From: Streptomyces sedi
GTDB taxonomy: Bacteria > Actinomycetota > Actinomycetes > Streptomycetales > Streptomycetaceae
Direction: 5' to 3'
Length of the DNA: 64,000 nt
Assembly: GCF_006335015.1 (NCBI RefSeq)
Contig: NZ_VDGT01000002.1
Span: 248,001 to 312,000 of the forward strand
The notes under the pieces are model-generated. The model was given only the letters and a program-made list of their open reading frames with translations, had not been told where the DNA came from and did no database searches. Shown in pieces: positions 1-64,000 of the stretch. Made by a program: the position numbers and the translations under genes. Position 1 is the stretch's first letter; the number at the start of each line of letters is the position of its first letter.

Positions 1-546
1 AGCCGCGATCCTGGCCAGCAGCACCCGGGCCGGCGGCGGCGGACCATCCAGCGGATGGGGCAGCCGCTCCCGCAGCCGCCGAGCCCCGTACCCGCCGCGC
101 ACCCGACACCCGTCACACGTGCAGGGACGCACCCCGTGCGCCTCCGGCCAGTACCGCCACCCCGCCACCTGCGGCGCGGCACGCACCCGATGCACCTCGC
201 GCGGCCGGACCGCCCGGGGCACGAACACCTCCCAGCCGCGCGGGTCCTCCAACGCCGCGATCCGCCGCACCGCCTCCGAGGCGGTGACGCTCTCCCGCCG
301 GCCCGAGTACCGCCCGACCCTCACCTCCTGGCCGTCGTCCAACCGCAGATGCACGGCCACCAGCCGCTCACGACCGCCGAAGCGCGCCAACTCCCGCAGC
401 CACTGGTGGGTCAGGGTGTACGAGGGCAGCACCGGAAAGCAGTAGACCCCCCGCGCGCCGTCCGCGTCACGGCTCACGGCACGAAGCCCCGACCTCAGGA
501 CACGCGAGGTGTTCGCCGCCGAGGTCAGATGCACGAACGTCGCCAT
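1..546 (-). CDS. Conserved hypothetical protein, 3' end outside window
   Basis: The reverse strand is open from an ATG at 546 to the left edge, giving at least 182 residues beginning MATFVHLTSAANTSRVLRSG. No signal peptide or membrane segment is visible. The middle holds a positively charged VHLRLDDGQ stretch and near the end a CTCDGC cysteine cluster (from about residue 152), which could bind a metal. It resembles a widespread streptomycete hypothetical family with the same 'HLT..AN..' opening and 'HG.RPC.C' region, but I know of no assigned function. It is divergent from the metallopeptidase-like gene; the 151 bases between them should hold both promoters. Coding sense is supported by codon pattern and by the family resemblance. 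Confidence 0.75.
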   Translation of the reverse strand, partial: MATFVHLTSAANTSRVLRSGLRAVSRDADGARGVYCFPVLPSYTLTHQWLRELARFGGRERLVAVHLRLDDGQEVRVGRYSGRRESVTASEAVRRIAALEDPRGWEVFVPRAVRPREVHRVRAAPQVAGWRYWPEAHGVRPCTCDGCRVRGGYGARRLRERLPHPLDGPPPPARVLLARIAA

Positions 547-697
547 GGCACCCGAGGATAGGACGCGGCAACCTCCCACCCACCGGCGGCAACCGGGGTA
601 CGCGGGCCCGGCGGGTCCGCCAGTTCCCCGCCCGGGCCGGCGGTGGCCCCGCGTCGCCGTTCGGCCGTCCCCACCCCCGCGACGGGAAGGTTGATCG

Positions 698-2119
698 ATG
701 TTCCGAAGACTGCGCACGCTCCCCGCCTCCGGCCGGCGCCGCCGTGGCCTCGGCCTCGTCCTCGCGCTCGCCACCGCCGGCGTGCTCACCGGACCCGCAG
801 CCTCGGCCGGCGCCCCGCCCGGGTCCGCCACCACGCCCGAGACCGCCACCGCCTACCCCCTCGCCACGGAGTCGGACCCCGGGACCCGGGCGGACAAGCA
901 GACGCGCGCTCCCCAGTTCATGGTCGACGCGGGCGCCGAGACGGGGAACGTCGCCGAGTCCGAGCACTTCGCCGTCCGTTGGGGCGACGCGGTCGACGCC
1001 GTCGCGTGGGGCCGGGAGAACCGCGGGATCGACAACTATCCGCAGTGGGTCGCCGACCACATGGACGAGATCTACGCGTACTACGTCGACGAGGTCGGCT
1101 TCGTCGACCCCGCCGACCACCCGGTGGGCTCCCAGTACCGGATCAACCTCCATCTCTGCGGCACCTGGTCGGGCGACTTCCTACCGCCGGCGAACTGGGC
1201 GGGGGGCGACGACATCGGGCTCGGCCACATGTGTCTGCCGTACGACAAGGTCTGGGACGAGTGGGTCGAGTCGCACGAGTTCAACCATGTGCTGCAGATC
1301 TACGCCGTCGACCTCAACATCGCGGCCGGCCACGGTGGTGGCTGGGGCGCGGGCAACACGGCCGCCGGACCGGTCTGGGAAGCGCACGCCAACTACATGG
1401 CCCGGATGAAGCGCCCCGAGGTCGTCGTCGGCTCCGGCTACATCATCGACAGGCAGCACTATCGTTGGCTCTCCCAGGAGACCTACTACGGCGACTGGAT
1501 GCTGTTCAACACGATCCGTGAGCTCTACGGTCCGGACGTGATCGACCAGTTCTGGTACGAAGCCGAACAGGGCGAGCACCCCATCGACACCGTCAAGCGC
1601 GTTCTCGGTCTCGACCACGAGGCGTTCGCCGCGTTGATCGCCGAGTACACCTCGCGGCAGGTCGTCTACGACTTCGTGGACGGTGACTTGATCCGCGGCG
1701 ACCTGTGGACAGGCGGCGGCGACTACCGCCCGCTGCACACCGACCCGCTCCAGAGCCTGGGCGGCGACCGCTACCGCATCGCGGACAGCGACGCGCCGCA
1801 CCAGTACGGGCACAACACCATCCAGCTGAACCCGAGCGGCGACCAGGTCTCCGTCAGTCTGACCGGCGCCTCCGACCTCTCCGGCGCCGACTGGCGGTTC
1901 CGGCTCGCCGCGGTCTCGCCCGACTTCTCCGTCCGCTACAGCGAAGCCTTCGGCCCCGGCGAGACGGCGGGCTTCGGCCTCCAGGGCGGTGAGACCCATC
2001 TGATGCTGGTCGTCGCCGCCACCCCGTCCGAGCACCGGAACTACCCGGCCGGCCAGGTCGGCGTCGGTGACCCGTTCCCGTACGAGTTGACGATCCAGGG
2101 TGCCTCCCCGGCGCAGTGA
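698..2119 (+). CDS. Secreted HExxH metallopeptidase-like protein (DUF6055-like)
   Basis: The 473-residue protein starts with a typical Sec signal peptide: basic N-terminus, hydrophobic stretch at about 18-33, then an AxA-like cleavage region near residue 37. The domain opens with 'SEHFAVRWG', a phrase seen in DUF6055-type proteins. It carries HEFNH at residues 193-197, matching the zinc motif HExxH, and a WEAHA segment with Glu228 35 residues later, spaced like the third ligand of gluzincins. A beta-rich C-terminal part (about 340-470) may be a prepeptidase-like domain. An AAGG ribosome site precedes the ATG. It appears to be a single-gene unit followed by a strong hairpin. Peptidase activity is inferred from motif only. 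Confidence 0.7.
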   Translation: MFRRLRTLPASGRRRRGLGLVLALATAGVLTGPAASAGAPPGSATTPETATAYPLATESDPGTRADKQTRAPQFMVDAGAETGNVAESEHFAVRWGDAVDAVAWGRENRGIDNYPQWVADHMDEIYAYYVDEVGFVDPADHPVGSQYRINLHLCGTWSGDFLPPANWAGGDDIGLGHMCLPYDKVWDEWVESHEFNHVLQIYAVDLNIAAGHGGGWGAGNTAAGPVWEAHANYMARMKRPEVVVGSGYIIDRQHYRWLSQETYYGDWMLFNTIRELYGPDVIDQFWYEAEQGEHPIDTVKRVLGLDHEAFAALIAEYTSRQVVYDFVDGDLIRGDLWTGGGDYRPLHTDPLQSLGGDRYRIADSDAPHQYGHNTIQLNPSGDQVSVSLTGASDLSGADWRFRLAAVSPDFSVRYSEAFGPGETAGFGLQGGETHLMLVVAATPSEHRNYPAGQVGVGDPFPYELTIQGASPAQ

Positions 2120-2132
2120 CCGCGAGGTCCTG

Positions 2133-2162
2133 CCCCGGCCGACCCGCGCGGGTCGGCCGGGG
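2133..2162. terminator. Perfect 30-base palindrome, terminator-like
   Basis: CCCCGGCCGACCCGC is followed at once by its exact reverse complement, 14 bases after the stop of the secreted peptidase-like gene. With no U-tract it is a typical actinomycete intrinsic-type hairpin separating that gene from the two-component operon. Confidence 0.6.
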
Positions 2163-2255
2163 GCCGGTCCACGGTGGCCGGGTGGCCGGGTGGCCGGTCG
2201 ACAGTGGCCGGGTGGCTGAGGCGCTGGGCCGCCTCAGCCACCTAGGCTCGGGGCG

Positions 2256-3488
2256 ATGAGCAGCGAGGTGGGGGCCCTCAGAGCCCGGCGGAACCCGCGC
2301 CAGTGGGCGCTCGACGCGGCGCTGTTCTGCGCCGCCGTCCTCTGCGGACTCGTGGTCCTCGGCGTCGTCCAGGAGAGCGGCGAGCAGCCCGACTGGGTCG
2401 CCGAGTGGGACCCGCTGCTCGGCCTCGTCGCCTGTCTGGCCCTGTGGTGGCGCCGGCGCCTGCCGCTGACGGTGGCGCTGATCGGCGTGCCGACCGTCGC
2501 GTTGGCCAGCAGCGCCCTGCCGGCGGGGGCGGTGATCCTGGTCAACCTCATGCTGCGCGCTCCCTGGCGCCGCGTCCTTCAGCTGCTCGCTCTCTACGCG
2601 GTGACGGTGGTGCCCTCGGGGGCGCTGGTGTCCACCAGCGAGGGGCACCTGTGGTTCGACCTCGCGTTCGGCTGCACCTATCTGCTGGCCGCAGCCGCCC
2701 TCGGCTATGGGCTGCGCTCGCGGCGGCTGCTGGTGGAACGGTTGCGCGCCGACGCCGCGCGGGACCGCGCCGAGCACGCGCGCCGCCTGGTCGAGGCCCG
2801 CCGGGCCGAACGACGGGCGATCGCCCGCGAGATGCACGACGTGCTGGCGCACCGGGTCTCGCTGCTCTCCGTGCACGCCGGCGCGCTCGCCTACCGTTCG
2901 CGCCGGGCGGCGTCCGAAGGCGGCGGCCCGGCGCTCAGCGACGCCGAGGTCGCCGAGAGCGCCGAGGTGATCAGGGGCAACGCGCACGCCGCCGTCGGCG
3001 AGCTGCGCGAGGTGCTCTCCCTGCTGCGGGCCGAGGACGACGCGGAGGACGGCGAGGGCGGCCCGGTCTCGCTGCTGCGACGGATCGAGGACATCGACGC
3101 GCTGGTGGCGGACGCCGAGGCGGCCGGCCAGCCGGTCACGGTCCACCGCGCACTCGACGCGTCGGCGCTCGCCGGGCTGCGCACCCAACTCCACCGCACC
3201 GTCTACCGGTTGGTGCAGGAGGGGCTGACCAACGCGCGCAAGCACGCCGCGGGCGCCCCGGTGGAGGTGCGGCTGACCGGGGCACCGGGCAGCGGGCTGA
3301 CCGTCGAGGTTCGCAACGCGCTGCGCGCCGGCGGCGCGGACCGCACCGCCATCCCGGGCGCCGGAGCCGGGCTCACCGGCCTGGCCGAACGGGTCAGACT
3401 GGACGGCGGAACGCTCGAACACGCCGCCGAGCACGGCGTGTTCACACTGCGGGCCCGGCTACCGTGGCCCGGCGAGGTGAGGTCATGA
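2256..3488 (+). CDS. Two-component sensor histidine kinase, NarL type
   Basis: The 410-residue protein has four to five hydrophobic membrane segments in residues about 20-155, a short coiled linker, then a HisKA_3 domain with the phospho-acceptor in REMHDVLAHR (His194). A HATPase_c domain follows, with N-box NARKHA and G-box GAGAGLTGLAERV. It should autophosphorylate and pass phosphate to the regulator encoded next. The two genes overlap in ATGA, showing translational coupling. There is no large extracellular sensor domain, so the signal is probably membrane-related; linked transport genes are absent, so the stimulus cannot be guessed. Confidence 0.93.
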   Translation: MSSEVGALRARRNPRQWALDAALFCAAVLCGLVVLGVVQESGEQPDWVAEWDPLLGLVACLALWWRRRLPLTVALIGVPTVALASSALPAGAVILVNLMLRAPWRRVLQLLALYAVTVVPSGALVSTSEGHLWFDLAFGCTYLLAAAALGYGLRSRRLLVERLRADAARDRAEHARRLVEARRAERRAIAREMHDVLAHRVSLLSVHAGALAYRSRRAASEGGGPALSDAEVAESAEVIRGNAHAAVGELREVLSLLRAEDDAEDGEGGPVSLLRRIEDIDALVADAEAAGQPVTVHRALDASALAGLRTQLHRTVYRLVQEGLTNARKHAAGAPVEVRLTGAPGSGLTVEVRNALRAGGADRTAIPGAGAGLTGLAERVRLDGGTLEHAAEHGVFTLRARLPWPGEVRS

Positions 3489-4138
3489 TCCGAGTGCTGC
3501 TGGCCGACGACGACCCGCTGGTCCGCGCCGGGCTGCGGATGCTGCTGCGGGGGGCGGAGGGCGTCGAGGTGGCCGGCGAGGCCGCCAACGGCGCGGAGGT
3601 GGTCGAGGCGGTGCGGCGCGAGACCCCCGACGTGGTGCTGATGGACATCCGGATGCCGGTCATGGACGGACTGGCGGCCACCCGCGCGCTCTCGGGCGAG
3701 GAGTCCACCCGGGTCATCGTGTTGACCACTTTCGACGAGCACGGGCTGGTGGTTGAGGCCATTCGGGCGGGAGCCGCCGGCTATCTGGTCAAGCACGCGG
3801 CACCCGAGGAGATCGTCGACGCGGTGCGCGGCGCCGCCAGGGGCGAGCCCGCGCTGTCGGCCGCCGCCGCCCGCGCCCTGATCACCCACGCCGCGAGCGG
3901 CACCGGCGACGACCGGCGGGCGGAACGGGCCAGGCGGCGGCTGGCCGTCCTCACCGAACGGGAGCGCGCGGTCGCCGACGCCGTCGCCGACAGCCTCTCC
4001 AACGCCGAGATCGCCACCCGGCTCCATCTTTCCCTCGGCACCGTCAAGTCCCATCTGTCCAGTGCCCTGACCAAGCTGCAACTGGACAACCGGGTGCAGC
4101 TGGCCCTGCTCGCCCACGACGCGCGGCCCCCACGCTAG
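3485..4138 (+). CDS. Response regulator, NarL/LuxR type
   Basis: The ATG at 3485 overlaps the kinase stop codon (ATGA) and gives a 217-residue protein. The receiver domain fills residues 1-120 with acidic pocket ADDD (8-10), phospho-acceptor Asp54 in VVLMDIRMP, and a conserved Lys near residue 102 (YLVKHA). A LuxR-type helix-turn-helix lies at about 150-212 (LTERERAV...LSLGTVKSHL). It should bind DNA as a dimer when phosphorylated by the partner kinase. The open frame extends far upstream through the kinase gene, but the coupled ATG is the natural start. Confidence 0.95.
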   Translation: MIRVLLADDDPLVRAGLRMLLRGAEGVEVAGEAANGAEVVEAVRRETPDVVLMDIRMPVMDGLAATRALSGEESTRVIVLTTFDEHGLVVEAIRAGAAGYLVKHAAPEEIVDAVRGAARGEPALSAAAARALITHAASGTGDDRRAERARRRLAVLTERERAVADAVADSLSNAEIATRLHLSLGTVKSHLSSALTKLQLDNRVQLALLAHDARPPR

Positions 4139-4180
4139 GAAACGGCCCGATTCCCCCCGGCCGACAGGGGGTCTACGGGT

Positions 4181-4196
4181 GGTCGGTCGACCGACC
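4181..4196. promoter_or_regulatory. Perfect 16-base palindrome before the hydrolase-like gene
   Basis: GGTCGGTCGACCGACC lies 43 bases after the response-regulator stop and 108 bases before the next start. It could be an operator for the downstream gene or part of a transcript-end structure; nothing in the sequence decides between them. Confidence 0.35.
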
Positions 4197-4304
4197 CGAT
4201 GGTGGCCGTCCGGCGGAGGCCCCGACCTGGACGGCCACCCCGGAGTTCCGGGCATCCACCCTCACCCCCCTGCCGAACGCCCCCGACCCCCTGGAGGTCG
4301 CCCC

Positions 4305-5270
4305 GTGTTGAACGTCCGTGGCATCTCCTATCTCGTGGGCGACGCGACCGAGGACGCGCTGCGGCGCGATCTTCGTGTCATCGCACGGGAGTTGCGCTGC
4401 ACCACCGTGATGCTGATCGGCCCCGATGCGGACCGGCTCGCCGCCGCGGCCCGACTCGCCCTCGACACAGGGCTCGACGTATATCTGCGGCCGAACATCC
4501 CCGACCTGCGACGCGCGCCCCAACTCGCCCGTCTCGACGAACTCGCCGGGCTGGCCGAGGAGTTGCGTCTGCGCCACCCGGGTCGGGTGACGCTGCTGGT
4601 CGGCAGCGAGTTCTCGCACACCGCGCCCGGCATCGTGCCGGGTCCCTGGTCCTTCGTGCGGCTGCGGGTGGTGCTCCGGTTCCGCCGGCTGCTGCGACGG
4701 CGGGTGGAACGGCGGTTGAACGACCTGCTCGCGGCGGTCGCCGCCACGGCCCGACGCCGGTTCCACGGCCCGCTCGGCTACGCGGCGGCCGGCTGGGAGA
4801 ACCCCGACTGGTCACTCTTCGACCTGGTCGGCGTGAGCCTCTACCGTTCGGCCGGCAACCGGGAGGGCTACGTTTCCCGCCTGCGCGAACTGGTCAGGTC
4901 GTGTGAGAAGCCCCTGGTCATCACGGAGTTCGGCTGCGGCGCCTTCACCGGGGCCGACGCGCGAGGCGCCGCCTCCTTCCAGATCGTCAACTGGTACTCA
5001 GCGACCCCGCGCATCCGGCGCCCGCACCCCCGCGACGAGTCCGTCCAGGCCCGTTACCTCGGCGAACTCATCGCGCTCTACGCGGCGGAGGGCGTCCACG
5101 GCTGCTTCGTCTTCACCTACGCCATGCCGGACTTCCCGCACCGGGACGACCCCGCGACCGACCTGGACCGGGCCGGCTTCGGACTGGTGGCCGTCACCGA
5201 GACCGGCGAACGTCGCCCCAAGGCGGCCTTCCACGAGGTCGCCCGGCGCTACGGCGCGTGGGACGGATAG
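4305..5270 (+). CDS. TIM-barrel glycoside-hydrolase-like protein
   Basis: The GTG at 4305 follows a GGAGG ribosome site at 4292-4296 and yields 321 residues starting MLNVRGISYLVGD. An upstream in-frame start at 4179 has no ribosome site and adds a proline-rich, unconserved-looking segment. The fold looks like a (beta/alpha)8 barrel: 'GWENPDWSLFDLVGVSLYR' and 'KPLVITEFGCGAF' place a Glu after strand 4 and another after strand 7, as in retaining glycosidases. Related streptomycete proteins are often labelled 'abortive infection protein' without experimental basis that I know of. There is no signal peptide, so it should act in the cytoplasm. Substrate unknown. Confidence 0.7.
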   Translation: MLNVRGISYLVGDATEDALRRDLRVIARELRCTTVMLIGPDADRLAAAARLALDTGLDVYLRPNIPDLRRAPQLARLDELAGLAEELRLRHPGRVTLLVGSEFSHTAPGIVPGPWSFVRLRVVLRFRRLLRRRVERRLNDLLAAVAATARRRFHGPLGYAAAGWENPDWSLFDLVGVSLYRSAGNREGYVSRLRELVRSCEKPLVITEFGCGAFTGADARGAASFQIVNWYSATPRIRRPHPRDESVQARYLGELIALYAAEGVHGCFVFTYAMPDFPHRDDPATDLDRAGFGLVAVTETGERRPKAAFHEVARRYGAWDG

Positions 5271-6097
5271 CCGTTCGCCGCTCACCGTCCGCCGTCGGCC
5301 GCGGTGAACCGCCCGGCCCACCCCTCCCGCCCGGGCAGCACCGGCGGAGCGACGCCGACGGCGCCGCCCACGGGGTGCTGCCGTTCGGCGCCGACGCCTT
5401 CAGCCTCACGGTCTGGGCGCGCCAGCACGGCGGGGAGCTGTACGACCGGGAGGGGAACCCGGCCGTCGAGCCGGAGGTGCTCGCCGCCTACTGGCAGCGC
5501 GAACTCGACCTGATCGGGAGCGGTGCCGCCCCCTCCGTGGCCCAGCTCAGCGAGAGCCTGGGCCTGCCACTTGACCAGTCCAACGTGGTAGTCGGCACGG
5601 TGGCGATGGCCCTCATCTCGGCCGGGCAGTTCACCGCGTTCCAGGAGGCCGCTCCCGACTACGACTTCGCCCTGGCCGACTGGCCGGCGGACGCGGACAC
5701 CGCGCCGGGGTACCAGTACCTGAAGCCCACCATGTACTGGTCAGCCTCCTCGACCTCCGACCATCCGGCGGAGGCCGCGCTGCTGATCGACTTCCTCAGC
5801 AACGACGTCCGTGTCGCCGAGATCTTCGGGTTGGAACGCGGCGAGCCGGGCAACCCCGCGTTCATGGAGGCGGTCCGCGGCCGGGTGGACGACAACGGGC
5901 GGCACGTGCTGGCCTTCGCCGAGGAGATGAGCGGCGAGATCGGCCCGACGCCGCCCCTCACCCCCGGCGGGGCCAGCGATGTCGCCCTACTGCTCAGCCG
6001 CTACAACCAGCAGGTGCTCTTCGGGGACGCCACGCCCGAGCAGGCAGCGGACGCGTTCCTCGGCGAGCTGGGCGACTCCATCCGTGCGGCGCGCTGA
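5258..6097 (+). pseudogene. Truncated sugar ABC substrate-binding protein
   Basis: From about 5385 the translation (FGADAFSLTVWARQHGGELY onward, about 230 residues) matches the C-terminal two thirds of family 1 extracellular sugar-binding proteins. It includes the segment describing a swapped-in maximum-size aromatic region and the terminal 'LLSRYNQQVLFGDATPEQAA' helix. The lipoprotein signal and first lobe are absent, and the upstream 40 codons look like untranslated DNA. The only start (GTG 5258) overlaps the stop of the preceding gene. No permease genes adjoin it. I read it as the remnant of a sugar importer left by a deletion that joined it to the hydrolase-like gene. Confidence 0.7.
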
Positions 6098-6158
6098 CGG
6101 CGCCCCGGGCGGCCCAACCAGGCTTGGAGCAGGGCCGGTTGGGACCGTCCGCGTCCCG

Positions 6159-7964
6159 TCAGCCCCGCCCCGGCCCGTCGTCCGTCAGCACCAGGGCGGC
6201 GTAGCCCCAGCCCAGCGGGAGGGTGCGCGCCAGGCGCCAGCCGGCGGCGGTCGCCAGCTCGGCTACCGCCTCGGGCGAGCGGGACGGCACCCCGGTCAGG
6301 GCCATCCGCAGCAGCCGCTGGTCAGCGGCGGCCGGGCCGAGTTCGTCCGGGCGCGGTGACTCCACCAGCAGCAGGGTCCCGGCGGCGCGACGTGCCCGCG
6401 CCAGCAGCCGCCGTGCCTCGTCGTCCGTGCGGTGGGCGAGGGAGAGCGCGGCCACCGCCACCTCGAACCGACCGGACGGCTCGCCGGTCTCCTCGCCGAA
6501 CTCGCCGCCGAACGCGACCCGTTCGTCACTGACCAGCGGCCGGAGCGTGCGCCGCGCCTCCGCCGAACCGGTCACCGTCAGTGCGGCCCGGACGCCGCGG
6601 TCGCGCAAGGTGTTGGCGACGGCAGCCGCACCCGGGCCGTGCAGGACCACGCTGGCCGCGCCGGCCACCACCGGATCGGCGGCCAACGCGTCCAGTACGA
6701 ACGCCAGGGACTCCGCCCGTTCCACCAACTCTCCGTAGAGCTCCGTGTCCTCGGCGGCTGCCTCGTGGACGGTGCGTCCGTGGGACAGTGCCCAGCCCGG
6801 GGTGCCGCTTCGCAGCGTCTCGTCCAACGAGGCCAGGGAGAGCAGCAGTTGGCCGTCGAAGCCGTCGAAGCGCTCCCGCGCGTGCTCGTCGTGTGCCAGC
6901 GCCTCGCCGGTCGCGGTCAACGCGGCGGTGTCGTCCGTGAGTTCCACCAGACCGTGACGGACGAGGACGCGCAACAACGCCTCCAGCCGGTCCCTTGGCA
7001 CGCGGACTCGCACGGAGAGCGCCTCGACGTCCAGGGCGCCGGCGCCGGCCAGGGTGTCCAGCACCGGTAGACGCAGCGCGGCGCGGACCGCGAACCAGGC
7101 GAGGGCGTCCGAGGGGAGGTCGGCCGTCCGGGGCGGGCGGCCGACCAGGCCCCCCGCCGGGTCGGCCGCCGCCTCCGGGGACCGTGCGTGCCAGTAGCCG
7201 GTGATGTTGATCCGGTCGGCGGTCAGGCCGAGTTCGTTCCGCAAGTGGCGGCGCACCGGCAGCAGCGCGCGGCTCTCGCCCGCGCCCCAGACGTACCCCG
7301 CGCCCTCGCGCCAGGGGTGCGCGCGGACCAGCCGCAGCGGGAGAGCCGGGTCGTGCTCCGGGTCCTCGATCCAACGCACCCGGTCGCCGGGGCGGGTGGG
7401 CAGGTCGATACGGGCCTCCCGGTGACTGACCGTCAGGTAGAGGTCGGCGGGCGCCAGGGTGGGCCGTTCCTCCAGGAAGCGGGCGACGGCGGGCAGCGCC
7501 GTCTCGTCGCCGAGTAGCACGATCCAGTCCAGCTCCTTCGGCAGCACCGTGGAGGACTTGGGCCCGACGAACCACAACTCGTCGCCCGCACGGGCACGTT
7601 GCGCCCAGTCGGCGGCCGGCCCGTCGTGCCCGAGGACAAAGTCGAGTGCGAGCGTGCCGTCCCCGACGCGCCTGGGGGTGTAGTCGCGGTAGAGCCGGTG
7701 CTCCGCGCGTGGCCACTCGATGCCGTGCGGGAGTTGGACGGGCAGCGCGTCCTCGATCCGGCCGCCGTCCGTGAGGACGAGCTTGACATGGTCGTCGAAC
7801 GCCGGTGAGGCGAAGGCTGGTTGCTCGCGACCGGCGGCGGGGAACGCGCCCAGCTGCTCCCCGGTCAGTGTGACGCGGACCGTGCGCGCGTTGATCCGTT
7901 CGGTGCGGGCGACCTCGACCCGGCGCAGCACCAGGGGGTGGGTCACCAGAGTGCGTGCCGCCAT
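6159..7964 (-). CDS. Siderophore-interacting ferric reductase fused to methyltransferase-like domain
   Basis: The ATG at 7964 lies one base past the stop of the upstream binding-protein gene and gives 601 residues. Residues 1-260 form a siderophore-interacting (SIP/ViuB-like) flavin reductase: FAD-site phrase 'YRDYTPRR', then 'WFVGPKSSTVLP' and the NAD(P)H lobe ending 'WGAGESRALLPVRRHLRNELG'. This domain reduces ferric-siderophores in the cytoplasm. After about residue 275 comes a second unit: a winged-helix dimerisation domain (about 300-390) and a Rossmann-like methyltransferase fold whose SAM loop is weak ('VVLHGPGAAAVA'). Ordinary SIP proteins end near 260-280 residues, so this is a fusion. 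Methyl transfer is not assured because the glycine loop is degenerate. Confidence 0.85.
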   Translation of the reverse strand: MAARTLVTHPLVLRRVEVARTERINARTVRVTLTGEQLGAFPAAGREQPAFASPAFDDHVKLVLTDGGRIEDALPVQLPHGIEWPRAEHRLYRDYTPRRVGDGTLALDFVLGHDGPAADWAQRARAGDELWFVGPKSSTVLPKELDWIVLLGDETALPAVARFLEERPTLAPADLYLTVSHREARIDLPTRPGDRVRWIEDPEHDPALPLRLVRAHPWREGAGYVWGAGESRALLPVRRHLRNELGLTADRINITGYWHARSPEAAADPAGGLVGRPPRTADLPSDALAWFAVRAALRLPVLDTLAGAGALDVEALSVRVRVPRDRLEALLRVLVRHGLVELTDDTAALTATGEALAHDEHARERFDGFDGQLLLSLASLDETLRSGTPGWALSHGRTVHEAAAEDTELYGELVERAESLAFVLDALAADPVVAGAASVVLHGPGAAAVANTLRDRGVRAALTVTGSAEARRTLRPLVSDERVAFGGEFGEETGEPSGRFEVAVAALSLAHRTDDEARRLLARARRAAGTLLLVESPRPDELGPAAADQRLLRMALTGVPSRSPEAVAELATAAGWRLARTLPLGWGYAALVLTDDGPGRG

Positions 7965-7965
7965 C

Positions 7966-8964
7966 TCAGCCGAACAACTCCTCGATGATGTCGAGCAGCG
8001 CCAGCGCGTCGTCGTAGTCGGGGCGCACCACCCAGTACGGCAGGTCGTGCGCGTCGCCCGACTCGAACGAGGGCAGCGAGGCGTACGCCGGCTGCTCGGA
8101 GAGGGTCGCGACATCGGTCGTGTCCGCGTTGAACCCCGCGATGAAGAGGGTGGGTTGGGTCAGCGTGCCGGCGATCTGCTCGGTGGACAGCTCGAACATG
8201 TCGCCGCCGCTGGTGTACGGCTCGAAGCCGCCCTCGGCGAAGAGCGGCGCGGCCTCGATCCCGACCTCCTCCAGCACGGCCGGCACCCCCTGGTCCTCGA
8301 TCAGGACGTAGGGCGTGTTGTCGGCGGTGATCGACAGGTAGGCGGCGGGGCCCGGCGGCGGGGTGATCGTGTCGCGTACCTCCGCCACCCGTTCCTCGTG
8401 GTGGGCCACCATCTCCCGGTGCCGCTCAGGGCTGTCGAAGACGTCCTCGGCGAGGAAGGACAGCTGCTGCTGCCAGGTGTCCAACTCGCCGCCGACCAGT
8501 ACGGTCGGCGCGATTCCGCTCAGTTCGTCGTACGCCTCCTCAGCCTGGACGAGCGGTAGCCCGAGGCCGCCGCCGACGATCAGATCGGGGTCGGCCTCCA
8601 GTATCGCCTCCATGTCGTACCCGTCGATCGACCACGGGAGGAAGGTCGTGCCGTCCTCCTCGGCCGCCGCGGCCCAGGCGTCGGAGAAGGCGCCCTCGCC
8701 CTGGTCGGAGGCCTCGGGGGTGATCGCGGCGACGGGCACGTCCAGGTGGTAGAGGTAACCGGCAAGCGCGTGGTTCAACACGACCACCCGCCGCGGGTCC
8801 TCGGGCACCTGGACGTCCCCCTGGTCGGTCGCGACGGTCCGTGTCGCGGAGTCGGAGCCGCCGCCGTCCCCGTCGTCGGACGAGGAGCAGCCGGCCAGGG
8901 CGAGAGCCGTGGCCAGGGCAAGTGCGGCGGGGACGGAACGGGCGGGCCGGAGAGGGGGCTTCAT
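7966..8964 (-). CDS. Iron-siderophore ABC substrate-binding lipoprotein
   Basis: The 332-residue protein begins with a basic N-terminus and a lipobox LALAGC (Cys at about residue 26), followed by an Asp/Gly/Ser-rich linker. A periplasmic-binding-protein fold of the FhuD/BtuF class then begins with 'RRVVVLNHALAGYLYHLDVP'. It should capture a ferric siderophore at the outer face of the membrane and deliver it to the FecCD permeases encoded at 9998-12330. Its start is 37 bases from a perfect iron box, and it is followed immediately by the siderophore reductase gene, so the two form one iron-controlled transcript. Confidence 0.92.
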   Translation of the reverse strand: MKPPLRPARSVPAALALATALALAGCSSSDDGDGGGSDSATRTVATDQGDVQVPEDPRRVVVLNHALAGYLYHLDVPVAAITPEASDQGEGAFSDAWAAAAEEDGTTFLPWSIDGYDMEAILEADPDLIVGGGLGLPLVQAEEAYDELSGIAPTVLVGGELDTWQQQLSFLAEDVFDSPERHREMVAHHEERVAEVRDTITPPPGPAAYLSITADNTPYVLIEDQGVPAVLEEVGIEAAPLFAEGGFEPYTSGGDMFELSTEQIAGTLTQPTLFIAGFNADTTDVATLSEQPAYASLPSFESGDAHDLPYWVVRPDYDDALALLDIIEELFG

Positions 8965-9011
8965 GACGACCTCGGAAGACGAATGATGACAAATGGCATA
9001 TGCTGCCGATC

Positions 9012-9040
9012 GAAACTGAGGTTAGGCTAACCTCAGTTTC
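9012..9040. promoter_or_regulatory. DmdR/IdeR iron box (14-1-14 perfect inverted repeat)
   Basis: The core TGAGGTTAGGCTAACCTCA at 9017-9035 fits the actinobacterial iron-box consensus TTAGGTTAGSCTAACCTAA, and its arms extend to 14 exact bases each side of position 9026. It sits 48 bases before the binding-protein start on the minus strand and about 200 bases before the AraC gene, so ferrous DmdR should repress at least the minus-strand uptake operon. Confidence 0.92.
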
Positions 9041-9150
9041 TCCGTTCGGGCGGTCCCAGGGCGACACGTTCGCTGCCGCATCTGACGTCCTCGACCGGAC
9101 GGGGCCGTCGCGCCGCCGCCGACGCCGCCGCCGGACGACGATCGTTCGCG

Positions 9151-9217
9151 ACCCAGCAGACCCAGCAGACCCAGCAGACCCCGTAACACCGCAGACCCGC
9201 AGACCCCGTAACACCGC
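9151..9217. repeat. Short direct repeats in the iron-locus leader
   Basis: Three 9-base units (ACCCAGCAG) at 9151-9177 run into a 19-base direct repeat (GCAGACCCCGTAACACCGC) at 9175-9193 and 9199-9217. They end just before the ribosome site of the AraC gene. The array is too short and spacerless to be a CRISPR and is probably slippage-derived. Confidence 0.7.
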
Positions 9218-9235
9218 TCACCGTGGAGGAGCCAC

Positions 9236-9988
9236 GTGACCCTCTCCCCGCTGGCCGCCGTGGTGCCGCAGCACGCCATCCGGTTCGTCGGCCATGACAC
9301 CCACCAGCACGAACTGCCGCACCTCGTCTATGTCGTGAGCGGCCGGGCCCACTTCACCGCGGGCGACCGGGCCGCCTACCGCCTGGCGGCGGGCGAGAGC
9401 GTCTGGCTTGCCGCGCGCGTGCCGCACGCCGTCCGCGTCTCGGACGGCGGCCTGGTGCTCGGGCCGTTGCTCGACGCGGAGGACGCGCCCCCCGGCCCGG
9501 TGATGCGCCTGCCGGCGCTGCCGGAGGTGAGCCGGGTGACGACGGTGCTGCTGGGGGCCGCGCCCACCACGGAGGCGCAGATCGCGCCGTTCCGCCGGGC
9601 ACTCGGCGAGGCGCTGCGCGCCGCCTGCGCGCGGTACTTCCCGCTGGTCGAGCCCCGTCACCCGGTGGCACGCGCCATCGCGCGGGAGGCGCTGCGCCAC
9701 CCCGACACCCTGGAGCGGCTGGCGCGCCGCCACCACATGAGCGCGCGGCAGGTGCAGCGGCTCTTCCTCGCCGAGACCGGCCTCGCCTTTGCCCGCTGGC
9801 GCACCCGCGCCCGGCTCAACTCGGCGATACCCGAGCTGCTCGCCGGCACGCCGGCCACGCTGGCGGCGGCGCGCGCCGGCTACACGACGCGCTCCGGACT
9901 GCTGCGCGCCCTGGCGCGCGAGTGCGAGGTCGACGCGGACGAGCTGCGCCGCGACCCGCGGATAGCGCTGTCGGACCGGGTCGCGTAG
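9236..9988 (+). CDS. AraC-family regulator with N-terminal cupin sensor
   Basis: The GTG at 9236 follows GGAGGA at 9225-9230. The 250-residue product has a cupin-like half at about 15-85 ('HDTHQHELPHLVYVVSGRAHF') and two helix-turn-helix units at about 150-245, the first being 'DTLERLARRHHMSARQVQRLF'. Regulators of this shape (YbtA/ToxR-like architecture in a broad sense) often sense a siderophore or other small ligand. Its location between the iron box and the FecCD genes, on the same strand as the permeases and 9 bases before the first, argues that it activates the siderophore uptake locus. Ligand unknown. Confidence 0.88.
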   Translation: MTLSPLAAVVPQHAIRFVGHDTHQHELPHLVYVVSGRAHFTAGDRAAYRLAAGESVWLAARVPHAVRVSDGGLVLGPLLDAEDAPPGPVMRLPALPEVSRVTTVLLGAAPTTEAQIAPFRRALGEALRAACARYFPLVEPRHPVARAIAREALRHPDTLERLARRHHMSARQVQRLFLAETGLAFARWRTRARLNSAIPELLAGTPATLAAARAGYTTRSGLLRALARECEVDADELRRDPRIALSDRVA

Positions 9989-9997
9989 CGGGCAGAT

Positions 9998-11170
9998 ATG
10001 AACGAGCATCCTTCAACCCGCCGTGTGGCCGCCGGCGAGAGCCGGCACGACCACCGTGGACCTGACCAGTGCGCGGCCGACCACCGTGGACCTGACCACC
10101 GTGAACGACTGGTCAATACGCGCGACGTGGGGGACGACGAGGCCGCGGGCGTGGGGCGAGAGCCGCCGGCGGGCCGCACCAGGACACGGCTGCTCGCGCT
10201 TCTGCTGGCCGCCGCCGCTTTGGTCCTCTCCGTCGCCCTGAGCATCATGGTCGGCTCCACCCATGTGCCGCTCAGCTCCGTGCTCGGCGCGTTCGGCGGG
10301 CACGACGGCTCGCCCGAACACATCGCCGTCCGTGACCTGCGCGTGCCGCGCACCGCGCTCGGCCTGCTGGTCGGCGCGTCGCTCGCCGTCTCCGGTGCGC
10401 TGATGCAGGGCCTGACCCGCAACCCCCTCGCCGACCCCGGCCTGTTGGGGGTGAACGCGGGCGCCGGCTTCGCCGTGGCGCTCTCCGTCGCGTTCCTCGG
10501 CGTCACCCGCGTCGACCAGTATCTGTACTTCGCCTTCGCGGGCGCGGTGGCGGCCACCGCCGCCGTCTACCTGATCGCCTCCCAGGGGCGCGGCAGCCCC
10601 ACGCCGCTGCGGCTCACCCTCGTGGGCCTCGCCCTGGGGTCGGTACTGGTCGGGCTCGCCCAGACGTTGGCGCTGCTGGACACCGAGACCTTCGAACGGG
10701 TGCGGTTCTGGGACGTCGGTACCCTCGCCGACCGGCCGGTGGGCACCGTCGGCGCCGTCACGCCGTGGATCTGCGCCGGCCTGCTGCTGGCGTTGGCCTG
10801 CGCGCGTCCGCTCAACGCCCTTTCGCTCGGCGACGAGTTGGCCCGCGCGGTCGGCGTCCGGGTCGGGCTCACCCGCCTCGGGGTGGTCCTCGCCGTGACG
10901 TTGCTCTGCGGCTCGGCGACGGCGGCGGCCGGTCCCTTGGCGTTCGTCGGGCTGATGGTGGGGCACGCCGTGCGCTGGCTCACCGGTCCCGACTACCGCT
11001 GGGTCCTACCGATGTGCCTGCTGGTCGGGCCCGCGCTGGTGCTGTCGGCCGACGTGCTGGGGCGGGTCATGGTCGGCTCCGGCGAGTTGCAGGTCGGCGT
11101 GGTCGTGGCGCTGCTCGGCGCTCCGATGCTGATCGTCATGGTCCATCTGCGAAGGGCGAGCGCGCTGTGA
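9998..11170 (+). CDS. FecCD-family iron-siderophore permease 1
   Basis: The 390-residue protein has nine to ten membrane helices starting near residue 65. Family landmarks are 'LRVPRTALGLLVGASLAVSGALMQGLTRNPLADPGLLGV' and 'AAAGPLAFVGLMVGHAVR' (quoted in part only where short; the GLTRNPLADP phrase is the coupling-loop region). It should form a heterodimeric channel with the next permease. The first 60 residues are a hydrophilic tail unlike typical members and are encoded by two copies of a CCACCGTGGACCTGACC-type repeat, so translation may really start later, for example at an internal GTG. The stop overlaps the next start in GTGA. Confidence 0.9.
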   Translation: MNEHPSTRRVAAGESRHDHRGPDQCAADHRGPDHRERLVNTRDVGDDEAAGVGREPPAGRTRTRLLALLLAAAALVLSVALSIMVGSTHVPLSSVLGAFGGHDGSPEHIAVRDLRVPRTALGLLVGASLAVSGALMQGLTRNPLADPGLLGVNAGAGFAVALSVAFLGVTRVDQYLYFAFAGAVAATAAVYLIASQGRGSPTPLRLTLVGLALGSVLVGLAQTLALLDTETFERVRFWDVGTLADRPVGTVGAVTPWICAGLLLALACARPLNALSLGDELARAVGVRVGLTRLGVVLAVTLLCGSATAAAGPLAFVGLMVGHAVRWLTGPDYRWVLPMCLLVGPALVLSADVLGRVMVGSGELQVGVVVALLGAPMLIVMVHLRRASAL

Positions 11171-12330
11171 ACGGAACGTCGGCGACTGGTCAAGCGAGCA
11201 CAGGCCCAACGTCTGACCAGACGGCTGAACAGGTTCCTGACCAGTTCCTTGACCAGGGGAGGCTTGACCAGGGGAGGAGGGAACGGTCGGAGTCGGTGGC
11301 CCCCGGCTATCTGGTGCTCAGGCGCGGCCGGTTCTCGGCGCGGCTGGCGGTGGGGCCGCTGCTGGTCCGCGGCCTGCTGGCGCTGCTCGTGCTGGCGCTG
11401 TCCGCGCTGGCCCTCACCCTGGGGCGCGCGCAGGTCACCCTCCCCGAGCTGGTGTCCGTGCTCGGCGGCCGGGAGCAGGGCACGCTGCGCACGGTGGTTC
11501 TGGAGTGGCGGCTGCCGCGCGTCGTCGCCGCCGTGCTCTTCGGCGCCGCGCTCGGCGTCAGCGGCGCCGTCTTCCAGTCCCTGACCAGAAACCCCTTGGG
11601 CAGCCCCGACGTCATCGGGTTCAACTCGGGTGCGTTCACCGGAGTGGTGGCCGCCGTGCTGCTGGGCGCGACCAGCTATGTCGCGCTCTCCGCCTGGGCG
11701 TTGCTGGGCGGGGTGACAACCGCGGTACTGGTCTACGTGCTCGCTTTCCGGCGGGGTCTCTCCGGGTTCCGCTTCCTCATCGTCGGCATCGCGGTCGGGA
11801 CGTTCCTGTCGTCGCTCAACTCGTGGTTCTTCGTGAAGGCCGAGCAGCAGCAGGCGCTGCGGACCGCGGTGTGGGGCGCCGGGACGCTGACCCGGGCCGA
11901 CTGGACCACGCTGGCGCTCGCGGGGGGAGCGGCGCTCGCCGTCGCCGCCGTGCTGCCGCTGGCCGGGCGGTGGCTGCGGCAGCTGGAGTTGGGCGACACC
12001 ACGGCCGCGGCGCTCGGCGTGCCGGTCGAACGGGCCAAGGCCGTCCTCGTGTTGCTCGGCGTCGTGACGACGGCGCTGGTCACGGCTTCGGCCGGGCCGA
12101 TCTCGTTCGTCGCGCTGGCCGCGCCGCACATCGCCCGCCGCATCACCCGGCGGGGCGGCTCCGTCGATCTGCCCTCCGCCGCCCTGGTCGGCTCCCTGCT
12201 GCTGCTCGCCTCCGATGTCGCCGCCCAACACGCCATCTCCGGCGTCGTGTTGCCGGTCGGCGCGGTGACCGTGTGCTTCGGCGGCCTGTATCTGGTCTGG
12301 CTGCTGGTCGTGGAGTCGAGACGCTCGTGA
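11167..12330 (+). CDS. FecCD-family iron-siderophore permease 2
   Basis: The GTG at 11167 overlaps the stop of permease 1 (GTGA) and yields 387 residues with about ten membrane helices from residue 58. It has the family phrase 'VSGAVFQSLTRNPLGSPDVIGF' (shown only as the motif SLTRNPLGSP) and 'ASAGPISFVALAAPHIARR'. It pairs with permease 1 in the inner membrane channel. Its N-terminal tail of about 45 residues is rich in Asp-Gln pairs because the DNA there carries four TGACCAG copies, an expansion of the oligomer seen across this window. The membrane part is normal and presumably functional. Confidence 0.92.
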   Translation: MNGTSATGQASTGPTSDQTAEQVPDQFLDQGRLDQGRRERSESVAPGYLVLRRGRFSARLAVGPLLVRGLLALLVLALSALALTLGRAQVTLPELVSVLGGREQGTLRTVVLEWRLPRVVAAVLFGAALGVSGAVFQSLTRNPLGSPDVIGFNSGAFTGVVAAVLLGATSYVALSAWALLGGVTTAVLVYVLAFRRGLSGFRFLIVGIAVGTFLSSLNSWFFVKAEQQQALRTAVWGAGTLTRADWTTLALAGGAALAVAAVLPLAGRWLRQLELGDTTAAALGVPVERAKAVLVLLGVVTTALVTASAGPISFVALAAPHIARRITRRGGSVDLPSAALVGSLLLLASDVAAQHAISGVVLPVGAVTVCFGGLYLVWLLVVESRRS

Positions 12331-12527
12331 CGGACGACGAGCGGAACAGCGGGGCGCGACGACGGGTGCGGCAACGGGCCGAACGGCGTGAGCCACTAGG
12401 TCTTACCAGTTGAAAGCCTCTACCCGTTGACAGCAGCCCTGACCAGTCGAGCGAACCTCACCAGTGGAACGGACCTGACAAAGTGAACGGCACTTACCAG
12501 TCGAACCGGCAGGGGGAAGGAGCCCCC
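12331..12527 (+). promoter_or_regulatory. Leader between permease and ATPase genes with clustered ACCAGT motifs
   Basis: This 197-base gap holds four T(T/G/C)ACCAGT copies (near 12402, 12443, 12462 and 12495), separated by unrelated sequence. A weak in-frame GTG at 12483 could lengthen the ATPase by 15 residues, but no ribosome site precedes it. I see no hairpin, so the ATPase is probably co-transcribed with the permeases. Confidence 0.5.
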
Positions 12528-13316
12528 GTGCCGGGGCTCTCCGCCCGGGAGCTGCGCGTGGGCTACGGCGCCCGGGACGTACTCCCCGGGCTGGACTTCG
12601 ACGTCCCCGACGCCGAACTCACCGTCATCATCGGCCCCAATGCCTGCGGCAAGTCCACCCTGCTGCACGCGCTGGCCCGACTGCACGCCGCGCGCGGCGG
12701 CAGCGTGCTGCTGGACGGGAAGGACATCCGCCGGTACGGCGCCAAGGAGGTCGCCCGCCGCGTCGGCCTGCTGCCGCAGTCCTCGACGGCGCCCGACGGC
12801 ATCACCGTCCACGACCTGGTCTCCCGGGGCCGCTACCCGCACCAGAGCGTGTTGCGCGGCTGGTCGCGCGAGGACGCGCGGGCGGTGGAGGACGCCCTCC
12901 GCTCCACCGGCGTCCTGGACCTCGCCCACCGCCGCGTCGACCAACTCTCCGGCGGACAGCGCCAACGCGTCTGGATCGCGATGGCGGTGGCCCAGGAGAC
13001 CCCGCTGTTCCTCCTCGACGAGCCGACCACCTTCCTGGACATCGGCCACCAGGTCGAGGTGCTGCGGCTGATGCGCGAGCTGCGGGAGGCGGGCCGGACC
13101 GTCGTCGCCGTCCTGCACGAGATCAACCACGCCGCCCGCTATGCCACCCATCTCGTCGCCATGCGCGAGGGCCGGATCATCGCCAGGGGCGACCCGCGCG
13201 ACATCGTCACGCCCGAGCTGATCGGCACCATGTTCGGGCTGACCGCCAGGGTCCTGGTCGACGACGTCACCGGCGCCCCCGTCGTGGTCCCCGACGAGCC
13301 GATCCGCCCCGCCTGA
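12528..13316 (+). CDS. Iron-siderophore ABC transporter ATPase (FecE-like)
   Basis: I chose GTG 12528 because GGAAGGAG ends five bases upstream; the protein is then 262 residues, the usual size. Walker A is GPNACGKST, the signature is LSGGQRQRVWIAMA, Walker B is LFLLDEPTTFLD, and the switch His lies in 'VVAVLHEINHA'. It powers import of ferric siderophore through the two FecCD permeases. With the binding lipoprotein and reductase on the other strand it completes an uptake and release system. A GTG at 12483 is an alternative start. Confidence 0.93.
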   Translation: MPGLSARELRVGYGARDVLPGLDFDVPDAELTVIIGPNACGKSTLLHALARLHAARGGSVLLDGKDIRRYGAKEVARRVGLLPQSSTAPDGITVHDLVSRGRYPHQSVLRGWSREDARAVEDALRSTGVLDLAHRRVDQLSGGQRQRVWIAMAVAQETPLFLLDEPTTFLDIGHQVEVLRLMRELREAGRTVVAVLHEINHAARYATHLVAMREGRIIARGDPRDIVTPELIGTMFGLTARVLVDDVTGAPVVVPDEPIRPA

Positions 13317-13417
13317 CCGCGCGGAACAACGGGCGCGCCCGGGCAACGAGGGCGCGCGGTGGGGCGCGCGGCGGAAACTCCCTACCGCCCCGGCCGCCGA
13401 GGGCACAGACTCGTGCC

Positions 13418-14035
13418 ATGGCTGACATGGGGGCGTTCAGGGAAGCGGTCGTCGCGTGGGCGGCGGGCGGGCCCGGCGAGCCAGCCGCCGCCCTGGTCGG
13501 CCGTCTCGACGTGCGGACGGTCGTGCTGGTGGAGGGGCCCAGCGACACTGCGGCGGTCGACGCGTTGACCGAACGGCGGGGCCGGGACCTGCCGTCCGAG
13601 GGCGTGTGCGTGCTGCCGATGGGCGGTGCGATGAGCGTGGGGCGCTTTGTCGACCTTCTCGGCCCCTCAGGTCTCGGGCTGCGGCTGACCGGCCTCTGCG
13701 ACGAGGCCGAACGGCCCTACTACGCACGCGCGTTGGGGCGGGCCGGCGCCGACGAACGGGACATCTTCGTCTGCGTGGCCGACCTGGAGGACGAGCTGAT
13801 CCGCGCGCTGGGGGTGCGGCGCGTCGAGGAACTGGTCAGGTCGGAAGGTGACCAGCGACCACTGGAGACGTTTCTGCGCCAACCCGCGCAACGCGACCGC
13901 ACGGACCAGCAGCGGCTGCGGCGCTTCCTCGGCACCAGGAAGGGGCGCAAGATCCACTACGGCCGCGCGCTCGTCGAGGCCCTGGAGCCCGACCGCGTCC
14001 CCGCGCCCCTCGACGACCTGCTCGCCCGCCTCTGA
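13418..14035 (+). CDS. TOPRIM-domain protein of unknown role
   Basis: The 205-residue protein contains a TOPRIM-like core: 'RTVVLVEGPSDTAAVDAL' with Glu39 as the conserved acid of motif 1, and acidic clusters 'LCDEAE' and 'VADLEDELIRAL' at motif 2 positions. This resembles the nucleotidyl-transferase/hydrolase TOPRIM of OLD-family nucleases, but no ATPase domain accompanies it. The C-terminal 60 residues are basic and helical (QQRLRRFLGTRKGRKIHYGR), a likely nucleic-acid-binding part. It is a common stand-alone streptomycete gene. A role in DNA or RNA processing is inference. Confidence 0.78.
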   Translation: MADMGAFREAVVAWAAGGPGEPAAALVGRLDVRTVVLVEGPSDTAAVDALTERRGRDLPSEGVCVLPMGGAMSVGRFVDLLGPSGLGLRLTGLCDEAERPYYARALGRAGADERDIFVCVADLEDELIRALGVRRVEELVRSEGDQRPLETFLRQPAQRDRTDQQRLRRFLGTRKGRKIHYGRALVEALEPDRVPAPLDDLLARL

Positions 14036-14240
14036 CCCCGCTGGTCTCGGCCCCCGTCTCCGCACCCGTCTCCGGTCCCGCCCCGCTGCCTGGCCCGGCC
14101 CCGGGGGTGCCGGGCCCGGGGCCGTCCGTGTGACCTGCCGTGGCATCCGTTGTGCGCGCGGGAAGGGGCGCGGCCCGGCGCCCTACTGTGACGCCACCGG
14201 ACGGCGGGTCCGGGTACCGAGCGACACGGGGCGGACGAGG

Positions 14241-15557
14241 ATGACGGAGCCGGAGATCGACTACCGGGCGGCCTTCAGGGCGGCGCCGACGCCGCTCGCG
14301 CTGCTCACCACGGAGCTGCGGTTCGTCGACGTGACCGACGCCTATCTGGAGCTGGCCGGCCGCCCGCGCGAGCAGGTGGTCGGCCGCCTCGCCTACGAGG
14401 CGTTCCCCGACCAGCCGAACAGTGAACGCCCCAGCGGCGTGCGCCGGTTGCGGCGGTCGATGGAGCGCGTACTGGCCACCGGCAAGCGCGACGTGATGGC
14501 CGTCCAACGCTACGACGTGGAGCCGGAGGAGGGCTCGGGGCGCTGGACGGAACGGTACTTCAGCATCGTCAACGCCCCGGTGCTCGGCCCGGACGGCGAG
14601 GTGCGGCTGCTGCTCAACAGGTTGGAGGAGGTCACCCGACTGGTTCTCACCAGTGGTCCGGAGGGCCGGCAAGGGGACGAGCGCGACGGAACGGGCGGCG
14701 CGCGCGGGGAGGAGCGGGCAGGTGAAGACCGCCGCCAGGCCAACGGGAGCGCCCGGCAGGAGTCCGACCTGTTGGCCAGAGCTGACGAGTTGCAGCACAC
14801 CAACGAGCGGCTGCGCGAGGCGCACTCGCGGGAGCGGCATGTCGCCATGGAGCTGCAACGGGCGATGCTGCCGACCCCCGAGCTCATCGCGCCGCGGGAC
14901 GCCGCCGTTCGTTACCAGCCGGCCAGTGCCACGATGAACGTGTGCGGTGACTGGTATGACCTGATCGACGTCGACTCCCACCACTCGTCGGTGGTGGTCG
15001 GCGACGTCGTCGGTCACGGGCTCGAAGCGGCGGGCGTCATGGGCCAGTTGCGCAGCGCGTTGAGTGCGCTGGCCAGGGCCGCGACCCCGCCGGCCGCGGC
15101 GTTGAACATCATCGACATCTACTCGCGTTCCGTCCCCGGCGCCGAGTCGACCACCGCGGTCAGTATCCAGGTCGACTGGTTGGCGAGTCGACTGGTCTAC
15201 AGCAGCGCTGGTCACCTGCCACCGCTGCTCGCCCGCCGGAACGGGACCGTGGAAGTGCTCGACCGGGCCACCAACCCGCCCCTCGGCCTGCTCCCCGAGG
15301 GCGGGGCCACGATCGAGGGCCGCGTCGCCTTCGAGCCGGGGGACGTGCTGGTCGTCTACACCGACGGGCTGGTGGAACGGCGCGACGAGGACATCGACCG
15401 CGGCCTGGCTCGGCTGGCCGACTCGCTGGCGAGCCATCGCACCGCGCCCGCCGAGGAGTTGGCCGAGGCGCTGCTGGCCGACCTGCTGCCCCCGGAGGGC
15501 ACCGAGGACGACACGGCGCTGGTCGTCCTGCGACTGGCCCACGACGGGCCGGGCTGA
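14241..15557 (+). CDS. PAS domain-SpoIIE (PP2C) serine phosphatase
   Basis: ATG 14241 is preceded by GGACGAGG and gives 438 residues. A PAS domain occupies about 8-130 (AAPTPLALLTTELRFVDVTDAY). After a charged linker and a helical signalling segment (about 165-205), the PP2C/SpoIIE domain runs from 'VAMELQRAMLPTP' to the end. Metal-site acids lie in 'CGDWYDLIDV', 'VVGDVVGHGLEAAG' and 'GTEDDTALVVL'. Such proteins dephosphorylate anti-sigma-factor antagonists (STAS proteins) in response to a small-molecule or redox signal sensed by PAS. No cognate antagonist or anti-sigma gene is adjacent. Confidence 0.93.
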   Translation: MTEPEIDYRAAFRAAPTPLALLTTELRFVDVTDAYLELAGRPREQVVGRLAYEAFPDQPNSERPSGVRRLRRSMERVLATGKRDVMAVQRYDVEPEEGSGRWTERYFSIVNAPVLGPDGEVRLLLNRLEEVTRLVLTSGPEGRQGDERDGTGGARGEERAGEDRRQANGSARQESDLLARADELQHTNERLREAHSRERHVAMELQRAMLPTPELIAPRDAAVRYQPASATMNVCGDWYDLIDVDSHHSSVVVGDVVGHGLEAAGVMGQLRSALSALARAATPPAAALNIIDIYSRSVPGAESTTAVSIQVDWLASRLVYSSAGHLPPLLARRNGTVEVLDRATNPPLGLLPEGGATIEGRVAFEPGDVLVVYTDGLVERRDEDIDRGLARLADSLASHRTAPAEELAEALLADLLPPEGTEDDTALVVLRLAHDGPG

Positions 15558-15651
15558 CCCGCGCGGCGGGGACCGTTCCGCCGGCCGGGCGTGCGAGGTC
15601 AGCGGCTCGCGGGCCGGCGGTCGGCGGCGGGAAGCGGGAACGCGGGCCGGG

Positions 15652-16755
15652 TCACGCCGCCGGGCCCGGCCCGGCCAGGGACTCCTCCGCCTCGACGAAC
15701 TGCCCGCGGTAGGCGCTCGGGGTGATGCCCAACTCCCGCCGGAAGAACGCCCGGAAGTTCGCGGCGCTGCCGAACCCGGCGGCGCCGGCGACCCGTTCGA
15801 TCGACCAGTCCGAGGTCTCCAGCAGCCGCCGCGCGTGGTGCAGACGTTGGAGGGCGAGCCAGCGCATCGGCGGCAGGCCCGTCTCACGGGTGAACCGCCG
15901 CACGAAGGTCCGGCGCGAGAGCAGGCTGTGGTCGGCCAGCCGCTGCACGGTGAGGGGCTCCGCCACGTGTGCGATCGCCCACTCCCGCGTCGCGCGCAGG
16001 TTCGCGCGGCCCGGCGCCGGCACCCGCGAGTACTGCGGCTCGTCGGCGTGGCGGAGCGCGGGCGAGACGACCTCCTTCGCCACTCCGTCCGCGGCGGAGC
16101 TGCCGAAGTCCGTGCGCACCACGTGCAGACAGGCGTCGATCCCGGCCCCGGCGCCGGCCGAGGTGACGAACGGGCCGTCCTCGACGAGCAGTCGGTTCTC
16201 CACGACGTCGACCTCCGGCCGCAGCGCCCGCAGCCGGTCGGTGTAGCGCCAGTGAGTCGTCGCCGTGCGCCCGTCCAGCGCCCCGCTGGCCGCCAGCGCG
16301 AAGACGCCGGTGCAGACGGCGACCACCCGCGCCCCGCGCGCCACCGCCGCCCGCAGAACGGTCAACGCCGCCTCGGCGACCGGGAGTTCGGGCTCGTCGT
16401 AGCCCGGTACCACCACGATGTCGGCGCGCGTCGCGTCGGCGAGCGGCCGGGTGGGGCCGAGCTGCGCGGCGAGATCGCGCGCGGACGCCTCCTCTGCCGC
16501 GCGCTCCTCCGCGGCGGCTTCGACGCGGTCCCCGGTGTCGAAGCCGGCCTCGGTGTCGGTGCCGGTGTCGGCGCCCCCGGTGCCGGTGCCGGTGCCGGCG
16601 CGGCGAGTCGGGGCGGGATCGCCGCAGATGGCGACCGAGTAGCCGGGATGGCGGCCGAAGACGTGCGCCGCGATGCTGACGTCCAGGGCATAGGCGCGGG
16701 GCAGCGCGAGGATGGCGACCTCCGTGTCCTTCGCTCGCTTCGGCGTGGTGCTCAA
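15652..16755 (-). CDS. GlxA-family regulator (DJ-1/PfpI domain plus AraC HTH)
   Basis: Translation appears to start at TTG 16755 behind GGAGAGGGA, giving 367 residues. Residues about 10-215 form a DJ-1/PfpI-type domain with the nucleophile-elbow-like 'VVAVCTGVFALAASGALDG'. Residues about 255-350 hold two AraC-type helix-turn-helices ('LTVQRLADHSLLSRRTFVRRF'). A low-complexity Gly-Thr insert at about 52-72, coded by GGTGCC/GGTGTC repeats near 16555-16605, interrupts the first domain and is not typical. It may regulate the divergently transcribed RidA gene 245 bases away, whose spacer contains several TTACCAGT-type motifs. Confidence 0.9.
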   Translation of the reverse strand: MSTTPKRAKDTEVAILALPRAYALDVSIAAHVFGRHPGYSVAICGDPAPTRRAGTGTGTGGADTGTDTEAGFDTGDRVEAAAEERAAEEASARDLAAQLGPTRPLADATRADIVVVPGYDEPELPVAEAALTVLRAAVARGARVVAVCTGVFALAASGALDGRTATTHWRYTDRLRALRPEVDVVENRLLVEDGPFVTSAGAGAGIDACLHVVRTDFGSSAADGVAKEVVSPALRHADEPQYSRVPAPGRANLRATREWAIAHVAEPLTVQRLADHSLLSRRTFVRRFTRETGLPPMRWLALQRLHHARRLLETSDWSIERVAGAAGFGSAANFRAFFRRELGITPSAYRGQFVEAEESLAGPGPAA

Positions 16756-17000
16756 CGCGCGTCCCTCTCCCGTTCTGCCGTCCAGTTCGCTTACCAGCTC
16801 GTATACCGGTTCGACTTACCGGTTCGTCTTACCAGTTCCGGTGCGGCTTTCCGTGCCGTCCCGAGCTGACCAGTCTACGAACGGGCCCGATGGCACGATC
16901 CTTGCCGCGGTTGGCACGGCCGGGGCTGTTTCGCCCCGGAACCGCCGCATAGCGTCCGAGTGTGCGTGCAGGGCGCACCGAAGGCGAGGAGAGAAGAACG

Positions 17001-17432
17001 ATGAGCGGTGCCGAGCGGGTCGAGAGCTGGGGCGTGCCCTGGGAGGAGGGGCACGGTTACGTGCAGGCGGTGCGGCGCGGGGACACCATCTACCTCTCCG
17101 GGCAGGTTTCGCACGACGGGGAGACGCTGGTCGCGCCGGCGCCTCTCGACGACTCGGGGAGGGTCACCGACACCGCCAACACGGGGGAGCAGCTGCGCCA
17201 GGTGTACGCCAACGCGGCCGAGCTGCTGGGGCGCTTCGGCGCCTCCCTGGACGATGTCGTCGAGGAGGTGATCTACGCCGTCGACCTGGACCAGATCCAC
17301 GCCTCCGGTGGGCCGGTGCGCAAGGCGGCCTACGGCCGGCCCGACCCGCGGGTCGCCAGTACGGTGATCGGTGCGTCGCGGCTGGCCTTCCCCGAGCTGC
17401 TGGTCGAGGTCAGGTTCGTCGCCAGGGTCTGA
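17001..17432 (+). CDS. RidA/YjgF-family protein
   Basis: ATG 17001 follows GGAGAGAAG and gives 143 residues. The protein has the RidA fold signature: 'DTIYLSGQVSHDG' near the start, 'EQLRQVYANAAELLGRFGASLDDVVEEVIYAVD' in the middle and 'RPDPRVASTVIGASRLAFPELLVEVRFVARV' at the end (motif positions about 30-140). True RidA enzymes hydrolyse reactive enamine/imine intermediates using a conserved Arg. The Arg of 'RPDPR' precedes the expected region, but this is a subfamily variant whose deaminase activity I cannot confirm. Divergent from the GlxA regulator, a common pairing. Confidence 0.88.
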   Translation: MSGAERVESWGVPWEEGHGYVQAVRRGDTIYLSGQVSHDGETLVAPAPLDDSGRVTDTANTGEQLRQVYANAAELLGRFGASLDDVVEEVIYAVDLDQIHASGGPVRKAAYGRPDPRVASTVIGASRLAFPELLVEVRFVARV

Positions 17433-17634
17433 GGCGTCCCGGTCGGCCCGGCGCGGCCCGGCGCGGCCGGGCCGACCGGGACGACCGGCTCGTTCGGTCC
17501 GCGACACCGAGCGAGAAACCGCCCCCGTGTCGTGCTTGTGTGCCAACTCCGTGCGCATAATCGCCACTTGGCCCGCCTGGCATATGCGGCCCGGCGCGGC
17601 GACCGTGCGAAGCAGTCTTCAGGAAGGGCAGCTC

Positions 17635-18429
17635 ATGAACGAGAACACCGGTGACGCCATCGACACGACGGTGCCGCACTCCGCCCGGATCTGGAACTAC
17701 TGGCTCGGTGGGCGCGACAACTACGAGGTGGACCGGGTGGCCGGCCGGGCGTTCGAGGCGCGTTTCCCCGGCATCACCCTCGGCGCGCGCGCCGCCCGCT
17801 ACTTCCTCGCCCGCGCGGTGCGCCACCTGACGGAGGAGACCGACGTGCGGCAGTTCCTCGACATCGGCACCGGGCTGCCGAGCGTCGACAACACCCACGA
17901 GATCGCGCAGCGCGTCGCGCCGGAGTCGCGCACCCTCTACGTGGACAAGGACCCACTGGTCATCGCCCACGCGCGGGCGTTGTTGACCAGTAGCCCGCAG
18001 GGCGCCACGCGCTATCTGCTGGCCGACATCCGCGAGCCGGAGGTCATCCTGGAACGGGCGGCGGAGCATCTCGACCTCTCCCGCCCGACCGCGCTGATGC
18101 TGATGGGCATCCTCGGCCACATCGAGGACATCGAGGAGGCGCGTTCCCTCACCCGCCGACTGGTCGAGGGGCTGCCGCCCGGCAGCTATCTGGTGCACTA
18201 CGACAGCACCAGCACCAGCGAGGACTACGTGGCCGCCATCGAGGGCTACAACGCGCAGGCACCCGTGCCGTACATCCTGCGCGACCCGGAGGAGTTCCGG
18301 CCGTTCTACGACGGCCTGGAGCTGCTGGAGCCGGGACTGGTCTCCTGTTCCCGCTGGCGCCCCGACACGCTGGCGCTCGGCCTCCCCGAGGAGGTTCACC
18401 AGTACGGCGCGGTGGCCTACAAGAGGTGA
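17635..18429 (+). CDS. SAM-dependent methyltransferase, DUF574 (Methyltransf_19) family
   Basis: ATG 17635 follows AGGAAGGG. The 264-residue protein has the hallmark N-terminus 'PHSARIWNYWLGGRDNYEVD' and SAM motif 'FLDIGTGLPSVDNTHE' at about 78-93, followed by 'YVDKDPLVIAHA'. This family is strongly expanded in streptomycetes; natural substrates are mostly unknown and many members are linked to secondary metabolism or development. It is a single gene followed by a very strong hairpin. Confidence 0.93.
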   Translation: MNENTGDAIDTTVPHSARIWNYWLGGRDNYEVDRVAGRAFEARFPGITLGARAARYFLARAVRHLTEETDVRQFLDIGTGLPSVDNTHEIAQRVAPESRTLYVDKDPLVIAHARALLTSSPQGATRYLLADIREPEVILERAAEHLDLSRPTALMLMGILGHIEDIEEARSLTRRLVEGLPPGSYLVHYDSTSTSEDYVAAIEGYNAQAPVPYILRDPEEFRPFYDGLELLEPGLVSCSRWRPDTLALGLPEEVHQYGAVAYKR

Positions 18430-18440
18430 CCTGACCACTT

Positions 18441-18488
18441 CGCGCCGTTCCCCGCGCCCCCGGAAACGGGGGCGCGGGGAACGGCGCG
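18441..18488. terminator. 22-bp perfect hairpin with GAAA tetraloop
   Basis: Two exact 22-base arms (18441-18462 and 18467-18488; left arm begins CGCGCCGTTCCCCGC) enclose GAAA. It lies 11 bases after the methyltransferase stop and also faces the end of the FGGY kinase gene, so it can terminate transcription from both sides. Confidence 0.85.
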
Positions 18489-18578
18489 AGCCACCACGGC
18501 CCTGGCCGTGGCCGACGGCGCGCCGCTCACCACCCCGCGACCGCCGTCGCCCCCGCTCCGCCCCCCTCGCCTGAGGGC

Positions 18579-20063
18579 CTACGCGCCCAACTGCTCCGCC
18601 GCCAGCGCGTGGGCCGCGTCCCGGGTCGCCGGGTACAGGTCCCGGTAGATCCGGTAGAGCCGGTCGTACCGTTCCGCCGCCGCCGGGTCGGGTTCCACGG
18701 TGTGCGCGACCGGGTTCCACGCCGCCATGTCGCCGGCGCCGGCCAGACCGGTGCCGACGGCCGCGAGGAACGCGTCGCCGTAGGAGGCGCCGATGGTGTG
18801 GCGCGGGATCTCCTGCGGCCGGCCGGTGACGTCGGAGACGATCCGCGTCCACAGCTCGCGCGCGCCGCCGCCGACGGCCACCAGCCGGTCCAGCTCCCCG
18901 CCGGACGCGGCCATCACCTCCAGGTTGTGCCGCACGCCGAACGCCGTGCCCTCCAGCGCCGCCCGGTACAGATGGCCCCGCCCGTGGCGGAGCGTCAGCC
19001 CCAGCACCAGGCCCCGCGCGTCGGGGTCGAAGACCGGCGTGCGTTCGCCGGCGAAGTACGGCAGCATCACCAGCCCCTCGGCGCCAGGTCCCGCCGCGTC
19101 CGCCTCCTCGACCAGGGTCTCGAACGCCGCGCCGGTGAGGTCCCGCAGCCAGCCCGTGACCGCGCCCGAGGTGGCCATCCCGCCGGCCAGGCAGGAGGTG
19201 CCGGGGAAGACGCCCCTGGTGGTCCACATCAGGGGTGTCGGTTTCGGCGTGCCGACGACGTTGACCAGGAACATCGTGCTGCCGTACATGAGCATCAGGT
19301 CGCCGGGCGCGCCCACCCCGGCGGCCGTGGCCTCCGCCCAGGCGTCGACGGTGCCTGCCACCACGGGCGTGCCGGCAGGCAGGCCGGTCGCCTCGGCCGC
19401 GGCCGGCGTGATCTCGCCGGCGACCTCGCCCGGCCACAGCAGCCGCGGCCACTCCATGCCGGGGGCGATCTCCTCGCACCACTCCTCGATCCAGGCCCCC
19501 CGGGCCGGATCGTAGAGCGGCGTTGACTGGCTGGCGGAGTGGTGGTCCAACACGTAGGCGCCGGTCAACCGCTTTACCAGAAAGGAAGTGGCCATAAACC
19601 AGCGGCGGGTGGCCGCCCAGACCTCGGGCTCCTCCTCGCGCACCCATTCCAGCTTCGGACCGACGGCCTGACTGGTCAACAACGAGCCGCAGCGAGCCAG
19701 TACCGTCTCCTCGCCGTAGCGGGCGTGCTGCGCGGCGATCTGCCGGCCGGCGCGGGTGTCCACGCCGTAGAGGATCGCCGGACGGAGCGGGTTGTCGTCG
19801 GCGTCGGCCGGCAGCAGACAGGGGCCGATGCCGCTGACGCCGACCCCGGCGATCTCCTCGCCGGCCGCCCGGTCGAGCAACTCCCGTGTGAGGGCCAGGA
19901 AGTCGGCCCACCACACGTCCAGCGCGTCGTGCTCGACCCACCCGGGGCGCGGCGTCGCGGTGACGTGGCCCCGGGTGGCCTGGGCGACCAACTCCCCGTC
20001 GGGGCGCACCAGTACGCCCTTCGAAGCGGAGGTGCCGATGTCGATGCCGAGCAGCAGGGTCAC
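18579..20063 (-). CDS. FGGY-family pentulose kinase (proposed D-ribulokinase)
   Basis: The GTG at 20063 overlaps the isomerase stop (GTGA), giving 494 residues. Family landmarks are 'LLGIDIGTSASKGVLV' at the N-terminal phosphate loop, 'AGVGVSGIGPCLLPAD', and the C-terminal ATP lobe 'GGELDRLVAVGGGARE'. FGGY kinases phosphorylate sugars such as xylulose, ribulose, fuculose and glycerol. Coupling to a fucose/arabinose-type isomerase points to a ketopentose. Because the locus has no ribulose-phosphate epimerase or fuculose-phosphate aldolase, D-ribulose, whose 5-phosphate feeds straight into the pentose phosphate pathway, is the simplest substrate. This is inference from context. Confidence 0.88.
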   Translation of the reverse strand: MTLLLGIDIGTSASKGVLVRPDGELVAQATRGHVTATPRPGWVEHDALDVWWADFLALTRELLDRAAGEEIAGVGVSGIGPCLLPADADDNPLRPAILYGVDTRAGRQIAAQHARYGEETVLARCGSLLTSQAVGPKLEWVREEEPEVWAATRRWFMATSFLVKRLTGAYVLDHHSASQSTPLYDPARGAWIEEWCEEIAPGMEWPRLLWPGEVAGEITPAAAEATGLPAGTPVVAGTVDAWAEATAAGVGAPGDLMLMYGSTMFLVNVVGTPKPTPLMWTTRGVFPGTSCLAGGMATSGAVTGWLRDLTGAAFETLVEEADAAGPGAEGLVMLPYFAGERTPVFDPDARGLVLGLTLRHGRGHLYRAALEGTAFGVRHNLEVMAASGGELDRLVAVGGGARELWTRIVSDVTGRPQEIPRHTIGASYGDAFLAAVGTGLAGAGDMAAWNPVAHTVEPDPAAAERYDRLYRIYRDLYPATRDAAHALAAEQLGA

Positions 20064-21505
20064 ACCCGCTCCTTCGCCTGCTCGGGGCCGGCGGCCGTGC
20101 CGAAGCCGTCCCAGCGCACGCCCAGCAGCCGGCAGACGGCGCGCAGCGCGTCGACCTGGTCGCCGGGCACGGCGTGCAGGTGGTTGGAGCCGAAGCGGCC
20201 GAGGAACTCCTCGGCGGGCGCCTCCAGTCGGGCGAACGCGTGCGGCCACTCGTAGGTGGAGGCCCGCATCAGCCGCTCGTTGGTGGCGTCGTCGTAGGTC
20301 TCCAGGCTGCCGCGCGTCACCTGCATCCGGTACTCGCCGTCCAGCCGCGTCAGCCGGGCGAACGTCAGGTCGCCCGGCGCGGCGAGGTGCTGCACGGAGG
20401 CGCCGCCGGCGGGGAAGTAGAAGACCTCCGGGTGGAAGTTGACGCGGGAGAGGTTCTCCGCCGGGTCGTCGGAACGTGCGGCGTACCAGGTGGCGTGCTG
20501 ACCCGAGTTGCACAGGTCCCACAGGTCGCGGTCGGCGTGGTAGTGCCGCACGTCGGCGAAGAGCACCGGGTCGCCGGTGAGCAGCTTCAGCAGCTGCATC
20601 GTCAGCGCGCCGTCCATGTCCGCCTCGGTGGCGGTGACATGGGTGGCCTTCGGCCCCTCCCAGTCGTAGGGGTCGTTGAGGAACGCCTCGGCGACGTCCA
20701 TCGTGCAGAAGTGCGTGGTCAGTTCGGGCTGACCCTTGATGCCGGAGAAGTCGAGGTTCCACTCGTCGATCAGCTCGCGCATCGCGTAGTACGAGCGGAT
20801 CTGACGCTCCAAGAGTTCGGGGGTGAGCTGCTTGCCGTCGTAGTGGACGCCCGCCGCGTGGCGTTCGATCCACTCGCGTCCGGCGCGGACCCGCGCGGGG
20901 TCGGCGTTGTCGGCGCGGCGGACGATCTCCCACTGGTCGATCTCCTCGACGTCCACGCCGAACTGGCTCATCCACTGGTCAGGGTTGGCGACCGCGGTGT
21001 ACATGCCCATGGGTCGGCCGCCGATCCGGCCGAAGGTGGAGCCGCGCAGCCCCTGCACGGCGGCGGCGGCCCGGACCTGGGTGAGGATGCGCGTGACGAC
21101 GGCGGGGTCCTTCAGGTCGCCCCAGGCGCGGGAGTGGACCCGCCCGATCTGGTCGAGACCGCCGCCGCCCGCGAGCATCCCGACCATGCCGGGGAACTGC
21201 GGGTCGATGTTGGCGACCAGCAGCAACGGCCCCGGCGTGGCCTCGGCGGCGAGCATGGTGAAGTGCGGGAACGTCCACACCGAGTGGTGCATCACGGTGA
21301 GGTCGGGGTGCTGGTCGGCCAGCCAACGGGCCTGGGAGGTGGCCAGTGCGTTGGTGCTGACCTGCTCGGGCGCGGTGATCACCTCGTGACCGGCCGCCGT
21401 GAGCACGGCGGCCAGTTCGCGGCCGGCGCGGTCGATGTGGTCGGTGACGTCGCGGTGGACGAAGTCGCGGCCGTCGGAGAGGGAGAGCAGGCCGATACGT
21501 GCCAT
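20060..21505 (-). CDS. L-fucose/L-arabinose isomerase-family protein (proposed D-arabinose isomerase)
   Basis: The 481-residue protein is of the FucI/AraA superfamily but shorter than FucI (about 590). It has an N-terminal Rossmann-like domain ('VMHHSVWTFPHFTMLAAEA', 'LLVANIDPQFPGMVGMLAGGG') and C-terminal active-site region: 'THVTATEADMDGALTMQLL' supplies a candidate metal-ligand Glu, 'VLFADVRHY' the Asp and 'NSGQHATW' the His. FucI enzymes also convert D-arabinose to D-ribulose. The start is unambiguous (ATG with GGAGGAAAA upstream). It is coupled to the kinase and belongs to the sugar-import operon. D-arabinose specificity is inferred from neighbours, not from residues. Confidence 0.85.
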   Translation of the reverse strand: MARIGLLSLSDGRDFVHRDVTDHIDRAGRELAAVLTAAGHEVITAPEQVSTNALATSQARWLADQHPDLTVMHHSVWTFPHFTMLAAEATPGPLLLVANIDPQFPGMVGMLAGGGGLDQIGRVHSRAWGDLKDPAVVTRILTQVRAAAAVQGLRGSTFGRIGGRPMGMYTAVANPDQWMSQFGVDVEEIDQWEIVRRADNADPARVRAGREWIERHAAGVHYDGKQLTPELLERQIRSYYAMRELIDEWNLDFSGIKGQPELTTHFCTMDVAEAFLNDPYDWEGPKATHVTATEADMDGALTMQLLKLLTGDPVLFADVRHYHADRDLWDLCNSGQHATWYAARSDDPAENLSRVNFHPEVFYFPAGGASVQHLAAPGDLTFARLTRLDGEYRMQVTRGSLETYDDATNERLMRASTYEWPHAFARLEAPAEEFLGRFGSNHLHAVPGDQVDALRAVCRLLGVRWDGFGTAAGPEQAKERV

Positions 21506-21560
21506 GGTGCGTTTTCCTCCGCGGGGGTTGAACGACGCGTGACGCGTCGGTGTGGGCGGT

Positions 21561-21595
21561 CACGCCACGGCGCCGTCGTGGGGCGCCGTGGCGTG
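21561..21595 (-). other. Intercistronic 14-bp hairpin
   Basis: CACGCCACGGCGCC and its exact complement flank a seven-base loop in the gap between the second permease and the isomerase. In the minus-strand transcript it could stabilise the upstream transport mRNA or partly terminate, lowering kinase and isomerase output relative to the transporter. Confidence 0.65.
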
Positions 21596-21602
21596 TCGGG
21601 CG

Positions 21603-22424
21603 TCAGGACTTCATGCCCGAGGTCTTGATGGACTCGACGATCTGGCGCTGGAAGGCGAAGAACAGCGCCAGCATCGGGAGCGCCGCGACGGTGGCCGCGG
21701 CCAGGATGTAGTTCCAACTGGACGCGTACTGCGTCTGGAAGGAGGCGATGCCGAGCTGGACGACCGTCAGCTCCTCGCTACTGGTCGCGACCAGTGGCCA
21801 GACGAAGGCGTTCCAGTTGGCCAGGAAGAAGAAGACGGTCAACGCGGCCAGGATCGGCTTCGACATGGGAAGCACGATGCTCCAGTAGATCCGCCAGTGG
21901 CCCGCGCCGTCGACGATCGCCGCCTCCTCGATCTCGCGCGGAAAGCCGAGATAGAACTGGCGCAGCAGGAAGATGCCGAACGCGTTGAAGATGGCGGGGA
22001 TGATCAGGCCGGCGTAACTGTCCAGCAGGTGCAGTTCCTTGGCCACCAGGAAGAGCGGGATCAGCACCACGGGCGCGGAGACGAGCAGCGTCGCGAAGAT
22101 CGAGAGGAAGATCGGCTCGCGCCCGGGGAACTTCAGCCGGGCCAGCGCGTAGGCCGCCATCGAGTGGAAGAGCAGCGCCGCGAGGGTGATCACGGCCGAG
22201 ATGAAGAAGCTGTTCCACATGTAGCGGGCGAACGGCACCTCGGTGAAGACGTAGACGAAGTTGTCGAACGTCACCTCACGCGGGATGAGTTGGCCGTCGG
22301 TGACGCTGTCGCGCGGCTTGAGCGAGGAGGTCGCCATCCACAGCACGGGGAAGACGGTGATCGCGGAGAGCACGATCGCGACGACGGTCAGCCCGGTGCG
22401 CCTGGCGCGGTTCTCAGCTGTCAT
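21603..22424 (-). CDS. Carbohydrate ABC transporter permease, MalG type
   Basis: The 273-residue protein has six membrane helices and the permease EAA loop 'EIEEAAIVDGAGHWRIYWSI' at about 175-195, which docks an ATPase. Its start overlaps the end of the preceding permease gene by 11 bases, typical of MalF/MalG-type pairs. It should import the sugar or oligosaccharide captured by the lipoprotein encoded upstream. No ATPase gene is present in the operon; streptomycetes commonly energise such importers with the shared MsiK ATPase. Confidence 0.94.
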   Translation of the reverse strand: MTAENRARRTGLTVVAIVLSAITVFPVLWMATSSLKPRDSVTDGQLIPREVTFDNFVYVFTEVPFARYMWNSFFISAVITLAALLFHSMAAYALARLKFPGREPIFLSIFATLLVSAPVVLIPLFLVAKELHLLDSYAGLIIPAIFNAFGIFLLRQFYLGFPREIEEAAIVDGAGHWRIYWSIVLPMSKPILAALTVFFFLANWNAFVWPLVATSSEELTVVQLGIASFQTQYASSWNYILAAATVAALPMLALFFAFQRQIVESIKTSGMKS

Positions 22425-23376
22425 TGTCGAACCTCCCGCCGCGCGTGACCGCGAAGATCACCGCGGAGAACGCGACCATGATCAGCACCAGGAACGAGCC
22501 CATGGCCGAGGCGTAGCCGTACTCGCCGAAGCCGAACGCCTGTTGGTAGATGTAGAAGATCGCCAGCGAGGTGCCGTTGGCGGGACCGCCGTTGGTCAGC
22601 ACGAAGATCAGGTCGAGTCCGCCGGTGATGGCGGCGACGGTCGACATCAGCAGCACGAAGAAACTGGTCGGGCGGAGCAGTGGCCAGGTGATGTTGCGGA
22701 AGGTCGACCAGGGGCCGGCGCCGTCGATGCGGGCCGCCTCGTAGTACTCGGCGGGAATGTCCTGGAGGCCGGCCAGGAAAATGATCATGTAGTACCCCAT
22801 CATCACCCAGACCATCACGGCGATGACGGAGAACAGGGCGAACTTGGGGTCGCCCAGCCAGGACTCGCCCTCCATGCCGAGCGAACGCAGCGCGCGGTTC
22901 ACGACGCCCACCTGGTCGTCCAGCATGAACTTCCACAGCAGGCCCACCACGACCAGGCTGATGACATACGGCAGGAAGAGCGCCGTGCGGTAGACCGCCA
23001 TGCCGGGCAGCTTCTGCTTGATCAGCAGCCCGAGCCCCAGGCTCACGCAGAACAGCACCGGGACCAGCACCACCACGTAAAGCCCGGTGATGCGCATCGA
23101 GTCCCAGAACAGCGGGTCGTTCATCATGCGCTCGTAGTTGCCGAGCCCGACCCAGGTGTAGGAACCGAAGCCGCTCACCTGGAAGAAGCCCAGGGCGATC
23201 GAGAGCACCATGGGGACGGCGACGAAGATCAGCAGCCCGATCACGTCCGGCGCCAGGAACAGCCCGGCCGCCACCCACTCGCGGTGCTTCCTGCTCAGCC
23301 GCCGACGCTCCCGGCGACGCGGCTCCGCGCCCCCTGGGGCGTCCGTGCGCGCCTCGGGCGCGATGGTCTCGCTCAT
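22414..23376 (-). CDS. Carbohydrate ABC transporter permease, MalF type
   Basis: The 320-residue protein has a basic cytoplasmic N-terminus (about 40 residues rich in Arg), six membrane helices and the EAA loop 'YYEAARIDGAGPWSTFRNIT' at about 215-234. It overlaps the binding-protein gene by four bases (ATGA) and the next permease by 11, so all three are translationally coupled. Together the two permeases make the membrane channel of the proposed arabinan-fragment importer. Confidence 0.94.
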   Translation of the reverse strand: MSETIAPEARTDAPGGAEPRRRERRRLSRKHREWVAAGLFLAPDVIGLLIFVAVPMVLSIALGFFQVSGFGSYTWVGLGNYERMMNDPLFWDSMRITGLYVVVLVPVLFCVSLGLGLLIKQKLPGMAVYRTALFLPYVISLVVVGLLWKFMLDDQVGVVNRALRSLGMEGESWLGDPKFALFSVIAVMVWVMMGYYMIIFLAGLQDIPAEYYEAARIDGAGPWSTFRNITWPLLRPTSFFVLLMSTVAAITGGLDLIFVLTNGGPANGTSLAIFYIYQQAFGFGEYGYASAMGSFLVLIMVAFSAVIFAVTRGGRFDNDS

Positions 23377-24767
23377 ATGAGACTCGCCCCCTCATAGCTT
23401 TTGACGTAGGCCTGGATGGCGGCCTCGGCGCGCTCCGCCTGGCCGGCCACGTCGCGGCCCGCGAGCATGGAGCCCTGGATGGCGTCGGAGAGCGCCTTGT
23501 AGACCACCGGCGGGTAACGCGGCTCGCCCCGCCCGCCGGGGAAGATCTCGTCGCGGAACTTCTTCATCGCCCAGAAGTCGTAGCCGCCGGACGCCTCGCC
23601 CAGCTCCAGCACGGACTCCCGGGGCGCCATGTCCGTCTTGGCCACGGTGCACCAGTCGACCATCCGGTCGATGCAGCGCTCGTCCATCGTCCCCAGCGCC
23701 CAGGCGCAGAACTCGGCCGCCGACTCCGGGTCCTTGCCCTGCGCGTTGGCGCAGAAGGCCCAGCCGCCCATCGCCGTCGCGTAGGAACCACCCTCCGGGA
23801 CGGGGAGCTTGAAGACGCCGTACTCGAAGTCCGGCGCGTGGGCGCGGAAGCTGGCGACCTCCCAGATGCCGGACTGCCACATCGCGACGTTGTCCCCCTG
23901 AAAGGCGTTCAACAGGTCGCCCGCCGCCGGCATGGTGCGCGGGGCGATGCCGAACTGGACCGCGTCCTGCCAGAGTTGCAGCGCCTGCCGGGTGGCGCGT
24001 GAGTTCACGGTCACCGAGCCGTCCTCGGCGAAGACCTCGCCGCCGCCCTGCCACATCCACGGGTACCAGGTGAAGTTCTGGTAGTAACCGGGCTCGGTGT
24101 CGAAGGCCAGCCCCGCGCGTGTGTTCCCGCGCAACCGGTCGCCCACGTCGAGGAGTTGGTCCCAGGTCGTGGGGATGTCCCCCTCGGAGAGACCGGCCCG
24201 TTCGAAGGCGGAGACCGAGTAGTAGATCGCCAGCGGCTCCACCTCCATCGGCAGCGCGTAGACCCTGCCGTCCACGGTGCGGGTCTCCAGCGAGTCGCCG
24301 TAGTCCGCGATCGCCTCCCGGTCCATGTACGGGGTCAGGTCGGTCAGTACCCCGCCGTTGTAGTAACGGAGGAAGTCACCGGGGGAGATCAGGAAGATGT
24401 CCGGCCCCGACTCGGCGGCGAACGCGGACGGCAGCTTGGCGCCGTCCGTGTAGGTCGCGTTGGGGATGAAGACCAGTTCGATCTGCCGGTCGTGCGTGGC
24501 GTTCCACTGGTCAACCAGGTCGATAAACCACTGGGACTGCCGTTGCACGGCCGGGTCCTCGGTCCTCTGGGGGGCGTACTGGTTCCAGAAGGTCAGCTTC
24601 CCCCCGCTGCCACCACCCGAGCCGCACCCCGTGAGCAGTGCCGGAGAGGCCGCCGCCGTCGCCACCCCCGCCGCCCCGGCGAGGAAGCCCCGGCGGGAGG
24701 CGCCCCGACCGGGCGCGCGGCCGGGTGGTCGGCCGGTGCGCGCGACAACGTTGTCGTGCTGGAGCAT
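23373..24767 (-). CDS. Sugar ABC substrate-binding lipoprotein (family 1), Tat-type leader
   Basis: The 464-residue protein has a leader with twin arginines (ASRRGFLAGAAG) followed by a lipobox LLTGC at about residues 44-48 and a Gly/Ser linker, so it should be a Tat-exported lipoprotein. The mature part is a family 1 solute-binding fold ('KLTFWNQYAPQRTEDPAVQR') with many Trp residues in the cleft region (for example 'NFTWYPWMWQGGGEVFAEDG'), usual for oligosaccharide binding. It is the specificity component of the transporter in this operon. Confidence 0.92.
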   Translation of the reverse strand: MLQHDNVVARTGRPPGRAPGRGASRRGFLAGAAGVATAAASPALLTGCGSGGGSGGKLTFWNQYAPQRTEDPAVQRQSQWFIDLVDQWNATHDRQIELVFIPNATYTDGAKLPSAFAAESGPDIFLISPGDFLRYYNGGVLTDLTPYMDREAIADYGDSLETRTVDGRVYALPMEVEPLAIYYSVSAFERAGLSEGDIPTTWDQLLDVGDRLRGNTRAGLAFDTEPGYYQNFTWYPWMWQGGGEVFAEDGSVTVNSRATRQALQLWQDAVQFGIAPRTMPAAGDLLNAFQGDNVAMWQSGIWEVASFRAHAPDFEYGVFKLPVPEGGSYATAMGGWAFCANAQGKDPESAAEFCAWALGTMDERCIDRMVDWCTVAKTDMAPRESVLELGEASGGYDFWAMKKFRDEIFPGGRGEPRYPPVVYKALSDAIQGSMLAGRDVAGQAERAEAAIQAYVKSYEGASLI

Positions 24768-24800
24768 GGTCCGTGCTCCTGTCCTTAGGTGTCGGTAGAG

Positions 24801-24827
24801 GTCCCGGGCGGCGGCTCCGCCCGGGAC
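24801..24827 (-). other. Intra-operon hairpin between DUF2961 and binding-protein genes
   Basis: GTCCCGGGCGG pairs perfectly with CCGCCCGGGAC across a five-base loop, eight bases past the stop of the DUF2961 gene. It may act as an attenuator or as a 5' stabiliser for the binding-protein message, which usually needs higher expression. Confidence 0.6.
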
Positions 24828-24834
24828 GGGTCGT

Positions 24835-25938
24835 TCAGTCCACTTCGATGTCCAGCAGGCCGGGCGCGGGCGGCCTGGCCCCCGGAGCGCTCGGCGCGTC
24901 CAGGTAGAACAGCGCGGTCGAGGCGATGTCGTCGCTGGTCGGCCGGTACCGGTGCGGCAGCCCGTTGTGGTGCCCGGGGCCGATGCCCAGGCTCTGCACG
25001 GTCACCCGCAGGTCCTCGGCGAACCGCACCGGGTCCGGGATGTGCCAGCGGTACATCCCGAACCGCTGCTGGCTCAGGTACAGCCCGTCGGGACGCAGGA
25101 TCTGGTTCAGCCCGAGGTACGGCGTCGAGAACGCGGTGTACCCCTCGCCGGTGATGTCGAAGTTCCACGCGCCGCCGAAGTAGTCCTCGGTGCCGGTGCC
25201 GCAGATGGTCGGGTACGCGTCGTCCCCGTCGAGATAGAACTTCACCTCGCCCTCGCCCCACCAGCCCGGGCTGTTGACACCCCAGGCCAGATAGGTGCCC
25301 ACGTAGTGCCCGGCGCCGCGCACGCCCTCCAGGAGGGTGTGCGTCTCGCCCGCCGGCACCGGGTGGCTGCGCCGCCACACCGCGTGGAACCAGGAGGTGT
25401 CCTCGTTCCGTTCGTCGGACAGCTCGTAGTCGATCTGGTAGTACAACGTGACGGTCTCGGCCGACAGGTTCTCCAGGGTGATCCGCGCCGCGTCGCGGAA
25501 CGGCATCGGCCAGTAGGCGTTGAAACCCCCGTTGGGGTTGGCGGCCACCGGCAGCGAGGAGACCTGGCTGAAGGTGTTCCAGCCGTTGCAGAAGAAGTCG
25601 CCGAGCGGGGTCTCGACCGCCGGCTCCTCCTCGCCCTCCCAGTACATCCGCAGCAGCGTGCCGCGCCAGGCCCGGTGCGGGGCCGTGGTGCACCAGATGT
25701 GGGTGATCTTGCCGGGGCCCTGGATGTCGGCCAGGGTGGCGGTCTCGCCCGGGGCGATCTCGATGCTGGGGGAGACCTTCCACCCCCGCCCCAGCAGGCT
25801 CGCCGCGCGGGCGCCCGTTCCCTCGTCGGCCCTGCCGCCCGCGCCCTTCGCGCCGGTGAAGTTCTCCGCGCTGATGGACCGGGTCACGGCCCGGCTCCGC
25901 TGGGCCAGCCCGTCGAGTCCAACTCCCAGGTGCGTCAT
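24835..25938 (-). CDS. DUF2961 glycoside hydrolase, GH172-like (proposed exo-alpha-D-arabinofuranosidase)
   Basis: The 367-residue protein has no signal peptide and matches DUF2961: 'IQGPGKITHIWCTT' at about 72-85, 'PLGDFFCNGWN' at 111-121, 'WWGEGEVKFYLDG' at 226-238 and 'CGTGTEDYFGGAWNF' at 246-260. DUF2961 is now the core of family GH172, whose known members act on difructose anhydride and on D-arabinofuranosides. Glu229 and Glu251 sit where the GH172 catalytic acids are expected, though I could not align them formally. It is first in the operon with the ABC importer, 51 bases behind an operator. A cytoplasmic site implies that imported oligosaccharides are trimmed inside. Confidence 0.85.
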   Translation of the reverse strand: MTHLGVGLDGLAQRSRAVTRSISAENFTGAKGAGGRADEGTGARAASLLGRGWKVSPSIEIAPGETATLADIQGPGKITHIWCTTAPHRAWRGTLLRMYWEGEEEPAVETPLGDFFCNGWNTFSQVSSLPVAANPNGGFNAYWPMPFRDAARITLENLSAETVTLYYQIDYELSDERNEDTSWFHAVWRRSHPVPAGETHTLLEGVRGAGHYVGTYLAWGVNSPGWWGEGEVKFYLDGDDAYPTICGTGTEDYFGGAWNFDITGEGYTAFSTPYLGLNQILRPDGLYLSQQRFGMYRWHIPDPVRFAEDLRVTVQSLGIGPGHHNGLPHRYRPTSDDIASTALFYLDAPSAPGARPPAPGLLDIEVD

Positions 25939-25989
25939 CGTTGGTAGGTCACCCCTTGGACCGTTTGATAGGGCGTCAAGCCCCCGGAT

Positions 25990-26005
25990 TTGAAATCGAT
26001 TTCAA
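25990..26005. promoter_or_regulatory. LacI-type operator O1, perfect palindrome
   Basis: TTGAAATCGATTTCAA is an exact 16-base palindrome with central CG, the standard shape of a LacI/GalR operator. It is 51 bases before the DUF2961 start, so bound regulator would block the minus-strand operon. Related sites occur at 26100, 29022 and 29089. Confidence 0.85.
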
Positions 26006-26027
26006 GTGGAACTGAGAGTGTCGCGCG

Positions 26028-26047
26028 GTGTTTTAGCAGTAAAACAC
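26028..26047. promoter_or_regulatory. AT-rich inverted repeat in the lacI-operon divergon
   Basis: GTGTTTTA-GCAG-TAAAACAC forms an exact 8-base inverted repeat in an unusually AT-rich patch between operators O1 and O2. It could be a second regulator's site or a promoter-proximal structure; no family assignment is possible. Confidence 0.45.
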
Positions 26048-26099
26048 TGGTCCGAGTTGGGCGGTCACCCTCGGCTCCGGTGAGCTTGAACGGCTGCGC

Positions 26100-26115
26100 T
26101 TGAAATCCTTTTCAC
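26100..26115. promoter_or_regulatory. LacI-type operator O2, imperfect
   Basis: TTGAAATCCTTTTCAC matches O1 at 13 of 16 positions and lies 71 bases before the lacI-type start, in keeping with autoregulation of the regulator gene. Confidence 0.7.
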
Positions 26116-26186
26116 GCGAACATAGGGTCGCCCTACAGCGGTGTCAAGAGCCCGGTCGGCGAACCGGGGGTGGGGATGCGGAGCGT

Positions 26187-27260
26187 ATGACGACCATCAC
26201 GGATGTGGCTCGGGCCGCTGGCGTTTCGCCGGCCACCGTCTCGCGGGTCTTCAACGGCGGCCGGGTCACCCCCGAGCGCGCGGCGAGGGTGCGACGCGCC
26301 GCGGCCGAGCTGGGGTTCGAGCCCAACCGCGTCGCCCAGTCGCTGCGTAAGCAACGTGGCAGCGTCATAGGACTGCTCATTCCGGACATCGAGAACCCGT
26401 TCTTCACCTCGCTGGCGCGCGGCGTCGAGGACGCCGCCCAGCAGACGGGCCTCTCCGTGGTGTTGTGCAACACCGACGAGGACATCGACAAGGAGCGCCG
26501 CTACCTCGGCATAGCGCTCGCCGAGCAGATGGCCGGAGTCATCGTCGCCGCCGCCTCCCGCACCCAGACCGACCTCTCCCCGCTCGCCGCCCGCGGGATG
26601 CCGGCGGTGGCCGTGGACCGTAGACCGCGCGGCGCCCTCGTGGACGCCGTACTGGTGGACAACCAGTACGGGGGCGAGGCCGCCACCGAACACCTGCTGC
26701 GCGCCAGGTACCGGCGGATCGCCTGCGTCACCGGGCCCGAGGGCGCCTCCACCTCGGAGGAACGACTGGCCGGCTACCGCTCCGCGCTCCGCGACGCGCT
26801 CGCCGACGGCACGCTCACCCCCGAGGACGGCGACGACCCGCTGACCGCCTACGTGCGCTACGCCGACTTCAAGGTCGGCGGCGGCCGGGCCGCCATGGCC
26901 GACCTGCTGGCGATGGAACGCCCGCCGGACGCCGTCTTCGTCGCCAACAACCTGATGGCCGTGGGCGCGCTGGAGGTGCTGCGCGAAGCGGGGGTGACAC
27001 CGCCGGAGTTCGGGGTGCTCTCCTTCGGTGGTGTGCCCTGGGCAGGACTGGTAAGGCCAAGCCTGACCACTGTGGAACTCCCTTCCTACGAGCTGGGTTT
27101 CACGGCGGCCAAGCTGCTCCAGGAACGCATCGCCGGCTCGGAGAAGGCGCTTCAGACCGTGGTGCTGCGCACCGGGCTGAGCGTCCGCGACAGCACCGGG
27201 GGCCCGCACGACGACGCCGAGGGCCAGGGGCGCCTCCGGGCGCCGTCCCCGCTCGGATAG
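26187..27260 (+). CDS. LacI-family transcriptional regulator of the arabinan-type locus
   Basis: ATG 26187 gives 357 residues opening 'MTTITDVARAAGVSPATVSR', the LacI helix-turn-helix, followed by hinge helix 'RVAQSLRKQ' and a two-lobe ligand-binding domain ('VIGLLIPDIENPFFTSLARG'). An upstream in-frame ATG at 26100 would lie inside operator O2 and lacks family sequence. The gene is divergent from the transport operon and convergent with the secreted DUF4185 gene, and both flanks carry closely related palindromes, so it probably represses the whole locus until a sugar inducer binds. Confidence 0.93.
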   Translation: MTTITDVARAAGVSPATVSRVFNGGRVTPERAARVRRAAAELGFEPNRVAQSLRKQRGSVIGLLIPDIENPFFTSLARGVEDAAQQTGLSVVLCNTDEDIDKERRYLGIALAEQMAGVIVAAASRTQTDLSPLAARGMPAVAVDRRPRGALVDAVLVDNQYGGEAATEHLLRARYRRIACVTGPEGASTSEERLAGYRSALRDALADGTLTPEDGDDPLTAYVRYADFKVGGGRAAMADLLAMERPPDAVFVANNLMAVGALEVLREAGVTPPEFGVLSFGGVPWAGLVRPSLTTVELPSYELGFTAAKLLQERIAGSEKALQTVVLRTGLSVRDSTGGPHDDAEGQGRLRAPSPLG

Positions 27261-27278
27261 CGGGAACGGCGCCCGGAG
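27234..27278. terminator. 20-bp bidirectional hairpin between convergent genes
   Basis: Arms at 27234-27253 and 27259-27278 pair over 20 bases with one mismatch around the loop CGGAT. The hairpin overlaps the lacI stop codon and ends 20 bases before the stop of the secreted DUF4185 gene, so it can end both transcripts. Confidence 0.75.
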
Positions 27279-27297
27279 CGCCCACGCGGTGCGGCGC

Positions 27298-28989
27298 TCA
27301 GCCGCCGTAGTAGACCTCCAGCTCGGCGATGGAGGTGAACGTGCGGTCGCCGCCGGGCGCGCCGATCACCCGCACCCCGTCGCCCGCGGTCTCCGGGAAG
27401 GTCAGCGTGTAGGAACGGTTCGGCCCCGCCGAGGCGTCGCCCGGGTACGGCGGCTCCACCGTCACCGCGCCCGCGTCCGTCCATACACCGTCCTGCCGCA
27501 CCTCGACGCGGGGAGCGTCGGTGAACCAGCCGCCGTCCCCGAACATCTCACCCGTCGTGTAGACGACCCGGTCCACCGTGTACTCCCGGGGCCAGGTGTA
27601 GCCCCACCAACTCTCGGTTTTCCGCTCGTCGTTCCAGTCGTCCTGACTGGCCGTCAGTTCGCCGTCGTTGTAGACCGAGGGCCCGCCGAAGTGGATCGCG
27701 CGCTCGACGCCCGTGGTGCCGGGTTCCGTCGCCAGGTTGTGCGCCGGGTCGGCCGCGTTCTCCGGCTCCGTCTCGACCCGCGGTTCGACGTGCATCTGGC
27801 GCAGCGAGTAGGTGTAGGCCCAGTGCTCGCCCGGCGGGAAACCCCCGCCGCAGGGGCAGACGTTGGACTGTATCCACATCGAACGGCCGTCCTCGCTGAT
27901 GTACTTGGACGGGATCGTCACGCCGTAGCCGCCGTGCTTGGTCGTCGGCCACGGATAGCCGCCGAAGTCCCGCGAGTCGAAGCGCTCCCAGGGGCCCCAG
28001 GGCGTCGGCGACTCGTAGAACTCGAAGGTGTACTCCGTCCACGACGTGTAGAGGTAGCGGTCGAGCCCCTCGTTGTAGACGACGCCGCCCTGGCTGAGGA
28101 CCGTGGTGTTCTCCACCCGTCCCTCGCCGAACACGTCCTGGTAGATGTGCCGGTCGTCGTGGAGCACCGGCGAACGGTCGGCGATGTCGGCCGACCAGGT
28201 GGGCTCGCCCGAGTCGTCGGTGCCGCTCACGAACTCCCAGGCGCCGCGGTCCGTCACGGCGTCCTTCGGCACCCGGCCGAGGTACAGGTCGACCGGGTCG
28301 GGCACCCGGTCGTTGAACGAGTCGCGCCAGTTGTGGTCAAGTCCGTAGGCGTAGACGTAGTCGTCCGGCGCGTTGGCGTAGTCCTTGCCGTAGTCCAGGA
28401 ACATCACGGTGGTAAACACCCCGTCGCCGAACATCGGCGCCTCGGTGTCCCACTCCCAGGTCTGCCCCTTGTCGGTGGAGCGGGCGATGGTGGCGGCCGG
28501 GGCGTCGTTGAAGTCGAACGCCAGGTCCTGGACGGCGAGATAGAGGTCGCCGTCCACGCAGGCCATGCCGGTGGGCTTGCGGGAGTGCTCGGGGGTCCAC
28601 GCCTGGCTGACCTCGGTGGCCAGTTGTTCACCTGTCAGTTGACCAGGTGTCCCGGTGATTCGGGCGACCCCGATGTCGCTGTAGACGTCGCCGAAGCCGA
28701 CGCCGTCGCCGTAGGCGGTGTACACGTGGTCGTCATCGGCCCAGCAGTTGGGCCACAGGTCGCCGTGGTTGACGTTGTCCCCGACGGAGGGGGCGCCGAC
28801 GGTGGCGGCGGGGTCGATGTCGACGGTGGAGAAGAAGTCGCCTACGGGGGCGTTCGCGGGGGCGTCCGAGCGCGCCGCGGCGCCGTCGCCGCTGGGCGGT
28901 GCCGCCTGGCTGGACGCGAGCACGGTGGCGGTGAGCACCCCGCACAGGCTCAGGGACAGCACCAGGCGGGTCCCGGTACTTCTGCGCAT
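27298..28989 (-). CDS. Secreted DUF4185 protein, GH183-like (proposed endo-D-arabinanase)
   Basis: ATG 28989 follows GGAGG by six bases (a TTG one codon earlier is less likely) and gives 563 residues. A Sec signal occupies residues 1-30 (LVLSLSLCGVLTATVLASS). Residues about 60-415 match DUF4185: 'WPNCWADDDHVYTAYGDG' at 79-96, 'KGQTWEWDTEAPMFGDG', 'DDYVYAYGLD', 'LYLGRVPKDAVTDRGAWEF', 'ESPTPWGPWERF'. DUF4185 contains the endo-D-arabinanases now classed as GH183. The last about 140 residues look like a beta-sandwich carbohydrate-binding (discoidin/CBM32-like) domain. Two operators like O1 lie just upstream, linking it to the importer operon. Function is predicted by family and context. Confidence 0.82.
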   Translation of the reverse strand: MRRSTGTRLVLSLSLCGVLTATVLASSQAAPPSGDGAAARSDAPANAPVGDFFSTVDIDPAATVGAPSVGDNVNHGDLWPNCWADDDHVYTAYGDGVGFGDVYSDIGVARITGTPGQLTGEQLATEVSQAWTPEHSRKPTGMACVDGDLYLAVQDLAFDFNDAPAATIARSTDKGQTWEWDTEAPMFGDGVFTTVMFLDYGKDYANAPDDYVYAYGLDHNWRDSFNDRVPDPVDLYLGRVPKDAVTDRGAWEFVSGTDDSGEPTWSADIADRSPVLHDDRHIYQDVFGEGRVENTTVLSQGGVVYNEGLDRYLYTSWTEYTFEFYESPTPWGPWERFDSRDFGGYPWPTTKHGGYGVTIPSKYISEDGRSMWIQSNVCPCGGGFPPGEHWAYTYSLRQMHVEPRVETEPENAADPAHNLATEPGTTGVERAIHFGGPSVYNDGELTASQDDWNDERKTESWWGYTWPREYTVDRVVYTTGEMFGDGGWFTDAPRVEVRQDGVWTDAGAVTVEPPYPGDASAGPNRSYTLTFPETAGDGVRVIGAPGGDRTFTSIAELEVYYGG

Positions 28990-29021
28990 CAACTGCCTCC
29001 GGGGGGTGGGGTGGCGGGCGT

Positions 29022-29037
29022 TTGGAATCGATTTCAG
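29022..29037. promoter_or_regulatory. LacI-type operator O3
   Basis: TTGGAATCGATTTCAG differs from O1 at two positions and lies 33 bases upstream of the DUF4185 start on the minus strand, overlapping the expected promoter. Confidence 0.78.
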
Positions 29038-29088
29038 GGGAAGGTAAGAGGCTTGCGGGGGTGAGTCAAGGCTTTGGACGCCCCCGGG

Positions 29089-29104
29089 AGGAAATCGATT
29101 CCAG
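29089..29104. promoter_or_regulatory. LacI-type operator O4
   Basis: Read on the minus strand this is CTGGAATCGATTTCCT, sharing the GGAATCGATTTC core of O3. Its centre is 67 bases from that of O3, a spacing compatible with looping by a tetramer or with two dimers. Confidence 0.7.
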
Positions 29105-29215
29105 GGGCGTCGACTCGGAGTCGGAGAGCCGGCCGGTGTTCGTCGCGCGGATGCGGGACGACGGGACGACGAGGACGGCGCGGTGCGGACCCGGGCTGGC
29201 GTGGGCGCCGGCCGG

Positions 29216-29566
29216 TCAGTAGAAGTACTTCACGACCGTGGTGGGTGGTTGCCCGTCGCGTAGCCAGCGCCCACGGAGGTGGACGGCCAGTAGGGAGAAC
29301 TCCTCGTCGCTGAGCGGTGACGGCTCGACGGCCGGGGACATGGTTCCGCCGGGCGGCTCCTGCGACGACGCCTCCCGCGGTGACGCCTCGCCGTCCAGCG
29401 CGAACCGCTGATCCCCCGTGGGCGTGCCCTCGGCCGACGCCCGGACGACCTCGCGGCGGCGGGTGTCGAGGAGCAGGTACGTCTGGCGGGCTCCGCCGTC
29501 GATGACGACCAGATAGTGATGGGTTTGTCCGACGCCGCCGACGAGTTTCAGGAGGAACGAGCCCAT
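29216..29566 (-). CDS. Small hypothetical protein
   Basis: The frame from ATG 29566 codes 116 residues starting MGSFLLKLVGGVGQTHHYLV. The start overlies a well placed GGTGCTCAC region but no strong ribosome site. The N-terminal half is beta-like ('HYLVVIDGGARQTYLLLDTR'), the middle is Gly/Pro/Ser-rich and disordered, and the end 'HLRGRWLRDGQPPTTVVKYFY' is more ordered. I do not recognise a family. The gene is divergent from the TetR gene at 29678, which might control it. The open frame continues upstream to 29830 but that part overlaps the regulator and looks non-coding. Confidence 0.5.
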   Translation of the reverse strand: MGSFLLKLVGGVGQTHHYLVVIDGGARQTYLLLDTRRREVVRASAEGTPTGDQRFALDGEASPREASSQEPPGGTMSPAVEPSPLSDEEFSLLAVHLRGRWLRDGQPPTTVVKYFY

Positions 29567-29677
29567 GTGAGCACCGCTTCCCGCTCTCGGCCCGTCGTAC
29601 TCCCCGGCTGCCGCGGTCCATGGCGGCCGTCGCCGTTGACTGCCGGATGCGTGGTGGTCTGTGGAGACAGGCGCCGG

Positions 29678-30286
29678 ATGACACGCAGGACACGAGAGCA
29701 CCGTTCGGCGGCCGAACGGCGCGAGCAGCTCCTGGACGCCGCCGTCGAGGTCATGCGCGAGGGCGGCATCGGAGCGGCCAGCACGCGGGCGGTCGCCGAC
29801 CGGGCCGGTCTGCCGCAGGGCGCGTTCCACTACTGCTTCCGCTCCAAGGACGAGCTCTTCGCCGCCCTGCTGGAACGCGAGTTGAACGCCTCTCTCGGCC
29901 AGGTGTGGGACGCCCTGGCCGAGACCCGGGACATGGAGACCAGCATCGCCGCCGCGCTGCGCGCCCTACTGGACCATGTCCGCTCCGATCCCGAATACCA
30001 CCTGTTGTCGGCCGAGTTGACGGACATGGCGGCGCGCACGCCGGCCCTCGCGCACGTGGCGCGCCGGGAGCACACCACCTATGTCGACCATGTCGACCAG
30101 ATGCTCCGCCGCTGGGAGGAGGACGGCGCCGGTCGGCTGTCCGTCGACTCGCGGGCGCTGGCCGAGGCGCTGGTCGCCGCCTCGATCGGGATCACGTCCG
30201 CCTGGCTCAGCGCGCGCGACGACGAGGCCGCGCACGCCTCCGTCGCCCTGTTCTCCTCGGCGTTGGCGCGCGCGGCGACTCCCTGA
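29678..30286 (+). CDS. TetR-family transcriptional regulator
   Basis: ATG 29678 gives 202 residues. The helix-turn-helix domain spans about 10-60: 'RREQLLDAAVEVMREGGI' then 'STRAVADRAGLPQGAFHYCF', ending 'KDELFAALLERE'. The C-terminal ligand domain carries 'LLDHVRSDPEYHLLSAEL'. The adjacent genes do not reveal a target; the divergent small gene at 29216-29566 is the nearest candidate. Longer upstream frames from 29516 overlap that gene and are rejected. Confidence 0.9.
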   Translation: MTRRTREHRSAAERREQLLDAAVEVMREGGIGAASTRAVADRAGLPQGAFHYCFRSKDELFAALLERELNASLGQVWDALAETRDMETSIAAALRALLDHVRSDPEYHLLSAELTDMAARTPALAHVARREHTTYVDHVDQMLRRWEEDGAGRLSVDSRALAEALVAASIGITSAWLSARDDEAAHASVALFSSALARAATP

Positions 30287-30383
30287 GGCCGTTCGGCGCG
30301 TCCGCCCAGGTCGGACGGGGAGGCGGCCCGCTACCGGTCGGACGGCGAGGCGGGCGACCGGCCGGCCGGTCGCCCGCCTCCGG

Positions 30384-31355
30384 TCAGGCGGCGGGGCGGG
30401 CCCGCAGCGCCGCGATCAGCCACTCGAAGGCGGGGACCGCGGGCGCGCGGGCCGGCCAGCCGTTGAGGACGCCCAGCAGCTGCCAGTACCGTTCCACCTT
30501 TCCGTCGGTAAAGGTGGCCAACTGGTCAGCCAGCTCGTCACGTTCACCAGTGGACAGCTCCGGGCTGACCAGTTGGTCGAGCACGGCCCTCGCCTCGTCG
30601 GATGCGGGGTCGGTTCCCTCCCGGACGGCCCGGCCCGCGAGTTCCTGGACGCGCGCGGGGTCGGGCCCCGACGGCTCCGCGGCCGGTCCTGCCCGCGTCC
30701 CCGCCACGGCCATCTCGCGGACGCGGCGGCGGAACGCCTCGTCCCGCACGAGTGCCCCCAGCTCCACCCACGCCTCCAGCTGCTCGGAGGTGGGATCGGC
30801 GGGCAGTTCCGCCGGCAGGGCGCGCATCGCCTCCGCGATTCCGGCTCCGGGTGACGTCGGGGGCACCCCGTCGAAGACCTCGTGAACGAAGTCGTCGATG
30901 ATGCGCTGCCGTTGGTCGGCCGACATCCTGGCCAGTTCGTGCATGAGTCTCATCTCCTCGGTCCTACTGCCGTGTTGAGCGATCCACCGCAGCACAGCGC
31001 GCCGGATCCGCAGCGCGCGGATCTCCGCGTCCAGCGCCCGCAGATGGGTCGCGGCCACCTCGCGCACCGTTGTCCCGCTCGCCAGTACCCGGCGGACCGT
31101 CTCCAGGTCGAAGCCGAGGTCCCGCAGCGTGCGGACGAGCTCCAGCCGGGCCACGGCCCCGGCGTCGTACAGTCGGTAGCCGCTCGTGGAGCGGCCCACG
31201 GGTGGGGCCACGCCGATGTCGGACCAGAAGCGGATCGTGCGTACCGGCAGCCCGGTCCGGCGCCCGAGCGCGCCGATCGTGAGGAGCTCCTCCCGTTCGT
31301 CACGTTCGTTCCGCTCACGAGACTTCTGTCGCCTGTCGTGATCGCTCACGGACAC
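30384..31355 (-). CDS. MerR-family transcriptional regulator
   Basis: From GTG 31355 (or GTG 31349) the protein has 323 residues. The winged helix-turn-helix lies at about 23-90: 'LLTIGALGRRTGLPVRTIRF', 'TSGYRLYDAGAVARLELVR'. A dimerisation helix follows ('LDAEIRALRIRRAVLRWIA'), and then an unusually long C-terminal domain of about 190 residues, mostly helical, with no cysteine metal site. It thus resembles small-molecule-sensing MerR proteins, not metal sensors. Target unknown. Confidence 0.9.
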   Translation of the reverse strand: MSVSDHDRRQKSRERNERDEREELLTIGALGRRTGLPVRTIRFWSDIGVAPPVGRSTSGYRLYDAGAVARLELVRTLRDLGFDLETVRRVLASGTTVREVAATHLRALDAEIRALRIRRAVLRWIAQHGSRTEEMRLMHELARMSADQRQRIIDDFVHEVFDGVPPTSPGAGIAEAMRALPAELPADPTSEQLEAWVELGALVRDEAFRRRVREMAVAGTRAGPAAEPSGPDPARVQELAGRAVREGTDPASDEARAVLDQLVSPELSTGERDELADQLATFTDGKVERYWQLLGVLNGWPARAPAVPAFEWLIAALRARPAA

Positions 31356-31649
31356 GACCTTTCACCTTCCAGCGGGTGGAGACTCAAGCGCGGCACGTCG
31401 GGCCGCGTGACATGCCCTCGTCTCACGGGCGGCGCGGGGCCGCGAATGCCCCGCGCCCGGCCCGTTCCCGCGTGGCCGGAACCGGACGAGAGGCAGGTGC
31501 GGGGCGCCGCCCGGGCAAGGCGGCCGAGGAGGCGGCCGAGAAGGGTAAAGGGATGTCAACTTCCCGTTGGCGCAAACAAGTAGAAGCTTTGCCCTCTTCG
31601 GTGGCTTGCTTGTCCTTGTTTTGACCATGCACAAGCAACATTTGACCGC
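31356..31649. promoter_or_regulatory. Divergent promoter region with AT-rich patch
   Basis: Most of this gap is ordinary high-GC DNA, but 31548-31648 is markedly AT-rich. It contains GCTTGCTTGTCCTTGTTTTG, a related AAGCAAC further on and possible -35/-10 elements before the secreted NTF2-like gene. No palindrome of operator quality was found. Confidence 0.45.
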
Positions 31650-32171
31650 ATGAAGACCCTTCATCGCACCCGAGCGGTTCAGGCCATCCTCGCCACGGCC
31701 GCCGCGGGCACTCTGCTGACCGGGGTGGCGGTCGCCCAGTCCGGCGGCGACTCCGAGAGCGCCCACCACCCCGCGCCCGCCGACGAGCAGGAGATCCGCG
31801 ACCTCTTCGAGGACTGGAACGACGCGCTGGCCACCGGCGACCCGGAGGCCGTCGCCGACCTGTACGCGGGGAACGCGGTCCTGGAACCGACGCAGTCGAA
31901 CGTCATACGCACCGACCGCGACGGCATCGTCGACTACTTCGAGCACTTCCTCGCCCAGCAGCCCGTCGGCCAGATCAACGAGTCCTATGTCGAGCTCCTC
32001 GGCCCCGACGCGGCCGTCGACTCCGGCGCCTACACCTTCACGCTGACCGATCCGGAGACCGGGACCGTCGCCGACGTCGCCGCCCGCTACTCCTTCGTCT
32101 ACGAGCGGGACGAGGCCACCGGTGAGTGGAGGATCGTCAACCACCACTCGTCGGCGATGCCCGAGGGCTGA
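31650..32171 (+). CDS. Secreted SnoaL/NTF2-like protein (SgcJ/EcaC type)
   Basis: The 173-residue protein starts with a signal peptide (about residues 1-30, 'AILATAAAGTLLTGVAVAQS'), a short acidic linker, and then an NTF2-like cone fold at about 45-170: 'EIRDLFEDWNDALATGDPEAVADLYAGNAVLEPT', 'GIVDYFEHFL', 'RYSFVYERDEATGEWRIVNHHSS' (segments shortened). This matches the CaMKII-association/DUF4440 class often labelled SgcJ/EcaC family. Such domains bind small ligands or act as minor enzymes; no active-site claim can be made. Strong AT-rich promoter region and a terminator hairpin frame it as a single-gene unit. Confidence 0.82.
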   Translation: MKTLHRTRAVQAILATAAAGTLLTGVAVAQSGGDSESAHHPAPADEQEIRDLFEDWNDALATGDPEAVADLYAGNAVLEPTQSNVIRTDRDGIVDYFEHFLAQQPVGQINESYVELLGPDAAVDSGAYTFTLTDPETGTVADVAARYSFVYERDEATGEWRIVNHHSSAMPEG

Positions 32172-32190
32172 CCCTCCCACCGCGGGGAAA

Positions 32191-32229
32191 CGGGCGGGTG
32201 GGCCGGGAACTTCCCGGGCCACCCGCCCG
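32191..32229. terminator. 19-bp hairpin after the NTF2-like gene
   Basis: Arms at 32191-32209 and 32211-32229 are complementary with a single mismatch (left arm begins CGGGCGGGTGGGCCGG). It begins 19 bases past the stop codon and precedes the methyltransferase gene. Confidence 0.7.
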
Positions 32230-32286
32230 ACCTGTGGGGTGCGACGTCGTCGCGCGACCACGGAGCCGACCGGAGAGGAACCCACG

Positions 32287-33036
32287 ATGGACCCCCTGCG
32301 CCCGGATACCTACGGCGAGTTGAACGCCGACGTGTACGACGAGTGGCACTCCGCCAACGACCCCACCGACGCCGTGCGCGGGCTGGCCGAGCTCATCGAC
32401 GAGGGTCCCGAGGGCCCGGTGCTCGAACTGGCCGTGGGCACCGGGCGCGTCACCCTCCCGTTGGCGGCGCGCGGCGTCGAACTGTGGGGCATCGACGCCT
32501 CGGAGGCGATGGTGGAACGCCTCCGCGCCAAGCCGGGCGGCGACCAAGTGCCCGTCACCATAGGCGACATGGCGGACGTCGAGCCCGAGACCGACGCCTC
32601 CTTCGCCATGGTCTTCGTGGTCTTCTCCACCTTCTTCTTCCTGATGTCCCAGGACGAGCAGGTCCGGTGCTTCGCCAACGTCGCCCGCCGCCTGCTGCCC
32701 GGCGGGCGCTTCGTGCTGGAGTGCCCGATGCCCGACGTCGCGCGCTACGACCGTGACCAGCGGGTCGCGGCGCACCAGGTCGGGCTCGGCCATGTGCGGC
32801 TCACCGCCGTCCGCCACGACCCGGTGGAGCAACGCTTCGAGGGGCAGCACGTGTTGATCACCGAAGGCGGCATCAAGTTGGCACCCGCGTTTATGCGCTA
32901 CGCCTGGCCGAGCGAACTCGACCTGATGGCCCGGCTGGCCGGGCTCGAACGCCTTCACCGCTGGGGCGGATGGCACCGCGAACCCTTCCGGGGCGAGGGC
33001 GAGTATGTGACGGTCTATCAGAAGCCGTCCCGCTGA
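32287..33036 (+). CDS. Class I SAM-dependent methyltransferase
   Basis: ATG 32287 with GAGAGGA upstream gives 249 residues. SAM-binding motif I is 'PVLELAVGTGRVTLPLA' at about 43-59, the acidic end of strand 2 is 'LWGIDASEAMV', and the post-I region 'TIGDMADVE' is present. The C-terminal half is a typical small-molecule methyltransferase lid. Substrate unknown. Its last 19 bases overlap the end of the convergent MFS gene, an unusually tight arrangement. Confidence 0.9.
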   Translation: MDPLRPDTYGELNADVYDEWHSANDPTDAVRGLAELIDEGPEGPVLELAVGTGRVTLPLAARGVELWGIDASEAMVERLRAKPGGDQVPVTIGDMADVEPETDASFAMVFVVFSTFFFLMSQDEQVRCFANVARRLLPGGRFVLECPMPDVARYDRDQRVAAHQVGLGHVRLTAVRHDPVEQRFEGQHVLITEGGIKLAPAFMRYAWPSELDLMARLAGLERLHRWGGWHREPFRGEGEYVTVYQKPSR

Positions 33037-34247
33037 ACGGGGTTGGTCGAGCCCGGCCGACGGCGCCGGGCCAGCCGACGGCCCAGCAGCAGCGCCAACG
33101 GGGGCAGCGCCACGCACTGCGCGGCGGCGCTCAGCCAGAACGCCTCGGCGGCGCCCGCGCGTTCGAAGGCCCCGTACAGGGCGCCGCCCACCACCCCGCT
33201 GAGCAGCGCGCCGACGCCGACGGCCAGTCGCTGCTGCCCGAAGGTGACGGTGACCGATCGATCGGAGAGCGCGATCGCCTCCAGGTCGTTCTTCAGAAAC
33301 AGCACCGCCGTGCCGAGGCTCAACGCGGCGGCTCCCGCCGCGATCCCCACCGGCCCCCCGGTGGCGAACGCCCCCAGCCCCACCGCCATGCAGCCGAAGC
33401 CGACCCCCATCGCCGCCGTGTGCCGGACCGCTCCCACCCGGGAGGCCAGCAGCGGCTGGAGAACGGCGAGTCCCAACGAGTAGCCCATCATGACCAGTCC
33501 ATAGCCCGTGGTGGGCAACCGGCCAGTCACATAGACCGACAGATACTGGTAAAACTGCATGTAAAGGTAGTGGGTGACCACCGTGACCGTGAACGGCACC
33601 CACGCCAGTCCGCGCAACATCCGGCGGAACGGCTCGGCCTCCGGGGCGCGCCCCGGCTCCGAGTCCGGCCGCAGCGCCAGATGGCCGGCCGCGAGCAGCG
33701 TGTAGAGCACGCTGGTCACCCCGAAGAGCAGGCTCGGTCGATGCAGGAAGAACGCCCCGGCGACCGGCCCCAGCGCGATGCCGAGGTTCCCCGCCGCGTT
33801 GCCCGCCGAGACCAGCCGGGGCCGCTCCGCCGCGCCCCCCGTCCGTACCATTGCGGAACGGAAGGCGGGCGAGTAGAGCGCGCCCGCCGCACAGCTCAGA
33901 AAGAGCCCCACCACCGTGAGCGCGGGGACCCGCACCCCCGCCAGATAGGTCAGCGCGCCGGCCGTGTACAGCGCGGTGGCCAGCACCAACGCCCGCCGCA
34001 GCCCCATGCGTTCGGCCAACGCCGCCGTGAGGGGCGCACTCGCGAACTGCACCAGCGTGGCGACGCCCAACACCACGCCGACCGCCGCCATTCCGACGCC
34101 CAGCCGGTCCCGTAGCAGCACCGCAAGATACGGATAGACAGCGAACGTGCCGACGTTGACCAGGAACCCGCCGACCAGCAGGGCGAGCGGGGAGCCGGAG
34201 AGCAGGCGCCCAGGGCCTGGCGCCTCGGCCGCCGCGCGCGGGCTCAG
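33018..34247 (-). CDS. MFS transporter, probable drug/solute exporter
   Basis: About twelve membrane helices follow 'LLSGSPLALLVGGFLVNVGT'. No ATG, GTG or TTG occurs in frame between 34484 and the first helix. A CTG at 34247 overlaps the stop of the upstream ferric-reductase-like gene (CTGA) and would give a normal 409-residue protein, so I adopt it as a coupled, non-standard start. The ATG at 34484 would add 79 repetitive Arg/Gly-rich residues read out of frame from the neighbour. Motif-A-like 'GALYSPAFRSAMVR' style loops and the general layout fit the drug-efflux MFS group. Confidence 0.78.
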   Translation of the reverse strand: MSPRAAAEAPGPGRLLSGSPLALLVGGFLVNVGTFAVYPYLAVLLRDRLGVGMAAVGVVLGVATLVQFASAPLTAALAERMGLRRALVLATALYTAGALTYLAGVRVPALTVVGLFLSCAAGALYSPAFRSAMVRTGGAAERPRLVSAGNAAGNLGIALGPVAGAFFLHRPSLLFGVTSVLYTLLAAGHLALRPDSEPGRAPEAEPFRRMLRGLAWVPFTVTVVTHYLYMQFYQYLSVYVTGRLPTTGYGLVMMGYSLGLAVLQPLLASRVGAVRHTAAMGVGFGCMAVGLGAFATGGPVGIAAGAAALSLGTAVLFLKNDLEAIALSDRSVTVTFGQQRLAVGVGALLSGVVGGALYGAFERAGAAEAFWLSAAAQCVALPPLALLLGRRLARRRRPGSTNPVQRDGF

Positions 34248-35443
34248 CGCGGGTCGACCGGGCTCGGCGAACGTTCCCCGGTCTCCGTCCCGGCCCCCGT
34301 CTCCGTCTCCGTCCCGTCCCCGGCCACCGGCGCGGTCCCGGCCTCGACCTCTGCCTCGGCCTCTGCCTCGGTGACCGGCGCGGTCGACCGTTCGCCCGAG
34401 GGGCGCCTGGCGCGGCCACGCAGCCGCAGCACGGTGACCACGACGGCCACCGTGAAGACCAGTAGCCCTGACCAGAGCACCCACTGGTCAGGCCACGGTG
34501 CTGCCGCCGCCCCGTCCGGTGAACGGCCACCGTCCACTCCGGTGACGATGACCAGGACCAGCCCCACCAGCGTCGCCCCCACCACGATCCGCCCCGCCAG
34601 CCGCGCGCCGAACGGCACGGCGTGGTCCCTGCGGGAACGCAGCCGCTCACCCGGCCGGGCAGGCGACATCAGCCGCCACAACAGCAGCCCGGCGAGCGGG
34701 AGTTGAAGAGCCCACACCATGGTGCGGAACGGCCCGTCGAACCACGCCTGGCTGGAGTAGAGCAGGGTGTGCCAGATGGACAGGATGTAGACCACGATGA
34801 CGAACCGGTGCAGCGCCAGCCAGATCCGGGAGCCCGTGCGGTTACGCAGATAGAACGCCAGGCCCAGCGGCAGCGCCAGATAGAGCGCGAGCAGCCCGAC
34901 GAGTATCGCGACCTGCCCCGTCCCGGTCGCGTAGCCGCCCGGCACGAACGAGTCGACGAACGCGGTCCACACGCTGCGCCCGAACGACCAGCGGGTCTGG
35001 TTGTCCCTGATCTGGTCGGTGAAGAAGAAGAACGCGTGCATGAACATCAGCCCGATGGTGGTCAGGCTGGTGGTCCTGTGCCACTTCTCCAGTCGCGTCG
35101 CGGACAACCAGCGCCAGCGCGGTCGCGGCCCGGAGCGCATCAGCCCGAAGACAACGGTGATATACGCCCACAACATCGCCGACCAGCCGAACGCCTGGCA
35201 CATCCAGTACATCCAGTACTTGTCGGCGTCCGCCAACATCGGCATGATCTTGACCGTCGCCGAGGCGCCGCTCTCCACACGGGCGTAGAGCAGCCAGTAG
35301 ATCAACAGCGTGAGCACCAGGGCCAACGACGCGTCCGGCACCGCCCCCCGCAGATCCGCGCGCAGCCCCGCCCAGTCGAACCCGGTACGGCGCCCTCTCG
35401 CCCCCGGGGCGGAGGACGGTGCCGATTCGGAGACCTCAGCCAT
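34244..35443 (-). CDS. Ferric-reductase-like transmembrane (haem b) protein
   Basis: ATG 35443 follows GGAG and gives 399 residues. Seven to eight membrane helices lie at about 30-330. Paired histidines in 'EKWHRTTSLTTIGLMFMHAF' and in 'LALHRFVIVVYILSIWHTLL' fit the bis-haem ligation of the ferric-reductase/NOX transmembrane domain. There is no flavin/NADPH domain, so an electron donor must come from elsewhere. The C-terminal 60 residues are a low-complexity Glu/Thr/Ala tail coded by repetitive DNA at about 34250-34400. It is coupled to the MFS gene downstream. Confidence 0.8.
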   Translation of the reverse strand: MAEVSESAPSSAPGARGRRTGFDWAGLRADLRGAVPDASLALVLTLLIYWLLYARVESGASATVKIMPMLADADKYWMYWMCQAFGWSAMLWAYITVVFGLMRSGPRPRWRWLSATRLEKWHRTTSLTTIGLMFMHAFFFFTDQIRDNQTRWSFGRSVWTAFVDSFVPGGYATGTGQVAILVGLLALYLALPLGLAFYLRNRTGSRIWLALHRFVIVVYILSIWHTLLYSSQAWFDGPFRTMVWALQLPLAGLLLWRLMSPARPGERLRSRRDHAVPFGARLAGRIVVGATLVGLVLVIVTGVDGGRSPDGAAAAPWPDQWVLWSGLLVFTVAVVVTVLRLRGRARRPSGERSTAPVTEAEAEAEVEAGTAPVAGDGTETETGAGTETGERSPSPVDPR

Positions 35444-35908
35444 CACACAACTCCAGTTTCCAGTGGCACACCGCCGCGTCCCTCGGTGAAGGGCGACCGG
35501 CGGCGACAAGTGGCCCCACGCTCCCGGTCCTGAAGAATAACGACGATGTGCGCGACGGGGAAGACGAAGTGGAGGGTTCCGCAATTTCCTGGGCGCCTTA
35601 CGTCGACGCGGCCCCACACCCGCCTTCGTCTGCGATGATCCCCGAGAGCGGCGACCCGCAGGGCGGCGGAGAAGAAAGAATGAGAAAGTCGGAGAAGGTC
35701 GGGAACTTTTCGGGTCCCGCATACGACGGGGGGAAATCGATAACCGCCTGAAAACGGCTCGAATGCGGCCCGGGAAGCGTTCGGTAACGGCATCCCTTTT
35801 CGTTCTCCCGTTCCCTGTGGGCCGCCGCGGCGCGCGAGATCCCGGACGGTCGGGTTGGGCCCGCCGCGGCGGGGTACCCGGCCCGCCACGGCGGAGGGAG
35901 TGAACGAC
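35444..35908. other. 465-base intergenic region, no gene supported
   Basis: Divergent spacer between the ferric-reductase-like gene and the hypothetical at 35909. Parts (35525-35790) are less GC-rich than surrounding genes, with purine tracts and GGGGAAATCGATAACC near 35732. Open frames exist on both strands but show no codon bias or ribosome sites. I see promoters as likely content and no hairpin, tRNA or riboswitch that I can name. Confidence 0.5.
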
Positions 35909-36424
35909 GTGGCCGATTCCCACCCGGACCCCGGCCGGGCGCTGACCGTCTACCTCAACGACCACCTCGCCGGCGCCACGGCGGGCGTGGCGCTCGCCCG
36001 GCGACTGGCCCGCCACCGCCCCGCCTCCGGGACGGCCGGCGAACTGGCCGCCCTGGCGGCCGAGGTGCGCGACGACCGGGCCCGACTGCGCGCGCTGATG
36101 CGGGAGTTGGGCGTCCCGTCACGCCGTTCCCTGGCGCTCGGCGCCGCCCTCGCCGAACGGCTCGGCCGACTGAAGCCCAACGGGCGGCTGCTGCGCACGG
36201 CGGAGGCCCGCGACGTGGTCGAACTGGAGGCCATGCTGCTGGGCGTGCAGGGCAAGGCCGCGCTGTGGCGTGCCCTGGCCGTACTGCCGCGGATCGCGGC
36301 CACCGGCCGTGCGGCCGAGGTGCGGATGCTCCTCACGAGGGCCGAACGGCAGACCCACCTCCTGGAACGCCTCCGCACGGAAGCCACCCGGCGGACGCTG
36401 TCCACCCCCGAGCCCACGCGCTGA
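35909..36424 (+). CDS. Conserved hypothetical helical protein
   Basis: GTG 35909 lies 10 bases after GGAGGGA; GTG 35900 is too close to it. The 171-residue product is nearly all helical and basic ('YLNDHLAGATAGVALARRLA', 'LAALAAEVRDDRARLRALM'), without membrane segments. The pattern resembles four-helix, ferritin-like/DUF892-style bundles common in streptomycete hypotheticals, in which 'YLNDHLAG' heads the first helix. Metal-binding residues are not obvious. Function unknown. Confidence 0.7.
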   Translation: MADSHPDPGRALTVYLNDHLAGATAGVALARRLARHRPASGTAGELAALAAEVRDDRARLRALMRELGVPSRRSLALGAALAERLGRLKPNGRLLRTAEARDVVELEAMLLGVQGKAALWRALAVLPRIAATGRAAEVRMLLTRAERQTHLLERLRTEATRRTLSTPEPTR

Positions 36425-36475
36425 CCCGGCGGCAACGCGCCTCCGCGGGTGCGCCCCCTCAGTCCCGGCGCCCGG

Positions 36476-36955
36476 TCACCCCTCCCCGTCCAGCACCAGC
36501 AGCACGTGCGCCTCCTCCCCCTCGCCCTCCCGACCCGCCTCACGGAAGCCGAGCCGCTCCAGCAGGCGCACCGAGCCGACGTTCCCCACATGCGGGTCGG
36601 CGTGGAGCGGCCGGTGTCGCTCCCGCTCCAGGAAGAGCGCCACCGCTCGGGTGCCGACGCCGCGCCCCCAGAACTCGCGCCCCAGCCAGTACCCGAGGAA
36701 TCGGCGCTCGCCGTCCCACCAGGCCACCACGTTCCCCGCCAGCCGCCCGTCGACCGTCACCGCGCGCACGAACACCCCGGGGGCGCCCAGGACGTTGGTG
36801 CGCCAGTGCCGGAGGAACCGGTCCCGCTCCCGGGGCGGGAAGCGGGACCGCCGCGCGGCCTCCGGATCGTGCTCCTGGGCGAGGAAGACCTCCAGGTCGG
36901 CGTCCTCGACCTCCCGCAATCGCACCTCGGGTGCGTACACCGTCTGTTCGACCAT
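36476..36955 (-). CDS. GNAT-family N-acetyltransferase
   Basis: ATG 36955 (MVEQTVYAPEVRLREVEDAD) gives 159 residues. The acetyl-CoA loop is 'WLGREFWGRGVGTRAVALFL' at about 95-114, matching the Q/RxxGxG/A motif, and the C-terminal strand 'NVGSVRLLERLGFREAGRE' is typical of the RimJ-like group. It should transfer an acetyl group to an amine; the substrate cannot be predicted. No operon partners. Confidence 0.9.
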   Translation of the reverse strand: MVEQTVYAPEVRLREVEDADLEVFLAQEHDPEAARRSRFPPRERDRFLRHWRTNVLGAPGVFVRAVTVDGRLAGNVVAWWDGERRFLGYWLGREFWGRGVGTRAVALFLERERHRPLHADPHVGNVGSVRLLERLGFREAGREGEGEEAHVLLVLDGEG

Positions 36956-37052
36956 GCGCCGGAGTCTGCCACGCGGCACTGACAGTCCCGCCGGGAAGCG
37001 GCCCCGACCCGGGCGCGGGCGTGCACGCCCCCGCCGTTCCCGCCCGGCCCGG

Positions 37053-37814
37053 CTACCAGGCGCGCAGCGCCAGCACCGTCCACGCCGCCGTGGCCGCCGT
37101 CGCCGCGCCCGTGGTGAGGAGGGGGAGGCGGCCGATCAGCCGGTCGTCCCACTCCTCGCCCGTGCCGGACGCGAACCGCAGCGTCGGGGTGGCCGCCCGT
37201 CCCAGCGCGAAGCCGAGGCCGGCCAGCAGCGCCACCCCCGCGTCGTTGGCCAGCAGCACCGCGAGGGCGAGGGCGTACGGCAGGCTCGCCGACACGTAGG
37301 TGCGGACGCCGGTGCCCATCTCGAAGCCGAACTGGAGCGCGCCGCGCGCCAGATCACGTTGAAGGACGTCCTGCGGCACCTGCCGGGCGTTCTGCGGCAG
37401 CCTCAGACGGGGAAGCAGCCCGGCGTCGCGCGCCACGGCGAGCAGCGCGAAGCCGACCGTCCCCGCCGCACGCCACCCGGTGGGGACCGGCGCGACCAGC
37501 CCGGAGGCAAGCCACAGCACGAGCGCGGAGAGCAGGGCGCCGAGCAGCAGCCCGGTGGAGAAGACCCCCAGAACGGTGGTCTGTCGGTGTACGGCCCGCC
37601 AACCTGGCGAGGCAAGCGCGTGCGCGCTGTTCCGCGTTCAAACGGAGCCGGAGAGCGAGTAGCCGGCCAACCCGCCGAGCACCGTCCAGGTCAGCACCGG
37701 CGCATACCAACTGGTTGCTACCGCGCCGAGAACCAGCACGAGGACCGGAACCGCGGGGTCGGTCGACCTGCGGCGCCACGCGGGCGTCGCCGGGCCGGCC
37801 GCGACGTCGTCCAA
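37053..37814 (-). pseudogene. Membrane protein gene interrupted by an in-frame TGA
   Basis: From a TTG at 37814, right after the stop of the cysteine-rich protein gene, one frame codes 58 residues with two hydrophobic stretches ('PVLVLVLGAVATSWYAPVLT'), then TGA at 37640-37638. The same frame continues for 194 codons as a convincing multi-spanning membrane protein ('VLGVFSTGLLLGALLSALVL', 'LPQNARQVPQDVLQRDLARG', 'GTGVRTYVSASLPYALALAV') to a stop at 37053. The downstream part has no usable start until GTG 37520, which would cut off a membrane helix. Either a nonsense mutation, two genes with an odd second start, or TGA recoding explains this. It closes the MauD/MauE-like operon. Confidence 0.55.
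37595..37611 (-). other. Hairpin downstream of the in-frame TGA (weak SECIS candidate)
   Basis: On the minus strand CTCGCC-AGGTT-GGCGGG forms a 6-bp stem (one G-U pair) starting 26 bases after the TGA, with a G at the second loop position, 33-37 bases from the TGA. This meets loose published rules for bacterial SECIS elements, but such hairpins are easy to find in GC-rich DNA. Confidence 0.25.
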
Positions 37815-37816
37815 GG

Positions 37817-38737
37817 TCAGGCCCCGCCGACGAGGGTGCGCCAGGTCTGCTGGCCGACGATGCCGTCCACGGTCAGTCCGGCGCCGCGCTGGAACTCCCG
37901 CGCGGCCTCGGTGGTCAGTGCCCCGAACGCGCCGTCCACGGTCAACGGATAGCCGTGCTTGACCAGTTGACGCTGGGCCGCGCTGACGGCCTCGCCGTTG
38001 TCACCCTGGCGCACGGTGACGACCAGATGGGTCCAGGTGGTCGGGTCCACGGTGCCGTTGGTGGTCAGGCCGGAGGCCTCCTGGAAGGCCTCGACGGCGG
38101 AGGCGGTGTTCGGGCCGAAGATCCCGTCCGGCTCGGTGGTAAAGCCGTGGTGACTGACCAGATGTTGCGCGGCGTGGACGTCCGGCCCCCGCGAGCCGTC
38201 GCGGAGCGTCGGCCAGGTGACGGTGCCCTCGCAGCCGCAGTCGGTCGTCCAGCGGCAGATGGACCGCACCCAGCCGGACCCGGAGTTGAAGTAGCCGTCG
38301 TGGCAACGCCGTTCGATGCCGCAACCGCAGGCACCGCAGGCACCGCTGAACGCCCACAGCCAGCCGTCGTAGGAGCCGGAGTAGCACTGGTTGGGGCGCA
38401 GCGTCCAGGTGACTCCGTCGTTGCGGTGGAAGCCCTCGTACTGACCACTGGTCTCGCAGGCGGCGGCGTGCACGGTGCTGGGGCCGCAGCCGGGAGAGCA
38501 GTCGTGCTCGGACGCGTAGGAGGGGCAGTCGCCGGTCCAGATGTCGTAGCCGTCGGCGTACGCCTCCCTCGCCGGGCCGAAGACGCCGAGCGTGGCGAAG
38601 CCGACGACGGTGGCCGACTGGAGGACGGTGCGCCGCCGCGGGGCGAAGCTCGGCAGCGAGGAGACGCGGGGGCGGCGCGTCGGGCGGTCGGCGCCGCCGG
38701 CGCGGCGCAGCTGGGGAACCTGGTCGAGGCTGGTCAT
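37817..38737 (-). CDS. Tat-exported cysteine-rich protein with two peptidoglycan-binding domains
   Basis: ATG 38737 overlaps the upstream stop (TGATG) behind GAGGAG. The 306 residues start with a Tat leader (APRRRTVLQSATVVGFATLG; about 31-62). Residues about 64-175 hold exactly 12 cysteines in mixed spacing ('CSPGCGPS', 'CGACGCGIERRC', 'CGCEG'), and two PG_binding_1 repeats follow (about 180-240 and 243-306: 'GSRGPDVHAAQHLV', 'GDNGEAVSAAQRQL'). Twelve cysteines and Tat export recall the methylamine dehydrogenase light chain, whose folding needs MauD and MauE; homologues of both lie directly upstream. The rest differs, so I call it a disulfide-rich wall protein, not an amine dehydrogenase. Confidence 0.8.
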   Translation of the reverse strand: MTSLDQVPQLRRAGGADRPTRRPRVSSLPSFAPRRRTVLQSATVVGFATLGVFGPAREAYADGYDIWTGDCPSYASEHDCSPGCGPSTVHAAACETSGQYEGFHRNDGVTWTLRPNQCYSGSYDGWLWAFSGACGACGCGIERRCHDGYFNSGSGWVRSICRWTTDCGCEGTVTWPTLRDGSRGPDVHAAQHLVSHHGFTTEPDGIFGPNTASAVEAFQEASGLTTNGTVDPTTWTHLVVTVRQGDNGEAVSAAQRQLVKHGYPLTVDGAFGALTTEAAREFQRGAGLTVDGIVGQQTWRTLVGGA

Positions 38738-39273
38738 CACGCGCTCCTCGGCTGGCTGGGTCGTTGGGGTGCGGCGGAGGCGAGCAGTTCGCGCAACGCC
38801 GCGGCGGAACCGAGCGGTTCGCTCCGCATGACATGGCCGGCGGGGCCGACGAGGACGGCGAACGGGGTGGCGATCGCGTCGTAGGCGGTGAAGAGGTCGG
38901 GGCGCCGCTCGGTGACGGGCACCCCGGCGGCGTCCGCCGCGTCCGTCGAGGCGGGGGCGTCGCCCGCGTAGACGGCGCGCACGGCGGGTGCCGTGCCCGG
39001 TCGGCCGGCCTCGGCCAGCACCTCGGCGCAGGTGCGGCACTCGGCGCTGAGGAAGAGCAACAGGGTCTCGCGGCCCTCGGCGAGCACGTCGGGGGCGAGG
39101 AGCTCGTCGGCGTGCGGCGCGCTGCTGCCGGGGGCGACGCCCAACCGTCCGGGCGCGCGGACCGGTACGCCCCTGGAGAGCTGGTAAACCTGCCTGACCA
39201 GTCCGGAGACCACCAGGGAGAGCAGGGCGATGGCGACCCAGGAGAGGATCAGGGCGCTGGTGGTGAAGTCCAC
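38737..39273 (-). CDS. MauD-like membrane-anchored thioredoxin-fold protein
   Basis: GTG 39273 follows GGAGG and gives 178 residues. One N-terminal helix (about 7-26, 'ALILSWVAIALLSLVVSGLV') anchors a thioredoxin-like domain with a CxxC site, Cys79-Arg-Thr-Cys82, in 'LLLFLSAECRTCAEVL'. The later cis-Pro region is 'DAIATPFAVLVGPAG'. This is the architecture of MauD, which forms or isomerises disulfides outside the membrane. It is flanked by a MauE-like protein and a 12-cysteine exported protein, the probable substrate. Confidence 0.85.
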   Translation of the reverse strand: MDFTTSALILSWVAIALLSLVVSGLVRQVYQLSRGVPVRAPGRLGVAPGSSAPHADELLAPDVLAEGRETLLLFLSAECRTCAEVLAEAGRPGTAPAVRAVYAGDAPASTDAADAAGVPVTERRPDLFTAYDAIATPFAVLVGPAGHVMRSEPLGSAAALRELLASAAPQRPSQPRSA

Positions 39274-39275
39274 GG

Positions 39276-39929
39276 TCAGTGGCCTCCTTCGGCGGCGGTC
39301 AGGCGGCGGGCGGCGGACGGGGGAGGAGCCTGGCCGCTGTGACCGCTGTGACCGCTGTGACCGCCGTGGCCGCCGTGGCCGGCGCGGTTGTCGTGCCGGG
39401 CGGCGTCCGGGGCGACCATGGCGGCGGGCAGCGTCCACAGCAGGGTGGTCAGCGTGGTGGCCGCCAGCGCCACGACCGTCCACCGCGCGGCGCTCTCCGG
39501 CGGTGCGGCCCGCCCCGCGGTGAGCGCGGCGCCGAGCAGCGCCGACCCGGCGAACGCCCAGGCCCGCCCGACGACCCAGCCGCTGAGCGGCACCTCGGTG
39601 CGCGAGCAGCCGCAGGGGCCACCCCGACCACTGGTCAGGGCGCGGCGGGTGTAGAGGGCGTAGCTGGTAAACAGCGCCGTGGCGGCGGTCAACACCGCGG
39701 TCAGCGCGCCCCGTTCACCGGTCAGCAGGGCGGCGGCGCCGCCCAGCACGAGCAGCGTCTCGGCCGTGGTGACGGCCCTGGCGGCCGGCGGTACCGCGCG
39801 GCGCGGCAGCAGACCGTGGGCGGTGAGCGCGTCGGGGAGCGTGCGGGGCCGGCTCAGGTGCGCGGCGCAGCCGGCGAGCAGCGCCAGCAGCGTCACTCCG
39901 GCGGCGACGGAGGCGAGCAGGGTGGTCAC
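39276..39929 (-). CDS. MauE-like redox-associated membrane protein with His-rich tail
   Basis: GTG 39929, seven bases past the previous stop, gives 217 residues. Four to five helices and the phrases 'TLPDALTAHGLL' and 'GGPCGCSRTEVPLSG' (CGC motif) match the MauE/DoxX-type domain thought to shuttle electrons for periplasmic disulfide formation. The C-terminal 35 residues end in a (S/G)GH repeat coded by 9-base tandem units, a possible metal-binding tail absent from ordinary MauE. It should work with the MauD-like protein encoded next. Confidence 0.82.
   Translation of the reverse strand: MTTLLASVAAGVTLLALLAGCAAHLSRPRTLPDALTAHGLLPRRAVPPAARAVTTAETLLVLGGAAALLTGERGALTAVLTAATALFTSYALYTRRALTSGRGGPCGCSRTEVPLSGWVVGRAWAFAGSALLGAALTAGRAAPPESAARWTVVALAATTLTTLLWTLPAAMVAPDAARHDNRAGHGGHGGHSGHSGHSGQAPPPSAARRLTAAEGGH
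39331..39384. repeat. Six 9-base tandem repeats inside the MauE-like gene
   Basis: Units such as TGACCGCTG and TGGCCGCCG follow each other without gaps and code for the GHSGHS/GGHGGH part of the tail on the minus strand. Copy number is likely to vary between strains through slippage. Confidence 0.85.
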
Positions 39930-39936
39930 CCGGCGC

Positions 39937-40641
39937 TCACCCGGCGGTCCGCAGGTCGAGCCCGTCGACCAACGTGGGGACGCGTTCCACCGTCGTGTCG
40001 GCGAGCGGCACGATGGTCGCCCACACCTCGGACGAGGAGAGTACGAAGAAGGGGCGGCCGTCGGAGAGCGTGTCACGGAACAGCTCGCCGGAGGGGACCG
40101 ACGCCCCTTGCCAGGGCGGGAGTTGCACCGTGTGTTCGCGGGTGGGACGGCCGATCTCGACCAGGCCGAGCGTGGGCACCTCCTTGACCACCGTCGCCGG
40201 CCGGGCCAGTCGGGCGCCGGTGGAGGCGTCGGGGGTGAGGGTGATGCCGTCCTGGTGCTCCGCGATGCCGAGGGCGCGCAGCAGCAACAGCACGTCGGTG
40301 AGCCGGGCGCGGTAGAGCCGGGTGATCAGGCTGAACCGTCGGCCTTGCCAGCTGACCAGTGTCGGGTTTTCCACCTGTTGCGACTGGGCGTCGTACTCGC
40401 TGGTGGTGGCGGTACGCAAGGTGCCGCCCTGGAAGGAGAGTTCGCTGTCGAAGGTGGTCACGCCGAGGGAGGCGGCCACCGATTCGGCGAACTCGGCCGG
40501 TCCGGCGGTGAGTTCGTGGAGTCGGCCGTCGACGACGACCTCCACGACAGAGGTCGCGGGACGCGTCAGGTCGAGGTCGGCGGCGAGTCGGTAGGCGACG
40601 CCGTCCAACGCGCGGTGCTCGACGGCTGCGGATGGCGCCAC
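39937..40641 (-). CDS. Protein of unknown function heading the MauDE-like operon
   Basis: GTG 40641 lies six bases after GGGAGG and gives 234 residues; longer frames lack ribosome sites. The protein has no signal peptide or membrane helix and no cysteine. It appears beta-rich at both ends ('TSVVEVVVDGRLHELTAGPA', 'GRPFFVLSSSEVWATIVPLA') with a helical middle. I recognise no family. It is the first gene of the cluster, seven bases before the MauE-like gene, so a role linked to the cysteine-rich exported protein, perhaps as a cytoplasmic chaperone or maturation factor, is possible but unproven. Confidence 0.65.
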   Translation of the reverse strand: MAPSAAVEHRALDGVAYRLAADLDLTRPATSVVEVVVDGRLHELTAGPAEFAESVAASLGVTTFDSELSFQGGTLRTATTSEYDAQSQQVENPTLVSWQGRRFSLITRLYRARLTDVLLLLRALGIAEHQDGITLTPDASTGARLARPATVVKEVPTLGLVEIGRPTREHTVQLPPWQGASVPSGELFRDTLSDGRPFFVLSSSEVWATIVPLADTTVERVPTLVDGLDLRTAG

Positions 40642-40859
40642 GTTGATCCTCCCGGAGGCGGTGCGTCGTTGCCCCAAGTCCGTTATCCCGGACGGGCGTT
40701 GACTCTACCCGTGTTGAATGACGGTGTACAGACAATGACGGTCGTGGGTGCGGAGCGCCCCTGCCGGCTCCTCACCGGGGCCCATCTGCCGGCTCCCCAC
40801 CCGGTCCCCTCCCACCCTCCGCACGACGGTCGGCCCCTCCACCCGCTGGCTCAACGCCC

Positions 40860-41864
40860 TCAACCCCGCACGACGACGGGCGCCTCCCCGCGAGGCAGCA
40901 CCTCACCGACCACTGGATAGCCGGGCACCTCACCAGCGAGCAGCAGCCCGCCCGAGGTCTGGGCATCGGCAAGCAGCAGCCGCTCCACCTCGGCCAGTGC
41001 GCCGAACTCCGCGTGGGGAGCGACCCAGGCGAGGTTTCTGCGCGAACCGCCGCTGACAAAGCCGTCCACCGCCGCCGCGCGCGCGTCAGCGAGGAACGGC
41101 ACCGCCGCCGCGTCGAGGGCCAGCGTCACCCCGGAGGCGCGGGCCATCCGGTAGGCGTGCCCGAGCAGCCCGAACCCCGTCACATCGGTGCCCGCCCGCA
41201 CTCCCGCCCCTACGGCCGCGAGTGAGGCATCCCGGTTCAACTCGGTCATCACGGCCACCGCCTCGTCGAAGACCGTGCCGGTCGCCTTGTGCCGCGCGTT
41301 CAACACACCGGTGCCCAACGGCTTGGTGAGCGTCAGCGCGCGGCCCGGCTCCGCCGCGTCCAGCCGCAGCATCCGCGCGGGGTCGACCATCCCGACCACC
41401 GACATCCCGTACTTGGGCTCCGGGTCCGTCACGCTGTGCCCGCCCGAGACCTGGCACCCCGCCGCGTGGGCCACCTCGCGCCCGCCGCGCAACACCTCGG
41501 CCGCCAGCTCCATCGGCAGCGTCTCCCGCGGCCAGGCCAGCAGGTTGATCGCCGCCCAGGGGGTGCCGCCCATCGCGTACACGTCGGAAAGCGCGTTGGC
41601 CGCCGCGATCCGCCCCCAGTCGAAGGCGTCGTCCACCACCGGGGTGAAGAAGTCGGCCGTGGTGACGATCGCCCGTTCACCGTCCAGCCGTACCACCGCC
41701 GCGTCGTCCCCGCCGCCGTCGAGTCCTACCAGCAACTCGGCCGCCGGCTCCTTCGGTCGGCTCGCGCCACCACCCAACGTGGCGACGAGCGTGTCGAGTT
41801 CACCCGGCGGAATCTTGCAGGCGCAGCCTCCGCCGCCCGCGTACTGCGTCAGTCGAACGGTCAT
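40860..41864 (-). CDS. selD: Selenide, water dikinase (selenophosphate synthetase)
   Basis: The 334-residue protein makes selenophosphate from selenide and ATP. The N-terminus has 'LTQYAGGGGCACKIPPGEL', equivalent to the catalytic Cys and Lys of SelD, with Cys, not Sec. Further signatures are 'LDGGGDDAAVVRL', the metal-binding 'TTADFFTPVVDD' and 'GGHSVTDPEPKYG'. The product donates selenium for tRNA-Sec charging by SelA, encoded at 45049. The gene faces away from the tRNA-Sec gene 160 bases off, so the spacer should hold both promoters. Confidence 0.97.
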   Translation of the reverse strand: MTVRLTQYAGGGGCACKIPPGELDTLVATLGGGASRPKEPAAELLVGLDGGGDDAAVVRLDGERAIVTTADFFTPVVDDAFDWGRIAAANALSDVYAMGGTPWAAINLLAWPRETLPMELAAEVLRGGREVAHAAGCQVSGGHSVTDPEPKYGMSVVGMVDPARMLRLDAAEPGRALTLTKPLGTGVLNARHKATGTVFDEAVAVMTELNRDASLAAVGAGVRAGTDVTGFGLLGHAYRMARASGVTLALDAAAVPFLADARAAAVDGFVSGGSRRNLAWVAPHAEFGALAEVERLLLADAQTSGGLLLAGEVPGYPVVGEVLPRGEAPVVVRG

Positions 41865-42024
41865 CCGCCGGACGCTACCGCCGAACGGTGGAGCGAACCA
41901 GAGGAACGTGACGGTGCGGCCGAAAGCCGAGGCCGACCTGTCAGGTGACCGGTGAGATGACCGGTGAAGTGACCAGTAGGGCTGGGTGATCGGCGAGGCC
42001 GGCCAGCGAAGTACACTGCGCGGC

Positions 42025-42120
42025 GGAGGCGGGCGGGTGCCTGGTGGCCCCCACGGTCTTCAACACCGATGCGGCCGGGAACCCCGGTCGGGTGGGTTCG
42101 ATTCCCATACGCCTCCGCCA
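42025..42120 (+). tRNA. selC: tRNA-Sec, anticodon TCA
   Basis: The 96-base gene starts GGAGGCGG and ends CGCCTCCGCCA with encoded CCA. The acceptor stem pairs over at least seven bases, the T-arm contains TGGGTTCGATTCCCA, the anticodon loop is CTTCAAC (anticodon TCA, decoding UGA), and a long extra arm (GCGGCCGGGAACCCCGGTCG region) is present. Length and long variable arm are typical of selenocysteine tRNA. It completes the Sec system with selD, selA and selB in this window. Confidence 0.95.
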
Positions 42121-42286
42121 GGACGCCGCGCGAACCCGGGGGCGTGACATCCGCGTCGCCCTCCCGCCCCGCGCCCCCGGCACCTGGCCGGCCGGTCCCG
42201 ACGAGCGTTGACGAAGCCGAGCGCGTCCCCGCCCTGGTTCCCGACCAGCCCCGCACTGGTCACCCCCCATGGGCGATCATGGGTAG

Positions 42287-43162
42287 ATGACCAGCTATAC
42301 CACTGCCCCCACACGGCTCGGCGAGACGCGGCTGCCCGACGGACGGACGCTGGGCTGGGCCGAGTGGGGCCCCGAGGACGGCGTTCCCGTCCTGCTCTGT
42401 CCCGGTGCGGCCACCAGCCGCCGACTCGGCTTCGGCCCCCAGGCCGTGGAAGCCCTCGGGGTGCGCCTGGTCTCCGCCGACCGGCCGGGCCTCGGAGCCT
42501 CGTCCCCCGCGCCGGGCCGCACGTTCGCCGACTTCGCCGAGGACATGCGACGGCTGTCCGAGGAACGCGGGCTGGGCCGCCCCGCGGTGGTGGGCAACTC
42601 CCAGGGCGCCCCGTTCGCCCTCGCCTGCGCCGTCGAGGGGGTCGCCCGCGCGCTGGCCGTCGTCTCCGGCGCGGACGAGGTCGCCGCCCCCGAGTTCGCC
42701 GACGCCCTCACCCCCGAACTGCGCGACCTCGTCACCCGAACGGAGCGGGCACCGGCCGACGCCGAGGCGTTCTTCGCCGGACTCGGCCCGGACGCGATGT
42801 GGGGGATGGTCATGGGCGGCAGTCCGGACTCGGACCTGGCCGTCTACCAGCGGCCCGAGTTCGCCGCCGCCTACCGCGCCGCGCTGGACGAGGCGTTCGC
42901 CCAGGGCGGCGCCGGCTATGCCCGCGACACCGTGCTGGCGATGGGACGTTGGCCGTTCGCGCTCGACCGGATCGGCGTGCCGGTCGACGTCTGGTACGGC
43001 GCGGAGGACACAGGACACTCACCCGACAACGGCGCCCGGCTCGCCGCCCGGATGCCCGGGGCCCGCCGTCACGTCGTGCCCGGGATCGGCGGCGCCGTGC
43101 TGTGGACCCACGCCGAGGAGGTCCTCGCCACGCTTGTCGGTAGGAACGAGGACAACGCGTAG
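42287..43162 (+). CDS. Alpha/beta-hydrolase-fold protein
   Basis: The 291-residue protein has the alpha/beta-hydrolase layout: oxyanion region 'PVLLCPGAATSRRLG', nucleophile elbow 'VVGNSQGAPFALA' (Gly-Asn-Ser-Gln-Gly, Ser at about 105), a probable acid 'VWYGAEDTGHS' and catalytic His in 'RRHVVPGIGGAVLWTHAEE' region. The oxyanion HG pair is replaced by 'PGA'. No signal peptide. It sits between tRNA-Sec and selA but has no visible selenium connection. Substrate unknown. Confidence 0.9.
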   Translation: MTSYTTAPTRLGETRLPDGRTLGWAEWGPEDGVPVLLCPGAATSRRLGFGPQAVEALGVRLVSADRPGLGASSPAPGRTFADFAEDMRRLSEERGLGRPAVVGNSQGAPFALACAVEGVARALAVVSGADEVAAPEFADALTPELRDLVTRTERAPADAEAFFAGLGPDAMWGMVMGGSPDSDLAVYQRPEFAAAYRAALDEAFAQGGAGYARDTVLAMGRWPFALDRIGVPVDVWYGAEDTGHSPDNGARLAARMPGARRHVVPGIGGAVLWTHAEEVLATLVGRNEDNA

Positions 43163-43187
43163 GGCGCCGGCCACTGGTCAGCAGTGG

Positions 43188-44876
43188 TCAGCTGATCTCC
43201 CACAGCACCCAGCCGTTGGCCATCGGATCCCAGTCGGGCTTCCAGTAGACCAGTGTCGGGTCCTCGTCCGCGGGGACCGCGGCGATCACCCAGAAGTCCG
43301 CGGTCTCCCCGACCGGCAGCACCTGATCCTCGTGCCGCCCCTGGAACTCGCCCCGACCACCGTCGACGCCGAACGCGTACCTGCTGCTGGCCGTCGGAAC
43401 GGAGCCCTCGTCAAAGGTGGTAAACGTGCCAAGGTGGCCAACCCACCCGTTGGATTCCACCGTGAGCGCCTGACCACCGAGGTTTTCCAGTGAGACGTGC
43501 AGATAGACGGGCTTGAGGCCCTCCGACTGGACTGGGCCCATGATGTCGGCCGACAGCTCACCGGGCTCGCCCGACTCGACCTGGTCCACCGTGACCGACA
43601 GCGCACTGGGCCCGGGACCTGTCCAGTCATACGGAACAGCCTCGCTGGAATCACCCAGTTCATACCGGTAGACCCCGGCCTCCTGGACCCGCACTCCGCC
43701 GATCTCCTCGGCCGGCTCCTCTTCCTCGGGGGAGGACTCCTCGGCGTCCTCCGGGGGAGACTCGCTCACCCCGGGCTGGTCACCGCCCTTCGCCGAATCC
43801 TCGTCGTCGGAAGAGGAACTCAGCGCGTACACCGTGACGGTGACGATCAGCGCGGCCACGGCGACCCCCGCCGCCACCGCCGGCCAGTGGCGGCGGCCGG
43901 GCGGAGGACCGGGTGCGGGCCCGGGAGGGGGAGGCGGCGGACCCGAGGTCATGGTCGGCGGATGCGGGGGAGCGGGGAACGCCCGCGGGGGCGGCGGCGG
44001 GACGTGCGAGGTCACCGTCGACGGCGGCGCGCCGCCGGCCAGGGCCGCGCCCAACAGCGCGTCCGCCCCCTCGCCCGACGGACGCGCCGCCGGGTCGGCG
44101 ACCAGCAGCGCCGTGAGCACCGGCTCAAGCGCCCCGGCCCGCGTCGCGCGCGGCGGCCCGTCGAGGACGGCGGCCAACGTCGCCATTGCCGTCGACCGGC
44201 GCAGCGGGTGCACGCCCTCGACGGAGACATACAGCAGCACCCCGAGCGCCCACAGGTCGGCCGCGGGCCCGCCGTCGCCGCCCCTGATCAGCTCGGGCGC
44301 CAGATACTCGGGCGAGGGAAAGGAGTCGGAGCCGCCGGACACCTCGGCCCGCCGGGCGCCCTCGGAGAGAAAGCCGGTGAGGACCGCGCCGCCCTCCGCC
44401 CTCAGGACCACGTGCTCGGGCCTGACATCGCCGTGGCGCAGCCCCGCCGCGTGCGCGGCCCGCAACGCGGAGAGCACCTGGCGCCCGAGCGCGGCGGCCT
44501 CCGCCGGCGCCAACGGCCCGTCCGCCAGACGGTCGGCGAGGGTCCGCCCGACGACCCGTTCCATCACCATCCACAGCGCCGAGTCCTCGCGGTCGACGGT
44601 GAGATGGAGAACGGTCGCCACGTGCGGATGCCCCAGCCCCGCCAGCGCTCTGGCCTCCCGCAGCGCACGTTCCTCCGGCGGCGACGCCTCGGTTCCCGCC
44701 CCGGCTTCCGCTCCGGCTTCCGCGCCGCCGAAGGGCACCCGCTTGGCCACGACCTCCCGCTGGAGATCAAGGTCGCGCGCCCGCCACACCGCGCCCGACG
44801 CTTCTTCTGAGCTGACCAGTCGCTCAACCAGTTGGAAGCGGCCGTCTATGACCCGCTTGGCGTCATCCCCGTCCAT
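43188..44876 (-). CDS. Membrane-anchored Ser/Thr protein kinase homologue, predicted pseudokinase
   Basis: The 562-residue protein has a kinase-like domain at about 10-275, a Pro-rich linker, one membrane helix near 335-355 ('VAAGVAVAALIVTVTVYALS'), a Glu-rich segment and an extracellular beta-sandwich. Lys45 (VVAKRV) and Asp150 (RHGDVRPEH) are kept, but the glycine loop is lost (VSSEEASGAV), the Asn after the catalytic Asp is His155 and the DFG Asp is Thr167 (LTGF). Mg-ATP chemistry is therefore doubtful. Pseudokinases of this kind act as signal scaffolds, for example in wall synthesis. It is divergent from selA. Confidence 0.87.
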   Translation of the reverse strand: MDGDDAKRVIDGRFQLVERLVSSEEASGAVWRARDLDLQREVVAKRVPFGGAEAGAEAGAGTEASPPEERALREARALAGLGHPHVATVLHLTVDREDSALWMVMERVVGRTLADRLADGPLAPAEAAALGRQVLSALRAAHAAGLRHGDVRPEHVVLRAEGGAVLTGFLSEGARRAEVSGGSDSFPSPEYLAPELIRGGDGGPAADLWALGVLLYVSVEGVHPLRRSTAMATLAAVLDGPPRATRAGALEPVLTALLVADPAARPSGEGADALLGAALAGGAPPSTVTSHVPPPPPRAFPAPPHPPTMTSGPPPPPPGPAPGPPPGRRHWPAVAAGVAVAALIVTVTVYALSSSSDDEDSAKGGDQPGVSESPPEDAEESSPEEEEPAEEIGGVRVQEAGVYRYELGDSSEAVPYDWTGPGPSALSVTVDQVESGEPGELSADIMGPVQSEGLKPVYLHVSLENLGGQALTVESNGWVGHLGTFTTFDEGSVPTASSRYAFGVDGGRGEFQGRHEDQVLPVGETADFWVIAAVPADEDPTLVYWKPDWDPMANGWVLWEIS

Positions 44877-45048
44877 GGCGAAAGCCTAACCACTGCGGCC
44901 CACGCCGTTGAGGGAACGTGCCGCGGCTGAGGGCACTGGTAAGCACCGGGAGCTTCGCATAGGTTGGGGCCGCCGCTGCCGCAGCCGCACGGCGTGGATC
45001 AGTGCCGGAGCCCGGGCGACGGGCCCGTTTCCCCGGGGGGAGGCCACG

Positions 45049-46374
45049 TTGACCGACGCGCGACGCCGCGTGCCGCGCACCGACATGCTGCTGCGCGATC
45101 CCCGACTCGCCGCTGCCGAACGGACGTTGGGCCCGACGCTGATCCGCAGGGCGGTCACCGAGGCCCAGGAGCGGGTGCGTGCCGGCGAGTTGCCACCCGA
45201 ACGCGCCGCCGAAGCCGCCGTCGCCGCCCTGCCACGTTCCGCCACCACCCTGCGGCCGGTGGTCAATGCCACCGGCGTCCTCGTCCATACCAATCTCGGC
45301 CGCGCGCCGCTCTCCCCGGCCGCGGTCGAGGCGCTGCTGGTCGCCTCCGGAACGACCGACATCGAGTTCGACCTGACCAGCACCGCCGCCCGCCGCGCCC
45401 GCCGGGGACGGGGCGCGCTCGCCGCTCTCGCCGAGGCGGTACCGCGCGCCGAGGCCGTCCACGTGGTCAACAACAACGCCGCCGCTCTCGCGCTCGTCGC
45501 CACGGCGCTGGCCGGCGGCAGGGAGATCGTCGTCAGCAGGGGAGAACTCGTCGAGATCGGGGACGGATTCCGGCTGCCGGAGCTCCTGGAGTCCACCGGG
45601 GCACGGCTCGTCGAGGTCGGTACCACCAACCGCACCCACCTCGCCGACTACGCCCGCGCCATCGGCCCCGCCACCGGATGTGTCCTGAAGATCCATCCGT
45701 CGAACTTCACCACCACCGGCTTTGTCTCCTCCGTACCGATCGCCCAACTGGCCGGCCTCGACGTTCCGTTGATCCATGACATCGGCTCGGGACTGCTGTC
45801 CCCGCACCCCGCGCTGCCAGCCGAGCCCGACGCCTCGACCTCGCTGGCCGACGGCGCCGACCTGGTGACCGCGAGCGGCGACAAGCTGCTCGGCGGGCCG
45901 CAGGCCGGGCTGCTGCTCGGCCGCCGCGACCTCGTCGAACGGCTCCGCACCCACCCGCTCGCCCGCGCGCTGCGTGTCGACAAACTGACGCTAGCCGCCC
46001 TGGAAGCCACCCTGCTCGGCCCGCAACCCCCCACGCGACAGGCCCTGTTGACCCCGACCGCCGCACTGGCGACCCGCGCGGCCACCCTCGTCGACCGGCT
46101 CACGGCCGGGGGCGTCGACGCCGACGCCCACGCGAGCGAGGCGCGCATCGGCGGCGGGGGAGCACCCGAAGTGGTCCTGACCAGTGCCGCCGTCGCGCTG
46201 CCCGCCGCGCTCGCCGCCCCCCTGCGCGCCGGCCGTCCGGCCGTCGTCGGCCGCCTGCACGGTGACCGACTGCTGCTCGACCTGCGGACCGTTCCGGAGG
46301 GGGAGGACACCACCCTCCTCGCCGCGATACTCGCGGCGGCGACCCCTCCCGCCGCGACGGAGCCCACGCCGTGA
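45049..46374 (+). CDS. selA: L-seryl-tRNA(Sec) selenium transferase
   Basis: TTG 45049 with GGGGGGAGG just upstream gives 441 residues; no later ATG keeps the full N-terminal domain. This PLP enzyme converts Ser-tRNA-Sec to Sec-tRNA-Sec. Landmarks: 'RPVVNATGVLVHTNLGRAPL', 'EFDLTSTAARRARRG' and the PLP lysine in 'TASGDKLLGGPQAGLLLG'. The stop overlaps the selB start (GTGA), so SelA and SelB are made together. Confidence 0.97.
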   Translation: MTDARRRVPRTDMLLRDPRLAAAERTLGPTLIRRAVTEAQERVRAGELPPERAAEAAVAALPRSATTLRPVVNATGVLVHTNLGRAPLSPAAVEALLVASGTTDIEFDLTSTAARRARRGRGALAALAEAVPRAEAVHVVNNNAAALALVATALAGGREIVVSRGELVEIGDGFRLPELLESTGARLVEVGTTNRTHLADYARAIGPATGCVLKIHPSNFTTTGFVSSVPIAQLAGLDVPLIHDIGSGLLSPHPALPAEPDASTSLADGADLVTASGDKLLGGPQAGLLLGRRDLVERLRTHPLARALRVDKLTLAALEATLLGPQPPTRQALLTPTAALATRAATLVDRLTAGGVDADAHASEARIGGGGAPEVVLTSAAVALPAALAAPLRAGRPAVVGRLHGDRLLLDLRTVPEGEDTTLLAAILAAATPPAATEPTP

Positions 46375-48182
46375 CCCCAACCCCCCACGCTGGACTGGTC
46401 GTCGCGACGGCCGGCCACGTCGACCACGGCAAGTCCACCCTGCTGCGCGCACTCACCGGCACCGACCCCGACCGGCTCGCGGAGGAACGCCGCCGCGGCC
46501 TCACGGTCGACCTCGGCTTCGTCTGGACAACCGCGCCGGACGGCCGCCCGCTCGCCTTCGTCGACGTGCCGGGGCACCACCGCTATCTGGCCACCACCTT
46601 CGCCGGCGTCGCCACCGCGCCCGCGGTGCTGCTGGTGGTCTCCGCCGACGAGGGCTGGCGCCGACAGACCGACGAACACCTCGCCGCCATCGACGCGTTC
46701 GGTATCCGCTCCGGCATTCTCGTCATCACCCGCACCGACCTCGCCGACCCCGAGCCGGCCCGCGCCCAGTCGGCGGAACGCCTCGCCCGCAGCGGCCTCG
46801 GCGAACTCCCCGCCGTCGCGGTCAGCGCCCGCACCGGCACCGGCCTCGCTCAACTACGCGCGGAACTGGGGGCGTTGGCCGCCAGCCTGCCCGCCCCCGA
46901 CGTCGCGGCACCGGTAAGGCTCTGGCTGGACCGCGCGTTCACCATCGACGGCTCCGGCACGGTCGTCACCGGCACCCTGACCGCCGGCACCCTCTCCGTC
47001 GACGACACCCTCCGGCTGGCACCCACCGACGCGCCCGTCCAGGTCCGCGGGCTGCAGAGCCTCGGCCGCGATGTCCCCCGGATCACCGGTCCGGCCCGGG
47101 TCGCCGTCAACCTCCGCCGTATCCAGGCAGACCAACTCGGCAGAGGAAACGCCCTGTTGACACCGGAGCGCTGGTGGAACGCCACCACCGTCGACATTCG
47201 TCACGACCCGGTCGCCCCCGGGCCCGCCGGCGCCTCGGCCACGCCCCGGTGGCTGCCCGCCGAACCACTGGTCCACTGCGGAACGGCAGCGACCAGTGCC
47301 CGGCTGCGACCACTTGGCGAGGACACGGCCCGACTCACCCTGCACACCCCTCTGCCCCTGCACGTCGGCGACCGGCTCCTGCTGCGTGACCCCGGCTCCC
47401 GGCTGCTTCTCGGCGCCACGGTCCTCGACCTCGACCCGCCCCTGCTCACCGGTCGGGGCGCGGCGGCCCATCGCGCACGCCGCCTCGCGGCCATCACGGA
47501 ACCGACCGACCCCGCCGTTCGCCTGGCGGCCACCGGGCTGGCCCGGCGCCACCAACTCGCCGCCATGGGCTATGCGTTGCCACCCCCGGGTGACCACTGG
47601 CTGGTCGACCCCGCGCACGCCGAACGCCTCACCAGCGTGCTCGCCGAGGCCGTCCGCGACCACGCCGCCGTCCATCCCGACGACCCGGGGCTGCCGCTGG
47701 CCGCGGCGCGGCGGCGGCTGCAACTCCCCGACGGGGTACCGCTGTCGACGTTCACCGGCCCGGGCCTCGTGGAGCGCGGGGAACGCCTCTACCGCGCGAT
47801 CGACGCCGAACGGTTGCCGCCGGCCGTGGCCGCCGCCCTCGAACGGCTGCTGGGGCACCTGGCCGATGCCCCGTTCGCGGCCCCCACTCGTCAACGTCTG
47901 AACGAACTCGGCCTGAGCGGCGCGGCGTTGGCGCTCCTGGTGCGGCGCGGTCGGCTGGAGCGCGTCGGCGCGCTGTATCTCGCCCCCGGGGCGACCACCC
48001 GGGCCGGGGCCCGGCTGCGGGCGCTGCCACAGCCGTTCACGGTGGGGGAGGCCGCCCGGGCGCTGGGGACCAGCCGGCGGGTGGCGATCCCGCTTCTGGA
48101 GGCGTTGGACGCCGCCACCCTCACTCGACGCCACCCCGACGGTCGCCGCACCGCGCGGGACCCCGTTCCCTACCTCAGTTGA
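46371..48182 (+). CDS. selB: Selenocysteine-specific translation elongation factor
   Basis: GTG 46371 overlaps the selA stop. The 603-residue protein has an EF-Tu-like GTPase (G1 'GHVDHGKSTLLRAL', G3 'DVPGHHRYLAT', G4-like 'TRTD'), two beta-barrel domains (about 175-340) and C-terminal winged helices (about 380-600) that bind the mRNA SECIS hairpin. It delivers Sec-tRNA to UGA codons. No certain selenoprotein gene lies in the window, apart from the speculative case at 37640. The last eight bases overlap the convergent hypothetical gene. Confidence 0.97.
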   Translation: MTPTPHAGLVVATAGHVDHGKSTLLRALTGTDPDRLAEERRRGLTVDLGFVWTTAPDGRPLAFVDVPGHHRYLATTFAGVATAPAVLLVVSADEGWRRQTDEHLAAIDAFGIRSGILVITRTDLADPEPARAQSAERLARSGLGELPAVAVSARTGTGLAQLRAELGALAASLPAPDVAAPVRLWLDRAFTIDGSGTVVTGTLTAGTLSVDDTLRLAPTDAPVQVRGLQSLGRDVPRITGPARVAVNLRRIQADQLGRGNALLTPERWWNATTVDIRHDPVAPGPAGASATPRWLPAEPLVHCGTAATSARLRPLGEDTARLTLHTPLPLHVGDRLLLRDPGSRLLLGATVLDLDPPLLTGRGAAAHRARRLAAITEPTDPAVRLAATGLARRHQLAAMGYALPPPGDHWLVDPAHAERLTSVLAEAVRDHAAVHPDDPGLPLAAARRRLQLPDGVPLSTFTGPGLVERGERLYRAIDAERLPPAVAAALERLLGHLADAPFAAPTRQRLNELGLSGAALALLVRRGRLERVGALYLAPGATTRAGARLRALPQPFTVGEAARALGTSRRVAIPLLEALDAATLTRRHPDGRRTARDPVPYLS

Positions 48183-48711
48183 GGTCCGTCCACCCGTACG
48201 TCAAGAACTCCTTGTCGCCGACCGCGATCGGCATCCCGGGGAGCGGGTCGGGGTCCGCAGGGTCCACGAGGAGCAGCGGTTCCTCGTGTTCGTCCGGGGT
48301 CGCCAGTGGTTCGGTGAGTGGCGGCAGGTGCGCGACGGCGGTTGCCCAGTCGATGGTGTAGCTCCTGCCGTGGTGGAGCGCGGGCAGCGGCTCTCCGTCC
48401 CCATCGCCCACGCACAGGTCGGCCAGGGTGCGTGTTTCGCCGTCGACACACCGGGCGTGGAGGTGCGGGCCGAGGTCGATGCCGTGCGTCAGCGTGCCTC
48501 GTTGGACCACCCAGAGACATACCAGTTCGCCGATGCCCGTCAGGGGGCTTCCCTCGGAATACCGCTCCGCCAGCACCCGGCGGAGCTCGTCGGGGTCGGT
48601 GGACAGATAGCCCTGGTCGAAGGAGTGCGGCGCGGGTATGTACAGGAACTCCAGCAGGTAGTAACTGCGCAGCACCCCGTCGAGGTCCTCCTCTGACAGA
48701 TGTGTCAACAC
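48175..48711 (-). CDS. Hypothetical protein
   Basis: GTG 48711 (or TTG 48708) follows GGAGG closely and gives about 178 residues; the frame upstream to 48924 is Pro/Gly-rich and unlikely to be translated. The protein opens 'VLTHLSEEDLDGVLRSYYLL' and is acidic, with a Pro-rich loop 'VDPADPDPLPGMP' near the end. No signal or membrane segment. I do not recognise a family. Its end overlaps selB by eight bases. Confidence 0.6.
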   Translation of the reverse strand: MLTHLSEEDLDGVLRSYYLLEFLYIPAPHSFDQGYLSTDPDELRRVLAERYSEGSPLTGIGELVCLWVVQRGTLTHGIDLGPHLHARCVDGETRTLADLCVGDGDGEPLPALHHGRSYTIDWATAVAHLPPLTEPLATPDEHEEPLLLVDPADPDPLPGMPIAVGDKEFLTYGWTDLN

Positions 48712-48921
48712 GTCCTCCGGAAGAACGAGCGCCCGACGGTCGGGAGCGCAGTCTACCGGCGCGCTCCGGTCGGCTCGGACGCCCCCGTGCGACCCGGCGC
48801 CTGCCCCCGTGCGACCCGATGCCCCCGGTCTGCCGCGGCCCGGGAGCGGGGATGGGAACGGGAGGTGGGGGCGTCGCGAGAGGGCTGGGGGAGGGTTGAG
48901 CGGAAGCGGAGTGAACCTTGT

Positions 48922-48957
48922 CACTGACCGATCGGTCAGTGCTGACCGATCGGTCAG
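48922..48957. promoter_or_regulatory. Tandem palindromic TetR operators
   Basis: CACTGACCGATCGGTCAGTG (48922-48941, exact) is followed at once by CTGACCGATCGGTCAG (48942-48957, exact); both carry the TGACCGATCGGTCA core with centres 18 bases apart. They end 14 bases before the TetR start, so the regulator should repress itself and the MMPL gene. Confidence 0.88.
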
Positions 48958-48971
48958 GTTACGGTGGGGGC

Positions 48972-49535
48972 ATGGCCCGCCCCTCAGCCGCGCTCCGCGG
49001 CCGCATCCTGGACTCCTCCCGGCGCCTCTTCTCCGAGCGCGGCTACGAGGCCACCTCGTTGCAGGAGATCGCCTCCGACGTGGGCTGCTCCAAGGCCGCG
49101 CTGCTTTACCACTTCAAGAACAAGGACGCGCTGCTCGCCGAACTGCTGACCCCCGTCGGGCAACGGCTGGCCGAGCTGCTGGAGAAGGTGGCCCCGCTCG
49201 ACGGCGAGGAACTGGTCAGGACCACGGTGAACGACCTGGTCAACAGCGCGCTGGAGTACCGGCTGGAGATCCGGCTGCTCTTCGAGGACCTGCCCCGGCT
49301 GCCGGCCAGGCCCGAGCTGAACCTGCTGCCCGACAGCACCGAGCGGCTGCTCGACTGCCTGACCGGAAGATCCCGCGACCCCCGCGCCAGGGTGGCCGCC
49401 TCCATGGTGCTGGCCGGGGTCGCCCTGACCGTGAGCGCCCGCGACGAGGCGCCCGTCGGCGGCGACGGCTCCGACGCCGACCTGCGGCACGGCCTGGTCG
49501 AGGCCGCCCTGCGGGCCCTCGGCCAGGACCTCTGA
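48972..49535 (+). CDS. TetR-family repressor of the MMPL exporter
   Basis: ATG 48972 after a GGTGGGGG tract gives 187 residues. The helix-turn-helix spans about 10-55: 'ILDSSRRLFSERGYEATSLQ', 'IASDVGCSKAALLYHF'. The C-terminal domain has 'VNDLVNSALEYRLEIRLLFE'. A translation start at 48918 would lie upstream of both operators, so it is rejected. Operators at its promoter and the MMPL gene 81 bases downstream make it an autorepressor that senses the pump's substrate. Confidence 0.94.
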   Translation: MARPSAALRGRILDSSRRLFSERGYEATSLQEIASDVGCSKAALLYHFKNKDALLAELLTPVGQRLAELLEKVAPLDGEELVRTTVNDLVNSALEYRLEIRLLFEDLPRLPARPELNLLPDSTERLLDCLTGRSRDPRARVAASMVLAGVALTVSARDEAPVGGDGSDADLRHGLVEAALRALGQDL

Positions 49536-49616
49536 TCCCCGGCGCCCGCCTCGCCCCCGGCGCGGCCGTCGGGCCCGCATGACACCGCACGACCCTCCCC
49601 TCCGAAGGAAGACCTC

Positions 49617-51860
49617 ATGGCTACCCTCCTCTACCGGCTCGGCCGCGCGGCGTTCCGCCGCCGCGGACGCGTGGTCGCGGTCTGGCTGCTTCTGCTGGGC
49701 CTGCTCGGCGGCGCTGCCGCCGCGTTCAGCGGAACGATGACGGACGACTTCACCATGCCGGGCACCGAATCCCAGCGGGCGATGGACGCGCTGGAACGCG
49801 ACTTCCCGCAGGCGTCCGGCGCCGCCGGCACCGTCGTGGTCGCGGCCCCCGAGGGCGAGACGCTGGAACAAGCCGACCTCGCGCCCCTGGTCAGGGAGGC
49901 GGCGGACATACCGGGCGTCGTGGCCGCGATGGACCCCTTCGCCACCGGCGCCGTCTCCGAAGACGGGCGCTTCGCGTTGATCCAGACCCAGTTCGACAGC
50001 GTCGTCGCCGACATCACCCAGGAACAGACCGACGCGTTCCAGCGGGTCGGCGCCGACGCCGACGGCCTGCGGGTGGAACACGGTGGTGAGGTGGTCACCG
50101 CCCAGGCGGGTGTCCACGCGGGTGCGACCGAGGTCATCGGCGTGGTGGTCGCAGCGGTCGTGCTGGTACTTACCTTTGGTTCCCTGGTAGCTGCCGGGAT
50201 GACCCTGTTGAACGCGCTGATCGGCGTCGGCGTCGGCATGGCCGGGTTGTTCGCGCTCAGCGGCTCCGTCGAACTCAGCTCCACCGCCCCGATCCTCGCG
50301 CTGATGCTCGGCCTGGCCGTCGGCATCGACTACTCGCTCTTCCTCGCCTCCCGCTACCGCCAACTCCTCACCGAGGGGGTCGCCCCCGAGGAGGCCGCCG
50401 GCCGTGCCACCGGCACCGCGGGATCGGCCGTCGTCTTCGCCGGCGCCACGGTCGTCATCGCCCTGTCCGGCCTGTCCGTCGTCGGCATCCCCTTCCTGAC
50501 CGTGATGGGCCTGGCCGCCGCCGCGACCGTCGCCGTGGCCGTCGTGGTCGCCCTCACCCTGCTGCCCGCGATACTCGGCTACGCCGGTGACCGCGTGCTG
50601 CCCCGCGCCCGGCGCGGCGGAACGGCGAACGGTCGCGCCGACTCGACAGACGCCGACGCGGCGCGCCACGCCGACGCCTCCGACCGCGCCGACGCCTCCG
50701 ACCGCGCCGACGTCTCCGAGTCGACGGGGCAGCGGTCCGACCGCGGCGCCGGCTTCGCCTGGGGCCGACTGGTCACCCGTCTCCGTCTTCCGCTGCTCCT
50801 CGTCGGGGTGGCCGGCCTCGGGCTGCTCGCGCTGCCGATGCAGGACATGCGGCTGGCGCTCCCGGACGCCTCGACGGCGGCGGAGGACAGCCCCGAGAGG
50901 CAGGCTTACGACCTGACCACCGAGGGCTTCGGCCCGGGTTTCAACGCCCGCCTCGTCGCCGTCGTCACCGGAGACGACCCCGCGGCGACCGCCCGGGCCG
51001 CCGAGGAGGCCGCCGGCGTCATCAACGCCACCGAGGGGGTCGTCGCGGTCACCCCGCCGCAGCGCAACGAGACCGGTACCACCGCGCTGTTGAACGTCAC
51101 GCCGGCGACCGGTCCGACCGACGCCGCGACGGAGGACACCGTCCACGCGCTCCGTGACCAGGTCGCCGACATCGAGGGCGCCGACATCGCCCTGACCGGC
51201 ACCACCGCCGTGGGCATCGACGTCTCCGAGAAGCTCGCCGACGCCCTGCCCGTCTATCTGCTCCTGGTCGTCGGGCTGTCCTTCTTCCTGCTGATGCTGG
51301 TCTTCCGCTCGGTCCTGGTCCCGCTGAAGGCCGCCGTCGGGTTCCTGCTGACCGTGGGCGCCACGTTCGGCCTCACCGTCGCCGTCTTCCAGGAGGGGCA
51401 CCTCGCCGAACTCATCGGCCTGGATACCACTGGTCCACTGGTCAGCTTCCTGCCGATCCTGCTCATCGGCATCCTCTTCGGACTGGCCATGGACTACGAG
51501 GTCTTCCTCGTCTCCCGGATGAGGGAGGACTACGTCCACGGCCACGCCCCGCGCCAGGCCACCATCAACGGCCTGGGACACAACGGCCGCGTCGTCACGG
51601 CCGCCGCCGTCATCATGATCTCCGTCTTCGCCGGCTTCGCGCTCGCGGACGACCCGATCATCAAGTCGATCGGCTTCGCCCTCGCCGTCGGCGTGCTCAT
51701 CGACGCCTTCGTCGTGCGCATGACCCTGGTGCCCGCCGCGATGGCCCTGCTGGGGCGCGCCGCGTGGTGGCTGCCGCGCTCGTTGGACCGCGCGCTGCCC
51801 GACCTCGACGTCGAGGGCGAACGGCTCCAACGCCAACTGGCCGGCGACCGCGCCGAGTAG
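49617..51860 (+). CDS. MMPL-family membrane transporter
   Basis: The 747-residue protein has the MMPL/RND architecture: helix 1 at about 17-37, an extracytoplasmic domain, helices 2-6 at about 175-320 with 'LMLGLAVGIDYSLFLASRYR', a linker with DADAADR-type repeats (about 340-375), and a second copy of the set with 'LLIGILFGLAMDYEVFLVSR' at about 615-635. The paired GxDY/MDYE motifs carry the proton-relay Asp. Such proteins export lipids or drugs. ATG follows GAAGGAAG. Regulation by the adjacent TetR is clear from the operators. Substrate unknown. Confidence 0.94.
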   Translation: MATLLYRLGRAAFRRRGRVVAVWLLLLGLLGGAAAAFSGTMTDDFTMPGTESQRAMDALERDFPQASGAAGTVVVAAPEGETLEQADLAPLVREAADIPGVVAAMDPFATGAVSEDGRFALIQTQFDSVVADITQEQTDAFQRVGADADGLRVEHGGEVVTAQAGVHAGATEVIGVVVAAVVLVLTFGSLVAAGMTLLNALIGVGVGMAGLFALSGSVELSSTAPILALMLGLAVGIDYSLFLASRYRQLLTEGVAPEEAAGRATGTAGSAVVFAGATVVIALSGLSVVGIPFLTVMGLAAAATVAVAVVVALTLLPAILGYAGDRVLPRARRGGTANGRADSTDADAARHADASDRADASDRADVSESTGQRSDRGAGFAWGRLVTRLRLPLLLVGVAGLGLLALPMQDMRLALPDASTAAEDSPERQAYDLTTEGFGPGFNARLVAVVTGDDPAATARAAEEAAGVINATEGVVAVTPPQRNETGTTALLNVTPATGPTDAATEDTVHALRDQVADIEGADIALTGTTAVGIDVSEKLADALPVYLLLVVGLSFFLLMLVFRSVLVPLKAAVGFLLTVGATFGLTVAVFQEGHLAELIGLDTTGPLVSFLPILLIGILFGLAMDYEVFLVSRMREDYVHGHAPRQATINGLGHNGRVVTAAAVIMISVFAGFALADDPIIKSIGFALAVGVLIDAFVVRMTLVPAAMALLGRAAWWLPRSLDRALPDLDVEGERLQRQLAGDRAE

Positions 51861-52162
51861 CACCCCCGCCGGGGGGCGTCCCCACGCCCCCCGGACCTCG
51901 GCTGTCCTCCCCCCGAACGTCGGCCCCGAACGGGGGGTAGCGACCACCTGCCACCGGTAGCGACCACCTGTCACCGGCGCCAGTCACTGGTCACTGGTCA
52001 CTGGTAGCGACCACTGGTCACTGGCCACCAACCACCGGTACCGACCACCGACCACCGGTACCGACCACCTGCCACTTACCACTTCCCACCTACCACCGGC
52101 GGCAGCCACCTGCGGTGAAGCTGACCAGTTGGTGGGGACAGGACAGCCACTCACCCCATCAG
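51861..52162. other. 302-base spacer dominated by short repeats
   Basis: The spacer between the converging MMPL and TetR genes contains no gene. Its first 75 bases are C-rich ordinary DNA; the remainder is the repeat array described separately (51938-52132). Confidence 0.7.
51938..52132. repeat. Array of ACTGGTCA, TAGCGACCACC and ACCACCGGTACCGACC repeats
   Basis: A 20-base unit TAGCGACCACCTGCCACCGG is repeated in tandem at 51938 and 51958 with one change. Then TCACTGG occurs three times in a row (51984-52004), followed by TAGCGACCACTGGTCACTGG and two copies of ACCACCGGTACCGACC. A further CTGACCAGTTGG ends the array. Units are too short and irregular for CRISPR. It is the densest cluster of the window-wide ACTGGTCA oligomer. 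Confidence 0.85.
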
Positions 52163-52762
52163 TCAGTCGAGAGCGTGGGCGCGGCACGTCCGCAGGATCT
52201 CGCCGGACAGCTCGGGCTGGACATCACGCACGGCTCGGGCCAGGGCCATTGCCCCCACGAGCCGGCTGAGCAGCAGCATGGCGCGGTCCCGTGCCTCCTC
52301 CGGGGAGATCTCCCCCTCCCGCTCACGGGCGAACTCCCCGGCGAAGCCCGCGAGATACCCCTCCACGCCGGCCGCGTAGGCGTTCTGGACCGTGTCGCTG
52401 TGCCGTCCGGCGTCCGTGACCAGGGAGGCCGAGGGGCAGCCGCCGTCCGGGGCGTCGCGGTGGGTGACCGAGAGATAGTCGTCCACCACCCGCCTCAGCG
52501 GAGGGCCGGCCGGGGCGACGCCTTCCCCAAGGGTCTGGTCCAGGACGCCCAGAGAGGCTTCGAACGAGGCGCCGCACGCCTCGGCGGCCAACTCGTCCTT
52601 GGAGGCGAAGTGGTTGTAGAAGCCACCGTGGGTCAGCCCCGCCTCCTTCATCAGTTCGGCGATGCCCACGGCGTCGAACCCCTGCGAGCGGAACATGCGC
52701 CCTGCCGCCTCGACGATGTTCTGCCGGTTTCTGGCCTTGTCTTCCCTGGTGATGCGCGGCAT
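52163..52762 (-). CDS. TetR-family regulator, NemR-like position
   Basis: ATG 52762 gives 199 residues. The helix-turn-helix region is 'RQNIVEAAGRMFRSQGFDAV' and 'IAELMKEAGLTHGGFYNHF' (about 12-55), of the subfamily that often controls enzymes against reactive electrophiles. A Cys at about 67 (EACGASFEASLGVL) and one at about 115 (DGGCPSASLV) sit in the ligand domain and could sense thiol-reactive compounds. It is divergent from the zinc-dehydrogenase gene; the 101-base spacer has CATCA/TGATG repeats that fit an operator. Confidence 0.92.
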   Translation of the reverse strand: MPRITREDKARNRQNIVEAAGRMFRSQGFDAVGIAELMKEAGLTHGGFYNHFASKDELAAEACGASFEASLGVLDQTLGEGVAPAGPPLRRVVDDYLSVTHRDAPDGGCPSASLVTDAGRHSDTVQNAYAAGVEGYLAGFAGEFAREREGEISPEEARDRAMLLLSRLVGAMALARAVRDVQPELSGEILRTCRAHALD

Positions 52763-52810
52763 GGCGGCCCTCCCGCGTCGGTGGCGTTTGACGTTTTCGA
52801 TGTTACCCCT

Positions 52811-52835
52811 CATCATTTTTTGATGTTGCCCATCA
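52811..52835. promoter_or_regulatory. CATCA-N5-TGATG-N5-CATCA operator candidate
   Basis: Three alternating 5-base half-sites lie in an AT-rich stretch in the divergent promoter of the TetR and dehydrogenase genes. They give two overlapping inverted repeats, a plausible target for the TetR protein, which would then control both directions. Confidence 0.6.
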
Positions 52836-52863
52836 TCAAAATAGGTGGAGAGGTGGAGGTGCC

Positions 52864-53985
52864 ATGCGCGCCGTGGAGTACACCCGACATGGGGAAGCCG
52901 CGCAGGTGCTGGCGCTGAGGGAACGGCCCCACCGGCCGGTTCCCGGCGTCGGGGAGATCCTGGTCCGCGTCCTGGTCCGACCCGTTCACCGGGGGGATCT
53001 ACTCGCGGTGGAGAGCCCCCCGGACCCCCCGGGCTCCCCGCGCCCCCCGGCACAGCCGGAGCAACCCGTGCAACCGGAACAGCCAGGACAGCCGGAGCAA
53101 CCACAACAGCCGGAACAACCGGAACAGCGGGCGGAGGCCCGGATCCCCGGAGTGGAGGGGATGGGCGTCGTCGAGAGCGTCGGAGCGGGCGTGCACGCGC
53201 CGCGCCCGGGGCAGCGGGTGGCGTTCTTCCCCGTGCGGGGAACGTGGAGTGACTTCGTCGTGGTCCCCGCCGCCCTCGCGGTGCCGGTGCCGGACGGGGT
53301 CAGCGACGAGACCGCCTCCCTGATGCTCGTCAACCCGCTGACGCTGCGGATGCTTCACCGCGCCCTGGAGGACGCCCTGCGCGGGCAGCGCGGGACCGTC
53401 GTCCAGACCGCCGCCGGCTCTTCCGTCGGCAGGTTGATCAGCGCCGCCGCGGTCCGCCACGACCTTCGGCTGGTCAACCTCGTGCGCGGCGACTCGGGTG
53501 CCCACAGGACGCGGACGCTGTACCCCTCCCAGCCCGTGGTCGTGACCCGCGACGACGACTGGCGGGAGCAGGTCCGCCGGCACGCCGGCGAGCGGGGCGT
53601 CCGGGTGGTCCTCGACAGCGTCGGCGGTGCCATGACCCAGGATCTCTCCGCGCTGCTCGCGGAAGGCGGAACCCTCATCTCCTACGGGCAGTTGGGGTCC
53701 GGCACCACGCCGTTGGAGGCGCTGCCCCTCATCGCACGGGCGCTGACGGTGCGGGGCGTGTCGGTGCTGCGCTGGCCGGGCCTGGCGCCGGAGGAACGGG
53801 CCAGGGACGTGGACTTCGCCCTGGACCTGGCGCGAAGGACGCCGGAGCTGCTCGAAGTCGCCGCCAGCTATGACCTCGCCGACTTCAGGGCCGCCGTCGA
53901 GCACGCCCGCCGCCCGGCCAAGAGCGGAACGGTACTGCTCACCACGGCGCGGACGGCCGCATCGGAACAGGGGGGCGCCCGATGA
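52864..53985 (+). CDS. Zinc-binding-type dehydrogenase/quinone reductase (MDR family) with Pro-Glu-Gln repeat
   Basis: ATG 52864 after GGAGGTG gives 373 residues. The MDR fold is clear: GroES-like N-terminal half ('RPVPGVGEILVRVLVRPVHRG', 'GVEGMGVVESVGAGVHAPRPG') and Rossmann half with nucleotide loop 'VVQTAAGSSVGRLISAAAV' and 'VVLDSVGGAMTQDLSALLAE'. Catalytic zinc ligands are absent, so it is closer to NADPH quinone reductases/MECR-like enzymes. Between residues about 56 and 85 the normal short loop is replaced by PEQP repeats (QPEQPxQPEQP). It starts an operon with the next two genes, suggesting detoxification of quinones or enals. Confidence 0.9.
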   Translation: MRAVEYTRHGEAAQVLALRERPHRPVPGVGEILVRVLVRPVHRGDLLAVESPPDPPGSPRPPAQPEQPVQPEQPGQPEQPQQPEQPEQRAEARIPGVEGMGVVESVGAGVHAPRPGQRVAFFPVRGTWSDFVVVPAALAVPVPDGVSDETASLMLVNPLTLRMLHRALEDALRGQRGTVVQTAAGSSVGRLISAAAVRHDLRLVNLVRGDSGAHRTRTLYPSQPVVVTRDDDWREQVRRHAGERGVRVVLDSVGGAMTQDLSALLAEGGTLISYGQLGSGTTPLEALPLIARALTVRGVSVLRWPGLAPEERARDVDFALDLARRTPELLEVAASYDLADFRAAVEHARRPAKSGTVLLTTARTAASEQGGAR

Positions 53986-54584
53986 GGATCGGAACGCTCG
54001 GAGCCGGAACGGTCGCCCAGGCCATCGCCCGGCACGCGATCCGACACGGCCACGAGGTCGTGCTCAGCAACAGCCGGGGTCCCGCGTCCCTGGCCGGGCT
54101 GGTCGAGGAGCTCGGCACGCGCGCGACAGCCGCGACCCCGGCGGAGGCCGCCGCCGCGGACCTCGTCGTGCTGGCGGTCCGCTGGCCGCAGATCCCCCAC
54201 GCCGTCGCCGAACTGCCCCGCCTGGACGGGACCGTCGTCGTCGACGCCACCAACCAGTTCGCGTCCCTCCCCCCGCACCCGAGGATCGCCGACCTCGGCG
54301 ACCTCACCGGCAGCGAACACGTGGCGTCCCTGCTTCCCGGCGCGCGCGTGGTCAAGGCGTTCAACGCCCTCCACGCGCGGTACCTCGCACCCGATCCACG
54401 GCACGACGCGGGCCGGCAGGTGCTGTTCCTCGCCGGCGACGACGCCGACGCCAAGGACACCGTCAAGGGCCTCGCCGCCGAGTTCGGCTTCGCCCCCGTC
54501 GACCTCGGAGCGCTCCGTGAGGGAGGACGCCTCATCCAGCTCGGCGGCCCCCTGTCCGCCCTCCACGCCCTCCAACAGGACTGA
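53982..54584 (+). CDS. NADPH-dependent F420 reductase-like protein
   Basis: The ATG overlaps the previous stop (ATGA). The 200-residue protein has the Rossmann start 'MRIGTLGAGTVAQAIARHAI', 'VVLSNSRGPASLAGL' (NADP phosphate pocket with Ser-Asn-Ser-Arg) and 'VKAFNALHARYLAPDP', the pattern of the F420:NADPH oxidoreductase/NAD_binding_2 group. It may supply or use reduced cofactor for the neighbouring reductases. True F420 use is not certain from sequence. Confidence 0.87.
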   Translation: MRIGTLGAGTVAQAIARHAIRHGHEVVLSNSRGPASLAGLVEELGTRATAATPAEAAAADLVVLAVRWPQIPHAVAELPRLDGTVVVDATNQFASLPPHPRIADLGDLTGSEHVASLLPGARVVKAFNALHARYLAPDPRHDAGRQVLFLAGDDADAKDTVKGLAAEFGFAPVDLGALREGGRLIQLGGPLSALHALQQD

Positions 54585-54688
54585 TCCACCCACCAGTTCC
54601 CCCTCGCGGCGCGCCCACCCACTTCGCCGACCCACTTCGCCCTCCTCTCATTCAGGAGGAGCGCCCTCCGTCACGAAAAGAGACCTCC

Positions 54689-55816
54689 ATGCCCGACCCG
54701 ACCCCGGTACCCGAAGTCCAGCCCCTCCTGCGGCCCGTTCGACTGGGCGCGCTCCGGCTGCCCAACCGCGTCGTCATGGCGCCCATGACGCGCGCCAGGG
54801 CCGACAACGAGGAGCTGGCCCCCACCGCCCTGCACGCCGCCTACTACGCGCAACGCGCCGGCGCCGGCCTGATCGTCAGCGAGGGGACCTGGGTGAGCGC
54901 CGACGCGATCGGCTTCGTCCGCGTCCCCGGCATCTACACGGAAGCCCAGATCGCCGGCTGGGCCCGGACCACCGAAGCCGTGCACTCTGCGGGAGGCAGG
55001 ATCGTCTCGCAGATTGGCCACGTCGGCGCCGCCTCGCACCCGGACCACCACGGCGGGAGGCTCCCCGCCGGCCCCTCGGCGATCAACCCCCAGGAGACGT
55101 CCTTCACCCCCGACGGCCCGAAGGACTCCCTCACCCCGCGGGCCATGACCGCCGCGGAGATCGCCACCACGATCGACACCTACCGGCAGGCCGCCGCCAA
55201 CGCCCTGCGCGTAGGGTTCGACGGCCTGGAGATCCACGCGCAGATCTCCCATCTGGTGGCCCAGTTCCTCAACCCCCGCCTCAACCGGCGCACCGACGCC
55301 TACGGCGGCAGCGCCGAGAAGCGGGCCCGGTTCCTCCTCGACGTCGTGGACGCCGTCAGCGGGGTGTGGGGCGCCGACCGCGTCGGCGTCAAGCTCTCGC
55401 CCTACTGGAACGGCGGGCCCGCCTTCGACGCGGACGCCGAGCGACTCGCCGACTACGACCGGCTCCTGGAGAGGCTCGACGACAGCGGCCTGGCCTATCT
55501 CCACCTGGTCGGCCCGGAACCCGGCACGGGAACCGACGACACCCTCACCGCCTTCACCCGCTACCGCGCCCACTACCGCGGCGCCATCATCGCCAACCTG
55601 GGCTTCACCCGGGCGAGCGGCAACGAACTGCTCGAACGGCGACTGGCCGACGCGGTCTCCTTCGGCGCCCCCTTCATCGCCAACCCGGACCTCGTCGACC
55701 GTTTCGCCCAGGGGCACCCACTCGCGGTCGCCGACCGGGACACGTACTACGCGGGCGGCCCGGCGGGGTACATCGACTACCCCGCGATGACCGCCGACCG
55801 TCCCTCGGCCCCGTGA
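54689..55816 (+). CDS. Old-yellow-enzyme alkene reductase (NemA-like)
   Basis: The 375-residue FMN barrel begins 'LLRPVRLGALRLPNRVVMAP' and contains 'MTRARADNEELAPT', the active-site region 'GGRIVSQIGHVGAASHPDHH', substrate-binding 'FDGLEIHAQISHLVAQFLNP' with 'NRRTDAYGGS' (here His replaces the usual His/Asn pair order), and 'GAPFIANPDLVDRF' near the end. Such enzymes reduce the C=C bond of enones, quinones and nitro compounds with NADPH. As last gene of a TetR-controlled set it parallels the nemRA system. ATG follows AGAGACC; ribosome site GGAGGAG lies further upstream at 54655. Confidence 0.92.
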   Translation: MPDPTPVPEVQPLLRPVRLGALRLPNRVVMAPMTRARADNEELAPTALHAAYYAQRAGAGLIVSEGTWVSADAIGFVRVPGIYTEAQIAGWARTTEAVHSAGGRIVSQIGHVGAASHPDHHGGRLPAGPSAINPQETSFTPDGPKDSLTPRAMTAAEIATTIDTYRQAAANALRVGFDGLEIHAQISHLVAQFLNPRLNRRTDAYGGSAEKRARFLLDVVDAVSGVWGADRVGVKLSPYWNGGPAFDADAERLADYDRLLERLDDSGLAYLHLVGPEPGTGTDDTLTAFTRYRAHYRGAIIANLGFTRASGNELLERRLADAVSFGAPFIANPDLVDRFAQGHPLAVADRDTYYAGGPAGYIDYPAMTADRPSAP

Positions 55817-55843
55817 GGCGGGCCACCGGAGTCCGACCACTTA

Positions 55844-56708
55844 GACCGTGTCCTACGTGGTGAGGCGGCCGTTGGGCAGGCATGGGAAGTGGTCGGTGGG
55901 GATGGATCGTCCCCGAGGGGTTATGGGAGCTGGCGCGGCCGTTGCTGCCGCCGTCGCGGGTGCGTCCGCAGGGCGGTGGCACGCAGAACAGCCCTGATGA
56001 GGACGTGTTCGCGGCGATCGTCTACGTGTTGACGAGCGGGTGCGCCTGGCGGCATCTGCCGCCGTGCTTCGGGATATCGAAGTCCACCGCCCACCGCCGC
56101 TTCCTGATCTGGTCCCGGGCGGGGGTGTGGGGCCGGCTGCACCGGGCTGTGCTCGACGAACTCGCCGCTCACGACCTGATCGACCTCTCCCGCGTGGTTC
56201 TCGACTCGGCCCACGTGCGGGCGAAAAAGGGGGCGAACATACAGGTCCGAGTCCCGTGGACCGGGGTAAGCCGGGTTCCAAGATGCACATTCTGTCCGAC
56301 CGGTCGGGGCTGCCTCTCGTGGTCGGTATCTCAGGTGGCAACGTCCATGACAGCGAGGGCCTGAAGGCGATGCTGGCCGGGCTCCAATCGAGACACGATC
56401 CGGATCGCGGTCGGCACTACAAGCCGAAGAAGGTGCATGCCGACAAGGCGTATGACCGGCCTGACCTGCGGCGATGGCTGCGCGGTAAGCGCATCGGCGT
56501 CCGTATCGCCCGCAAGGGCATCGACTCCAGCGAACGGTTAGGGCGTCACACGTGGGTGATCGAGCGGACGATGTCGTGGCTGGCCGGCTACCGCCGCCTT
56601 TCACCTCGCTACGAACGCAATCCCCGCAACTACCTGGGCTTTCTCGGCCTCGCCGCCGCGCTCTGCTGCTACAAACGCCTCCGCCGCCTCACCACGTAGG
56701 ACACGGTC
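55844..56708 (+). mobile_element. IS5-family insertion sequence, apparently intact
   Basis: The element is 865 bases with perfect terminal inverted repeats of at least 26 bases (GACCGTGTCCTACGTGGTGA onward at 55844-55869, mirrored at 56683-56708). A TTA direct repeat on each side (55841-55843 and 56709-56711) fits target duplication of this family. It carries one DDE transposase in two overlapping frames and landed between the alkene-reductase gene and the phosphotransferase gene without breaking either. Confidence 0.93.
55882..56699 (+). CDS. IS5-family DDE transposase made by -1 frameshift
   Basis: The first frame (55882-56364, 160 residues) has the helix-turn-helix DUF4096-type head 'LWELARPLLPPSRVRPQGGG' and 'GCAWRHLPPCFGISKSTAHR', then 'VVLDSAHVRAKKG' with the first catalytic Asp. 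The second frame, entered by a -1 shift, continues 'GEKGGEHTGPSPVDRGKPGS', 'KKVHADKAYDRPDL' (second Asp) and 'WVIERTMSWLAGYRRL' (Glu) and stops at 56699. The overlap carries G-AAA-AAG-GGGG at 56223-56233, a slippery run suited to -1 shifting. The catalytic triad is complete, so the element may still be active. Confidence 0.9.
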
Positions 56709-56711
56709 TTA

Positions 56712-56853
56712 ACCACCAGACCACGGTTGACCAGTTGCCCGCCGGCCGCGACTGACCAACGGTTGACCAGTGCCGGCCCGAGCAGCCGGGCCGGCCGCCA
56801 TCGCGCCCGGGGCGCCATCACGCCCGGCCGGCCGCCAACGCGTCCGGCCGGGC
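56712..56853. other. Spacer right of the IS element with TGACCAGT copies
   Basis: The 142 bases contain two GGTTGACCAGT copies (56732 and 56760) and GC-rich simple sequence before the end of the phosphotransferase gene. No gene or hairpin is apparent. Confidence 0.5.
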
Positions 56854-57819
56854 TCAACTGCCCCGCGCGGCACGGGAGGCGGCACCCCACGGCCGAGCCA
56901 GCAGCCCGGCCAGCTCATCCGCGAACCGCACCAGCCCGGCGGCCTGTTCGCTCTGCCGGGCGATGTGGAACCCGTGGCGCCGGCCCCACAACGCCGCCTC
57001 CACGGCGTGGAACTGCGCCCAGCGGCGGGCCCGTTCGCGATCGACCTCGGCCGCGTCCGCGAACACCTCGACCGCCCGGCGGACGGCCCGGCCGAGGTCG
57101 TCCGCGTGGATGAGGGCGAGCGCGCGGGCCTTCAACAGGGTTCCCCCGTCGTAGGCGGGGTCGCCGACATAGCCCTTGGGGTCGATGGCCAGCCACGGTG
57201 CGCGTTCGGCGCGCAGGATGTTGCCGGCGTGGAGGTCGCCGTGCACCATGACCTCCGGCTGGTCATGGCCGAGTTCCCGCACGGTCGCGATGGCGGCCGT
57301 CACCGTGTGGCCGTCCATGCCGTGGGGCAACTCGTCGGCGTCGACGCGCAGTCGGGCCTCCCACTCGTCGGCCCGTGCGCTCAGCCTCGGCAGTTCGGGT
57401 GGCGCGGGGACGGCCAGCAGCCGGCTGATCCGACCGCCGACGGTGATCACCTCGTCGGTGTCCTCGACCTCCGCCAGGGAGGCGGAGTGCGCACGTTCCA
57501 GCAGCATCGCGTACCGCTCGTCGTCGCGCTCGTGGAGCAGCACGGCGCCCCGACCTGACCAGTGGGTGAACGCGTGCGGTTCATAGTCGTTGCCCGGGTG
57601 CGGGAACGACACCTTCAACACGGCCGGCTCCCCGGACGGTTGTCGCCGCACGGGAACGACGACCCCGACCGCGCCGTGGACGGTGGCGCCGTCGGGGGAG
57701 CAGCTCCAGCGTTCCAGCAGCTCGCCGACCAGGCCGGGCAGCCCGGCCAGCCAGGCGCTTCCCGCCTCGCCCTCCCGGGCGACGGTGTCCTGTGCGAACG
57801 CTTCCGGTACCTCGAACAT
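56854..57819 (-). CDS. Aminoglycoside/hydroxyurea phosphotransferase-family protein (APH(6)-like)
   Basis: The 321-residue protein has the aminoglycoside phosphotransferase fold: ATP-site 'EPAVLKVSFPHPGNDYE' with Lys, the catalytic loop 'VMVHGDLHAGNIL' at about 190-202 and the metal-binding 'AIDPKGYVGDPAYDGG'. This layout is that of streptomycin 6-phosphotransferases and hydroxyurea kinases. All kinase motifs are intact. Actual drug resistance cannot be deduced, since many family members are housekeeping small-molecule kinases. Single gene, divergent from the GH5 gene. Confidence 0.9.
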   Translation of the reverse strand: MFEVPEAFAQDTVAREGEAGSAWLAGLPGLVGELLERWSCSPDGATVHGAVGVVVPVRRQPSGEPAVLKVSFPHPGNDYEPHAFTHWSGRGAVLLHERDDERYAMLLERAHSASLAEVEDTDEVITVGGRISRLLAVPAPPELPRLSARADEWEARLRVDADELPHGMDGHTVTAAIATVRELGHDQPEVMVHGDLHAGNILRAERAPWLAIDPKGYVGDPAYDGGTLLKARALALIHADDLGRAVRRAVEVFADAAEVDRERARRWAQFHAVEAALWGRRHGFHIARQSEQAAGLVRFADELAGLLARPWGAASRAARGS

Positions 57820-57998
57820 CTCGGCACCCTATGTTCCCTGCGGCCCGCCGCGCCAAGTGCCCGAGGCCGCGCCGACGCCGGTCCCGCCGCGCCCGCCGGT
57901 TCCGCCGCGCCCGCCCCTCCCGTCCGCCGGTCCCGCCGCGCCCGTCCGCGGGGTCCCGCGAACGACGTTCGACAGCTAGCATCGCGCCGAAGAGGGCG

Positions 57999-58012
57999 CG
58001 GGAGCGCTCCCA
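57999..58012. promoter_or_regulatory. CebR-type operator
   Basis: CGGGAGCGCTCCCA matches the streptomycete cellobiose-repressor box TGGGAGCGCTCCCA at 13 of 14 positions, with an exact 12-base palindromic core. It lies 74 bases before the GH5 start, so cellobiose or cellotriose should induce the gene. Confidence 0.85.
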
Positions 58013-58085
58013 CGCGCTCCGTGTCCGACGCCGCTCACCTCCCCGCGACCCACCCACCCCCACCACCCCGACGGAAGGGGCGCAC

Positions 58086-59858
58086 GTGAAGAGCCGCGCA
58101 CGACCCTCGTTGACCCCGCCCACCGCGATCCTCACCGCGGTCCTCACCGCGGTCGGACTGGCCGTGCTGCCCACGGCCGCACACGCCGAGCCCACCGCCC
58201 CCGCGGGCGGCCCTCCCGCGGTCGCCGACGCCGACGCCGGCACCGGTACCGACGCCGCCCCCGCCTCCGCCGAGGAGACCGTCGCGGCGATGCAGCCGGG
58301 CTGGAACCTGGGCAACACCCTCGACGCCACCGGCGACGACGAGACCTCCTGGGGCAACCCGCGCGTGACCCAGGAACTTCTCGCCGCCGTCAAGGCCGAG
58401 GGGTTCAACAGCGTGCGGGTACCGGTGACCTGGACCCAGTACCAGGGCGAGGCGCCCGACCACACCATCGACGCCGACCACCTGGCCAGGGTGCGGGAGG
58501 TGGTCGACATGGCACTGGCAGAAGACCTCCACGTACTGGTCAACGTCCACCACGACTCCTGGCAGTGGGTGATGGACCTGCCCACCCGGCACGACGAGGT
58601 GCTCAACCGGTACACCGCGACCTGGACCCAGATCGCCGAGGCGTTCGCGGACGCCCCGGAGGAGGTGCTGTTCGAGAGCATCAACGAGCCGTTCTTCGAG
58701 GGGAGTTCGGGAGACGCACAGAACGCCGAGCTGCTCCACGAGCTGAACGCGACCTTCCATGAGATCGTGCGCTCCTCCGGTGGCCAGAACGCCGAGCGGG
58801 TGCTCGTCCTGCCCACCCTCCAGACCTCGGCCGACCAGGCGCGTCTCGATGAACTCAACGCGACGTTCGACGAGTTGGCCGACCCCAACCTGGCGGCCAC
58901 CGTCCACTACTACGGCTTCTGGCCGTTCAGCGTGAACGTCGCCGGCTACACCCGCTTCGACGAGGAGACCAGGGCCGACCTGACCAGTATGTTCGAGCGG
59001 GTGGACCAGAGCTTCGTGTCACGTGGCATCCCCGTGATCCTCGGTGAGTACGGGCTGCTGGGCTTCGACCGGCACACCGGGACAGTGCAGCAGGGGGAGA
59101 AGCTGAAGTTCTTCGAGGCGTTCGGCGCCGAGGCCCGCGACCACGGCGTCACCACCATGCTCTGGGACAACGGCCAGCACCTGGACCGGGTGGGCGGCTT
59201 CGGCTGGCAGGACCCGGCGCTCTTCGCGCACATCTCCGCGAGCTGGGAGGGCCGTTCGGGCACCGCCTCCAGCGACCAGGTGTACGTCGAACGCGGCGCC
59301 GACCCGCAGGACGCGACCCTCGTCCTCGAACCCAACGGCAACACCCTCACCGCCGTCACCCACGAGGGGCAACCCCTGACCGAGGGCGCCGACTACACCG
59401 TCTCGGATGACGAACTCACCCTGCACGCGGCACTGTTGGGTGAACTGACGAGCAGTCAGGAACACGGTGTCAACGCCACGCTGGATTTGGAGTACTCCTC
59501 CGGCGTGCCGTGGCAGGTCCAGGTGCTGGTCCATGAGACCCCGACGCTGGAGTCGGCCTCCGGCACCACCGACGAACTCCTCGTCCCCGCCGCCTTCCTC
59601 GGTGACCAACTGGCCACCATGGAGGCGTACTACGACGACGGCGGCATCGCCGGGCCGCAGGACTGGACGCCGTTCAAGGAGTTCGGCTACACGTTCGACC
59701 CGGACTACGAGGCCGGCACCATCGCGCTCACCGCCGAGTTCTTCGCCGAGGTGCGCGACGGGGCGACGGTCGAGCTGACGTTCCACTTCTGGAGCGGCGC
59801 GACGGTGGACTACACGCTTACCACCTCCGGCTCCACGGTCACCGGCTCGCCCGCCTGA
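58086..59858 (+). CDS. Secreted GH5 endoglucanase-type enzyme with X2 modules
   Basis: GTG 58086 after GGAAGG gives 590 residues. The Sec signal (about 1-35) ends 'PTAAHAEP'. The GH5 barrel runs about 60-370: 'MQPGWNLGNTLDATGDDETS', 'NSVRVPVTW', acid/base Glu201 in 'ESINEPFFEG', nucleophile Glu321 in 'VILGEYGLLGF'. Beyond 385 come an X2-type Ig-like module ('DPQDATLVLEPNGNTLTAVT', 'YTVSDDELTLHAALLGEL') and a second beta domain to the end, partly like a CBM. It should cut beta-1,4-glucan or mannan outside the cell. The CebR-type box upstream supports a cellulose role. Confidence 0.93.
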   Translation: MKSRARPSLTPPTAILTAVLTAVGLAVLPTAAHAEPTAPAGGPPAVADADAGTGTDAAPASAEETVAAMQPGWNLGNTLDATGDDETSWGNPRVTQELLAAVKAEGFNSVRVPVTWTQYQGEAPDHTIDADHLARVREVVDMALAEDLHVLVNVHHDSWQWVMDLPTRHDEVLNRYTATWTQIAEAFADAPEEVLFESINEPFFEGSSGDAQNAELLHELNATFHEIVRSSGGQNAERVLVLPTLQTSADQARLDELNATFDELADPNLAATVHYYGFWPFSVNVAGYTRFDEETRADLTSMFERVDQSFVSRGIPVILGEYGLLGFDRHTGTVQQGEKLKFFEAFGAEARDHGVTTMLWDNGQHLDRVGGFGWQDPALFAHISASWEGRSGTASSDQVYVERGADPQDATLVLEPNGNTLTAVTHEGQPLTEGADYTVSDDELTLHAALLGELTSSQEHGVNATLDLEYSSGVPWQVQVLVHETPTLESASGTTDELLVPAAFLGDQLATMEAYYDDGGIAGPQDWTPFKEFGYTFDPDYEAGTIALTAEFFAEVRDGATVELTFHFWSGATVDYTLTTSGSTVTGSPA

Positions 59859-59871
59859 CCGCCGGTACGCT

Positions 59872-59911
59872 CCGGCGCGGGCGCCCCACTCCCCCCGGGC
59901 GCCCGCGCCGG
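59872..59911. terminator. 15-bp hairpin after the GH5 gene
   Basis: CCGGCGCGGGCGCCC at 59872-59886 pairs exactly with 59897-59911 across a ten-base C-rich loop, starting 14 bases past the stop. It separates the GH5 gene from the converging VOC gene. Confidence 0.8.
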
Positions 59912-59922
59912 TCCCGTGCACG

Positions 59923-59974
59923 GGGAACTGGTCAGACGGTCACCGGCCCCCTGCGCGGGAACTGGTCAGACGGT
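59923..59974. repeat. 18-base direct repeat overlapping the VOC gene end
   Basis: GGGAACTGGTCAGACGGT occurs at 59923-59940 and 59957-59974. The second copy contains the VOC stop codon (TGA on the minus strand), so the first looks like a partial duplication of that gene end. Both contain the ACTGGTCA oligomer. Confidence 0.85.
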
Positions 59975-60334
59975 GGCGGCGACCACCCGCAGCAGGTTGC
60001 CGTCGGGGTCGGCGGCGACGAACGTGCGGCCGAAGACCGTGTCGGCCGGTTCGCTGACCACGCGGACGCCCTTCGCCACCCACAGAGCGAACCGGCGGTC
60101 GAGCTCCGCCGGGTCGTCGGGCAGTTCGAGGCAGACCTCGCTGGTGCGCGGCACCGCCGAGGTCACCTCGGTGAGCTGCCCGCTCCAGAGCGCGAGGCTC
60201 GCGCCCCCACCGAGGGCGAACGCGACGTAGCCGGGGGTCTCGAAGGTGGGCGCGATCCCCAGCAGGTCCGCGTAGAAGCGGGTGGCTTCCGGTGCGTCGT
60301 TGACATAGACGATGAACACGATCGAGGAGGACAT
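59966..60334 (-). CDS. VOC-superfamily (glyoxalase/bleomycin-resistance-like) protein
   Basis: The 122-residue protein has the beta-alpha-beta-beta-beta halves of VOC domains: 'VFIVYVNDAPEATRFYADLL' and 'RTFVAADPDGNLLRVVAAT', the latter a classic ending. Metal-ligand positions are unclear, so it may bind small molecules without catalysis. It is divergent from a WYL regulator 91 bases away, a common pairing in which the regulator controls the VOC gene. Confidence 0.9.
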   Translation of the reverse strand: MSSSIVFIVYVNDAPEATRFYADLLGIAPTFETPGYVAFALGGGASLALWSGQLTEVTSAVPRTSEVCLELPDDPAELDRRFALWVAKGVRVVSEPADTVFGRTFVAADPDGNLLRVVAATV

Positions 60335-60425
60335 GGCTGTTCCTAGCGTCGTTGTTTCCGGACGAGAGGACCCTGCCGGTCATTCCTGACGGAACCTGTC
60401 GTGTTTCTCTGGAACTCTTGGCCCC

Positions 60426-61373
60426 GTGACTCCGGACCGCTTCTTCTCGCTGCTGTTGGTGCTCCAGTCCCGGGAGACCACGACGACCGCCGAACTGGCC
60501 ACCCAGGTCGGCGTGTCGGTGCGCACCGTCCTCAGGGACGTGCGGTGGCTCCAGGAAGCGGGCTTCCCCGTGCTGGTCAGGCGCGGTCACGGGGGCGGGG
60601 TGACGCTTCTGCCGGGTGGTCTCCTCGACACCGCGCGGCTCACCCCCGGTGAACGGGACCACCTCGCGCTCTACGGACTCGACGACACGCAGCGCGAGCA
60701 GTTGGGCGCCTCGACCGACACCCGGCGCGCGCACCGGAAGGTGCGCCCGGCGCCGCCCCCGTCGGGCGGCGCCGCGCTGCCCCTGAGCACCGTCGTCACC
60801 ACCGACAACAGCCCGTGGTACTCCCGCGACATCGAGGGGCTGCCCCCGGCGGCGCTGGTGTCCGACCTGCGGCGTGGCGTGCGGCTGCGCGTCAACTACC
60901 GGCGGGCGGAGGAGAACGAGGCCACCTGGCGCGTCGTCGACCCCTACGGCCTGCTGGCCAAGGCCGGCCGGTGGTATCTGGTCGCGGACTCCGTGGGACG
61001 GCCCCGGCTCTACGCGCTGGAGCGGCTCGTCGACTGGGAGCCGATGCGGGCGGCCAGGCGGCACCGCCAGGGCGCGACCCTTGCGGGCGTCGCGGCGGAG
61101 CTGACGGCGCGGTGGGAGAACCCGGAGGAGTTCACGATCCACGCCGTGCTCGAAGCGCGCCAGCTCGGCAGGGCCAGAAGGCTCCTCGGCAGCCGACTCG
61201 CCGGTGTGGGCGAGGCGAGCGGGCCGTGGGTCGACATCACCGTCAACGCCCGCCATGTGGAGGACGTCAGGATGCTGCTGCCGTTCGGCGCCAGCGTCAC
61301 CGTCACCGCCCCGGCGGAGGCCCGCGCACGCGTCCGGGAACTCGCGGTGGAGATCTCGCGGAACCACTCGTGA
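60426..61373 (+). CDS. WYL-domain transcriptional regulator (YafY type)
   Basis: GTG 60426 starts 'MTPDRFFSLLLVLQSRETTT', a DeoR-like winged helix (about 1-60: 'TTAELATQVGVSVRTVLRDV'). A WYL domain follows at about 150-230 ('AKAGRWYLVADSVGRPRLYA' carries the WYL tripeptide) and a C-terminal WCX part ('GPWVDITVNARHVEDVRMLL'). WYL domains bind nucleic acids or nucleotides. It probably regulates the divergent VOC gene and itself. Confidence 0.92.
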   Translation: MTPDRFFSLLLVLQSRETTTTAELATQVGVSVRTVLRDVRWLQEAGFPVLVRRGHGGGVTLLPGGLLDTARLTPGERDHLALYGLDDTQREQLGASTDTRRAHRKVRPAPPPSGGAALPLSTVVTTDNSPWYSRDIEGLPPAALVSDLRRGVRLRVNYRRAEENEATWRVVDPYGLLAKAGRWYLVADSVGRPRLYALERLVDWEPMRAARRHRQGATLAGVAAELTARWENPEEFTIHAVLEARQLGRARRLLGSRLAGVGEASGPWVDITVNARHVEDVRMLLPFGASVTVTAPAEARARVRELAVEISRNHS

Positions 61374-61785
61374 GTTGTTGAGTCGTTGTCCGGTAGGTGC
61401 GGGGGAGTGACTTGTGAGTGCTGCCCGGCAGGTCCCGTGGCACCGACCCGACCCGACCCGCCCGTGACCCGAGCCGACGACACCCGCCCGACAGCGCCGC
61501 GTCACGGCCCGGCCACGGCCCGGCCGTACCGCTGAGCACGCGCCGAAGATTACGAATCGGCACGATCTGTCGAGCGTATTGCCCGTTCCTTTACCTGGCC
61601 AGTACGGTACCCACTCAGCGGATGGAAAGCGCTTACCCAGCCCGTTGCGCGCATGTCTGATCAACCGCCGTCACGGCCAGGCCATAGCTCTTCCCCTTTC
61701 CCGCTCATCTCTTGTTCCGACTGTTCCGACTCGGTCCCCCCGCGACCTTTCCCGTTCCCTGAACAACGCAAGGAGCACCCCCTAC
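61374..61785 (+). promoter_or_regulatory. 412-base leader of the amino-acid-type ABC operon with a possible LacI-type site
   Basis: No gene is supported here. At 61623-61638 TGGAAAGCGCTTACCC has the AAGCGCTT core of LacI/CRE-like operators but is asymmetric outside it. The stretch 61540-61660 is AT-richer than its surroundings and is a likely promoter area. The GTTCCGACTGTTCCGACT repeat near 61715 is minor. The ribosome site AAGGAG sits at 61770-61775. Confidence 0.45.
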
Positions 61786-63003
61786 ATGGCCAAGCGGCGA
61801 AGGAGAGCCGTCTCCTGGGCTGCGGCGCTTTCCGCGTCCGTGCTTCTGGTGACGGCTTGCTCCGGAGACCCCCGGGGCGGTGACGAGGATGTCGTGCTGA
61901 TCGGCGTCTCGTTGCCGCTGACCGGCGACTTCTCCGAACCCGGCAAGGGTGTCCAACGCGGCTACGAGGCGTGGGTCGAGTCCGTCAACCGCGACGGCGG
62001 GCTCCTCGGCAGACGCGTCGAGCTGAAGATCCTGGACGACCAGTCGGCGGCCGACCGGGTCGTCCAGGACTACGAGGCGCTGATCGCGCTGCACGAGGTG
62101 GACCTGGTCTTCGGGCCGTTCTCCACCCGGCTCGTGATCCCCAGTGCGCGGGTCGCCGAGGAGTACGGAATGCTCTTCGTGGAACCGGCCGGCGCGGCCA
62201 ACGAGGTCTTCGAGCAGGGCTTCGAAAACCTCTTCTACGCCGCCCCCGCGATCGCCAACGATCACTACGACCATCTCGCCGACCACATTCTGTCGCTTCC
62301 CGAGGACGAAAGGCCGCAGACGGTCGCGGTCGCGTCGATGGACGACCCGTTCGCGCAGTCCACCGCCTACGGTCTGCGCGACCGGCTCCGCGAGGGCGGT
62401 CTGGAGATCGTGGTGGACGAGGAGTACCCGCCCAACACCACGGACTTCTCCAGCATCGCCGCCAAGATCAACGCCTCGGGCGCGGACATGGTGGTCGGCG
62501 GCACCCAGTACCAGGACGCGGTCAACATCATCGTCCAGCTGCGACAGCTGGACTACCAGCCGAAGCTGGCCGCGTTCTCCACGGCCCCCACCAACCCCGA
62601 GTTCTCCGCGGCCATCGGCTCCCGCACCGAGGGCATCGTCTCTCCCACCGGCTACACGCCCGACGCGCCCTACCCCTCCAACGTGGAGTTCGTCGAGCTG
62701 TACCGGGAGATGTTCGGCACCCCGCCGGCCGAGGACGAGGCCAACGCCTACACCACCGGTCAGGTGGTCGCCGCCGCCGTGGAGGCGGTCGGCTGCGCCG
62801 AGCAGGGCGAGTGCCAGGAGCGGCTCGTCGACTGGCTGCACGAGAACGAGGTGGAGACCATCGTCGGCCCACTGAGCTGGGACGGTCAGGGGCGCCCCGA
62901 GGGCGCGCACCTGATCCAGCAGTACGTGGACGGCGAGATCCGCATCGTGCTCCCCGGGGAGACCGGGGAAGCCGAGTTCCTCTACCCGAAGCCGGAGTGG
63001 TGA
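61786..63003 (+). CDS. ABC substrate-binding lipoprotein, branched-chain amino acid/urea type
   Basis: ATG 61786 follows AAGGAG and gives 405 residues. The leader 'MAKRRRRAVSWAAALSASVL' ends in lipobox LVTAC (Cys about 26). The fold is Peripla_BP_6: 'IGVSLPLTGDFSEPGKGVQR', 'LVFGPFSTRLVIPSARVAEE', 'TTDFSSIAAKINASGADMVV'. Such proteins bind branched-chain amino acids, urea, amides or other small solutes; the ligand is not evident. The LivH-like permease follows after seven bases. Confidence 0.92.
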   Translation: MAKRRRRAVSWAAALSASVLLVTACSGDPRGGDEDVVLIGVSLPLTGDFSEPGKGVQRGYEAWVESVNRDGGLLGRRVELKILDDQSAADRVVQDYEALIALHEVDLVFGPFSTRLVIPSARVAEEYGMLFVEPAGAANEVFEQGFENLFYAAPAIANDHYDHLADHILSLPEDERPQTVAVASMDDPFAQSTAYGLRDRLREGGLEIVVDEEYPPNTTDFSSIAAKINASGADMVVGGTQYQDAVNIIVQLRQLDYQPKLAAFSTAPTNPEFSAAIGSRTEGIVSPTGYTPDAPYPSNVEFVELYREMFGTPPAEDEANAYTTGQVVAAAVEAVGCAEQGECQERLVDWLHENEVETIVGPLSWDGQGRPEGAHLIQQYVDGEIRIVLPGETGEAEFLYPKPEW

Positions 63004-63010
63004 GCAGGGC

Positions 63011-63895
63011 ATGGACGGAACACTCATCTTCCAGAGCCTGGTGCTCGGCGTGCTGCTGGGAGGGCTCTACGCCATCCTCGCCGCCGGGCTGACGCTCTAC
63101 TTCGGCGTGATGCGGGTGGTGATGATCGCCCACGCCGCCTTCGTGATCCTGGCCGCCTACCTGGCCTGGTGGTTCCACGACAAGACGGGCATCGACCCGC
63201 TCTTCTCGATGGTCTTCACCGTGCCGCTGTTCTTCGGGATCGGCATCCTGATCCAACGGGTGCTGATCACGCGACTGCGGCCCGCGACGCTCACGATGAT
63301 GTCGGTGCTGCTGACGTTCGCGATCGCGCTGCTGATCGAGGGACTGCTGGGCCTCTTCTGGTCCGGCACGCAGCGTCGCGTCCAACTGTCGTACTCGGGC
63401 AGCAACTTCGAGTTCTTCGGCGCCAGGATCGCGGTGGTCAAGCTGATCGCGTTCGGGCTCGCCGTGGTCTCCCTGGCGCTGCTGTTCCTGCTGCTGAAGA
63501 AGACCAGGTTCGGGCTGGCGCTGCGCGCCACCATCCAGCACCGGGAGGCCGCCCAGCTGGTCGGCATCAGGACCGACCGGGTGGCGGGCGTCGGCTTCGG
63601 GCTCGGCCTGGCCACGGCGGCCGTCGGCGGCACCGCGCTGTCGTTGGACGCCACCATCTACCCCTCGCTGCACTGGAGTTGGATCGGCCCGCTGATGGCG
63701 ATCATCGTGGTCGGCGGGCTGGGGTCGATCCCCGGCACGGCGATCGCCGCGCTGGTCCTCGGCGTCGGGCAGAGCCTGCTCCAGGTCGAACTGGGCACCA
63801 CCTGGGCGCAGACCGTGTTCTATGTGGCCCTCTTCGTCACGCTGATGCTCCGCCCCCAGGGATTCTTCGGAGGTCGCCTTGCGCAACGCTTCTGA
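63011..63895 (+). CDS. ABC transporter permease, LivH type
   Basis: The 294-residue protein has about eight membrane helices and the LivH signature 'GLLGGLYAILAAGLTLYFGV' near the start (first residues of helix 1) and the coupling region 'GLALRATIQHREAAQLVGIR' at about 170-190. It forms half of the channel with the LivM-like protein whose gene overlaps its end. Confidence 0.94.
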   Translation: MDGTLIFQSLVLGVLLGGLYAILAAGLTLYFGVMRVVMIAHAAFVILAAYLAWWFHDKTGIDPLFSMVFTVPLFFGIGILIQRVLITRLRPATLTMMSVLLTFAIALLIEGLLGLFWSGTQRRVQLSYSGSNFEFFGARIAVVKLIAFGLAVVSLALLFLLLKKTRFGLALRATIQHREAAQLVGIRTDRVAGVGFGLGLATAAVGGTALSLDATIYPSLHWSWIGPLMAIIVVGGLGSIPGTAIAALVLGVGQSLLQVELGTTWAQTVFYVALFVTLMLRPQGFFGGRLAQRF

Positions 63896-64000
63896 CACCG
63901 AGGAGAGAGTCGGCGGTGGCGTGGACGCCCCCCGCGCGGGAGGCGGCTTCACGCTCCCCGGCTGGTCGCGCCCGGCGGGGCTCGCCGTGGCGGTCGCGCT
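63879..64000 (+). CDS. ABC transporter permease, LivM type, start only
   Basis: TTG 63879 lies six bases after GGAGG and overlaps the LivH-type gene by 17 bases. The 40 codons present code a hydrophilic, Gly-rich tail (RNASDTEERVGGGVDAPRAG) ending at the first hydrophobic stretch. Position and coupling make a LivM-type permease likely; the rest lies outside the window. Confidence 0.65.
   Translation, partial: MRNASDTEERVGGGVDAPRAGGGFTLPGWSRPAGLAVAVA

Follow-up and report, generated by a model that had tools for sequence, protein, structure and literature searches.

A 10.5-kb block within the 64-kb window (the whole stretch of Streptomyces sedi DNA that was analysed) holds a six-gene operon, a divergent lacI gene and the gene of a secreted DUF4185-like protein, tied together by common palindromes. 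The operon encodes a GH172 enzyme, a sugar-binding lipoprotein, two permeases, a fucose-isomerase-type isomerase and an FGGY kinase. By position in the window, the features are:

18579..20063, minus strand: FGGY sugar kinase, proposed D-ribulokinase (FGGY_N/FGGY_C)
20060..21505, minus strand: fucose-isomerase-type isomerase, proposed D-arabinose isomerase (Fucose_iso_N1/N2/C over cut-off)
21603..22424, minus strand: ABC sugar importer permease 2 (BPD_transp_1)
22414..23376, minus strand: ABC sugar importer permease 1 (BPD_transp_1)
23373..24767, minus strand: sugar-binding lipoprotein (SBP_bac_1, SBP_bac_8; twin-Arg-like start and LTGC lipobox, seen by eye)
24835..25938, minus strand: GH172 enzyme without signal peptide, proposed exo-alpha-D-arabinofuranosidase (DUF2961; E229, E251, N259)
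25990..26005, no strand: operator 1, TTGAAATCGATTTCA (pattern searches)
26100..26115, no strand: operator 2, a weaker palindrome (pattern search)
26187..27260, plus strand: LacI-family regulator (LacI, Peripla_BP_3)
27298..28989, minus strand: secreted divergent GH183-like protein, proposed endo-D-arabinanase (DUF4185 for part of the protein, structure model, residues D78/D96/R223/Q301)
29022..29037, no strand: operator 3, upstream of the secreted enzyme gene (pattern searches)
29089..29104, no strand: operator 4, upstream of the secreted enzyme gene (pattern searches)

Pfam matches over cut-off were DUF2961, Fucose_iso N1/N2/C, FGGY N/C, LacI, SBP_bac_1 and BPD_transp_1 (twice). With the coordinates, they confirm the gene set of the initial annotation: a DUF2961 protein, a secreted enzyme, an importer, an isomerase, an FGGY kinase and a LacI regulator. 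The absence of aldolase genes that it had noted also holds, as none of the block's eight genes encodes one; the three class II aldolase domains of the genome all lie outside the block. The genome gave no match to AraA (PF02610), and an L-araBAD system was not recognised.

Operator sequences had been claimed to be common to the block, and counts in the window, in shuffled sequence and in the genome bear this out. With up to 3 mismatches, TTGRAATCGATTYCA gave 9 strand matches in the window vs a mean of 0.46 and a maximum of 4 in 100 shuffles; eight of the nine represent the block's four sites, and the ninth, at 42093 (3 mismatches), lies outside it. Three of the four TTGAAATCGATTTCA palindromes in the 6.6-Mb genome fall in the block. 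Allowing one mismatch, TKGRAATCGATTYCA matched seven times by strand in the genome, at four distinct sites, three of them in the block, while its reversed control pattern had no genomic match at the same stringency. The fourth genomic site (C19) was dropped because it sits between genes of another cluster. In related Streptomyces loci, a counterpart of operator 2 (GAAAAGGATTTC or GAAATGGATTTC) lies about 100 bases from operator 1.

Two candidate D-arabinan-degrading enzymes

The assignment of the leaderless enzyme to DUF2961 (GH172) was strongly upheld by profile search, at 306.9 bits with a Pfam cut-off of 27. Its best solved relative is ExoMA1 (8ic8; E 2.2e-148), a crystallised exo-alpha-D-arabinofuranosidase with which it shares 62% identity. 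The catalytic Glu pair is present by alignment (E229/E251, matching E270/E291 of alphaFFase1), and Asn259, invariant in all four aligned rows, stands at the place of ExoMA1 Asn253, a residue that excludes fructose, and replaces Gly299. Sequence comparison brought out no function-changing difference from ExoMA1, and we propose an exo-alpha-D-arabinofuranosidase of ExoMA1 type.

The DUF4185 assignment of the secreted protein was upheld in part: profile support is marginal (41.1 bits for the isolated catalytic part and 40.6 in the genome search, with a cut-off of 39.5, and no listing in the Pfam search of the full-length protein), and the predicted fold and catalytic residues support it better. 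A possible C-terminal galactose-binding-like domain reached 18.1 vs a cut-off of 27.8 bits. Sequence searches by themselves gave no placing, since phmmer against the PDB returned no match for the protein, a search with a shorter relative was empty, and a profile search with the protein's family recovered sialidase or Asp-box proteins only (5 matches). Against canonical GH183, hhalign gave a probability of 98.2 over 157 columns, which leave out the two catalytic Asp.

The AlphaFold2 model (pLDDT 80.6) matches the five-bladed beta-propeller of EndoMA1 (8hhv/8ic1), which suggests a GH183 fold. EndoMA1 was ranked first by Foldseek and also led the fold comparison (Z 29.5 over 282 residues, 19% identity; next 20.7); VIA-align rows of the model test mainly residues 17-362. 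AraH2 (8an0), also an endo-D-arabinofuranase, reached a Z of just 19.5, level with GH43 enzymes.

We compared active-site residues in alignment A2, in which the window protein is joined by 15 ORFs (all of the 16 found except L048), and in A5, which combines 13 canonical GH183 ORFs, out of 25 listed, with a protein of the window's genome. The nucleophile Asp, D78, lies in an ungapped 22-residue match with EndoMA1 (8 identities; next best offset 6) and is invariant in the 16 rows of A2. This match was preferred to a MAFFT alignment with EndoMA1, in which the nucleophile Asp was not aligned; its column is off by three because of a 3-residue gap between the nucleophile and the acid/base Asp. The acid/base Asp, D96 (D51 of EndoMA1), and the counterpart of EndoMA1 R198 are likewise kept in 16 of 16 rows. 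Glu243 of EndoMA1 is replaced by Gln (Q301) in all 16 rows and is Glu in all 14 canonical rows of A5, and the Leu292-Tyr293 column of EndoMA1 is Asp-Phe in most rows. The E243Q exchange nearly abolished EndoMA1 activity; E381A of DgGH4185b broadly kept activity (PMC10115798). We label the protein GH183-like, not a plain GH183 member, because its third conserved Glu is Gln. It thus resembles EndoMA1 in fold, both catalytic Asp and Arg198, and differs in its low identity, the Gln and possibly the kind of C-terminal domain.

Where the initial annotation had counted one secreted enzyme, the genome encodes a second, canonical secreted GH183-type protein, unlinked to the block. The 19 kb surrounding its gene gave no operator match at up to 3 mismatches, so we kept it out of the regulon.

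Sugar utilisation genes and published D-arabinan systems

Against the NCBIfam FucI equivalog, the isomerase scored 86 bits with a cut-off of 775; it is the sole Fucose_iso_C protein of the genome. The kinase's best NCBIfam match is the XylB equivalog, at 289 bits with a cut-off of 380, a value that another gene elsewhere in the genome exceeds.

The locus is a variant of a D-arabinan system published in 2023 rather than something new in kind. Like the Microbacterium arabinogalactanolyticum locus (Shimokawa et al., 2023; PMC10509167), it combines in one cluster a secreted GH183-type endo-enzyme, an ABC importer, a leaderless GH172, an isomerase and a kinase, and the operator core and LacI are the same in the Microbacterium loci examined. 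In contrast, the Streptomyces endo-enzyme is divergent, its isomerase belongs to another subfamily (about a quarter identical), and its importer, also of another subfamily, is weakly similar (binding protein 72-84 bits among the loci listed). The Microbacterium scheme needs a leaderless GH116 exo-beta-D-arabinofuranosidase for beta-linked ends (PMC10509167), whereas the Streptomyces genome gave no match to GH116 (PF04685). Beta-linked ends may therefore stay uncut, and the block would work like the Microbacterium locus without being a full example of it. D-arabinose and an extract of mycobacterial walls induce the Microbacterium locus, and an isomerase and kinase without aldolase form the route proposed for it (PMC10509167); the aldolase-free D-arabinose route of the initial annotation would, by analogy, fit this proposal.

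PUL42 of Dysgonomonas gadei, of another phylum than Streptomyces, likewise unites DUF2961 and DUF4185 with a predicted fucose isomerase, the last being the most abundant carbohydrate-active enzyme during growth on D-arabinan (Al-Jourani et al., 2023; PMC10115798).

Recurrence in other genomes

Similar loci are widespread in actinobacteria. We surveyed 80 loci around GH172, the best 80 of at least 543 relatives, and used the 54 longer than 20 kb for gene content. Among these 54, an isomerase of either type was found in 45, a kinase in 37, LacI in 44 and the binding protein in 41, so the gene set does recur in other actinomycetes, where the initial annotation had suggested looking for it. Neighbouring genes took the name of whichever phmmer query scored best above fixed thresholds, and distant homologues can thus be missed. 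The two isomerase subfamilies, aligned as A3 (11 of 14 ISO ORFs and a window-genome protein) and A4 (16 of 42 ISO2 ORFs), never occurred together in one of the 54 loci; the chance of zero overlap, 4e-6, is descriptive only because related genomes are not independent.

The secreted protein occurs in 9 of 293 genomes of the order. A close GH172 was found in seven of these nine vs 8 of the 284 others (Fisher p 6e-9, descriptive for the same reason), both counts being assumed from common handles to cover the same 293 genomes. Five of 20 GH172-positive genomes (G009, G039, G044, G053, G102) were dropped, all their matches being below 84 bits. In four of the seven genomes with both, the two genes lie apart, on other contigs or separated by millions of bases of one contig, and two of the seven have fragments only; no close GH172 was seen in the remaining two of the nine.

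Proposed pathway and alternative readings

The analysis establishes which genes and families the block contains, its operators and its conservation, together with a predicted fold and the catalytic residues. Beyond this we infer enzyme activities, substrates, an inducer, a shared ATPase, and an origin of the substrate in mycolata walls, and consider the block very probably a jointly regulated Streptomyces locus for D-arabinan cutting, oligosaccharide import and D-arabinose use. This agrees with the initial annotation, whose D-arabinan/D-arabinose reading is supported by both family assignments, the fructose-blocking Asn and the isomerase and kinase without aldolase. The secreted enzyme would cut alpha-D-arabinofuranosyl chains extracellularly, and the oligosaccharides would enter the cell by way of the lipoprotein and both permeases, served by an ATPase whose gene lies elsewhere. 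The cytoplasmic GH172 enzyme would trim them to D-arabinose, which the isomerase would convert to D-ribulose and the FGGY kinase to D-ribulose 5-phosphate, feeding the pentose phosphate pathway. The LacI repressor, presumably freed by a pathway sugar, would control the operon, its own gene and the secreted enzyme via the common palindromes. We count against the D-arabinan reading that the DUF4185 model missed the full-length secreted protein, that its third active-site Glu is Gln, that AraH2 tied with GH43 enzymes, that MAFFT left the nucleophile unaligned, that the genome gave no GH116 match and that two of nine genomes show no close GH172.

The pathway may be right and its source another D-arabinofuranose glycan, such as D-Araf oligosaccharides on the pili or lipopolysaccharides of other bacteria, which we regard as unlikely. 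A substrate that lacks beta-linked ends would agree with both the missing GH116 and the divergence of the endo-enzyme, which has Gln at the Glu243 position. Mycolata walls are favoured by the second, canonical GH183 of the genome and by the common occurrence of mycolata in soil. According to PMC10115798, Pseudomonas aeruginosa PA7 decorates its pili with alpha-1,5-D-Araf oligosaccharides, and a few lipopolysaccharide structures contain D-Araf motifs, yet the characterised GH183 enzymes described there and in PMC10509167 act on arabinogalactan or lipoarabinomannan.

That the isomerase and kinase stand beside the glycosidase by chance and act on a different aldose (L-fucose, D-xylose or L-arabinose) seems very improbable. 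The Pfam name of the former and the XylB match of the latter point that way, and so do six regions in other genomes whose isomerases are about 70% identical, since three of them gave no recognised GH172. However, both proteins fall far below the FucI and XylB equivalog cut-offs, the block has no aldolase, the genome has no AraA and a better XylB elsewhere, and the two genes sit in the GH172 operon and recur beside GH172. Hardly credible is a role in using fructan by-products, with GH172 acting on alpha-D-fructofuranosides (difructose dianhydrides). AlphaFFase1 does belong to GH172, and a putative GH172 gene of Streptomyces davawensis adjoins GH91 and GH32 genes of that pathway (PMC8605356). 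Yet the protein is far closer to ExoMA1 (62% identity; 498 vs 144 bits for alphaFFase1), no GH91 or GH32 gene is among the block's eight, an aldose isomerase would be superfluous for fructose, and Asn259, in the position of Gly299, disfavours the fructan activity that the initial annotation had allowed for.

Within the D-arabinan reading, it is possible, at somewhat less than even chance, that the secreted protein forms a distinct endo-D-arabinanase subfamily with an invariant Gln and other subsite recognition (of linear or uncapped D-Araf chains, for example), streptomycete D-arabinan use then being unlike that of Microbacterium; this idea also draws on the GH116-free locus and the second D-arabinose isomerase subfamily. 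The evidence points to a likely means of D-arabinan digestion and does not extend to attack on living mycolata.

If the D-arabinan reading is true, a polymer characteristic of the walls of mycobacteria and corynebacteria would serve some streptomycetes as food, and growth tests and gene deletions could probe whether Streptomyces and mycolata are trophically linked. The locus would also provide a divergent clade of endo-D-arabinanases and, as a candidate, a second D-arabinose isomerase subfamily, and both enzyme groups would be useful as tools to dissect arabinogalactan and lipoarabinomannan.

Gene layout and shared operators

The eight genes of the predicted D-arabinan locus occupy window positions 18579-28989, where every part of the 10.5-kb set proposed in the initial annotation (GH172, secreted enzyme, importer, isomerase, kinase and LacI) was located.

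25938 down to 18579, minus strand: operon of GH172, binding lipoprotein, two permeases, isomerase and kinase, in that order
25990: operator palindrome TTGAAATCGATTTCA, between GH172 and lacI
26100: operator, weaker palindrome copy
26187-27260, plus strand: lacI, divergent from the GH172 operon
27298-28989, minus strand: secreted-protein gene, beyond lacI
29022 and 29089: two operator copies, upstream of the secreted enzyme

Because adjacent genes in the run from GH172 to kinase overlap or have fewer than 100 bases between them, this run is likely a single operon. No importer ATPase gene was found within the block; one importer ATPase serving several importers is common in streptomycetes. At 9998-13316, an ATPase gene and two permease genes presumably encode, as judged by eye, a siderophore-type ABC importer, and the gene adjoining the block on its left side (17371-18429) we take by eye to be methyltransferase-like (SAM-dependent), a kind frequent in Streptomyces.

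With up to three mismatches, the operator pattern gave nine strand matches in the window, where 100 shuffles averaged 0.46 with a maximum of 4; a single match, at 42093, lies outside the block. With at most one mismatch, the whole genome contains four distinct sites, three of them in the block, and a reversed control pattern had no match genome-wide. The proposed sharing of operators is borne out by the copies in the GH172/lacI gap and upstream of the secreted enzyme. The sole other such site in the genome (G000:C19:64748-64763; about 9748 in region L030) is upstream of another gene cluster, which by eye presumably resembles 2-deoxy-scyllo-inosose synthase and aminotransferase genes. Among the loci of the best 80 of at least 543 GH172 relatives, sites within two mismatches of GAAATCGATTTC numbered 76 in 56 kb around GH172 starts versus 163 in 1,379 kb elsewhere, part of the latter adjoining other genes within the same loci. 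A Microbacterium locus (L091) has the same operator core as the window locus.

Enzymes of the locus

The GH172 protein, the only DUF2961 protein found in a genome search, scored 306.9 bits against the DUF2961 profile. Its closest solved relative is the exo-alpha-D-arabinofuranosidase ExoMA1 of Microbacterium arabinogalactanolyticum (8ic8; E 2.2e-148, 62% identity by alignment), and inspection by eye found no signal peptide at its N-terminus; both the family assignment and the leaderless state had been annotated correctly. Asn253 of ExoMA1 blocks fructose, and alphaFFase1, which acts on alpha-D-fructofuranosides, has Gly299 at that place (available text of PMC10509167); the window protein aligns Asn259 there. 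Its E229 and E251 align with the catalytic pair E270 and E291 of alphaFFase1 (available text of PMC8605356).

The DUF4185 assignment of the secreted protein held in part. Its isolated catalytic part reached 41.1 bits (cut-off 39.5), while for the full-length protein DUF4185 was not listed and Pfam gave only a sub-threshold galactose-binding domain (18.1 versus 27.8 bits). An AlphaFold2 model (pLDDT 80.6, pTM 0.76) matched the GH183 endo-D-arabinanase EndoMA1 (8ic1) with Z 29.5 and rmsd 2.8 over 282 residues at 19% identity, and EndoMA1 also ranked first in Foldseek. The second-ranked fold match was 4hbs (Z 20.7), and GH43 enzymes reached Z 19.7. The endo-D-arabinofuranase AraH2 of M. tuberculosis (8an0) was level with GH43 at Z 19.5; the fold is therefore close to EndoMA1 in particular. 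Profile comparison with canonical GH183 gave a probability of 98.2 over 157 columns, with the catalytic Asp pair outside. D78 and D96 correspond to nucleophile Asp33 and acid/base Asp51 of EndoMA1, 18 residues apart in both proteins, and R223 stands at the place of Arg198. The position of EndoMA1 Glu243 is Gln301, with Gln in all 16 rows of an alignment with fifteen relatives (49 to 96% identity), which counts against the assignment. Mutant results conflict: EndoMA1 E243Q was nearly inactive (available text of PMC10509167), whereas E381A in DgGH4185b, a Dysgonomonas gadei DUF4185 enzyme, broadly retained activity (accessible part of PMC10115798). Given the fold match, the catalytic residues, this substitution and these conflicting results, the protein is classed as divergent and GH183-like, and it very probably acts as an endo-D-arabinanase. 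In EndoMA1, Glu243 steadies Arg198 near subsites -2 and -3 (PMC10509167, in the text available), and by analogy recognition near these subsites could possibly be changed.

Contrary to the proposal, the secreted enzyme is not the only one. A second, canonical secreted GH183/DUF4185 protein (182 bits; G000:C50:244193-245098, L022 9172-10434) is encoded elsewhere in the genome, unlinked to the block; it is about 70% identical to those within related Streptomyces loci, and no operator was found near it in the 19 kb read.

The isomerase has three fucose-isomerase domains over cut-off and scores far below the L-fucose-isomerase equivalog (86 versus 775 bits). Genome searches turned up no other Fucose_iso_C protein and no AraA. 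In an alignment with solved fucose isomerases, the ATE and FADVR motifs of the protein are conserved; we take these to bind the metal. When D. gadei grows on D-arabinan, a predicted fucose isomerase is the carbohydrate-active enzyme it produces in greatest abundance (accessible part of PMC10115798). The kinase is XylB-like, yet below that equivalog cut-off (289 versus 380 bits); a gene over it (424 bits) sits elsewhere in the genome. Conversion of D-arabinose to D-ribulose and D-ribulose 5-phosphate requires no aldolase, and the block contains no aldolase gene, as annotated.

Related loci and co-occurrence

Scanning 84,980 genomes with the GH172 alignment turned up at least 543 relatives, of which the best 80 were kept; the nearest named locus among them is in Streptomyces zhaozhouensis (GH172 98% identical). 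The suggested search for the gene set in other actinomycetes recovered it: the 54 loci over 20 kb among these 80 include a kinase in 37, LacI in 44, a binding protein in 41, the window-type secreted protein in 14, canonical GH183 in 19 and GH116 in 18. The window's isomerase subfamily (ISO) occurs in 10 of the 54, another (ISO2) in 35, neither in 9 and both in none. Homology between the two extends across most of the protein (hhalign probability 99.4, 26% identity), and an ISO2 model has a fold like fucose and arabinose isomerases. Microbacterium loci in which an isomerase was found have ISO2, whereas the window locus has ISO, present in 14 of the best 80 loci, every one Streptomyces or Jiangella. 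In two Streptomyces genomes (L016, L017) the isomerase of the gene set is ISO2, and the divergent GH183-like protein is accompanied by a canonical, Tat-like GH183 (Pfam on the L017 protein). In locus L063 (15779-18629), the isomerase and kinase genes are separated by genes for a BPD_transp_2 permease and an ABC ATPase with two matched stretches, as in ribose-type importers; these are perhaps, by analogy, a second route for free D-arabinose.

Among 396 genomes of the phylum, 59 had any isomerase match, and 12 besides the window's had one 68-71% identical. Six regions around such isomerases were read. In three, a binding protein and permease like those of the window accompany a GH172 that is more distant (about 150 bits); in the other three, no GH172 was recognised. 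In loci L131, L133 and L134, from another family of the phylum, a window-type isomerase occurs alongside a similar importer and a GH172 of distant type.

Nine of 293 genomes of the order encode all or part of the secreted protein. A close GH172 was found in seven of these nine versus 8 of the 284 others, counts that ignore kinship; none was found in G077 and G147. Physical linkage alone does not account for this association, since in four of the seven (G123, G231, G239, G240), some with fragments, the two genes occupy separate contigs or, in G239, positions 7 Mb apart. Both look decayed in G239:C1 (L010 and position 1351075): the secreted protein has 246 residues with one internal stop, and 119 residues of GH172 were matched.

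A search of the window genome found no GH116, and none was found near GH172 in any of 22 long Streptomyces and Actinacidiphila loci, versus 18 of 32 other long loci (best 80 of at least 543). The order as a whole does not share this lack: among 14 further genomes with GH172, five carry a GH116-type domain that passes the cut-off, one of them narrowly (27.1 bits), and in two it lies no more than 4 kb from GH172. In the window organism, beta-linked ends may stay uncut or be handled by a different enzyme.

Relation to the described system

In its pathway and most of its parts, the locus corresponds to the Microbacterium D-arabinan system of 2023, whose paper, in its available text, already noted putative clusters in other Actinobacteria; the secreted-protein clade may already be in its trees (PMC10509167). 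A literature search with little coverage of subscription journals found no published description of a Streptomyces D-arabinan locus. In the accessible parts of other papers, a GH183 gene is counted in a table for one Streptomyces genome (PMC12199506), GH172 is named in Saccharopolyspora (PMC10145562), and a GH172 gene of S. davawensis is named for difructose dianhydride (PMC8605356). The window locus is a variant of the described D-arabinan system, not a new kind.
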